Below are positions 1-35,060 of a stretch of DNA of 35,060 nt, piece by piece. Origin of the DNA: Granulosicoccus sp. (GTDB lineage Bacteria > Pseudomonadota > Gammaproteobacteria > Granulosicoccales > Granulosicoccaceae); contig JALZVU010000264.1 of assembly GCA_023301795.1 (NCBI GenBank), positions 1-35,060 of the forward strand. Reading direction: 5' to 3'. Every line of letters starts with the position of its first letter. The stretch's first letter is position 1. Position numbers and translations under genes: made by a program. The notes below the pieces were generated by a model. That model was given only the letters and a program-made list of their open reading frames with translations, was not told where the DNA came from and ran no database searches.

Positions 1-281
1 TGTGGCCTATCAATGCAGATGCTCAGGGCACCCCACAGCAAGTGCGCAATGTCATCGACACTATTCGTGAATTCAGCATCCCTACTGTATTTAGCGAAAG
101 CACGGTGTCGGCCAAACCTGCTGAACAAGTCGCACGTGAAACCGGCAGCCTCTACGGTGGTGTACTCTATGTCGACTCTCTGAGCAACGCTGATGGGCCT
201 GTGCCTACTTACATCGATTTACTGCAAGTGACCATGGACACTATTGTGTCCGGTATCCAGGCAGGTGTTGAGGCTCAATGA
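1..281 (+). CDS. Metal ABC transporter substrate-binding protein, C-terminal end (partial)
   Basis: The reading frame is already open at base 3 and continues to the TGA at 279-281, so this is the 3' end of a longer gene whose start lies before the window. About 92 residues are visible. The stretch reading [14 protein letters not shown], then [14 protein letters not shown], then [11 protein letters not shown] and a [11 protein letters not shown] segment matches the C-terminal lobe of cluster A-I solute-binding proteins (SitA/YfeA/MntC/ZnuA type). In that family a conserved Glu in the FSES region and an Asp in the YVDSLS region are metal ligands. These proteins capture Mn2+, Fe2+ or Zn2+ outside the inner membrane and deliver it to the permease. 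The TGA overlaps the ATG of the ATPase gene, so the two are co-translated. The DGPVPTY wording favours the Mn/Fe group over the Zn group, but metal choice cannot be proven from this fragment. Confidence 0.9.
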
Positions 282-1261
282 TTGACGCGCCTAATCGCCC
301 CAGCAGCCAGGTTCAAACCCTCGACGCTGTAGCCCTGCAAACCGAGCGCAGAGATCTACGCGCCCGGCAGGCTACCGAGGAACTTGGCAGTGGCATACGA
401 GCTGAGGGCGTCAGCGTGGTTTATCGAAACGGAAACGTGGCACTTACTGACGCCACTTTCTCTATACCAACAGCCACCATTTGTGCATTGGTGGGGATCA
501 ATGGCTCAGGCAAATCAACGTTATTCAAAGCTTTGATGGGGCTGGTTCCACTGGCCCGTGGGTCGGTGAGTATTCTTGGCCAGAAAGCAGGTAAGGCGCT
601 TGAACGCAATACCGTTGCCTACGTACCGCAAAACGAAGACGTCGATTGGAATTTCCCTGTCCTGGTCGAAGATGTCGTCATGATGGGTCGGTATGGACAC
701 ATGGGGTTTCTTCGACGCCCTTCGGCCAAAGACAAACAGAAAGTGGACGAGGCACTGGCCCGCGTGAACATGACTGAGTTTCGGCATCGGCAAATCGGCG
801 AGCTTTCAGGTGGGCAGAAAAAGCGTGTTTTTCTGGCTCGAGCACTGGCTCAGGAAGGTAGAGTCATTTTGCTTGACGAGCCGTTTACCGGGGTGGATGT
901 TGCTACCGAGGATGCCATCATTGATCTTCTCAAAGCGCTGCGTGATGAAGGCTGTGTCATGTTGGTGTCCACGCACAACCTCGGCAGTGTTCCGCACTTC
1001 TGTGATCAGGTGGTGCTGGTGAATCGGCGCGTGCTTGATGCAGGGAAAACCGAAACGGTCTTTACACAGGATAATCTACAGGCAGCGTTTGGCGGCGCTT
1101 TGCGCTTTCACGTGCTGGAAAGCAATCAGCTACACGACGATGATGACCAGCGACAGGTAACGGTTATCTCAGACGATGAGCGTCCCTTTGTGCTGTACGG
1201 CGATGGTGAGGGCGGCGATACGGTCAGCGCAAATCCGGGTGACAAAAAACCTGATGCTTGA
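278..1261 (+). CDS. Metal (Mn/Fe-type) ABC transporter ATP-binding protein
   Basis: This 327-aa cytoplasmic ATPase powers the metal importer of this operon. Visible motifs are Walker [10 protein letters not shown] (residues 73-81), Q-loop glutamine 118, signature LSGGQ (176-180), Walker B ILLDEP (197-202) and switch histidine 233 in STHN. The segment [19 protein letters not shown] is characteristic of the MntB/SitB/YfeB group. Two features are longer than usual: about 40 polar residues precede the ABC domain, and an acidic tail (residues 270-327, with an HDDDD run) follows it. The ATG overlaps the upstream stop by 4 bases and the stop at 1259-1261 overlaps the next ATG, indicating strict co-expression. 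The family call is secure; the transported metal is inferred from neighbours. Confidence 0.95.
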
Positions 1262-2132
1262 TCTGTTGCTGGAGCCTTTTGCTTACGGCTATATGGTCAA
1301 CGCCATCTGGTGTAGTGCTCTGGTAGGGATTATTTGTGCGTTTCTCAGTGCTTATCTGATGCTCAAAGGCTGGTCGCTGATCGGAGATGCACTGTCGCAT
1401 TCAGTGGTGCCCGGCGTGGCTGGTGCCTACATGCTGGGCATCCCCTATTCATTGGGTGCCTTTATATCCGGCGGATTGGCGGCGGCCGCCATGTTGTTTA
1501 TCTCACAACGATCCATGCTGCGAAATGATGCGGTCATCGGGCTGATCTTCACCGGCTTCTTTGGGCTGGGACTATTCATGGCATCGCTGTCCCCTACCTC
1601 GGTCAACATCCAGACCATTGTCTTTGGAAACATTCTGGCGGTTACACCTTTCGACTCGTTGCAGCTTGTTATCATCGGGATTATCACCTTAGGCTGTCTG
1701 CTGGTGTTCTGGAAAGACTTTATGGTGGTCTTCTTTGATGAAACCCATGCCCATTCCATTGGCATGAAAACCAACCGACTGAAGATATTGTTTTTTACAC
1801 TCTTGAGTGCCGCCACTGTTGCAGCACTTCAAACAGTCGGTGCGTTTCTGGTCATTGCCATGGTAGTCACCCCGGGTGCTACTGCCTACCTGCTCACTGA
1901 TCGCTTCGACAGACTGTTACAGGTGAGCGTAGGCCTGGGATTTTTCACTAGCGCATTCGGGGCTTATCTCAGTTATTTTCTTGATGGTGCAACAGGGGCA
2001 GTTATCGTACTGTTGCAAACAGCATTGTTTATTGCAGCGTTTTTGTTTGCACCCGTGCACGGTATTCTGGCCAACCGAAAGCTTGCGAAATCACGACTTG
2101 AACAGTACGACAGAGAGAACGCCGACACATGA
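1254..2132 (+). CDS. Metal ABC transporter permease (ABC-3 family), first of two
   Basis: This 292-aa inner-membrane permease of the ABC-3 family has about eight hydrophobic segments. The conserved [19 protein letters not shown] motif (around residues 37-55) is the hallmark of SitC/MntB/ZnuB permeases, and [12 protein letters not shown] lies at the cytoplasmic coupling region. I place the start at ATG 1254, inside the last codons of the ATPase gene. An in-frame start further upstream at 1176 would add 26 non-hydrophobic residues that overlap the ATPase tail and look like frame shadow. The next permease starts with an ATGA overlap at 2129. Two different permeases in a row are typical of SitABCD/YfeABCD, where the channel is presumably a heterodimer. 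Confidence 0.93.
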
Positions 2133-3016
2133 GCGACATGTTCAATTGGTTCCTTGAGCCGTTCTCATTTGATTTCATGCAGCAGGCACTTGTCATTGCG
2201 TTGCTGGTATCCATTTCAGCGGGTGCGCTATCGTGTTTACTGGTGTTAAAGGGCTGGTCGTTAATGGGCGATGCGGTGTCGCATGCCGTGCTGCCCGGTA
2301 TTGTCATTGCCTATCTGCTGAACATTCCGATGATTATCGGCGCCTTTGTCTCTGGCATGTTGTGCGCCTTGTCCACCGGCTATCTCACTGACAACACTCG
2401 GCTCAAGGAAGATACCGTGATGGGTGTAGTGTTCAGCGGCCTATTTGCTTTGGGCATTGCCCTATTCACAAAAATTCATACAGACCTGCATCTGGACCAT
2501 GTGTTGTTTGGCGATGTACTGGGTGTGTCCTGGTCAGATATCATTTTTACTGCCTGCCTTACAGGCCCTGCATTTATCATCGTAATTCTAAAACGCCGCG
2601 ATCTGATGCTGTTCGCGTTCGATCCACAACATGCGCGGGTAGTCGGACTCAACACAGGCTTGCTGCATTACGGGCTGTTATCAATCCTCTCACTGATCAT
2701 CGTAGCCTCCATCGATGCTGTCGGAATCATCCTTGTCATCGCGGTGTTAATAGCCCCGGGCGCTATCAGCTTTCAGCTGTGCAAGCGTTTTGAGCACATG
2801 CTGTGGTGGTCTATTGCTATCTGCATTGTCGCCTGTGTGTCGGGTATCACGCTCAGCTACCATTTAGACAGTGCACCAGCCCCTACTATCGTAGTCATCC
2901 TGAGTCTGATTTTCATTCTCAGCTTCTTGTTCGCACCTGAAAAAGGCCTACTGGGTCAACGACAAGCACGGACGAAAGCACAGCTTGACACTCATTTAAC
3001 AGATTCTAGCCATTGA
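2129..3016 (+). CDS. Metal ABC transporter permease (ABC-3 family), second of two
   Basis: A 295-aa polytopic membrane protein homologous to its upstream neighbour, as seen in LKGWSLMGDAVSHAVLPGI against [19 protein letters not shown]. It also carries the family's FAFDPQHARVVGL cytoplasmic segment and the IAPGAISFQL helix. The start ATG overlaps the preceding stop (ATGA). It closes the four-gene importer operon; the 54 bases between its stop and the next ORF show no convincing terminator, so read-through into the iron-permease gene is possible. In SitABCD-type systems the second permease corresponds to SitD/YfeD. The call is secure at family level. Confidence 0.93.
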   Translation: MSDMFNWFLEPFSFDFMQQALVIALLVSISAGALSCLLVLKGWSLMGDAVSHAVLPGIVIAYLLNIPMIIGAFVSGMLCALSTGYLTDNTRLKEDTVMGVVFSGLFALGIALFTKIHTDLHLDHVLFGDVLGVSWSDIIFTACLTGPAFIIVILKRRDLMLFAFDPQHARVVGLNTGLLHYGLLSILSLIIVASIDAVGIILVIAVLIAPGAISFQLCKRFEHMLWWSIAICIVACVSGITLSYHLDSAPAPTIVVILSLIFILSFLFAPEKGLLGQRQARTKAQLDTHLTDSSH

Positions 3017-3070
3017 CCCTATTCAGTTTGTGGTTGATAACAAGAATTGTTCGTATTACGCTCTGCACCC

Positions 3071-5167
3071 ATGAGCAATGACGATAACGAACCAGACCGA
3101 CAAAACGAATCAACGGGTTGGTCTGTAGACGTATCAGATGCTCTCTTGGGGGGCCAAGGTGGTTATGGTGCAGCATCAGCCAATGGCGTCCGCTTGTCCG
3201 GTAACTTCAAATTAGGCACCACTGTCACGGGCCGGGTCAAGACTCGCTGGGGTTCTTCAGCAACGTATCAGTCGGGGATTCCCAGAGCGGTAAGCTGGCC
3301 CGGTGGCAAGCTGGGAGCCCCGCTACTCACATCAACGAATGCGCAGGATGTACCTAATACGGCTTTGCATCCTGATCATGGAGAGACCAGCCGAGCCGAG
3401 ATCTCCTATCGATCGTCAGCTGTCGCATTGCAGCAGCCTGTCATAGCTGGATCGCAAACCACCAGCCCACCCTCGCTCTGGCCGAAGAACAAGCCCAGTG
3501 GCTGGACATTAATAGCTTTGTCGGTGGCAGCTGTTGTGTTGCTCCCCATTTTATCAGTGGTGTGGCTTGCGTTTAATCCTGAGGAGAACATCTGGCCGCA
3601 CTTGTTTGAAACTGTGTTGGCCGGATACATTGTCACGACCCTTGGTCTGATGCTGGGTGTAGCGTTTGGAACCTGTGCGATAGGCATAAGCACGGCGTGG
3701 CTGGTAACGCACTATGAATTTCCCGGACGCCGCTATTTCAACTGGGCGTTGTTGTTGCCGTTTGCGGTACCTGCCTACGTCATTGCTTATGTGTATACCG
3801 ATCTTCTGGAATTTGCAGGACCTGTGCAATCCTCATTGCGAGCGCTGTTTGGCTGGAAGCTGGCAACCGATTACTGGTTCCCGAACATTCGCTCACTGCC
3901 TGGCGCTATTTGCATGATGACGTTGGTGTTGTACCCCTATGTATACTTGTTGGCGCGGGCTGCGTTTCTGGAGCAGTCAGCCTCGATCCTCGAAGCTGCT
4001 CGTGTGCTCGGTGGACAATCCAGAGGCATGTTTTTCCGGGTGGCATTACCCATGGCTCGTCCAGCCATAGCAGTGGGGCTTGCCATGGCCTTGATGGAGA
4101 CTCTCAACGATTTTGGCACAGTGGACTACTTTGCCGTACGTACCCTGACAGCCGGATTGTATGACGTCTGGCTGGGCATGAATAATCTGGGCGGGGGCGC
4201 GCAGATAGCGTCGCTGCTACTGGTGTTTGTGATGATGCTCATCGGTATGGAAAAGATCAGTAGACGTCACCGGGAGAACTTTCAGCCATCGGCCACCCGT
4301 TTTCAGAAATTTGTCCGCAAGCCACTGTCTGGTCGACCCGCAGTCCTAGCTTGCATGGCGTGTCTACTGCCTGTGCTGCTGGGATTCATCGTACCGGCCT
4401 GGGTGCTGGTTGATTACGCCACCATCTACTTCGACACCAGCTGGAATGCAGACTTTCGTACCATCGCTTTCAACTCCATGGCGCTATCAGCGACGGCCGC
4501 GTTTACGGCGGTAGCTATCGGAATTTTACTGAGCTACAGCCAGAGGCTACGACCCACCACCCTGTTGAAAACCAGTGTAAACGTGGCAAGCCTTGGGTAT
4601 GCGGTGCCAGGTGCCGTGTTGGCGATTGGGGTGATTATTCCGTTTGCAGCTGTCGATAATGGTATCGATGCATTTGCGCGTGAGCACTTCGGCTTCTCCA
4701 CAGGGCTAATACTCAGCGGAACCACCTTCGCACTGGTCTTTGCCTATACGGTGCGCTTTTTAGCGGTGGCGTATGGTTCGGTAGATGCAAGTATGAAAAA
4801 GATCAGCCCGCACATGGATGACGCTGCACGATCTCTAGGACATTCGTCCACCACGATATTAGCGCGCATTCATCTGCCTCTAATGAAAGGCGGCGTAATA
4901 ACTGCAGCGCTGGTGGTGTTCGTGGATTGTATGAAAGAGCTTCCTGCCACATTGGTGTTGCGGCCGTTTAATTTCGACACGCTAGCGACGAATGTTTATC
5001 AGTTTGCGTCTGATGAACTGATTGGGGAAGCAGCGCTTGGCTCGTTGCTGATTGTGTTGACAGGACTTGCGCCTGTCATATTACTCACCTATACGATTGA
5101 CCGGTCACAAGAGCTTCGCAGGGCATCAGCTGAGCCTGACCTGGTGAGAGCATCGGCTGTGAAGTAA
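3071..5167 (+). CDS. Ferric-iron-type ABC transporter permease with long N-terminal extension
   Basis: A 698-aa inner-membrane protein with two fused binding-protein-dependent permease domains, as in FbpB/SfuB/HitB. The first domain begins at a hydrophobic helix near residues 144-168 and carries an EAA loop around EAARVLGGQ. The second carries the matching loop around DDAARSLGHSS. Family members usually have about 500-550 residues. The excess here is an N-terminal, Gly/Ser/Thr-rich, non-hydrophobic segment of about 145 residues unlike anything I recognise. The ATG at 3071 is chosen over a TTG at 3047; neither has a strong ribosome-binding site, and TTG codons nearer the first helix (near 3364 and 3427) remain possible. 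No substrate-binding or ATPase partner lies beside it. The preceding operon encodes a different transporter class, so a remote partner is needed. A role in Fe3+ uptake is inferred from the family. Confidence 0.85.
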   Translation: MSNDDNEPDRQNESTGWSVDVSDALLGGQGGYGAASANGVRLSGNFKLGTTVTGRVKTRWGSSATYQSGIPRAVSWPGGKLGAPLLTSTNAQDVPNTALHPDHGETSRAEISYRSSAVALQQPVIAGSQTTSPPSLWPKNKPSGWTLIALSVAAVVLLPILSVVWLAFNPEENIWPHLFETVLAGYIVTTLGLMLGVAFGTCAIGISTAWLVTHYEFPGRRYFNWALLLPFAVPAYVIAYVYTDLLEFAGPVQSSLRALFGWKLATDYWFPNIRSLPGAICMMTLVLYPYVYLLARAAFLEQSASILEAARVLGGQSRGMFFRVALPMARPAIAVGLAMALMETLNDFGTVDYFAVRTLTAGLYDVWLGMNNLGGGAQIASLLLVFVMMLIGMEKISRRHRENFQPSATRFQKFVRKPLSGRPAVLACMACLLPVLLGFIVPAWVLVDYATIYFDTSWNADFRTIAFNSMALSATAAFTAVAIGILLSYSQRLRPTTLLKTSVNVASLGYAVPGAVLAIGVIIPFAAVDNGIDAFAREHFGFSTGLILSGTTFALVFAYTVRFLAVAYGSVDASMKKISPHMDDAARSLGHSSTTILARIHLPLMKGGVITAALVVFVDCMKELPATLVLRPFNFDTLATNVYQFASDELIGEAALGSLLIVLTGLAPVILLTYTIDRSQELRRASAEPDLVRASAVK

Positions 5168-5187
5168 GGGGGGCCATAAGCCCCCCT
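5167..5187. terminator. Bidirectional hairpin between convergent iron permease and glyA
   Basis: An 8-bp perfect stem (AGGGGGGC / GCCCCCCT) with a CATAA loop lies directly after the permease stop and 7 bases before the glyA stop. It is very GC-rich but lacks a clear T-tract on either strand, so it is a likely transcription barrier or 3'-end stabiliser for both convergent transcripts rather than a textbook terminator. Confidence 0.65.
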
Positions 5188-5194
5188 GCTAAGA

Positions 5195-6502
5195 TTACGC
5201 GTAAATGGGGAATTTACCGGTCAGTGCACGCACGTCAGCTTCCACGGCTTTCTCAATATCGGCGTTGCCTTCTTCACCATTCGCTGACAAACCATCGATA
5301 ACGCGCAATATCAGCTCACCCACCTGACGGAATTCATCGTTACCAAAGCCGCGAGTCGTTGCAGCAGGTGTCCCCAGACGCACACCTGAAGTCACAAAAG
5401 GCGATGCCGGGTCGAATGGAATAGCGTTCTTGTTACAGGTGATTCCGGCTCTGCCAAGGGCCGCTTCTGCAGCTTTTCCAGTAACACCTTTAGGTCGAAG
5501 ATCTACCAGCATGACGTGTGTGTCGGTACCGCCTGAGACCATGTCGAGCCCGCCTGCTGCAAGTGTTGCTGCCAGCACACGAGCATTACTGATGACGGCT
5601 TGCTGGTAGGTTTTGAAGTTTGGCTGCAAAGCTTCGCCAAATGCCACTGCCTTGGCAGCGATAACGTGCATCAAAGGACCACCTTGGAGTCCTGGGAATA
5701 CAGCAGAATTGAATTTCTTACCCAGGTCGAGGTCGCGCGACAGAATCATGCCACCACGAGGGCCGCGTAATGTTTTGTGAGTAGTGGTGGTCACTACATG
5801 CGCATGATCCAGCGGATTAGGATGCTCACCTGCGGCGACCAAGCCAGAAAAATGCGCCATGTCGACCATGAAGTAGGCACCGACCTTGTCAGCAACGGCA
5901 CGGAAGCGGGCGAAATCGATGACGCGAGGGTAAGCGGAGCCACCTGCGATGATCAGTGCAGGTTTGCACTCGAGTGCTTGCGCTTCCATGGCATCGTAGT
6001 CGATAAGATGAGTTTTTTCGTCCACCCCGTATGTCACAGCATTGAACCACTTGCCCGATTGGTTAACCGGGGAACCGTGAGTCAGGTGCCCGCCAGCGGC
6101 CAGATCCATGCCCATGAATGTGTCACCAGGCTTGATCAGTGCCAAAAATACCGCCTGGTTCGCTTGTGCACCAGAATGAGGCTGCACATTGACGTAGTCA
6201 CAGTTGTAGAGCTTGCAGGCACGTTCAATGGCCAATGACTCTGCAGTGTCGACATGCTGGCAGCCACCGTAGTAGCGCTTGCCGGGGTAACCTTCCGCGT
6301 ACTTGTTGGTCATTACAGAGCCTTGCGCCTCCATAACCGCGGAGGAGACGATATTTTCTGACGCAATCAGCTCGATTTCGTGCTGCTGGCGCCCTAGCTC
6401 GTTGTCAATGGAAGCCTGAATCAGCGGATCGCGGTCCGCCAGACTTGCGCTAAAAAAATCCGTGTCGGCTACCGGTGCAGTAGCAAGTTCAGCATTACTC
6501 AT
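5195..6502 (-). CDS. glyA: Serine hydroxymethyltransferase
   Basis: This PLP enzyme interconverts serine plus tetrahydrofolate with glycine plus 5,10-methylene-tetrahydrofolate in the cytoplasm, the main one-carbon source. The 435-aa product has the family landmarks: [11 protein letters not shown] near the N terminus, [14 protein letters not shown], the [10 protein letters not shown] aspartate segment, and [14 protein letters not shown], whose lysine 243 forms the PLP Schiff base. I choose ATG 6502, preceded by AGGAG with an 11-base spacer. A TTG 21 bases upstream would itself contain that ribosome-binding site. It is convergent with the iron permease and divergent from the ATP-grasp operon. 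No glycine riboswitch is evident in the 105-base upstream region. Length and motifs are fully typical. Confidence 0.98.
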
Positions 6503-6607
6503 GGTTCGGGGCGCTCCTGGCAAAATTGTACGATTGTAAAAGGGTGTTATTGATGCTCATACGCTCTATTATGCCTTTCAGGAACATACAACGACAATAT
6601 TCAGTAG
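6503..6607. promoter_or_regulatory. Divergent intergenic region glyA / ATP-grasp operon
   Basis: These 105 bases separate two outward-facing genes and must hold both promoters. On the minus strand two TACAAT hexamers (complement of 6525-6530 and 6533-6538) are -10-like. On the plus strand TATTAT at 6567-6572 is -10-like. No well-spaced, good -35 partner accompanies any of them, so the assignment is tentative. Confidence 0.3.
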
Positions 6608-9166
6608 ATGCCAAACGCAATAAGTACCGACGATATGGCGAATTTGTACGACGAAACACTGGCGAAAGATAATACGGCACTCCCAAACTGGCAACGGGTG
6701 ATGGATACGCTGAAAGGGTTCCACCCACCCGAAATCGAGCGCTGCCAACAAAATATCTCCCGTCAGCTACGTGCCAATGGCATTGCCTACAGCTCGTTGT
6801 CCGACGCACGCCACGCTTCACGGCCGTGGAATCTGGACCTCGCGCCTTTTGTGGTCGAACCAGAAGATTGGGAGAAAATCAGTCGGGCCTTGGTGCAGCG
6901 GGCGGTATTGAAACAGGAAATATTGCGAGACATCTACACAGAGCAACTTTTGCTCAAAAGGCGACTGATTCCACCCGCTATGATTTTCGCTCACAGGGGT
7001 TATCTGCGCGATGCTGTAAATTCTGGGAATACTCCTGATCTACCCATGTTCAGCGCTGACATATCCCGCGCACCATCGGGTAACTGGTACATCGTCGATG
7101 ATATCTGCCAGTATCCCGAAGGCATTGGCTACACACTGGAGAATCGTCTGGTGCTGTCACGCACCATGCCCAGATTGTTCAGGGTTTCCCGTGTCGAACG
7201 AATTGCTACCTACTTCAGGCAGCTGCAACACACCATCGGCGCGCTGTCTGAAAGCGATGGGCGTTGCGTCATTCTGGCCTACGGCCCCGAGCACCAACAT
7301 TATTTTGAGTACGCGTTTTTAGCGAAGTATCTGGGCTATACACTCGTACAAGCAGGTGACCTGACCGTCAGGGACAACCTTGTATATTTGCGTACTGTTG
7401 CAGACCTGCAGCGGGTGTCGGTCATTGTTCGATTAATTGATGACACCCGGCTAGACCCTATGGCCGTAGGGCAAGCAGGCGTGAGGGGCATAACCGGATT
7501 ATTTCAGGCTGTACGCAGTGGCGGTGTGAAGATCATCAACCCGTTGGGTTCAGGTGTACTGGATAACCCTGCCTTAAATGCGTGTATGCCAGAGCTCTGC
7601 AAGCACATTCTGGGTGAAGACTTGTTGATGCCCGGCCCTCCAACCTACTGGTTAGGTAGAGCAGACCAGCGGGCACATGTACTCAGCCGTCGTGATGAAC
7701 TGCTGTTTCGAAATACTGATTCGTTAGGCCAGTTGTTTGATCCACACTTGATGTCAAAGAAGCAACTTGACGATCTGGAGGCACAAATTGCGCTACACCC
7801 TGAAAGCTATGTGGCGCAGGAGCGGCTTGATCGTTCACTAGCCCCCACATTCAACCGCACAACCTTGGTAAAACAACAGGTAACTGTTCGCTCGTTTCTT
7901 ATACAGAATGACAACAGCTACTCGACGATGCCTGGTGGCTTGTGTCTGTTGGATACCTCCACCAACGGCAGGCGCCCGGCGTTTGATTCATTAATAGGCA
8001 GCAAGGATACCTGGGTGATATCAGAGGGACCGGTAAAACCTGTGTCCTTGCTGACCAACGCACCCGATGATGTGCAATTCTCAGTAATAGACGGCGAACT
8101 GCCCAGTCGGGTTGCTGAAAACCTGTTCTGGATGGGCCGCAACGCAGAACGTAGCGAAACCTGTGTACGTCTGCTGCGTTCGGTTTTCCAGACTCTTCAG
8201 AACGAGGACGCACTCACCTCTGATGGTGTTAAAAGCCCCGATGTGGCACCTGCGCTGTCCGCAATCTTACGCGCAACAACACAAGCGACTGGCACGCTAC
8301 CCGGATTTGTCGGGCGTGGTGGTGGTCGCCGTAGACAAGCACCCCAGCGTGAATTGCTGAGCATGCTGCACGACCCTGCGCGCGTAGGCACTCTGCCCTA
8401 CAGCCTGACCCGCTTACAAATCAGCGCAGCCGCTGCAAGAGATCGAGTTTCTGATGAGCTGCTTCAGGTGTTAAACCGGCTGGACGACGGGTGTAGTGAT
8501 CTGATTGATAACCCAACAACAAAACTTCAGATCGATGATATTGACGCGCTAAAGGATATCAACGAAAAGCTCGATGACACCTTGATGTCGTTGTCGGCTT
8601 TTGCGGGGCTTGCACACGAGAATTTCACGCATGGCGATGGTTGGCGTTTCATGATGCTAGGGCGCAGGCTTGAGCGCGTGCAACACACCTGCACGGTCAT
8701 CAATACCATACTGGCACACGAGCACGATGATGTACTGCTACTCGAAACCTTGCTAAAACTGTTCGACAGTGTGATGACGTATCGTAGTAGATACCGTAGT
8801 CAGATTGATGTTCGTCTGGTACTCAGATTATTGCTGATTGATGAATTCAATCCGCGATCACTGGCATTTCAATTGAAAGAGATACAAGCAACCATTGCGC
8901 TACTACCGGGTCGACGCTCGTTGTCACAGGCCGATGCATTAAGCCGCCTTGCCATTGCCAGCTTGAGCCGTGTCCAGTTAGCCGATCCAGAGCAACTGAT
9001 CAGTGCACGCAAGGATGCGCGCCAAAACCTGACCAAACTGCTTAACGTGCTACAGAATCTGCCAGCGCAGATGGCCGATATTCTCAGCGCAACCTACTTC
9101 TCACATGTACAACACGGCAAACAGATCTCAGACCTCAGCCCTGCAGTCGACTCAGAGCCTACGTAA
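6608..9166 (+). CDS. Circularly permuted ATP-grasp / alpha-E fusion protein
   Basis: An 852-aa soluble protein. Residues 1 to about 480 are a circularly permuted type 2 ATP-grasp domain (DUF404/DUF407 group), with WYIVDDICQYPEGIGYTLENR and VIVRLIDDTRLDP segments and a closing IGSKDTWVI motif. Residues 498-852 are an alpha-helical alpha-E (DUF403) domain starting LPSRVAENLFWMGRNAERSE. ATP-grasp enzymes activate carboxylates as acyl phosphates and join them to amines or thiols; for this permuted family amide or peptide ligation is predicted. Compared with the paralogue at 10071, the lysine of the VVKPANESGG loop is replaced by Arg368 (LLFRNTDSLG) and the glycine-rich loop is lost, so nucleotide binding may be altered. 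The ATG lacks a strong ribosome-binding site; Met10 is an alternative. It is the first gene of a five-gene cluster, with 2 bases to the next. Confidence 0.9.
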   Translation: MPNAISTDDMANLYDETLAKDNTALPNWQRVMDTLKGFHPPEIERCQQNISRQLRANGIAYSSLSDARHASRPWNLDLAPFVVEPEDWEKISRALVQRAVLKQEILRDIYTEQLLLKRRLIPPAMIFAHRGYLRDAVNSGNTPDLPMFSADISRAPSGNWYIVDDICQYPEGIGYTLENRLVLSRTMPRLFRVSRVERIATYFRQLQHTIGALSESDGRCVILAYGPEHQHYFEYAFLAKYLGYTLVQAGDLTVRDNLVYLRTVADLQRVSVIVRLIDDTRLDPMAVGQAGVRGITGLFQAVRSGGVKIINPLGSGVLDNPALNACMPELCKHILGEDLLMPGPPTYWLGRADQRAHVLSRRDELLFRNTDSLGQLFDPHLMSKKQLDDLEAQIALHPESYVAQERLDRSLAPTFNRTTLVKQQVTVRSFLIQNDNSYSTMPGGLCLLDTSTNGRRPAFDSLIGSKDTWVISEGPVKPVSLLTNAPDDVQFSVIDGELPSRVAENLFWMGRNAERSETCVRLLRSVFQTLQNEDALTSDGVKSPDVAPALSAILRATTQATGTLPGFVGRGGGRRRQAPQRELLSMLHDPARVGTLPYSLTRLQISAAAARDRVSDELLQVLNRLDDGCSDLIDNPTTKLQIDDIDALKDINEKLDDTLMSLSAFAGLAHENFTHGDGWRFMMLGRRLERVQHTCTVINTILAHEHDDVLLLETLLKLFDSVMTYRSRYRSQIDVRLVLRLLLIDEFNPRSLAFQLKEIQATIALLPGRRSLSQADALSRLAIASLSRVQLADPEQLISARKDARQNLTKLLNVLQNLPAQMADILSATYFSHVQHGKQISDLSPAVDSEPT

Positions 9167-9168
9167 CC

Positions 9169-10065
9169 ATGAAACTACATGTCCGACACCGAACGCGATA
9201 TGGCTACAGTAGTCACGCGAGCCAATCGCATAATTTCATCACTCTGCAGCCTCGAAGCACACGCAATCAAAGCTGCTTGACCACTAAAGTTGTTGTAACA
9301 CCTGAACCGGATACTCTGGTGTCAGAACTGGATGTGTACGGTAATCTGAGTGCGCGCTTCTCTATCAGTCGCAGGCATGAACAGTGCGATATTGTCGTCA
9401 GTTCGTGGGTCGAGACGAGCGATGTGCTGGAGCCACTGCCAGACTCTTCTGGCGTTCTGGAGAACCTTAAGGGATTAGATGCAAGTGAGGATGAAGATGC
9501 ACTCATGGCGATTGATTGCCTGCTTAGCTCGCCGTTCATTGAGATAACCGACAAGCTGGATGCGCTTGTTGATGAAATACCTATCGGTGACCAAGGTGTT
9601 CTGCAATACGCAGAACGGCTGATGACACATATATTTGAAACGTTTGATTACACATCCGGTTTTTCAACAGTTGTGACCCCACTGAGTAAAATTTACAAAG
9701 AACGAAAAGGCGTGTGTCAGGATTTTGCTCACCTGGCCATCGCGGTGCTGCGAAGACAGCATGTACCGGTTCGCTATGTCAGCGGTTATCTTGAAACAAT
9801 TCCGCCCCCGGGACAAAAAAAGTTGCAAGGCGCCGATGCTTCGCATGCGTGGTTTGCGGTTTACGACCAACAGCATGGTTGGTATGATTTTGACCCAACC
9901 AATAACAAACGCCCTGACGCACAATACATCACCACAGCCTGGGGACGCGACTATGCTGACGTGACACCCATCAAAGGTGTGGTGTATGGTGGCGGTACGC
10001 ATTCGTTGAATGTAGAAGTGGACGTCACGCGAAGTGGCTCGCCCCCTGTGGCCATAACGGAATAA
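9169..10065 (+). CDS. Transglutaminase-like cysteine protease family protein
   Basis: A 298-aa protein with a bacterial transglutaminase N-terminal beta domain (MKLHVRHRTRYGYS start) and a transglutaminase core. The Cys-His-Asp triad is visible: Cys183 in KGVCQDFAHL, His226 in SHAWF and Asp242 in WYDFDPTNN. These bacterial proteins usually act as peptidases or amidases, or less often as acyl transferases, on peptide or isopeptide bonds. There is no signal peptide, so it is probably cytoplasmic. It starts 2 bases after the ATP-grasp/alpha-E stop and ends 5 bases before the second ATP-grasp gene, so it is surely co-transcribed. The context suggests it hydrolyses or matures a peptide made by the ATP-grasp enzymes; that role is inference. 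Confidence 0.93.
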   Translation: MKLHVRHRTRYGYSSHASQSHNFITLQPRSTRNQSCLTTKVVVTPEPDTLVSELDVYGNLSARFSISRRHEQCDIVVSSWVETSDVLEPLPDSSGVLENLKGLDASEDEDALMAIDCLLSSPFIEITDKLDALVDEIPIGDQGVLQYAERLMTHIFETFDYTSGFSTVVTPLSKIYKERKGVCQDFAHLAIAVLRRQHVPVRYVSGYLETIPPPGQKKLQGADASHAWFAVYDQQHGWYDFDPTNNKRPDAQYITTAWGRDYADVTPIKGVVYGGGTHSLNVEVDVTRSGSPPVAITE

Positions 10066-10070
10066 ACAAT

Positions 10071-11615
10071 ATGCGTAATCGCTGGAGTGATTATCAAAGC
10101 CCTGGCTTTGATGAGCTGATACAAGCTGATGGGCAAGCTCGGCCTTTCGCTCACAAGGTGGCCTCCTGGTTAAACGACTTATCGCCAGAGGATCTATCAA
10201 GCCGTGAACATGCAGCGCAGCTGGCCATTGCGCAGATGGGCATCACCTTTACTGTTTATTCAGACAAAGGCAACATTGATCGTGAGTGGCCGCTGGATAT
10301 TATTCCTCGAGTCATTGATGCCAACGAGTGGCGTGAGATTGAAAAAGGACTAAAGCAGCGGCTGCAAGCCTTGAACATGTTCATACATGATCTCTATAAC
10401 GATCAGGCAATCCTGAACGACAACATTGTTCCCAGACAGCTGATAGAAACCTCAAGTAATTTTCGGCCTGAGTGCATCGGCATGAACCCACCGCACCAAG
10501 TTTGGGCCCACATATGTGGCAGTGATCTTGTGCGCGGCGAAGATGGAACAGTCTACGTACTGGAGGATAACCTGCGTGTGCCATCCGGGGTGTCTTATAT
10601 GATTGAGAATCGGGAGGTGATGAAACGCGCGCTACCTGAAGTGTTTCGTCAATCTCATATCTTGCCGGTTGATACCTACCCTTCCGATCTGCGAGCCACG
10701 TTGAGCTCATTGACTGATGTTAAAAACCCCACCATTGGTGTATTGACGCCCGGTGTTTTTAATTCAGCCTATTTCGAGCACAGTTATCTTGCACAGCAAA
10801 TGGGTGCCGAGTTAGTTGAGGGGCGTGATCTGGTGGTCGATAGCGACGGCTATGTAAACATGCTGACTGTTGACGGACCGCAGCCTATACATGTCATCTA
10901 CCGCCGCGTGGACGATGAGTTTATTGATCCGGAGTGTTTTAATGAAAACTCCACACTGGGTGTGAAAGGTCTGATGAAGGCCTGGCGTGATGGCAAGGTA
11001 GCCATCGCGAATGCGCCCGGTGCAGGTGTCGCTGATGACAAGGTGGTTTATTCATATGTCCCCGACATTATCCGCTACTACCTGAACGAAGAGCCGCTAC
11101 TTCAGAACGTACCCACCTATCGTTGTGAAAATACCGAGGAGCGTGAACATGTTCTGAACAACCTGGATTCACTGGTGGTCAAGCCTGCTAATGAATCAGG
11201 TGGCTATGGCATGCTCATTGGGCCAATGAGTACGCCGGAGGAACAAGCGGATATGGCGAAAAACATCAAGGATAATCCGCGCAACTATATCGGACAGCCC
11301 ACTCTGACGTTATCAACAGCACCCACGCTTTGTGATGATACGTTCAAAGCCAGACACATTGATCTTCGCCCGTTTGTTCTGCAAGGAGAGAGCATAAAAG
11401 TCACCACGGGTGGCCTGACCAGAGTCGCCTTGCGTGAGGGCTCACTCATTGTGAATTCATCGCAAGGTGGTGGCAGCAAGGATACCTGGGTTGTCGAATT
11501 TGATCACCCATCGATGTCACAGTCTCAGTCACAAACTCAGAGCAGCGTTGTCGAATCAGATCAGCCAGACCTGGAGCCGGTTCAAACACCGCCACCAGCT
11601 TCATCCAAGGAGTAG
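10071..11615 (+). CDS. Circularly permuted type 2 ATP-grasp protein
   Basis: A 514-aa stand-alone version of the ATP-grasp domain found in the fusion protein upstream. Characteristic segments are YVLEDNLRVPSGVSYMIENR (residues 162-181), VIYRRVDDEFIDPE (275-288), VVKPANESGGYG with Lys371 and a glycine-rich loop (369-380), and SSQGGGSKDTWVV (463-475). All expected nucleotide- and metal-binding elements appear intact, unlike in the fused paralogue. The C-terminal 35 residues are a low-complexity Ser/Gln/Pro tail (SQSQSQTQSS, then PPPASSKE) that ends just before the alpha-E gene and looks like a linker left from a split or awaiting a fusion. Predicted role: ATP-dependent ligation of amino-acid or peptide substrates together with the alpha-E protein. 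The substrate is unknown. Confidence 0.94.
   Translation: MRNRWSDYQSPGFDELIQADGQARPFAHKVASWLNDLSPEDLSSREHAAQLAIAQMGITFTVYSDKGNIDREWPLDIIPRVIDANEWREIEKGLKQRLQALNMFIHDLYNDQAILNDNIVPRQLIETSSNFRPECIGMNPPHQVWAHICGSDLVRGEDGTVYVLEDNLRVPSGVSYMIENREVMKRALPEVFRQSHILPVDTYPSDLRATLSSLTDVKNPTIGVLTPGVFNSAYFEHSYLAQQMGAELVEGRDLVVDSDGYVNMLTVDGPQPIHVIYRRVDDEFIDPECFNENSTLGVKGLMKAWRDGKVAIANAPGAGVADDKVVYSYVPDIIRYYLNEEPLLQNVPTYRCENTEEREHVLNNLDSLVVKPANESGGYGMLIGPMSTPEEQADMAKNIKDNPRNYIGQPTLTLSTAPTLCDDTFKARHIDLRPFVLQGESIKVTTGGLTRVALREGSLIVNSSQGGGSKDTWVVEFDHPSMSQSQSQTQSSVVESDQPDLEPVQTPPPASSKE
11607..11612 (+). promoter_or_regulatory. Ribosome-binding site supporting a TTG start
   Basis: AAGGAG, inside the last codons of the ATP-grasp gene, sits 8 bases before TTG 11621. 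It fixes the alpha-E start at a TTG codon; the resulting N terminus (MLARVAENIYWLSRY) is exactly where alpha-E proteins normally begin. Confidence 0.75.
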
Positions 11616-11620
11616 GTACA

Positions 11621-12580
11621 TTGCTTGCGCGTGTTGCAGAAAATATTTACTGGCTAAGTCGCTATCTTGAACGTGCCGAGAACACGGTACGTCTTGTCGA
11701 TGTACACAGCCGGATGCTGCTGGATCTTCCTGATGTTGCTGACCATGTCGGGTGGATACCACTGATTAGTATTAACGCACTGGACGAGGAATTCGCCAAG
11801 AATAATGGCATCGCCTCTGAACAAAACGTCTGTGATTTCATGATCGCCGACAATGAGAACACAGGCTCGCTGCACAATACGTTTGTTGCCATACAGAACA
11901 ACTTGCGTAGTTGCCGCGACATTGTTCCGCGCACCAGCTACGAAGCTATCAACAGTGCGTGTCTGTTTGTGCGTAAGAAAGTATCAAAAGCTGCGATGAC
12001 TCCCGGCCAACGCAGTGAGCTACTGGGTGATGTGCGAAGCCGGTTACTGGCTATTTCAGGCGAGATCAACAGCAGTATGTTCCACGATGAAGGTTACCGG
12101 TTCATGCGCCTGGGCTGTGACATCGAGCGCGCTGACATGACCTCTCGCATTATCGACGTACAGTCCGCGTGGCTCACATTGGGCGATGGCGGCAGCGGTC
12201 TTGAAAATATCGCGTTCCAGCAACAGCGTTGGCTCTCCGTGCTCCACACCTTGTCGGCAGTGCAAATGTATAGACAACATGTGCGCACACCCATCAACGG
12301 TGAAGACACGCTACGATTTCTCCTGCACGATAGCAAGCTGCCGCGCTCTTACAGGTTTTGCATCGAACATCTGGACAACACGCTCGCCCAGTTCAATCAA
12401 CATGAAAAACCGCGAGCAGCTATCGTGCAACTTCGCGAACAACTACTCGCTGCAGACCTTGCTGAGCTAGCGCAGACACCTATTGAGCTTCACCGCTTTA
12501 TAGACGCTTTGCAGCAGAGTCTGCAAACGGTGTCGTCGGCCATAGCCCAAACCTACTTCCTACCCCCGCAGGAAACTTGA
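11621..12580 (+). CDS. Alpha-E domain protein (DUF403)
   Basis: A 319-aa, almost wholly alpha-helical protein beginning MLARVAENIYWLSRYLERAENTVRL, the family's highly conserved opening. A second conserved stretch is DEGYRFMRLGCDIERADMTSRI, paralleled in the fused protein upstream by GDGWRFMMLGRRLERVQHTC. Alpha-E domains occur almost only next to permuted ATP-grasp and transglutaminase genes and are thought to be partner or scaffold modules; no catalytic residues have been established. The start is TTG with a good ribosome-binding site. The stop overlaps the next ATG by one base (TGATG), implying translational coupling. It pairs with the stand-alone ATP-grasp gene 5 bases upstream. Confidence 0.94.
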   Translation: MLARVAENIYWLSRYLERAENTVRLVDVHSRMLLDLPDVADHVGWIPLISINALDEEFAKNNGIASEQNVCDFMIADNENTGSLHNTFVAIQNNLRSCRDIVPRTSYEAINSACLFVRKKVSKAAMTPGQRSELLGDVRSRLLAISGEINSSMFHDEGYRFMRLGCDIERADMTSRIIDVQSAWLTLGDGGSGLENIAFQQQRWLSVLHTLSAVQMYRQHVRTPINGEDTLRFLLHDSKLPRSYRFCIEHLDNTLAQFNQHEKPRAAIVQLREQLLAADLAELAQTPIELHRFIDALQQSLQTVSSAIAQTYFLPPQET

Positions 12581-15500
12581 TGAGCATCCGGATTGCACTT
12601 GATCACACAACCGTATACACCTACGACAAGCCAGTTACTCTACATCCACACATCATCCGCCTAAGACCTGCTCCGCATTGCCGCACCCCGATTTTAAGCT
12701 ACAGCCTAAATATAGAGCCAAAAGATCACTTCCTGAATTGGCAGCAAGATCCGTTCGGTAACTATCTGGCGCGACTTGTTTTCCCTGAGCCGTGTACACA
12801 GCTGAGTGTCAAGGTAGATCTGCTTGCAGAGATGACGGTGATAAACCCGTTTGATTTCTTTGTTGAAGAATCTGCAGAGTATTTTCCGTTTACCTACTCT
12901 AAAACCAACCGTGACGAGCTCGCACCCTATCTTGTCGTGTCAAATGCCTCACCAAAGCTTACGGCGTGGCTTGAAAGGCACAGACCTGCAAAGGGGCGCA
13001 TCATTGATGTGCTGGTGGCGATCAATCAGGCTGTGCATAACGATGTTGAGTATCAACTGCGGATGGAGCCTGGCGTTCAGACAAGCGACCAGACGCTAAC
13101 GCTTGCCAAAGGATCATGCCGCGACAGTGGCTGGCTGCTGGTGGAGATACTCAGGCACTACGGAATGGCAGCTCGATTCGTGTCGGGCTATCTGGTACAA
13201 CTGGTACCTGACATCAAGTCACTCGACGGACCCGTGGGTACCTCAGAAGATTTTACAGACCTGCATGCATGGGCTGAAGTGTATTTGCCAGGTGCAGGCT
13301 GGGTAGGGCTTGATCCTACATCAGGGCTATTTGCCGGTGAAGGGCATATTCCGCTGGCGTGTACGCCGCAACCTGGCAGTGCTGCACCCATTTCGGGCAG
13401 CGCCAGTGCCGGAGCGTCAGACTTCTACTTCCATAACCGTGTTAGCCGGATTGACGAAAGACCCCGAGTCACCCTGCCCTACGACGATCGCACCTGGCGT
13501 GATGTTCTCTCATTAGGCAAATCTGTGGACGAGACGCTTGAGGCTCAAGACGTTCGTCTGACAATGGGTGGCGAGCCGACGTTTGTGTCTGTTGATGACA
13601 TGGAGAGTGCTCAGTGGAATACCGCCGCCTTGGGTGAACATAAACTTGAGCGTGCGTGTGTATTGCTGGAGGAACTCAAGGGATCATTCGCACCTCAGGG
13701 GATTCTTGCCTATGCACAAGGCAAGTGGTATCCGGGTGAGCCCAAGCCACGGTGGGCATTGATTACTCACTGGCGTACAGACGGTCAGCCTATCTGGCAT
13801 CAACCAGAGCTTATTGGTACGCCGGACCAGTACAAGGCCAAGACTGCCGATGCGCATCGACTGATGCTGAGCCTATGCAGCGTTTTAAATATTGAAGAAT
13901 CATTTATCCGTGGCATGTATGAGGATCCACTGCATCATCTGACGCTAGAGGCTTTGCTACCTGATGACAAGGCGCTAAGCGAACTGAAGTTGAAAGACGG
14001 CAGTGAACGTCGCAGATTGGTCGACATGCTAAGCGCAGGCCTGGATGAGCCAGCCGGCTATCTGTTGCCACTGGCACATCAAGCTGACAACTGGGTGAGT
14101 AGTCGTTGGCCTTTGCGACGCGAAGAAGTGTTCCTGATGCCAGGTGACTCACCAGCAGGTTTACGTTTGCCGCTGGATTCGTTACCGAAGAATAGTGACG
14201 TAGACAGTGAGGTGGACAATACGCTGGAGGATAACTTTGATCCCCAGGAGCCATTGTATGTGGCACCAAAACCTGCAGCCACGCTTGAGGAATATAAGGC
14301 AACTGACAGCGCCAAGACGTTGGCAAAGGCAACTGGCGGGAATGGCGAGAAAATAATTCGTACCACCCTGTGTGCTGAAGTCAGAGATAACTGCCTGTAT
14401 GTGTTCATGCCGCCGATGCAAAGCGCAAACGGCTGGATAAAACTCATGGCAGCGCTTGAGCAGGCTTGTATTATTGCAGATGTAAAACCAGTTATTGAAG
14501 GCTACGAGCCCCCACGCGATGCTCGATTGGAATCCTTTCGTATCACACCTGATCCAGGTGTAATCGAAGTCAATATTCACCCCTCAAGCAGTTTTGAAGA
14601 ACTGGCGCATAAAACTGAAACGCTGTACGAGGCAGCTCGAAAAAGTCGTTTGGGTGCCGAAAAGTTCATGGTGGATGGCCGGCATACGGGTACCGGCGGT
14701 GGCAACCATATTACGATGGGCGGCAGCACACCTGCGAACAGTCCGTTTCTACGTCGGCCTGATTTGTTGCGCAGTCTGATTACCTATTGGCAGAATCATC
14801 CGAGCTTGTCGTATTTGTTTTCGGGCATGTTTATCGGGCCTACCAGCCAGGCGCCACGAATTGATGAGGCGCGTTCGGAATCACTGTATGAACTGGAGAT
14901 CGCTTTATCACGACTGCCCAGTGGCGAGAGTAATCAGCCCTGGTTGGTTGATCGCTTATTGCGTAACTTGCTGATTGACCTTACCGGCAATACCCACCGT
15001 GCAGAGATTTGCATCGATAAGCTGTATTCGCCTGACGGCGCTGCAGGACGGCTGGGCATTGTTGAGCTACGGGCGTTTGAAATGCCTCCCCATGCACGCA
15101 TGAGCGTTGTGCAGAATCTGCTCATCCGTTGTCTGATCAGCAGGTTCTGGAAAGAACCTTACAACGGTAAGTTGGTGCGCTGGGGTACAGAGCTGCATGA
15201 CAGGTTCATGCTGCCGCATTTTTTATGGCACGACATCAAAGAAGTTATTGATGATCTCAACGGTCATGGCTATGCATTTGATGAAAAATGGCTGGATGCA
15301 TTCTGGGAATTTCGTTTTCCAGTGCTCGGCACACGGCAGATAGACAACATAACCATGGAGCTGCGTGCAGGTATTGAGCCTTGGCATGTGCTGGGCGAAG
15401 AAGCGTCAGCCAGTGGTATGGCGCGTTACGTAGATTCTTCTCTTGAGCGTCTGGAATTAAAAGTATCCGGGTATACGGACAGTCGCTATAAAATAACCTG

Positions 15501-15945
15501 TAATGGACTGGTGTTACCGTTGCGACCGACAGCGGTGCAAGGTGAATTTGTCGTGGGCGTTCGCTATCGCGCATGGCAACCTACTTTCGCTTTACATCCT
15601 GATATTCCAGTGGACACCCCACTGGTATTCGATGTTATCGACACCTGGTCGAATCGCAGCCTTGGCGGTTGTTCATATCACGTCAGTGATCCCGGTGGCC
15701 GCAGCTATGAAGACGTGCCTGTAAATGCAAACGTGGCTGAAGCACGCCGACTGGCGCGTTTTGACGAGAACAGTCATACGCCCCCGCCGGCCGCTACGGT
15801 TATGACGCCGCAACTATCAGGCGGCAGTCAGTTTCTGCCAACAGAGCCGCATGAGACGGTAATTACATCGGGCACTATCACGTTAAATCCCGAGTACCCG
15901 TGTACTGCCGATTTGCGTCAGTATTCTCCGAAGAATAGTGGCTAG
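12580..15945 (+). CDS. Large transglutaminase / DUF2126 protein
   Basis: A 1121-aa protein in two parts. Residues 1 to about 300 are a transglutaminase N-terminal plus core region with triad Cys180 (KGSCRDSGW), His229 (DLHAWAEVY) and Asp245 (VGLDPTSG). From about residue 324 the DUF2126 region starts with its signature MGGEPTFVS (329-337) and extends close to the C terminus. A GTGGGNHITMGG segment and an IELRAFEMPPHARMS-like stretch (read as VELRAFEMPPHARMS) are conserved parts of it. The function of DUF2126 is unknown; it contains many conserved acidic, histidine and arginine residues and may be an enzyme domain. ATG 12580 is preferred over the TTG directly before it. It is the last gene of the cluster, with 190 bases to the next. 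About 1100 residues is normal for this fused form. Confidence 0.94.
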   Translation: MSIRIALDHTTVYTYDKPVTLHPHIIRLRPAPHCRTPILSYSLNIEPKDHFLNWQQDPFGNYLARLVFPEPCTQLSVKVDLLAEMTVINPFDFFVEESAEYFPFTYSKTNRDELAPYLVVSNASPKLTAWLERHRPAKGRIIDVLVAINQAVHNDVEYQLRMEPGVQTSDQTLTLAKGSCRDSGWLLVEILRHYGMAARFVSGYLVQLVPDIKSLDGPVGTSEDFTDLHAWAEVYLPGAGWVGLDPTSGLFAGEGHIPLACTPQPGSAAPISGSASAGASDFYFHNRVSRIDERPRVTLPYDDRTWRDVLSLGKSVDETLEAQDVRLTMGGEPTFVSVDDMESAQWNTAALGEHKLERACVLLEELKGSFAPQGILAYAQGKWYPGEPKPRWALITHWRTDGQPIWHQPELIGTPDQYKAKTADAHRLMLSLCSVLNIEESFIRGMYEDPLHHLTLEALLPDDKALSELKLKDGSERRRLVDMLSAGLDEPAGYLLPLAHQADNWVSSRWPLRREEVFLMPGDSPAGLRLPLDSLPKNSDVDSEVDNTLEDNFDPQEPLYVAPKPAATLEEYKATDSAKTLAKATGGNGEKIIRTTLCAEVRDNCLYVFMPPMQSANGWIKLMAALEQACIIADVKPVIEGYEPPRDARLESFRITPDPGVIEVNIHPSSSFEELAHKTETLYEAARKSRLGAEKFMVDGRHTGTGGGNHITMGGSTPANSPFLRRPDLLRSLITYWQNHPSLSYLFSGMFIGPTSQAPRIDEARSESLYELEIALSRLPSGESNQPWLVDRLLRNLLIDLTGNTHRAEICIDKLYSPDGAAGRLGIVELRAFEMPPHARMSVVQNLLIRCLISRFWKEPYNGKLVRWGTELHDRFMLPHFLWHDIKEVIDDLNGHGYAFDEKWLDAFWEFRFPVLGTRQIDNITMELRAGIEPWHVLGEEASASGMARYVDSSLERLELKVSGYTDSRYKITCNGLVLPLRPTAVQGEFVVGVRYRAWQPTFALHPDIPVDTPLVFDVIDTWSNRSLGGCSYHVSDPGGRSYEDVPVNANVAEARRLARFDENSHTPPPAATVMTPQLSGGSQFLPTEPHETVITSGTITLNPEYPCTADLRQYSPKNSG

Positions 15946-16135
15946 TCGAGTCAAGACCCGCTGCGATGAAGTTTGAGTCCCTCAAGCCATCGCGGCGCAA
16001 TACTGTGTACGCCCAATCTCAGGGTATCTGTAAACTTACCTAACACTAACCGAAAGAAACTATCACATCCATTAAGTGGTGCTTTTGCTTACACTATCCT
16101 ATGTGAGTTCGTGAACGCAAAAGACACCCGAGTTT
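15946..16135 (+). promoter_or_regulatory. Intergenic region before the sdh-like operon
   Basis: These 190 bases separate the DUF2126 gene from sdhB and are the only sizeable gap in front of the sdh/fumarase set. A -10-like TATCCT lies at 16095-16100 with a poor -35 candidate (TTAAGT, 16072-16077, 17-base spacer). I see no terminator hairpin for the upstream operon and no strong ribosome-binding site before ATG 16136. Confidence 0.25.
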
Positions 16136-16885
16136 ATGTCGCCCAGCACCATCAAAGTCACCGTCCACCGCGGATCGGACAAAGACACCGAGGCACGGCA
16201 CACCGACACTTTTGATGTACCTGCTTACCAGAGCCAGACAGTTCTAGACGTGGTGTCTTGGGTGCAGCAAAACGCTGATCCAACCCTCAGCTATCGATTT
16301 GCCTGTCGCGTAGGCATGTGTGGCAGTTGCGCCATGATGGTCAACGGCGTGCCGCGCTGGACCTGTCGAACGCATATCTCCAAAGTGCTGGTTGATAATG
16401 CGGTAGAGATTGCACCACTTCGAAACCTGCCCATCATCAAGGATCTGGTGGTGGACATGGACCCGTTCTTTGACAAATGGGTAGCTGCGGAAGGTGTTCA
16501 CCATGGCGCACGAACACGCCACGATCCCATTGAGAACATTGAAGCGACTAGTAATTCTCGTGCACAAGCGGATGCTGGTATTGAGTGCATCAACTGCTCT
16601 GTCTGTTATTCAGCATGCGACACGGTAAGTGGGAATGATGATTATCTAGGGCCTGCGGCCTTGCAGCGTGCGTGGACTCTACTGAACGATGCAAAGGATT
16701 CCGGACGTGATCAGATCCTTGATGCGGTCTCTGGCAAGGGCGGCTGCCACAATTGCCATTCCATGGGATCGTGCACGGTGTATTGCCCTAACGAGCTTGA
16801 TCCGATGTCGGCCATTGCCGGGTTAAAGCGCGAGACAACAAAGCGATTTTTCTCACGACGCAAACGAGGAAACAACGATGCTTGA
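16136..16885 (+). CDS. sdhB: Succinate dehydrogenase/fumarate reductase-like iron-sulfur subunit
   Basis: A 249-aa electron-transfer subunit carrying electrons between the flavoprotein and the membrane quinone site. Cysteine sets are visible in order: [2Fe-2S] at C57, C62, C65 and C77 (CRVGMCGSC then WTC); [4Fe-4S] at C151, C154, C157 and C217; and [3Fe-4S] at C161, C207 and C213. The last block reads CHNCHSMGSCTVYCP, with an additional cysteine (C204) three residues before the usual one. The gene order is B first, then two anchors, then A, unlike the common C-D-A-B order of housekeeping SDH. It overlaps the next gene by 8 bases. It is likely a specialised copy; the physiological direction cannot be read from the sequence. 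Confidence 0.93.
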   Translation: MSPSTIKVTVHRGSDKDTEARHTDTFDVPAYQSQTVLDVVSWVQQNADPTLSYRFACRVGMCGSCAMMVNGVPRWTCRTHISKVLVDNAVEIAPLRNLPIIKDLVVDMDPFFDKWVAAEGVHHGARTRHDPIENIEATSNSRAQADAGIECINCSVCYSACDTVSGNDDYLGPAALQRAWTLLNDAKDSGRDQILDAVSGKGGCHNCHSMGSCTVYCPNELDPMSAIAGLKRETTKRFFSRRKRGNNDA

Positions 16886-17210
16886 TCTGCGACTGTATAT
16901 GGCCCAACGCATAACAGCATTGTTGATGGCACCTTTAGTGGTTGGGCATCTGGCCGTTATGATTTATGCCATTCAGGGCGGCTTGACCACCGCCGAGATT
17001 CTGGGGCGTACGCAAGGCTCGTTTGTCTGGTTTCTCTTTTATGGAACCTTCGTTGCTGCCGTCTCCATACATGGGGCAATTGGCTTACGGACTATTGCCT
17101 ACGAATGGGGTGGCCTGAAAGGTTCGCGGCTAAACGTGTTTATGTGGCTTGTGGGCCTGGGCTTGTTCATCACCGGCGCACGCGCTGTATGGGCGGTAAC
17201 GTTCGCATGA
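16878..17210 (+). CDS. Succinate dehydrogenase-like membrane anchor, first subunit
   Basis: A 110-aa protein with three hydrophobic helices, preceded by a GAGGA ribosome-binding site at 16866-16870. It opens LYMAQRITALLMAPLVVGHL and has a SIHGAIGLRTIAYEW segment. This pattern of Arg/Ser/Thr near helix I and a His in helix I (H24) and helix II (H65) resembles SdhC/SdhD-type cytochrome b anchors, where histidines ligate heme b. Position between the iron-sulfur subunit and a second anchor supports the assignment. It overlaps the next gene by ATGA. Whether it corresponds to SdhC or SdhD is unclear, and heme binding is inferred. Confidence 0.82.
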   Translation: MLDLRLYMAQRITALLMAPLVVGHLAVMIYAIQGGLTTAEILGRTQGSFVWFLFYGTFVAAVSIHGAIGLRTIAYEWGGLKGSRLNVFMWLVGLGLFITGARAVWAVTFA

Positions 17211-17548
17211 GGGCCCCTGCACGCTCGCACCCACTCTGGCTGGCCTACATCCTTCATCGTGTTTCCGGTTTGGCACTCGCGTTGTTTCTACCGCTGCACT
17301 TCTGGATACTGGCCATGGCCATTTCGAACCCAGAACGTCTGGACGGTTTTCTACTACTGACAGAATCAAGCGCTGTCAAAGTTGCCGAATTCGGTCTGGT
17401 ATTCCTACTGGCAATTCACATGTTTGGCGGGCTGCGTTTGATGGCCATGGAGTGGTTGCCTTGGACGCCACCACAAAAGACCCTGGCAGCCGGAGCAACC
17501 GCCATCTCTTTTCTTATTGCCACCCTATTCTTCTTGCGAGCAATCTGA
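17207..17548 (+). CDS. Succinate dehydrogenase-like cytochrome b subunit, second anchor
   Basis: A 113-aa, three-helix membrane protein. YILHRVSGLALALFLPLHF matches the HR-x-SG signature of SdhC cytochrome b556 subunits, and LAIHMFGGLRLMAMEW matches the family's second helix. H31 and H71 are the candidate heme ligands. I place the start at ATG 17207, overlapping the previous stop; the longer frame beginning at 17105 would run deep into the preceding gene. It ends one base before the flavoprotein ATG. Together the two anchors would hold the B-A head to the inner membrane and supply the quinone site. Confidence 0.85.
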   Translation: MRAPARSHPLWLAYILHRVSGLALALFLPLHFWILAMAISNPERLDGFLLLTESSAVKVAEFGLVFLLAIHMFGGLRLMAMEWLPWTPPQKTLAAGATAISFLIATLFFLRAI

Positions 17549-17549
17549 C

Positions 17550-19310
17550 ATGCGACCATCAGATATAGAACGTCACGATACTGATATCCTGATTCTGGGC
17601 AGTGGCGGTGCTGGCCTGTTTGCCGCTCTACATGCACAACAAAGCTCACCCAAAGGCACAAAGATAACGCTTGCCGTAAAGGGACTGATTGGTAAGTGCG
17701 GTTGCACTCGCATGGTACAAGGTGGATATAACGTAGCCCTGGGCGGTGGCGATACGGTTGAGCGGCATTTCATGGACACCATTCAGGGAGGCAAATGGCT
17801 TCCCGATCAGGACATGGCCTGGCGCCTGTGTGAACAGGCGGTAGTGAGAATTCGTGAACTGGAAAACGAGGTAGGCTGCTTTTTCGATCGTAACGCTGAT
17901 GGCAGCCTGCATCAGAAAGCCTTTGCCGGGCAAACCGCTGACAGAACCGTCCATAAAGGCGATTTAACAGGCATAGAAATCATCAACCGTCTGATGGAAA
18001 AGGTTCTGGCCAGTGGTGTAGAAAAGATGCAAGAGCATCGCGCTGTGGGTCTTATTCCAACAAAAGATGGCAGTGCTCTGGCGGGCGTTCTGATGATCGA
18101 TATGCGCACTGGCACGTTTCGCCTGGTGCGCGCAAAAGCTGTTTTGATGGCCACCGGTGGTGGACCCACCATGTACAAATACCATACGCCCAGTGGTGAC
18201 AAAACCATGGATGGCCTGGCCATGGCCTTGCGTGCAGGGCTTGCATTACGAGATATGGAGATGGTGCAGTTTCATCCCACGGGGTTATTAGCAGGCGAAC
18301 ACACGCGCATGACAGGCACAGTGCTGGAAGAAGGATTGCGTGGCGCAGGCGGTCAGCTGATCAATCATTCCGGCCAGCGATTCATGTACGACTACGATGG
18401 GCTTGGTGAGCGTGCCACCCGAGATGTGGTAAGCCGTGGCATCTATTCAGAAATGCGCAAAAACAATAATCCGGAACAGGAAGGCGTATTTATTTCCATG
18501 TCTCATTTGGGCCCGGAATGGGTACGGCAAAAATTCAAGGGCATGGTTAAACGCTGTGCTGATAGTGGATTCGACTTGGCAGCGGGCAAGGTAGAGGTGG
18601 TACCTACCGCCCATTACTTCATGGGTGGCGTCGTGGTTGATGTTGATACACGAACGGCACTTGAAGGGCTGTACGTGGCTGGCGAAGATGCGGGGGGTGC
18701 ACATGGCTCAAATCGTCTGGGTGGCAATGGCGTGGCCAATTCCACCGTCTACGGCGGCATTGCAGGAGATACCATGGCAGCGGATATACGCACAATGGGT
18801 AGCTTGAGAGAACCCGACGAGGCGGTGCTTGCGCAGGAACTAGCGCGTGCCATACACCCTTTGGGTAAAAAACCGGCATTGATACTGCCGCTGCGCAAAC
18901 AGTTACAAGAGCTGATGTGGGATGAGGTTGGTGTGATGCGGACGCAAATTGGCATGCAACGCGGCCTGGACGGCATCAGCGATGTCTCGGATGCCTTGAT
19001 GGACATGGGCGTAGCCGACGACAATCTGGCTTATAACCTTACATGGCATGACTGGTTAAACTTGCGATCCTTATGTGATATCTCCGAAGTCATCACCATG
19101 GCGGGTATTGCCCGTGAGAATTCACGGGGCGCACACTATCGTATCGATTATCCAGATGCAGGACGTATGGAAGACAGCGAATTTACCGTGGCAAAACTGG
19201 ACGGCGACACAGTCAAGGTCACTCGCGAGCCAGTTCAATTTACGATTGTGCGTCCGGGCGAAACTATCTTGCCTGCAGACGCTCCTGACACACTGGTGGC
19301 AGCCGTATGA
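17550..19310 (+). CDS. sdhA: Succinate dehydrogenase/fumarate reductase-like flavoprotein
   Basis: A 586-aa FAD enzyme that would oxidise succinate (or a related acid) or run the reverse reaction. It has an N-terminal dinucleotide fold (LGSGGAGLFAALHA), QFHPTGL, catalytic Arg264 in EEGLRGAGG, His355 in TAHYFMGG and Arg389 in GSNRLGGNG, so the dicarboxylate site looks complete. The flavin-attachment region, normally SHTVAAQGG, reads GCTRMVQGG: Cys52 replaces the histidine that carries covalent FAD, so FAD is probably non-covalent, as in L-aspartate oxidase. ATG 17550 directly follows the anchor stop and the TGA overlaps the fumarase ATG. NadB is an alternative family, but the adjacent B subunit and anchors argue for a membrane complex. 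Confidence 0.88.
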   Translation: MRPSDIERHDTDILILGSGGAGLFAALHAQQSSPKGTKITLAVKGLIGKCGCTRMVQGGYNVALGGGDTVERHFMDTIQGGKWLPDQDMAWRLCEQAVVRIRELENEVGCFFDRNADGSLHQKAFAGQTADRTVHKGDLTGIEIINRLMEKVLASGVEKMQEHRAVGLIPTKDGSALAGVLMIDMRTGTFRLVRAKAVLMATGGGPTMYKYHTPSGDKTMDGLAMALRAGLALRDMEMVQFHPTGLLAGEHTRMTGTVLEEGLRGAGGQLINHSGQRFMYDYDGLGERATRDVVSRGIYSEMRKNNNPEQEGVFISMSHLGPEWVRQKFKGMVKRCADSGFDLAAGKVEVVPTAHYFMGGVVVDVDTRTALEGLYVAGEDAGGAHGSNRLGGNGVANSTVYGGIAGDTMAADIRTMGSLREPDEAVLAQELARAIHPLGKKPALILPLRKQLQELMWDEVGVMRTQIGMQRGLDGISDVSDALMDMGVADDNLAYNLTWHDWLNLRSLCDISEVITMAGIARENSRGAHYRIDYPDAGRMEDSEFTVAKLDGDTVKVTREPVQFTIVRPGETILPADAPDTLVAAV

Positions 19311-20287
19311 TTTCCATAGAGTGCATTCAACAAACAGCAGAATCCTTAATGGACAAAGCTGCCATCGAGATACCCACTGACTATCATCACGCACTGAAAA
19401 AGGCTGCGCGTACTGAAGACGGAGAGCTTTCTACTTTTGTACTAAAATCCATGCTGGACAACTACGAGGTGGCCAAGGAAGATCGTTGCGCCATGTGTGG
19501 TGATACGGGCGTACCGCGTTGGTTTGTTAAGTTCGGAAACGAGGCCAGCGTGGAAGGAGGCATGGTTGCGTTAGAAGCCGCCCTTCGTCGAGCCACTGCC
19601 AATGCCACTCACAACGTACCGCTTCGACCCAATCGCGTGCATCCCTTGTGGCGTACTGATCACAACAACAACGTGGGCATTGGTGCTCCAGAGATTGAAT
19701 ACGGGTTTGAACCTGAAGGTGACTGGATTGATCTGATTACGGTACACAAGGGTGGTCTGTTCGGTACGGATTACCGCATGCTGTTTCCCAGCGATGGCAT
19801 TCAAGGTATCAAGCGCTTCTATCTGGATAGCCTGATGGCCTTTGGCAAGCGTGGCCTGGCCTGTCAACCGGCCATTATTGGAATTGGACTTGGTGGCTCT
19901 AAAGATATCTGCATGAGCTTGGGCAAGCGGGCAAGCACGCTTAGAGTGGTGGGCAGTCGTAATCCCGATCCTGAAATTGCCACGTTGGAAGATGAATTCA
20001 AGGAACTGGGAAATTCTATAGGCATGGGCGCCATGGGGTTTGTGGGAAAGCACATGGTCATAGATTGCAATATAGAAGTAGGCTATTGCCACACTGGTGG
20101 CATGCCGATGTCGGTACACGCATTTTGTTTATCTTCTCGGCGTGCTGTTGCACGTTTGTTTCCAGACGGGCGTGTGGAATACCGTACCGACCCCGACTGG
20201 TTTACGCCTTACCAGCGCAGAGAGACTATTGAATGGGAACCCAATAATCCAAACACTACAACAACGACAACCGAGGCTTTAACGTGA
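19307..20287 (+). CDS. Class I fumarate hydratase, alpha subunit (TtdA-like)
   Basis: A 326-aa subunit of an oxygen-sensitive [4Fe-4S] hydro-lyase that converts fumarate to malate, or in TtdAB tartrate to oxaloacetate. Candidate cluster cysteines are C64 (CAMCGDTGVP), C186 (ACQPAIIGIGLGG) and C274 (HAFCLSSRRA). The arrangement corresponds to the N-terminal part of FumA, split as in archaeal and anaerobic-type enzymes. The start ATG overlaps the flavoprotein stop (ATGA) and its own stop overlaps the beta subunit's GTG, so three enzymes are translationally coupled. Position after an Sdh-like complex favours fumarase over tartrate dehydratase, but the two cannot be separated by eye. Confidence 0.9.
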   Translation: MISIECIQQTAESLMDKAAIEIPTDYHHALKKAARTEDGELSTFVLKSMLDNYEVAKEDRCAMCGDTGVPRWFVKFGNEASVEGGMVALEAALRRATANATHNVPLRPNRVHPLWRTDHNNNVGIGAPEIEYGFEPEGDWIDLITVHKGGLFGTDYRMLFPSDGIQGIKRFYLDSLMAFGKRGLACQPAIIGIGLGGSKDICMSLGKRASTLRVVGSRNPDPEIATLEDEFKELGNSIGMGAMGFVGKHMVIDCNIEVGYCHTGGMPMSVHAFCLSSRRAVARLFPDGRVEYRTDPDWFTPYQRRETIEWEPNNPNTTTTTTEALT

Positions 20288-20952
20288 GCGGGCTACGCGA
20301 AGTGCGCCTCTCAACAACTCCAACTGCTGAGGCTGTTGCAGATTTGCGTCTGGGTGATATTGTCTATCTGGACGGATTAATGTACACCGCTCGAGAAGGT
20401 GTTTATAAAAGGGCACTGGAAGATAAGGCCAATATCCCGATGGACTTGCCACACGATTCGGCAGCTAATTTTCATTGTTCGCCAGCTGCGCGTATCAATG
20501 CCGATGGTTCATTCGATATGGGCGCCGTTACTGCCACCGCCTCGTTCCGTTTTGCCAAATGGTTGCCAGAGTGGATGGAGAAAACCGGAGCGCGATTGAT
20601 TATTGGCAAAGGTGGCATGAGCTCCAAAGACTACAAGGGCTATTTCGTCCCTAACGGCGCCGTCTACCTGTCCACAGTAGGTTACGGCACTGGCGCCCTG
20701 CTCGGCCGCGGTATTGAACATGTGGAGGCGGTGCACTGGAACGATGAGCTGGGATTAGCGCAAGCCATGTGGGTCATTAAATGTAACAAGATGGGGCCGT
20801 TTATTGTGGCCTCTGACCTGAACGGAGATTGCCTGTTTGAAAGAGAAAATGCCAAGATCGCCAAGAATGTGGCCAAGGTGTACGAAGGAACCACCCCTGC
20901 TGTATTGAAACGCTATGGTGAGACCAATGACCCGACAGATGAAGTAATCTAA
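20284..20952 (+). CDS. Class I fumarate hydratase, beta subunit (TtdB-like)
   Basis: A 222-aa partner of the alpha subunit, equivalent to the C-terminal domain of FumA/FumB. The IIGKGGMSS loop and YFVPNGAVYLSTVGYG segment are typical of the swivelling domain that completes the active site. It starts with GTG 20284, overlapping the alpha stop (GTGA). It is the last gene of the operon and converges on the TauE/SafE gene with only 15 bases between the stops, where I see no hairpin. Confidence 0.9.
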   Translation: MSGLREVRLSTTPTAEAVADLRLGDIVYLDGLMYTAREGVYKRALEDKANIPMDLPHDSAANFHCSPAARINADGSFDMGAVTATASFRFAKWLPEWMEKTGARLIIGKGGMSSKDYKGYFVPNGAVYLSTVGYGTGALLGRGIEHVEAVHWNDELGLAQAMWVIKCNKMGPFIVASDLNGDCLFERENAKIAKNVAKVYEGTTPAVLKRYGETNDPTDEVI

Positions 20953-20967
20953 TAATTACATAGCGCC

Positions 20968-21711
20968 TTACACAACAATCTGCACAAGAATAGCCAAACC
21001 CATAAGCAGCGTTAGTCCTATCAATAATCGCCGAAACAGGTTGTCGCTGATACGCTTGAAAACAAACAGCCCTATCTGCGAGGCCACAAGCCCCACAGGA
21101 ACAACAATGAGCAACGCGCTGACGGCTGTGGAATCATAAGCACCTCGAAAAAAAAGCAGCGCCACCGTTGTGCTTAAGATCGCCACATTGAATGGCTGTA
21201 ATACCGCGCGAGTTGCCGCTTTTGGCCAAGGCCGTAATGACAGCCACATCGCTGGGATAGCACCGGAAACCGAGGCTGCACCACCGAGCACGCCGCCGAC
21301 AAAACCCACCAGCGCATCAATGAAGGGTGTTCGTACATTGAAGGAAGGCAGAACTGAGCGAAAGCTAAAATAGCTACCATAAACAATCAGCAATACCGCA
21401 ATACCCAGACGCAAAGTCTGGGCATCAATCAGTTGCAGCAGTGTGATACCCAATGGCACACCCACCAGCCCTGGAAGAACAAAACGCACCATTCTCAGCG
21501 GCTTCGCTTTCATTTGCGCTCTGACCACCCACAGTCCTTGCAAGCCCGCCAATACCGACATCAACGCAACGATAGCGACCGAGGTTACTGGTGGCAAAAC
21601 CAGCAAGTAGAAGCCCAGCGCAAACAGCGCGGTGCCGGTGCCTGCAAGTCCGTTGACAAAACCACCCGCAGCAGCCCCCATGACCAGAAAAATAAGGGTC
21701 TCGGCACTCAA
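20968..21711 (-). CDS. TauE/SafE family membrane permease
   Basis: A 247-aa polytopic membrane protein with about eight hydrophobic stretches. The GAAAGGFVNGLAGTGTALF opening and the central FVGGVLGGAASVSGAIPAMW repeat of the same motif are the family signature. TauE/SafE proteins are thought to export sulfite, sulfoacetate or other organic anions. The start ATG overlaps the stop of the LysR gene, so regulator and permease form one unit transcribed away from tctCBA. This suggests it handles an anion linked to the TctABC substrate. The actual substrate is unknown. Confidence 0.9.
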   Translation of the reverse strand: MSAETLIFLVMGAAAGGFVNGLAGTGTALFALGFYLLVLPPVTSVAIVALMSVLAGLQGLWVVRAQMKAKPLRMVRFVLPGLVGVPLGITLLQLIDAQTLRLGIAVLLIVYGSYFSFRSVLPSFNVRTPFIDALVGFVGGVLGGAASVSGAIPAMWLSLRPWPKAATRAVLQPFNVAILSTTVALLFFRGAYDSTAVSALLIVVPVGLVASQIGLFVFKRISDNLFRRLLIGLTLLMGLAILVQIVV

Positions 21712-22649
21712 GGCTTATCGATTCTCGTTTTATTGCTTCTCTTTTTTCTAGTGTTTTTATTCGCAGCACTTGCAATCGCCTCATCGATGACACTGCGAAG
21801 TGCTGCAAACATTTCCTCCACAGCCTGCATCTTTACCGAATCGGTACGGTAGGCTAATCCCAGAGATCGACTGGGCGCATCAGCCCCCAGGCTAAGTCTC
21901 TTAAGTGTGACTGAATTGTTCGGCTGCACAGTACGTTTCGGAACGATAGAGACGCCAAGGTTTGCATGGACCATACTTTCAATTGCTTCCAGACTGCCAA
22001 GCTCCATGGTTTCAAAGACGCGGATCTTCTTCAAACTACACCAGTTGTCAATTAAAGTACCCACCACTGCATTCCGATTAAATCGGATGAACGGTAATGT
22101 CTTCAACAACTTCACGGGATCATCGCCCGCGGTATCCACAGAAGCAATCAACTCCAGCGGTTCAACAACAAGCTCCCTGAAGGCAATACTCGAAGGCATA
22201 AGGTGCGGTTTGCTTAACACCGCCATATCCAGTCTGCCACGCTCAATATCAGCCAGCAACTCACCGGTCAGTCCAGGGCTGATATGCACGCGCAGCTCGG
22301 GGAAGCGCGATCTCAATATAGCCATCGTTAGTGGCGTCAGACCAGTCAGCGTCGTTGGCAATGCACCAAAACTCACCTCCCCGTTCAACCCCTCATCCGC
22401 AGTCACCGACGCGACAAGATTGTCGTAGTCAGCCACCAGCTTGCGGGCCTTGTGAACAACCTCGCGTGCCACCGGTGTGAGCTCGGGGGTACGTGTACTG
22501 CGATCAAACAGCGCAACCCCAAGATTAGATTCAAGCGTCTGCATTTGCTGACTGACGGCAGCATGCGTGACGTTTACCTGTTCAGCAGCAGCACTGAATG
22601 TTTGCGAATCAGCCACTGCCACCAGGGTACGCAACAGGCGGATGCTCAT
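21708..22649 (-). CDS. LysR-type transcriptional regulator
   Basis: A 313-aa regulator with an N-terminal winged helix-turn-helix (residues about 1-60, TFSAAAEQVNVTHAAVSQQM) and a C-terminal co-inducer-binding domain. It ends in a basic tail rich in Lys, Arg and Asn. It is divergent from tctCBA across 132 bases, the classic arrangement in which a LysR protein controls its neighbour in response to the transported substrate and represses itself. It probably also controls the overlapping TauE/SafE gene. Control of the sdh-like operon is possible but not shown. Confidence 0.93.
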   Translation of the reverse strand: MSIRLLRTLVAVADSQTFSAAAEQVNVTHAAVSQQMQTLESNLGVALFDRSTRTPELTPVAREVVHKARKLVADYDNLVASVTADEGLNGEVSFGALPTTLTGLTPLTMAILRSRFPELRVHISPGLTGELLADIERGRLDMAVLSKPHLMPSSIAFRELVVEPLELIASVDTAGDDPVKLLKTLPFIRFNRNAVVGTLIDNWCSLKKIRVFETMELGSLEAIESMVHANLGVSIVPKRTVQPNNSVTLKRLSLGADAPSRSLGLAYRTDSVKMQAVEEMFAALRSVIDEAIASAANKNTRKKRSNKTRIDKP

Positions 22650-22701
22650 GAGTAGAACGCTCGATTTAATAAAGCAAAGCTTTCAGAAGGTGTAAGGTAA
22701 A

Positions 22702-22729
22702 TTGACTTCTCTCAACAAATATTTATGTT
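22702..22729 (+). promoter_or_regulatory. Candidate sigma-70 promoter for tctCBA
   Basis: TTGACT (22702-22707) and TATGTT (22724-22729) are separated by 16 bases in an AT-rich stretch about 50 bases before ATG 22782. The -35 matches consensus at 5 of 6 positions and the -10 at 4 of 6. It is the best promoter-like pair in the divergent region. Confidence 0.45.
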
Positions 22730-22741
22730 TACACTAGCATA
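22724..22741. promoter_or_regulatory. Candidate LysR operator palindrome
   Basis: TATG, ten bases, then CATA form an interrupted palindrome overlapping the candidate -10 of tctCBA and lying between the divergent LysR and tct genes. Its spacing gives T-N12-A rather than the standard T-N11-A, so it is only a candidate. Confidence 0.3.
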
Positions 22742-22771
22742 AGCGTCCGGTAATCGGTGCGCGCATCCACT

Positions 22772-22776
22772 GGAGG
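22772..22776 (+). promoter_or_regulatory. Ribosome-binding site of tctC
   Basis: GGAGG lies 5 bases before ATG 22782. It supports this ATG over the TTG that directly precedes it in frame. Confidence 0.75.
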
Positions 22777-22781
22777 AATTG

Positions 22782-23759
22782 ATGAATTTTAGACAAATAG
22801 CCACGGCGCTCAGTGTCAGTGCTGCACTGACCATTGTCCCCGCGCTTGCAGAGTATCCGGAACGCGCCATCAACATGGTTATCCCGTTTGGCGCTGGCGG
22901 GGCAACTGATATTTCCGCACGTGCTATTGCCGAACCTCTGGGCAACGCGGTAGGCAAACCTCTCATCATGGTCAACCTGACGGGCGCCGGTGGTGCTACG
23001 GGATCTGTAAACGTAAAAAATGCTAAAGGCGATGGCCAGACTATGTTGTTTGCGCGAGTTGGTTCACACTCGGTAAGTCCTGCCATGAAAGAGACACTCC
23101 CCTACACACTCGACGATTTCCGCTTTGTTACCGTCTATGAAATCAACCCTGTGGCCTGTGCAGTTACGCCAGCATCAGGTATCAATTCAATGGAAGATCT
23201 TGTTGCCAAAGTCGCTGAAGGTGGTGTGAGTTACAGCTCCTCTGGTGTCGGATCACTGTTGCACATAGCCGGCGCTATGGTGCTGAAGGAATTTGGTGTT
23301 GAAAATCCATTAGAGGCAGCAACTCACATTCCTCAAAAAGGTGGTGGTGCAGCAGCAACGGCTGTGCTCAATGGAACAGCCACCTTTTTATGCACTAACT
23401 CCTCTGCACTGGCAAGTTTTGTTGCTAACGGTCAGCTCAAGCCGCTAATGGTTACCACTGAACAGCCAATCACGGGCTTTGACGCACCCACTGCTAACGA
23501 ACTGGGCAAACCTGCACTTAACCAGCTAGTGGGCTGGACAGGTATTGCAGGACCTGATGATTTGCCTGACGATGTTGCCACCAAGTGGGAAGCCTGGATG
23601 GCCACTGCAACTCAGGACGAAAAATTCATCAAGACCATGACATCCGCAGGATCAATCATCACACTGATGAGTGAGGAAGAAGCAAACACATTCATCCGCG
23701 GCCAGTTCGAGGTTTTTCGTGCACTGGTTGATGACTTGGGTATGCGCATAGAAGGCTAG
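22782..23759 (+). CDS. tctC: Tripartite tricarboxylate transporter substrate-binding protein
   Basis: A 325-aa periplasmic receptor of the TTT family. A signal peptide of about 22 residues (MNFRQIATALSVSAALTIVP then ALA) precedes EYPERAINMVIPFGAGGATD, the family hallmark near the mature N terminus; there is no lipobox. TctC proteins bind citrate, other tri- and dicarboxylates and sometimes aromatic acids, and pass them to the TctAB membrane complex. The beta-strand to helix segment PFGAGGATDISARA is where the family holds the carboxylate of its ligand. First gene of tctCBA, 3 bases before tctB. The substrate cannot be read from the sequence. Confidence 0.93.
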   Translation: MNFRQIATALSVSAALTIVPALAEYPERAINMVIPFGAGGATDISARAIAEPLGNAVGKPLIMVNLTGAGGATGSVNVKNAKGDGQTMLFARVGSHSVSPAMKETLPYTLDDFRFVTVYEINPVACAVTPASGINSMEDLVAKVAEGGVSYSSSGVGSLLHIAGAMVLKEFGVENPLEAATHIPQKGGGAAATAVLNGTATFLCTNSSALASFVANGQLKPLMVTTEQPITGFDAPTANELGKPALNQLVGWTGIAGPDDLPDDVATKWEAWMATATQDEKFIKTMTSAGSIITLMSEEEANTFIRGQFEVFRALVDDLGMRIEG

Positions 23760-23762
23760 ACA

Positions 23763-24251
23763 ATGACACCGCGATCCGTCCAGTTGCACTTGGGTGCAAC
23801 CGCCTGCCTGATATCGCTCGTACTGATATTTGTGGGTATACCGCACGCTGTAAGTTCACCATCCAATGTGTCGAACATCGTGCTATCGCCTACCTTCTGG
23901 CCCTATGTACTGTCAGGGTTTACCGGCTTGACCGGGGTAGGACTGGTATTGGCCGGATTGCGTGTTAATCCTTCTGAATTTTTTGAAGACGAACCTGAGA
24001 ATGATTCCCTCGGTTTGCTGCGTCTTGCAGCGCTTGCAATCATCATGGTGGTTACCATGTTTGCGCTACCCATACTTGGCATGGTCTGGACCACCATGCT
24101 GGTCTTTGCGTTCACAGCCTTCCTGTTTCGAACACGCCACCCACGCACAGCCATCATCTGCGCCATTGTGATTCCGCTGGCCCTGTATGTGTTCTTCGCA
24201 CATGTAGCGGGCGTAGGAATCCCTCAAGGAAATTTTTTGAGACTGCCATGA
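23763..24251 (+). CDS. tctB: Tripartite tricarboxylate transporter small membrane subunit
   Basis: A 162-aa membrane protein with four hydrophobic stretches (near residues 10-30, 45-65, 85-115 and 130-155) and a polar acidic loop after the second (EFFEDEPENDS). TctB proteins are poorly conserved but always of this size and topology, between TctC and TctA. Its stop overlaps the tctA ATG. It assists the large permease. Confidence 0.9.
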   Translation: MTPRSVQLHLGATACLISLVLIFVGIPHAVSSPSNVSNIVLSPTFWPYVLSGFTGLTGVGLVLAGLRVNPSEFFEDEPENDSLGLLRLAALAIIMVVTMFALPILGMVWTTMLVFAFTAFLFRTRHPRTAIICAIVIPLALYVFFAHVAGVGIPQGNFLRLP

Positions 24252-25738
24252 GCTTGATGGACAACTTGTTGGCCGGGCTTAGTCTGGTCGCCTCTTTTGA
24301 AGTGTTTTTTGCGCTTTTCGTCGGTATTTGTATCGGTGTGGTGGGCGGTGCCATTCCAGGTCTATCGGCCACCATGGCTGTAGCGTTAACACTGCCGTTC
24401 ACCTTCTCGCTGCAACCCATTACAGGCATATTACTGCTTCTGGGAGTCTACAAAGGCGGTATCTTTGGCGGCTGTATTCCCGCTATTCTCATCAAGACCC
24501 CTGGCACCCCTGCCTCGTCAGCTACCATTCTGGACGGCCATCCCATGGCTGAAAAAGGTGAATCCGGACGCGCACTGGGCATGGCGCTCTGGGCTTCGTG
24601 CACCGCTGACATTGTATCCAACCTGGCATTAATTCTTTTTGCCGGCTGGTTGGCTTCATTCGCCTTGAAGTTTGGTCCACCTGAATTTTTTGCACTTATT
24701 CTTTTCTCACTAACCATTATCGCTGGCGTGTCTGGTGAAAGTCTGCTGCGAGGTGCGTTAGCAGCCATATTGGGACTGCTGTTAGCAACAGTGGGACTTG
24801 ATCTTGTTTACGGTACCAATCGTTTTACCTTTGGTGATCCGAACATGATGGGCGGGCTGAATTTCATAGCGGTACTCATCGGTCTGTTTGCCATCCCAGA
24901 GATCATAGCCATGGCCTGGAATCCTGTGGCACATCTGGGTAAACCCCGCGCATTGGGACAATCCAAAGTTACGTTCGCCGACTACAAGCGTTGTTTTAAA
25001 TCGATCATCCGTGGCAGTGTTATCGGTGTTTTCCTTGGCTCGATTCCAGGCATTGGAGCTGCGCCTTCCGCATTTTTAAGCTATTCAGAAGCCCGGAGAA
25101 AATCCCCTAACAAGGAGAACTTTGGCAAGGGCGAGATAGAAGGCGTCGCAGCATCCGAGGCCGGTAACAACGGGGTAGCAGGTGCAACGCTTATCCCGCT
25201 TCTAGCGCTTGGTGTACCGGGTGACGTCATCACCGCCATTATTATCGGGGCTTTCATGGTTCATGGATTGCAACCCGGACCCATGATGTTCATCCTGAAC
25301 GTAGACATCATCTACGGATTATTTATCGGCCTTATCGTCAGCTCGGTATTCTTGTTTATCGTTGGCAGTGTCGCCATCAAGGGCTTTCGCTTTGTAGCTG
25401 ATGTACCAAAACGCATACTGATGCCAGCGGTGCTCGTGTTATGTATTTACGGAGTGTTTGCTGTCAACAACAATATCTTTGATGTTGGCGTCATGTTTGC
25501 CATGGGCTGGGTGGGCTATCTAATGATGCGTTACAGAATTCCTGCAGCTCCTTTTCTGATCGCCTTCATTCTAGGCCCGCTTCTGGAAGACAACTTCCGT
25601 CAGGCCATGCTTATGTCGGGTAGCGATCCGATGATTCTCATTCGAGGACCTATCACTTGGTTTTTCTGGGTGGTGACAATTATCACCGTAGTGGCTATTA
25701 CACGCAGTGTTGTGAGCAAAGACAAGCTAGGCGTTTGA
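24248..25738 (+). CDS. tctA: Tripartite tricarboxylate transporter large permease
   Basis: A 496-aa inner-membrane protein with about eleven or twelve helices. The conserved repeats are GGAIPGLSATMAVALTLPFTF near the N terminus and GSIPGIGAAPSAFLSYSEAR near residue 265, followed by ASEAGNNGVAGATLIPLLAL and LGVPGD. It carries the ion-coupled translocation path. It ends the tctCBA operon and converges on the aminotransferase gene. Confidence 0.95.
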   Translation: MSLMDNLLAGLSLVASFEVFFALFVGICIGVVGGAIPGLSATMAVALTLPFTFSLQPITGILLLLGVYKGGIFGGCIPAILIKTPGTPASSATILDGHPMAEKGESGRALGMALWASCTADIVSNLALILFAGWLASFALKFGPPEFFALILFSLTIIAGVSGESLLRGALAAILGLLLATVGLDLVYGTNRFTFGDPNMMGGLNFIAVLIGLFAIPEIIAMAWNPVAHLGKPRALGQSKVTFADYKRCFKSIIRGSVIGVFLGSIPGIGAAPSAFLSYSEARRKSPNKENFGKGEIEGVAASEAGNNGVAGATLIPLLALGVPGDVITAIIIGAFMVHGLQPGPMMFILNVDIIYGLFIGLIVSSVFLFIVGSVAIKGFRFVADVPKRILMPAVLVLCIYGVFAVNNNIFDVGVMFAMGWVGYLMMRYRIPAAPFLIAFILGPLLEDNFRQAMLMSGSDPMILIRGPITWFFWVVTIITVVAITRSVVSKDKLGV

Positions 25739-25745
25739 CACTTGA

Positions 25746-25770
25746 AGCCCCTGATCACCAAGCAGGGGCT
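25746..25770. terminator. Hairpin between convergent tctA and aminotransferase genes
   Basis: AGCCCCTG and CAGGGGCT form a perfect 8-bp stem with a 9-base loop, 7 bases after the tctA stop and 24 bases after the aminotransferase stop. Neither strand has a clean T-tract next to it, so it is a probable bidirectional transcription end but not a textbook terminator. Confidence 0.6.
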
Positions 25771-25794
25771 CCAAAAATATCCTACGTAATGTCG

Positions 25795-27114
25795 TCAGAA
25801 TACAGCCTTAAAAGCGACAGAGAGCTTGTCGACAATTTCGTCAATGTGAGCATCTTCAAGGATGAACGGCGGTGCCAGAAGCACATGATCGCCATTGACA
25901 CCATCAATCGTTCCACCCATCGGATAACAGATCAGACCTGCTTCAAAGGCTGCCTTCTTGAGTTTTTTATGGGTAGCCTGGGTTGAGCAAAACGGCGCTT
26001 TGGTGTCACGATCCTGAACAATCTCCAGAGCCCGAAACAAACCTCGCCCGCGAATATCACCGATGTAGGGATGCTGACCAAAACTGCTTTCCAGTGCCGC
26101 CTGTAGCTTCTCGCCCATGGCCATACTGCGTGCAACAAGGTCGTGCTCCTCAAGCTTGTTAACCACGGCAAGTGAAGCGGCACAAGCTGTTGGGTGTCCA
26201 ACATACGTATGCCCGTGCTGAAAAAAGCCAGAACCCTCTTCCAGAGTCTTATATATTTTTGCAGTACACAAGGTGGCACCAATAGGTTGATAGCCTGCGC
26301 CCAACCCTTTTGCAATAGTGATGATATCCGGCACAATGTCATCTTGCTCACACGCGAACATAGTGCCCGTCCTGCCCATACCACACATGACCTCGTCCAG
26401 GATAAGCAGGATATCGTACTGGTCGCAGATCTCTCGGACTCGCTTGAAATACCCCTCAACCGGTGGCACCGCACCTGCCGTTGCCCCCACCACAGGCTCG
26501 GCAACAAAACCGATGACGTTTTCTGCACCTAGCTTCAGGATTTGTTCTTCCAGCTCATTGGCTACCCTGAGTCCATAGTCGGCCTCACTTTCATCGTCAC
26601 GACAACCCCGATAGGCATAGCACGGAGAAATATGGCTCGTCTGAATCATCAGCGGTGAGAAAGGTGCACGCCGCCACTCGTTACCACCTGTCGCTAATGC
26701 TGCCAGTGTATTGCCGTGATAGCTTTGCTTGCGCGCGATGAAATACTTGCGCTCCATTTGCCCCTGCTCCCAATAATATTGGCGCGCAAGTTTCAAGGCA
26801 GCCTCTACCGCCTCTGAACCACCAGAAACAAAATAGGCGCGATCAATTCCAGTAGGCGCCAGATCCACCAGTTTGTCGGCCAGATCTTCAGCAGATTGAG
26901 ATGTCAGAAAGCTGGTATGGGCAAACGCAACGTTGTCCAGTTGTGCCTTGATAGCGTTGGTGACATCGATATCGCCGTGACCAAGGCATGACACCGCTGC
27001 ACCACCCGACCCGTCAAGGTATTGCTTTCCGTCGGTATCGTACAGATACACTCCGCGCCCGGTGGCCACAGTGGGCAAATTGGATTTAGTGTGCCTAGGG
27101 AAAACATGCGACAT
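25795..27114 (-). CDS. Class III (omega-type) aminotransferase
   Basis: A 439-aa PLP enzyme of the class III family, which moves amino groups, often from omega-amino acids or amines, to pyruvate or 2-oxoglutarate. Visible landmarks are SGGSEAVEAALKLA (PLP phosphate site), SYHGNT, the LDEVMCGMGRTG segment (D240) and the PLP-binding Lys269 in TIAKGLGAGYQPIGA. I place the start at ATG 27114 (MSHVFPRH); a longer frame from 27198 adds 28 polar residues with no family match. The ribosome-binding site is weak. A 129-base gap separates it from the oxygenase gene; a TATACT box (complement of 27208-27213) there might give it its own promoter. The substrate is unknown; database labels for such proteins (aspartate, beta-alanine, taurine, adenosylmethionine) cannot be separated by eye. 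Confidence 0.92.
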   Translation of the reverse strand: MSHVFPRHTKSNLPTVATGRGVYLYDTDGKQYLDGSGGAAVSCLGHGDIDVTNAIKAQLDNVAFAHTSFLTSQSAEDLADKLVDLAPTGIDRAYFVSGGSEAVEAALKLARQYYWEQGQMERKYFIARKQSYHGNTLAALATGGNEWRRAPFSPLMIQTSHISPCYAYRGCRDDESEADYGLRVANELEEQILKLGAENVIGFVAEPVVGATAGAVPPVEGYFKRVREICDQYDILLILDEVMCGMGRTGTMFACEQDDIVPDIITIAKGLGAGYQPIGATLCTAKIYKTLEEGSGFFQHGHTYVGHPTACAASLAVVNKLEEHDLVARSMAMGEKLQAALESSFGQHPYIGDIRGRGLFRALEIVQDRDTKAPFCSTQATHKKLKKAAFEAGLICYPMGGTIDGVNGDHVLLAPPFILEDAHIDEIVDKLSVAFKAVF

Positions 27115-27243
27115 TTTAATAACCCTGCTCTGATCGTCATCAGATGCTGCTTGCTGTGATGAAAGCTGACTGGGAATAAGAGTGCATTTTCCCGGCACGC
27201 ACTGCAGAGTATACCTGTTACATCGTATTCGCCATCGCCGAAT

Positions 27244-28011
27244 CTAATCCAGTTTCAACTCCGAAAGCGACACTGAAACATCTTTTTCCCAAGCAGCCTG
27301 AAGCTGCTCATTGGGCGTGTTTCGTAGACCAAGGCGTTGCAACTGTTCAAACCGTTCGGAGCTGGATGAGCCAAAGCTGGCCGCTATTCGAGGACGCCAA
27401 TAAGCCACACTTTGCTGTACCTCATGCCGGGTATTTCCCGATGCCAGAATCTTCACCAGACCTTCTAAGCCCAGCTCGGCATGCCGGCGTTCACGGGGCA
27501 GTATCTCTCTATAAGCTTCTGCCAAAGGTTGGTAGGAGATCTTTAGGTTCTCATCAAGCTGTACGCTTACCGCCTTGCCCATTAGCACATTCATGACAAC
27601 CGCATCTATCCAACCCTGTATCGGATAATGAAAGACGTTCAAGCGCATATCCTGACCGTGCCGACTATTACCGATATCAGAATCACGTGGCAGACGCGCC
27701 GTCCATGGATGGTGGCTGAAGTAGCGTTCTGTGTTGGCACCGAACTGCCCCAACAGCATGAGAACCTGCTCAGCATGAACAAGCTTTTCCAGAGTGATAC
27801 GTGATGCGGCAATTCGTTCCTTAACGCCAGGGCCGGTATTGACGCTATCGGCAAAGCCTGCTGAGCCTGCCAACTGGCTATCAATGAAACTGGCCATCAT
27901 CCGCATGATATGACCACGGTAGCGTGGCGTTACATTTTCCGGCGACGTTAATTTACCACCTTGCGCAAGATAATTGTCCAGCGGCATCTTCGTCTCAGTC
28001 GATTCACTCAT
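27244..28011 (-). CDS. Phenylacetate oxygenase (PaaA/PaaC) family protein
   Basis: A 255-aa helical, ferritin-like protein related to the PaaA/PaaC subunits of ring-epoxidising phenylacetyl-CoA monooxygenase. RLNVFHYPIQGWIDAVVMN (123-141) and REILPRERRHAELGLEGL (168-185) align by eye with PaaA's IFNYPTLSWADIG and KEESFHQRQGFE stretches; E174 and H177 would be one E-x-x-H iron motif. The equivalent first motif of PaaA (DEAGH) reads HAEQV here (79-83), and the preceding helix glutamate reads Gln46, so the first half of the di-iron site seems absent or rearranged. I use ATG 28011 (MSESTET); it starts 7 bases after the reductase stop. PaaB, PaaC and PaaD partners are missing. Function is unknown; a reductase-coupled hydroxylase or epoxidase is plausible. 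Confidence 0.78.
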   Translation of the reverse strand: MSESTETKMPLDNYLAQGGKLTSPENVTPRYRGHIMRMMASFIDSQLAGSAGFADSVNTGPGVKERIAASRITLEKLVHAEQVLMLLGQFGANTERYFSHHPWTARLPRDSDIGNSRHGQDMRLNVFHYPIQGWIDAVVMNVLMGKAVSVQLDENLKISYQPLAEAYREILPRERRHAELGLEGLVKILASGNTRHEVQQSVAYWRPRIAASFGSSSSERFEQLQRLGLRNTPNEQLQAAWEKDVSVSLSELKLD

Positions 28012-28018
28012 GGCATTC

Positions 28019-29095
28019 TCACTGGTCGTAGGAGACGACGACCTTGTCCGACAAGGGATAGCACTGACAGGTGAGTACGTAACCACGATTCACCTCATAG
28101 TCTTCGAGTGAATGGTTCTTCTCCATTTCCACTTCACCCTCAAGCACCATAGCGCGGCAAGTAGAGCACACGCCTGCCTTACAGGCGTATGGCGCATCCA
28201 TGTTGGCTGCTAGTGCCGCATCAAGCACAGTCTCCCCACGCTTGGCCATGTCAATCTGCTGTGTAGTGCCATCTATGGTGATGGTGGCTGTGCAGATAGC
28301 ATTAGCACCCTCATTGGTTTTGGACACCACCTTTCGAGACGCCCGACCCGATTGAGAAGAGGCAAACAGCTCAAACTTTATCTGTTCATCAATGAGCCCA
28401 TGATCACGCAATGACTGGGCAACCGTTAGCATCATGGCTTCTGGCCCGCAGATAAATGCCTGATCCACAGAGCTGATATCTATCCAGCTCTTAAACAGCA
28501 GCCTGCACTTTTCAGCATCGATACGCCCGGAGAACAAATCGATATCCTGTGCCTCGCTGCCCAGAATGTGAACCACACTCAAACGGCCCATGTACACATT
28601 TTTCAGATCGTCAAGTTCCTCGCGAAACATGATCGAATTGGACGATCGATTTCCGTAGACCAGGGTCAATGTTGCGTTAGGTTCCGCACTGAGCAAGGTT
28701 TTTACAATACTGAGCACTGGCGTGATGCCGCTACCAACCGCAAAAAACAGATAGTTGCGCGCAATGTGAGGATCAACGGGCGTATGGAACGAACCCATAG
28801 GTGGCATTGCATCAATGGTTTCTCCAATCTTAAGATCCTCATTGGCCCAGGTGGAGAAACAGCCGCCGTCAACCCGCTTGATGCCGACACGCAAAGCGCC
28901 CTCATCTCGCCCGGCGCAAATAGAGTAGGAACGACGTAACTCCTCGCCATCAAAATTACGCCGAAACGTCAGGTATTGGCCTTGAATGAAATCAAAGGCC
29001 TCCTCGTCTCCCACTTGAGGTGTGAGCGTAACAACAACCGCATCGCGCGTTTCCCTGCGAACATCGGACACATGTAGCGAAAGAAAACGCGCCAT
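28019..29095 (-). CDS. PaaE-like FAD/[2Fe-2S] oxidoreductase
   Basis: A 358-aa electron donor that passes electrons from NAD(P)H through FAD and a plant-type [2Fe-2S] cluster to an oxygenase. An N-terminal FAD domain shows RRSYSICAG, a pyridine-nucleotide domain shows VGSGITPVLSIVKTLL, and the C-terminal ferredoxin has C305, C310, C313 and C343 (YACKAGVCSTC then LTCQC). The closing MEKNHSLEDYEVNRGYVLTC is the PaaE wording. It lies directly upstream of the PaaA-like gene, so the pair makes a natural two-component system. It starts 18 bases after the malic enzyme stop and is probably co-transcribed with it. Confidence 0.93.
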   Translation of the reverse strand: MARFLSLHVSDVRRETRDAVVVTLTPQVGDEEAFDFIQGQYLTFRRNFDGEELRRSYSICAGRDEGALRVGIKRVDGGCFSTWANEDLKIGETIDAMPPMGSFHTPVDPHIARNYLFFAVGSGITPVLSIVKTLLSAEPNATLTLVYGNRSSNSIMFREELDDLKNVYMGRLSVVHILGSEAQDIDLFSGRIDAEKCRLLFKSWIDISSVDQAFICGPEAMMLTVAQSLRDHGLIDEQIKFELFASSQSGRASRKVVSKTNEGANAICTATITIDGTTQQIDMAKRGETVLDAALAANMDAPYACKAGVCSTCRAMVLEGEVEMEKNHSLEDYEVNRGYVLTCQCYPLSDKVVVSYDQ

Positions 29096-29113
29096 TCAGA
29101 TTACTCCGCTATT

Positions 29114-31396
29114 CTATTTAATGGATGCGCCGTGTGCTGTGGCATCCACTGAGGCAAGTGCGGTCATGTTGACGATACGTCGCACCGTGGATGACGAAGA
29201 CATGATATGTACCGACTTTGCAGCACCCAACAAGATACCACCCATGGTTACCCCACCACTGACAATGCGTAACGCGTTGTACGTGATATTAGCCGCATCA
29301 ACATTTGGCATTACCAGCACATTGGCATTGGAGGTTAGTGAGGAATCCGGGAAGTCCTGTTCGCGTGTTGCAACGGACAAGGCCTGATCAGCACGCATTT
29401 CGCCGTCGATTTCAAGATCAGGCTGACGTTCCCTGATAATGGCTAGCGCATCTCGCATCGTTTGGGCAGAGGCGACCTGAGCGCTGCCAAACCCTGAGCG
29501 TGACAATAATGCAACGCTGGGTACGATTCCAAAACGACTGACCTCTGTGGCTGCCATCAGCGTGATCTCGGCTATTTGCTCAGCGGTAGGACTTTCGTTT
29601 ACTTGTGTATCACAGATGAAAAGTTGCCTCTCTGGCAGCATGACCATTTGCAGCTCTGCAAGCGTGTTTACGCCAGGCTCCAGACCAATAACCTTGCGCA
29701 CGTAATCCAAGTGTTCTGCATAGTCGCCCGAGGTACCGCACAACAGGGCATCAGCATCGCCGCGATGTAGCAACATGCACCCTATCAACGTGGTGCGTGT
29801 TCGGGTCTGCTCTTTGGCTTGCTCCTTGGTGATGCCCTGGCGCTTGCACAGCTCATAGTACTCACTCCAGACTTCCCGGTAGCGGGGATCATCCAGCACG
29901 TTAACGCATTCGTAGTTCACGCCATCCTTCAAACGCAATCCGAGCCGTTCAATGCGTGTAGCTATGATGTCTGTACGGCCAATCAACACCGGATACGCAA
30001 TACCTTCGTCCACGGCAACCTGTGCGGCACGCAGTACACGTTCGTCCTCACCTTCTGCATAGATAACACGCTTGGGGCTAAGCGCCGCTGCCTGAAACAC
30101 CGGCTGCATGGGTGAACTTGATTCGTAGACAAATCGGTAAAGCTGATCGCTGTAGACCTTCATGTCAGTGATGGGCTTGGTGGCTACACCACTGTCCATG
30201 GCAGCTTGCGCCACAGCGGTTGATATCTCGATAATCAACCGCGGATCAAAGGCACGTGGAATCAGGTAGTCAGGACCGAACGGCGGTGTGGGCTCACCAT
30301 AAGCTTGGGCCACGATTTCAGAGGTTTCCACTTGCGCAATAGCTGCCAGCGCTTTAACCGCAGCAACCTTCATTTGCTCGTTGATTTCTGTGGCACCCAC
30401 ATCAAGCGCACCGCGAAAAATAAACGGAAAACACAAAGAGTTATTAACCTGATTAGGGTAATCCGATCGGCCTGTTCCAATCAAGCAATCGGGCCTGACT
30501 TCCTTGGCAAGCTCAGGACGGATTTCAGGCTCAGGGTTTGCCATAGCCAGCACAACAGGTTTGTCCGCCATACCTTTAAGCATGTCGGCGGTAAGCGCCC
30601 CACCTTTTGATAGTCCAAGAAAAATATCTGCACCCACAATGGCATCCGCCAATGTGCGCAAGTCAGTATCCTGAACATATCGCTCCTTGCTCTCATCGAT
30701 ATTTTCACGCCCTGCATAGACAACACCACGAGAGTCGCACAAGAAAACGTGCTCACGCTTTAGCCCAAGGCTGATCAACAGATCAAGACAAGCCAGTGAC
30801 GCAGATCCAGCTCCTGAAGCCACCAGACGCACGTCTTCAATATTCTTACCCACCAATTGAAGAGCGTTAGTGATGGCTGCCGCCGTCACAATGGCAGTGC
30901 CATGTTGGTCATCGTGGAATACGGGGATGTTCATGCGCTCGCGCAGCGCTTTCTCGATGTAAAAACAATCCGGGGCCTTGATATCTTCAAGGTTGACCCC
31001 GCCAAATGTAGGCTCCAGTGCCGCCACTATTTCTACAAACTTGGCAGGATCTGTCTCATCCACTTCGATATCAAAAACATCGATTCCGGCAAACTTCTTG
31101 AACAGGCAAGCTTTGCCTTCCATCACCGGCTTGCTAGCCAATGCACCAATGTTACCCAGCCCAAGCACAGCGGTACCGTTGGTAATCACCGCTACCAGGT
31201 TAGCACGCGAGGTATATTCAGCAGCCTGCGAAGGATCCTCTTCTATCGCAGTACAGGCATAGGCTACACCTGGGGAGTACGCCAGCGACAAATCATGCTG
31301 TGTGGCCAGAGGCTTGGTAGGGGCAAGAGCAATTTTGCCGGGCGTAGGCCATCGATGATAATCCAATGCCTGCTTGCGTATATGGTCTTCGCTCAC
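29114..31396 (-). CDS. maeB: NADP-dependent malic enzyme, MaeB type
   Basis: A 760-aa enzyme decarboxylating malate to pyruvate with NAD(P)H formation. The N-terminal half is the malic enzyme domain ([20 protein letters not shown] near the start, [16 protein letters not shown], the [13 protein letters not shown] nucleotide fold and [14 protein letters not shown]). The C-terminal half (from about residue 430) is a phosphotransacetylase-like domain that is regulatory and usually inactive; it typically senses acetyl-CoA. The length equals that of E. coli MaeB (about 759). The start is GTG 31396 with AGGAG seven bases upstream; a further in-frame start at 31438 would add 14 residues of no family type. 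It probably leads the malic enzyme, reductase and oxygenase transcript. Confidence 0.97.
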
Positions 31397-31403
31397 CGGT
31401 TCA

Positions 31404-31408
31404 CTCCT
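31404..31408 (-). promoter_or_regulatory. Ribosome-binding site setting the GTG start of maeB
   Basis: AGGAG on the minus strand, 7 bases before GTG 31396. It decides the start in favour of this GTG. Confidence 0.75.
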
Positions 31409-31520
31409 GACTGTATTGTTGTTAAAGACACGCCACACGCTAACAGCTTTTTGAAGGCTTTAGGAATTTCAACACGCAGGTAACACAGTAGAAACGTAGC
31501 CGAGGTAGCATCGAGCAGTT

Positions 31521-31546
31521 TGTCCCCTGTATTGTGTGATGGGACA
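31521..31546. promoter_or_regulatory. Inverted repeat TGTCCC-N14-GGGACA in divergent region
   Basis: A perfect 6-bp inverted repeat with a 14-base spacer lies in the 250-base gap between maeB (-) and the antiporter (+). A TAGAAT box follows at 31550-31555. It may be an operator for one of the divergent genes or a small stem; no factor can be assigned. Confidence 0.3.
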
Positions 31547-31646
31547 CGGTAGAATAGTGCAAATCAGACAACATTCAGTGGCGAATGAGATACCTGTTTT
31601 TAGTCGAGGCTCAAACGCTCTACGATAGGGCTTAAAAAAAGCACCT

Positions 31647-34115
31647 ATGGATATCGTTGTCGTTACCACCATCATCAGCTCCCTGTTTCTGGTCATCGCA
31701 GCAGCTGAACCTCTGGCAGCTCGCTTACGCTTACCTTACAGCGCGATCCTTGCTGGGCTCGGTATCCTTATAGGTGGCGGTGCAACGTTTTTCCTCAACA
31801 CAGAACTTACCGATGCGCTGAATCCAGTTGCCGAGGCCATTCTGAACTTCCCTATTCGTTCGAATGTTTTCCTCTACGTCTTTCTGCCAACCTTGCTCTT
31901 TCAGGCAACCCTTGGCATGAATCTGCGGCGCATGCTGGACGACTGGGTACCCATTCTGGTGCTAGCGGTTGTGGCAGTTGTTGTAGCAACATTCTCAGTG
32001 GGCTTTGCGTTGGCTTGGGCCAGCACGCTTAGCTTAACCGCTTGTTTGCTCATTGGCGCGATAGTCTCGACCACAGACCCGTCAGCTGTGGTGAGCATTT
32101 TCCGCTCAATCTCGGCACCGCGCAGACTTGCACGCATCATTGAAGGCGAAAGTCTTCTAAACGATGCAGCAGCCATCGCGTTATTTGGTGTGTTTCTCAC
32201 CTATGTCAGCCTCGATGTTCCCGACCCTACCATCAGCGATGCCTTGTCACACTTCCCGGTTCTTATCATCGGCGGGGTACTAACCGGCTGGGTGACTACG
32301 CGCCTGGCGTTGTGGACCATGATTTTATTCCAGCTCTACGATCGCGCCATTATCTCTGTATCAGTGGCACTGCCCTACCTCGCCTACATCATAGCCGAGC
32401 AAACCATTGGCGCATCCGGGGTAATAGCGGTGGTCACTGCAGGACTTAGTCTAAAATTGTCAGGTCCCAGTCGCGTGCCACCCATATCGTGGACCAACCT
32501 ACGCGAAACCTGGGATCTTCTAGCGCACTGGGCCGGCGCGCTAATCTTCATCCTAGCCGCACTACTGATTCCTCGAATGCTTGAGGAAGTGCGTCTGGAT
32601 GATCTCATACTCGTGTTGGTGGTTATTGCCGCAGCCATTGCAGCACGCGCCGCCATATTGTTTGTCCTGTTGCCACTGCTCTGCGCGCTGCGCCTCTCTC
32701 CAACCGTAAACCTGCCCTACCGAGCAGCGATTCTTTGGGGCGGGTTACGTGGCGCATTAACACTGGCACTGGCACTGGCCGTAACCGAAAGCACCGCAGT
32801 GCCTGTAGAGATAAAACGCCTCGTGGGCATTCTGGCCACAGGCTTTACCTTGTTCACACTTATCGTTCAAGGCACCACGCTGCGTTGGGTTATCAGCTTA
32901 TTAAAACTGGATAATCTATCTTCCGTAGATCAGGCATTGTCTAACCAGGTGGTGGCTGTGGCGCTGCAATCGGTGCATGAAGATATGCGAGAAGCCACCC
33001 GACGCTTTGATCTGCCCCATGAGCTTGTGCGCGGCGAGGCCAAGAACTTTGCACAGCGAGTGGATAATGCTATCCACTTGGCAGATCACCATGAGGGCGT
33101 GGGAGATCGTGATCGGATCAATCTCGGACTGATAGCGTTAGCTGTGGCAGAACGCAATGCCATCCTCGAACGCATACGTGAGCGTACCTTTCCCCTGCGC
33201 TTGGCTGAACGCGCTATTGCAGATGCAGATCGCCTAATAGACGGTGCACGTGTGGCAGGACGCACTGGATATAGGCGCACTGCCCAAGACAATATCAATT
33301 ACCGACGCGGCTATCGGATGGTCGCGTTTGCACATAACTACCTTGGCTGGTCTTCCCCACTGGCGCGTATCGTGGAAGAGCGCTTTGAGGTACTGGTATC
33401 ACAGCAAGTAATATTTGCAGATCTTGAAGGCTTTATCGACGCACGCATCCGACGTTTGCATGGCAAACGCGTCGCCGAACTACTGCAAGATATGTTGGAG
33501 CGACGCAAAGCCACTGTGGAGACAGCACTCGAAGGATTACGCCTGCAATTTCCAGGTTACGCCGAAGAGCTTGCACGCAGTATCATTCAACGCGCTGCGC
33601 TACGGTTGGAAGAAAAGGAATACAACCTGCTGCGCGATCAAAGCCTTGTTGGATCAGAGCTGCACACCGCGCTGATTCAGAATATCAACACACGCCGAGG
33701 CGTCGCTGAACAGCGAATGAAACTTGATCTTGCGGTGCAACGCAATGAGCTGATCAGGCAGTATCCATTGTTTGCCGACCTGGATAACCCCAGCTTGCAG
33801 CGACTCGCACGTAAACTACAAGCGCGTTACTTCAACGCCAATACCGTTATCGTCGACAAAGATCAGCTGGACAAACAGGTGTATTTCATAGCCTCTGGAG
33901 CTGTCGAGATAGAAAACGCTGGGCGACTTACCCGGCATGGACTCGGAGAGATGTTTGGCATGATGAGCTTCCTACCCGCCAAACACAAACGCATCCGCGT
34001 GCGTACTATTGTGCCGTCGACGTTGCTGGTTCTGGATGAGCTTAAGTTTCATAAGCTACTAGAGCAAAACCCGACGCTAAAGGAGCGTGTGTACAGCAGC
34101 AGAACATTGGAGTAA
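31647..34115 (+). CDS. CPA1-type cation/proton antiporter with C-terminal cNMP-binding-like domain
   Basis: An 822-aa protein. Residues 1 to about 420 hold some twelve membrane helices of a Na+(K+)/H+ antiporter, with EGESLLNDAAAIALFGVFL carrying the family's conserved ND pair in the ion site and the VSTTDPSAVV motif before it. A cytoplasmic helical region (about 430-700) follows. The last part (about 705-815, PLFADLDNPSLQRLARKL then VDKDQLDKQVYFIASGAVEI and GEMFGMMSFL) is a cyclic nucleotide-binding fold. This order resembles plant SOS1-type exchangers. It would export Na+ or K+ for proton entry in pH or salt homeostasis, with the C terminus as a gate. ATG 31647 has no strong ribosome-binding site. 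It is a monocistronic gene by spacing. Confidence 0.92.
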   Translation: MDIVVVTTIISSLFLVIAAAEPLAARLRLPYSAILAGLGILIGGGATFFLNTELTDALNPVAEAILNFPIRSNVFLYVFLPTLLFQATLGMNLRRMLDDWVPILVLAVVAVVVATFSVGFALAWASTLSLTACLLIGAIVSTTDPSAVVSIFRSISAPRRLARIIEGESLLNDAAAIALFGVFLTYVSLDVPDPTISDALSHFPVLIIGGVLTGWVTTRLALWTMILFQLYDRAIISVSVALPYLAYIIAEQTIGASGVIAVVTAGLSLKLSGPSRVPPISWTNLRETWDLLAHWAGALIFILAALLIPRMLEEVRLDDLILVLVVIAAAIAARAAILFVLLPLLCALRLSPTVNLPYRAAILWGGLRGALTLALALAVTESTAVPVEIKRLVGILATGFTLFTLIVQGTTLRWVISLLKLDNLSSVDQALSNQVVAVALQSVHEDMREATRRFDLPHELVRGEAKNFAQRVDNAIHLADHHEGVGDRDRINLGLIALAVAERNAILERIRERTFPLRLAERAIADADRLIDGARVAGRTGYRRTAQDNINYRRGYRMVAFAHNYLGWSSPLARIVEERFEVLVSQQVIFADLEGFIDARIRRLHGKRVAELLQDMLERRKATVETALEGLRLQFPGYAEELARSIIQRAALRLEEKEYNLLRDQSLVGSELHTALIQNINTRRGVAEQRMKLDLAVQRNELIRQYPLFADLDNPSLQRLARKLQARYFNANTVIVDKDQLDKQVYFIASGAVEIENAGRLTRHGLGEMFGMMSFLPAKHKRIRVRTIVPSTLLVLDELKFHKLLEQNPTLKERVYSSRTLE

Positions 34116-34263
34116 GTTCACCCTAGTGTTTATTCAAACGATTTCACCATAATGAAACTATAAAAAAGAGTAGCTATAAAGAACGTTAGACTGACACTAA
34201 TATTGAAACCAACCCTGAACAGCTAGGTCGAAATATAAAGAATAATAATGCTTGAGGTGAAGT
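34116..34263 (+). promoter_or_regulatory. AT-rich intergenic region before the amidotransferase
   Basis: These 148 bases are visibly more AT-rich than their surroundings, with several TATAA runs (for example TATAAA at 34234-34239) but no well-spaced -35/-10 pair. GAGGTG at 34254-34259 is a good ribosome-binding site 4 bases before ATG 34264. I see no terminator for the antiporter. Confidence 0.4.
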
Positions 34264-35060
34264 ATGTGTCGTTTTACATTTTATATAGGGGCCCCCATTA
34301 GTCTGGGATCGTTAATTACCGAGCCCACCCACTCCTTAATAAAGCAGAGTTTTAGCTCAAAGGAGCGCTCTGAACCTTTGAATGGGGATGGCTTTGGTGT
34401 CGCTTGGTACGCAAACGGCGATGACAAGGCGGCTGTATTTCGATCAATCACGCCCGCATGGAATAACGGCAACCTACAAGACTTATCACGTGTCACCCAT
34501 AGTGGTTGCATCGTTGCTCACGTTCGTGCGGCAACACAAGGCTTGGGTGTTAGCGAATTCAACTGCCACCCATTTAAATCAAACAATCTGACTTTTTGTC
34601 ACAATGGCGATATAGGCGGCTTTGAGAAAGTTCGTAGATCCTTGGTCAATTCGCTCAGTGATGACGCCTACGACAGCATTAAAGGCAGCACCGATTCTGA
34701 ACACCTGTTTGCATTGATATTGGACCAACTTCGCAAGCAAACCGACAATGAATCAACCGATGCTATGGCAAACGCAATGCAAGATGCAGTGAAGACAGTA
34801 AACAGCTTAATAAAAAAGCATGCGCCTGATCGCCACTGCTATTTAAACCTTGTCCTGACTAATGGAAACGAGGCTGTTGTTTGTCGCTACACATCTGACA
34901 GCGATGACAAAGCATCAAGTCTCTACATTAACCAAGGTAGGCGTTATGTCTGCGAAGAAGGTGTGTGCACCATGCTAGGTGATAGCAATGACAACGCCGT
35001 GATAGTCAGCTCCGAACCCCTAAGTACCGACGCTAGCTGGCAAAAAGTGCCCGTGAATCA
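34264..35060 (+). CDS. Class II glutamine amidotransferase, YafJ/EgtC/DUG3-like (partial, 3' end cut)
   Basis: The frame opens with ATG 34264 after a strong ribosome-binding site and stays open to the end of the window (265 codons), so the C terminus lies outside. Removal of Met1 would expose Cys2 (MCRFTFYIG), the N-terminal nucleophile of class II (Ntn) amidotransferases. NGDGFGVAWYA, IVAHVRAATQG, NCHPF and FCHNGDIGGF are the standard substrate-pocket and oxyanion segments, and STDSEHLFALIL is the YafJ/EgtC/DUG3 wording. Such stand-alone enzymes hydrolyse gamma-glutamyl amide bonds, for example in glutathione or ergothioneine pathways. No ergothioneine genes are visible here, so the substrate is open. 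The lower GC than upstream genes is noticeable. Confidence 0.88.
   Translation, partial: MCRFTFYIGAPISLGSLITEPTHSLIKQSFSSKERSEPLNGDGFGVAWYANGDDKAAVFRSITPAWNNGNLQDLSRVTHSGCIVAHVRAATQGLGVSEFNCHPFKSNNLTFCHNGDIGGFEKVRRSLVNSLSDDAYDSIKGSTDSEHLFALILDQLRKQTDNESTDAMANAMQDAVKTVNSLIKKHAPDRHCYLNLVLTNGNEAVVCRYTSDSDDKASSLYINQGRRYVCEEGVCTMLGDSNDNAVIVSSEPLSTDASWQKVPVN

Follow-up and report, generated by a model that had tools for sequence, protein, structure and literature searches.

A six-gene operon of Granulosicoccus sp. as a candidate system for 3-sulfopropanoate breakdown

The window analysed here, a stretch of 35,060 nucleotides from Granulosicoccus sp. (GCA_023301795.1, contig JALZVU010000264.1), contains a six-gene operon in which a complex II-like enzyme is joined to a two-subunit class I hydratase. 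Judged from the sequences of the operon and its relatives, it is likely that the operon oxidises 3-sulfopropanoate to 3-sulfoacrylate, which would then be hydrated to 3-sulfolactate. 3-Sulfopropanoate is an analogue of succinate with a sulfonate replacing one carboxylate; the operon is not TCA machinery. If this assignment is true, the operon represents the genes for 3-sulfopropanoate breakdown in roseobacters, Paracoccus, Methylobacterium, Granulosicoccaceae and others, that is, a segment of the Krebs cycle copied for sulfonate and a set of candidate genes for one step of sulfonate breakdown in sea and soil. Some genes annotated as succinate dehydrogenase or fumarate hydratase, as in several relatives, would then be something else.

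According to PMC11489063, bacteria make 3-sulfopropanoate from dihydroxypropanesulfonate and from homotaurine. Its degradation is called unreported, unclear or needing study in PMC11489063, PMC12890257 and PMC9594981, and no gene assignment for it was found in the literature searched. A lipid head group of roseobacters is described in PMC8319176 as aminopropane sulfonate (homotaurine or an isomer). A thesis cited by Chen 2024 has Roseovarius nubinhibens degrading homotaurine via 3-sulfopropanoate, sulfoacrylate and sulfolactate, and the title of a cited paper on how the same species degrades sulfolactate names CuyA (cysteate sulfo-lyase) and Xsc. Six of 80 related loci in one of our search sets were titled Roseovarius.

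Layout and conservation of the operon

Inspection of the open reading frames at 16136-20952 gave the gene order FeS subunit, anchor, anchor, flavoprotein, hydratase alpha and hydratase beta, with successive junctions of 8 and 4 overlapping bases, a 1-base gap, and 4 and 4 overlapping bases (Table 1), exactly as described in an earlier note on this DNA. The flavoprotein reading frame also has an in-frame TTG at 17517, the automatic ORF start, upstream of its ATG at 17550. All six genes were detected in 84 of 99 related loci (at 35% identity and 60% coverage), and in each of these 84 they stood on a single strand in the order seen in the window; the order is therefore no chance arrangement.

Table 1 Operon genes and neighbouring genes in the window
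Positions	Strand	Feature	Basis and recurrence
16136..16885	+	FeS subunit, SdhB/FrdB-like	Family matches, cysteine conservation
16878..17210	+	Membrane anchor 1, Sdh_cyt family	PF01127 31.7 bits (cut-off 25.8); 8-base overlap with FeS gene
17207..17548	+	Membrane anchor 2, Sdh_cyt family, SdhC-like	TIGR02970 54.9 bits (cut-off 52.3), PF01127; 4-base overlap
17550..19310	+	Flavoprotein, proposed 3-sulfopropanoate dehydrogenase	ATG start; 1-base gap after anchor 2
19307..20287	+	Hydratase alpha, class I fumarase/TtdA family, proposed 3-sulfoacrylate hydratase	4-base overlap with flavoprotein gene
20284..20952	+	Hydratase beta, class I fumarase C-terminal/TtdB family	GTG start; 4-base overlap with alpha
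20968..21711	-	Exporter of the TauE/SafE family, proposed to carry sulfite (or sulfonate)	PF01925; similar gene in 58/99 loci, window included
21708..22649	-	LysR-type regulator, putatively of the cluster	Family match; similar gene in 67/99 loci
22779..23759	+	TctC-family binding protein, proposed sulfonate uptake	PF03401 104 bits; 33/99 loci
23763..24251	+	TctB-like small permease subunit	Assigned by location and similarity, NCBIfam gave no match; 31/98 other loci
24248..25738	+	TctA-family large permease subunit	PF01970 481 bits; TctA-like gene in 35/98 other loci
25795..27198	-	Class III aminotransferase (PRK07483 family), included tentatively	Near operon in 4/98 other loci

The earlier note had also read this layout as a non-housekeeping one that fixes two consecutive steps together, and both points were borne out: dehydrogenation and hydration genes share one cluster, and a separate SdhA followed by SdhB was found at G000:C49 (NF004616 over cut-off, with a contig edge upstream). 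No fumC could be identified in the genome, since the three Lyase_1-family genes found were ArgH, PurB and PcaB; the second fumarase is a class I enzyme of 512 aa in a single chain (at C166). By gene content, therefore, the operon is not the only SDH and fumarase of its genome. A housekeeping SDH was present besides the operon in all 40 operon-bearing genomes searched.

Altered residues in the dehydrogenase and the hydratase

The architecture is that of respiratory complex II (SdhCDAB/FrdABCD), and reaction with quinone is predicted. Two short Sdh_cyt anchors accompany an FeS subunit in which 11 of 12 cysteines were invariant in 90 of 90 relatives and the twelfth was kept in 89 of 90. The flavoprotein has the domains FAD_binding_2 and Succ_DH_flav_C, and its catalytic His, Arg, His and Arg were retained in all 97 operon flavoproteins. 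Unlike SdhCDAB/FrdABCD, the operon has the order B-anchor-anchor-A and is coupled to hydratase genes, and its flavoprotein departs at several sites. At the position of the covalent-FAD His, all 96 operon flavoproteins with a residue there carry Cys (one further sequence has a gap), whereas the His was retained in 39 of 39 housekeeping SdhA proteins of the same alignment (again with one gapped sequence besides). In addition, the substrate-pocket Thr was replaced by Glu in 97 of 97 (EEG in place of TEG), and there is an insertion after HPTG. The flavoprotein remained under the cut-offs of the SdhA subfamily models TIGR01812 (416.6 against 567.3 bits) and TIGR01816 (331.5 against 727.35 bits); its best NCBIfam score, also under cut-off, was for the fumarate reductase TfrA (NF004900, thiol:fumarate reductase; 464 against 718 bits). 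Losing the covalent-FAD His would be expected from work on E. coli Frd to hinder succinate-like oxidation, a point against the proposed reaction, and non-covalent FAD in this superfamily goes with reductases. The Cys at this position could carry 8-alpha-S-cysteinyl FAD, which to our knowledge is not known for complex II.

The hydratase belongs to the Fe-S hydro-lyase family, like two-subunit class I fumarase and the L(+)-tartrate dehydratase TtdAB (Fumerase PF05681, 224 bits, and Fumerase_C PF05683, 73 bits; cut-offs 25 and 22.2), and a solved relative, 7xky, is annotated as fumarate hydratase. Its beta subunit scored 116.8 bits against TIGR00723, under the cut-off of 145.15 that the other class I fumarase of the genome exceeded with 151 bits. 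Unlike that fumarase, which has TGRDAAH and GPTTSTRM, the operon beta carries the altered loops TAREGVY and TATASFRF. Among window-type betas, T(A/G)REG(V/I)Y and TAT(A/S)SFRF were each found in 93 of 93, and the canonical loops (RD after TG or TA; TTSxRM) were absent. Loops RDA and TTSxRM occurred in the housekeeping fumarase and in the hydratases of loci L099, L108 and L178. One flavoprotein clade is served by two class I hydratases, an S-type (loops RDA and TTTSxRM) and the altered-loop window-type.

Sulfonate genes near the operon and in the genomes

The recurrent neighbours of the operon are sulfonate genes, and for this reason a C3 sulfonate is the type of substrate indicated, in place of the di- or tricarboxylates of the earlier note. 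Markers (sulfite-exporter family, sulfite dehydrogenase, sulfate exporter, sulfolactate dehydrogenases and the sulfolactate sulfo-lyase SuyAB, with reference sequences drawn partly from the same operon loci) were found at 67 of 99 operon loci, whereas none of 40 control loci, the housekeeping-SDH regions of 40 operon-bearing genomes, had any. Without TauE, the count was 27 of 99; TauE/SafE, like TctABC, is a broad family and by itself no proof of sulfite transport. These counts are low estimates because the rule of 35% identity and 60% coverage skips annotated genes (TauE in L107 and L109, UxaA and TauE in L112). No marker gene was called at 32 of 99 loci, including the near relatives L017, L020, L021 and L069. 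It should be noted that genes in relatives were called by codon-position composition and tblastn, the longest ORFs in GC-rich loci being antisense; neighbour clusters 13, 15, 19, 23 and 25, presumed antisense frames, were left out, and 16 of 18 plasmid matches were examined (without H12 and H15).

In five loci (L099, L103, L104, L108 and L174) the flavoprotein occurred together with SuyAB-, SlcC- and ComC-type genes, and SlcC/ComC-type genes accompanied it at L106 and L175 as well. At L099 and L103 the best score of the ComC-type protein was for the NCBIfam model of L-sulfolactate dehydrogenase, and an SsuA-family binding protein was seen at L099, all under cut-off. Near the operon of NT-26 (L177) lie genes for TRAP, a 3-hydroxyacid-type dehydrogenase, SSADH, a sulfate exporter and TauE; Methylobacterium nodulans and Pseudomonas MPC6 have soxC or sulfite oxidase with a sulfate exporter; on two haloarchaeal plasmids the flavoprotein and FeS genes remain, together with UxaA-UxaA (SuyAB-like) and TauE. 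Rhodococcus L178 has flavoprotein and hydratase with no marker found.

In the window itself, the adjacent sulfite or sulfate handling gene is of the TauE/SafE family, and a TctC receptor and a TctA permease represent a tripartite tricarboxylate transporter with a sulfonate as proposed substrate; the TctABC association of the earlier note recurs among relatives. The class III aminotransferase could make 3-sulfopropanal from homotaurine. The malic enzyme, assigned in the earlier note to a route to pyruvate, was near the operon in 0 of 98 other loci and was rejected as part of the system, as were a PaaE-like reductase, an Na+/H+ antiporter and the block 6608-15945 (each in 0 or 1 of 98 loci).

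At the genome level, 8 of the 9 Gammaproteobacteria with the operon had Xsc over cut-off, compared with 13 of 360 others (p 2e-10, phylogeny not corrected for), and a C-S cleaving enzyme, Xsc or SuyB (at least 69% identity), was present in all 41 operon genomes tested. The genome studied here has Xsc over cut-off; it showed neither an orthologue of SuyB (the best match, a frame of 537 aa, shares 31% identity) nor a TIGR03846 sulfopyruvate decarboxylase at E 1e-20, and its best ComC-like match had 40% identity. As far as known genes predict, its route beyond sulfolactate is incomplete, though Xsc is present. No known C-S cleaving enzyme was seen among the window proteins with family matches; seven of the larger ones had no NCBIfam match. 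Two genomes drawn from the same genus had Xsc and lacked the operon.

Proposed pathway and known systems

The sulfonate would be imported by TctABC in the window, and by TRAP, an SsuA-type ABC transporter or a dicarboxylate symporter in some relatives. The flavoprotein would take two hydrogens off C2-C3 of 3-sulfopropanoate to give 3-sulfoacrylate, the fumarate analogue, with electrons handed on to quinone via the FeS subunit and the anchors in a membrane-bound complex II-like enzyme. The Fe-S hydratase would add water to give 3-sulfolactate, the malate analogue. Desulfonation may follow by SuyAB, or via sulfopyruvate, sulfoacetaldehyde and Xsc, and sulfite would leave through TauE or be oxidised and then exported. 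In some relatives, an alcohol dehydrogenase and a succinate-semialdehyde-type dehydrogenase might feed 3-hydroxypropanesulfonate in via 3-sulfopropanal, and an aminotransferase acting on homotaurine is perhaps a second feeder.

The SlcC-ComC-SuyAB module of Paracoccus and Chromohalobacter starts at sulfolactate (PMC12421959 and PMC9594981), whereas the operon would supply this module starting from 3-sulfopropanoate, which is more reduced; module-type genes cluster with the flavoprotein in some relatives and are not adjacent to the operon in the window. HpfGDXYZ of Enterococcus gilvus and the homotaurine pathway of Cupriavidus necator H16 share the metabolite 3-sulfopropanoate but produce what the operon would consume (PMC11489063). 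In Paracoccus wurundjeri Merri, nine proteins of cluster 3 were raised on sulfofucose; the authors assign the cluster to the metabolism of fumarate and tartrate, mention a homologue of TauE and suggest a Krebs cycle link (PMC12421959). This cluster is probably the same operon.

Alternative explanations

A pathway for C4/C5 dicarboxylates (methylsuccinate to mesaconate to citramalate, tartrate, itaconate or tricarballylate), in which TauE and the sulfite genes would play no part, is unlikely. Class I fumarases are promiscuous, including toward mesaconate (PMC4682846), and such a pathway would fit the TctABC linkage, the loci devoid of markers and the neighbours in Sulfitobacter S190, which are of aconitase-X and FAD-binding oxidoreductase types and not sulfonate markers. 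Against it, SuyAB, SlcC, ComC, SoxC/SorA-like, sulfate exporter and SsuA-like genes recur across lineages and share one cluster with the operon in L099, L103 and L104, and none of 20 annotated neighbour proteins was a citramalate- or tartrate-specific enzyme.

We give a little less weight to direct desulfonation, in which the window-type hydratase would put OH on the sulfonate-bearing carbon of 3-sulfoacrylate. The resulting 3-hydroxy-3-sulfopropanoate, the bisulfite adduct of malonate semialdehyde, would fall apart into sulfite and malonate semialdehyde, so that SuyAB and Xsc would be unnecessary. If this were true, two Krebs-like steps would remove sulfur without SuyAB, Xsc, glycyl-radical or oxygenase chemistry, and the hydratase would be a desulfonating enzyme of a novel sort. 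It would explain why SuyAB accompanied the S-type at 5 of the 6 loci seen (L099, L103, L104, L108 and L174), whereas SuyB was found at 0 of 94 window-type loci (SlcC/ComC at 1 of 94), and why several window-type plasmids place sulfite or sulfate handling genes next to the operon. The exception, Rhodococcus L178, has S-type loops with no SuyB nearby; the link between type and SuyAB is therefore weaker, which makes this reading somewhat less probable. A CoA-acylating (methyl)malonate-semialdehyde dehydrogenase gene lies directly 3' of beta in Pseudomonas MPC6, and a similar one upstream on the opposite strand in two Cupriavidus plasmids, but these enzymes might equally use 3-sulfopropanal. Eight of 38 window-type genomes, the present one included, lacked both a SuyB orthologue and a TIGR03846 match (E 1e-20); the other 30 had one or the other, which speaks against direct desulfonation. 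Moreover, SlcC- and ComC-type genes adjoin window-type operons in two Paracoccus plasmids, and sulfolactate is the intermediate named in the thesis cited by Chen 2024.

An accessory or conditional TCA succinate dehydrogenase/fumarase would agree with the family-level homology, the full complex II architecture and the interpretation that the P. wurundjeri authors gave of the probably identical cluster, but is very improbable: the housekeeping SDH in all 40 operon-bearing genomes searched, the missed SdhA cut-offs, the replaced FAD His and pocket Thr in aligned relatives, and the sulfonate neighbours all disfavour it. Slightly more doubtful still is the reverse direction, in which sulfoacrylate from sulfolactate would be reduced to 3-sulfopropanoate as a respiratory or redox sink. 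The Cys may leave FAD non-covalent, a reductase trait, and the best score was for TfrA, although under cut-off. On the other hand, 3-sulfopropanoate appears to be the entry substrate because SSADH and alcohol dehydrogenase genes adjoin the operon in some relatives, and the sulfite export and oxidation genes that accompany operons imply desulfonation.

Structure and residues of the operon

The earlier note had claimed a six-frame layout of FeS subunit, two anchors, flavoprotein and the alpha and beta hydratase subunits. The reading-frame listing of the window confirmed this order with exact coordinates, overlaps (8, 4, 4 and 4 bases) and 1-base gap, and the protein families agreed (FeS subunit, two Sdh_cyt anchors, FAD_binding_2/Succ_DH_flav_C flavoprotein, Fumerase alpha, Fumerase_C beta). 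We collected 99 operon loci (the window, the best 80 of 379 related stretches scanned, 8 genome stretches and 10 plasmid loci), and the complete gene set was detected in 84, always in the same order and on a single strand (84/84).

The window is an entire contig of a 5.78-Mb genome in 313 contigs. Elsewhere this genome encodes a separate SdhA followed by SdhB and a frame of 89 aa resembling SdhE on visual inspection (contig C49), and a single-chain class I fumarase of 512 aa (contig C166). No fumC was found: ArgH, PurB and PcaB account for the three Lyase_1 genes of this genome. A separate housekeeping SdhA was identified in all 40 operon-bearing genomes searched, which were hand-chosen for spread (34 from the best-80 operon loci and six of eight gammaproteobacterial relatives).

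Alignment against housekeeping SdhA revealed that the catalytic His, Arg, His and Arg were kept in all 97 operon flavoproteins. The position of the covalent-FAD His was Cys in 96/96 (one more gapped) versus His in 39/39 control SdhA proteins (one more gapped), and this Cys also occurred in more distant Rhodococcus and haloarchaeal flavoproteins. The Thr of the TEG motif, which we take to be a ligand of the substrate carboxylate in FrdA/SdhA, was replaced by Glu in 97/97 (controls: Thr in 38 of 40, Ser in 2), and approximately six additional residues followed HPTG in the alignment rows displayed. Of the 12 cysteines of the FeS subunit, 11 were invariant across 90/90 proteins. With catalytic residues and FeS cysteines conserved and the pocket changed, the complex looks, from its sequence, like an intact membrane complex II whose substrate pocket has been rebuilt. 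The beta subunit of the window-type hydratase had TAREGVY (88 of 93), TGREGVY (4) or TAREGIY (1) in its first loop and TATASFRF (92 of 93) or TATSSFRF (1) in its second, compared with TGRDAAH and GPTTSTRM in the other fumarase of the window's genome.

Genomic context of the operon

In the window, the operon is accompanied by a TauE/SafE exporter, a LysR regulator and TctCBA. A tblastn census (35% identity, 60% coverage), using neighbours of representative relatives as references, detected a LysR gene in 67 of the 99 loci, a TauE-like gene in 58, TctA in 36, a zinc alcohol dehydrogenase in 22, a sulfite-dehydrogenase-like molybdoprotein in 18, SSADH in 7, SlcC, ComC and a sulfate exporter in 5 each and SuyB in 4. 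At least one sulfonate marker (TauE, SuyB, ComC, SlcC, SoxC, SorMo, sulfate exporter or sulfolactaldehyde reductase) was found in 67 loci (57/80 contig loci, 3/8 genome stretches, 6/10 plasmids and the window) and none in 32, counts for which the references came partly from the same loci, several loci were cut by contig ends and the loci are mutually related. Without TauE, 27 loci still had a marker (19 contig loci, 3 genome stretches, 5 plasmids; the window none). No marker was found by the same search in 40 housekeeping-SDH neighbourhoods of 40 operon-bearing genomes.

Two further genes recurred: a nitroreductase-family gene near the FeS gene (35/99 loci), usually immediately upstream and in the opposite orientation, and a TPP enzyme of the acetolactate synthase/sulfoacetaldehyde acetyltransferase superfamily (20/99), possibly sulfopyruvate decarboxylase.

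An informative arrangement was locus L103 of a relative, where SuyA-type (94 aa) and SuyB-type (393 aa, GD_AH family) genes stand with the FeS subunit, anchors, hydratase and flavoprotein, an ABC transporter ATPase and 2-hydroxyacid dehydrogenase-type and Ldh_2-type genes; L104 and L099 resemble it, L099 also having TauE and an SsuA-family binding protein. The names SuyB, SlcC and ComC were given by family, size, gene order and the published module: the top NCBIfam model for the Ldh_2 proteins was L-sulfolactate dehydrogenase (NF040650) with a score under the cut-off, and the SuyB-type proteins matched only galactarate dehydratase, weakly. According to the papers describing the module, the substrate of SlcC, ComC and SuyAB is sulfolactate (PMC12421959, PMC9594981, PMC11131964).

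Annotated records were examined for 16 of the 18 plasmid matches. UxaA-UxaA, TauE, Ldh and TPP genes occurred in Methylobacterium radiotolerans and oryzae; a YeiH-type sulfate exporter, TauE, Ldh, a hydroxyacid dehydrogenase and ABC and Tct genes in Paracoccus versutus and ferrooxidans; soxC, a sulfate exporter and TauE in M. nodulans; sulfite oxidase, a sulfate exporter and TauE in Pseudomonas MPC6; a sulfate exporter, TauE, TRAP and a sulfolactaldehyde-3-reductase-type gene in NT-25 and NT-26, with SSADH in the longer NT-26 stretch; and TauE in Sulfitobacter THAF37. No marker was found close by in Sulfitobacter S190 or Paracoccus seriniphilus (where the sole such gene, of the YeiH family, lies ~7 kb away), or by tblastn in the unannotated L111, L173 and L178. 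In two haloarchaeal plasmids, the flavoprotein and FeS genes adjoin UxaA-UxaA and TauE; no class I hydratase was found in these stretches, and an argH-annotated gene there may be a displaced sulfoacrylate hydratase. One such protein (L112) passed the argH cut-off (323 bits) and scored 257 bits, under cut-off, against XcbC (coenzyme M enzyme), a model also matched by the ArgH of the window's genome (213 bits).

Proposed pathway

Taken together, the operon very probably belongs to sulfonate catabolism; the note's interpretation, oxidation and hydration of a dicarboxylate within a possible route from an imported acid to pyruvate, was only partly right. A dehydrogenase and hydratase pair ahead of sulfolactate would be explained by 3-sulfopropanoate -> 3-sulfoacrylate -> 3-sulfolactate, a sulfonate copy of succinate -> fumarate -> malate. 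We consider it likely that the operon encodes a 3-sulfopropanoate dehydrogenase (complex II homologue) and a 3-sulfoacrylate hydratase (class I fumarase homologue) with exactly these substrates and products, in which case the enzymes are best read as a novel variant within known families. The alcohol dehydrogenase-type and SSADH-type neighbours could supply the substrate (3-hydroxypropanesulfonate -> 3-sulfopropanal -> 3-sulfopropanoate).

Alternatively, water might be added to the carbon of the C-S bond, releasing sulfite directly. SuyAB linkage was seen in 0/94 loci with window-type hydratases versus 5/6 with S-type hydratases (RDA and TTTSxRM loops), and these differences in loops and linkage leave room for such a reaction, which we nevertheless regard as improbable.

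Chen et al. 2024 describe 3-HPS and 3-SP degradation as previously unreported but cite a thesis in which Roseovarius nubinhibens uses homotaurine via 3-sulfopropanoate, sulfoacrylate and sulfolactate (PMC11489063). Six of the best 80 of 379 scanned loci were titled Roseovarius. Judging by the title of Denger et al. 2009, R. nubinhibens reportedly degrades sulfolactate via Xsc and cysteate sulfo-lyase. No paper assigning the operon's genes was found in a search of a largely open-access literature collection. To our knowledge, 3-sulfopropanoate is not an expected intermediate in the breakdown of sulfofucose. Cluster 3 of Paracoccus wurundjeri Merri, whose proteins are raised on sulfofucose (PMC12421959), is nevertheless probably the same operon.

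Xsc exceeded the cut-off in 8 of 9 operon-bearing versus 13 of 360 other Gammaproteobacteria, the ninth operon-bearer having SuyB, and was present in 39 of 41 operon genomes tested, the remaining two carrying a SuyB orthologue. Xsc also acts for taurine and other sulfonates, and its co-occurrence therefore marks sulfonate users generally. Among 38 window-type genomes, a SuyB orthologue occurred in 4, a TIGR03846 match (E 1e-20) in 26 and neither in 8. The window's genome has Xsc; neither a SuyB orthologue nor a TIGR03846 match was found in it, nor the step after sulfolactate.

Distribution and other window genes

Among the best 80 of 379 loci, hydratase alpha was 86-92% identical in seven titled Granulosicoccaceae, Granulosicoccus or Chromatiales and 85-89% in most others, which were roseobacters. 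The flavoprotein (E 1e-120 or better) occurred in 9 of 369 Gammaproteobacteria from seven families, with 62-77% identity when the window's own protein is excluded, and was absent at this limit from the two same-genus genomes sampled. This patchy spread and the 18 matching plasmid records suggest that the operon moved horizontally, as do conjugal transfer genes directly adjoining it in the arsenite oxidisers NT-25 and NT-26 (L110 and L177; plasmid typed conjugative).

Other genes of the window are listed in the table. The five-gene stretch, presumably resembling an ATP-grasp/alpha-E/transglutaminase-like cluster, had each gene near the operon in 0 or 1 of 98 other loci, and the PaaE-like pair was beside it in none of the 98.

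Coordinates of the operon and of other features in the window and in relatives' loci
Feature	Location	Position	Remark
Six-gene operon	window	16136-20952	
ABC transporter, manganese/iron type	window	278-5167	ATPase and two permeases, then a 706-aa protein whose two halves are permease-like (Phn/Mod/Cys type)
Five consecutive genes	window	6608-15945	no NCBIfam match
PaaE-like reductase and adjoining protein	window	27244-29095	TIGR02160, 435 bits (cut-off 420.8); neighbour weakly like PaaA/PaaC
Nitroreductase-family gene	L066	529-1317	similar in other loci
TPP enzyme	L023	13702-15429	
TPP enzyme	L108	10738-12363	
argH-annotated gene	L112	6371-7873	haloarchaeal plasmid
argH-annotated gene	L176	6218-7720	haloarchaeal plasmid
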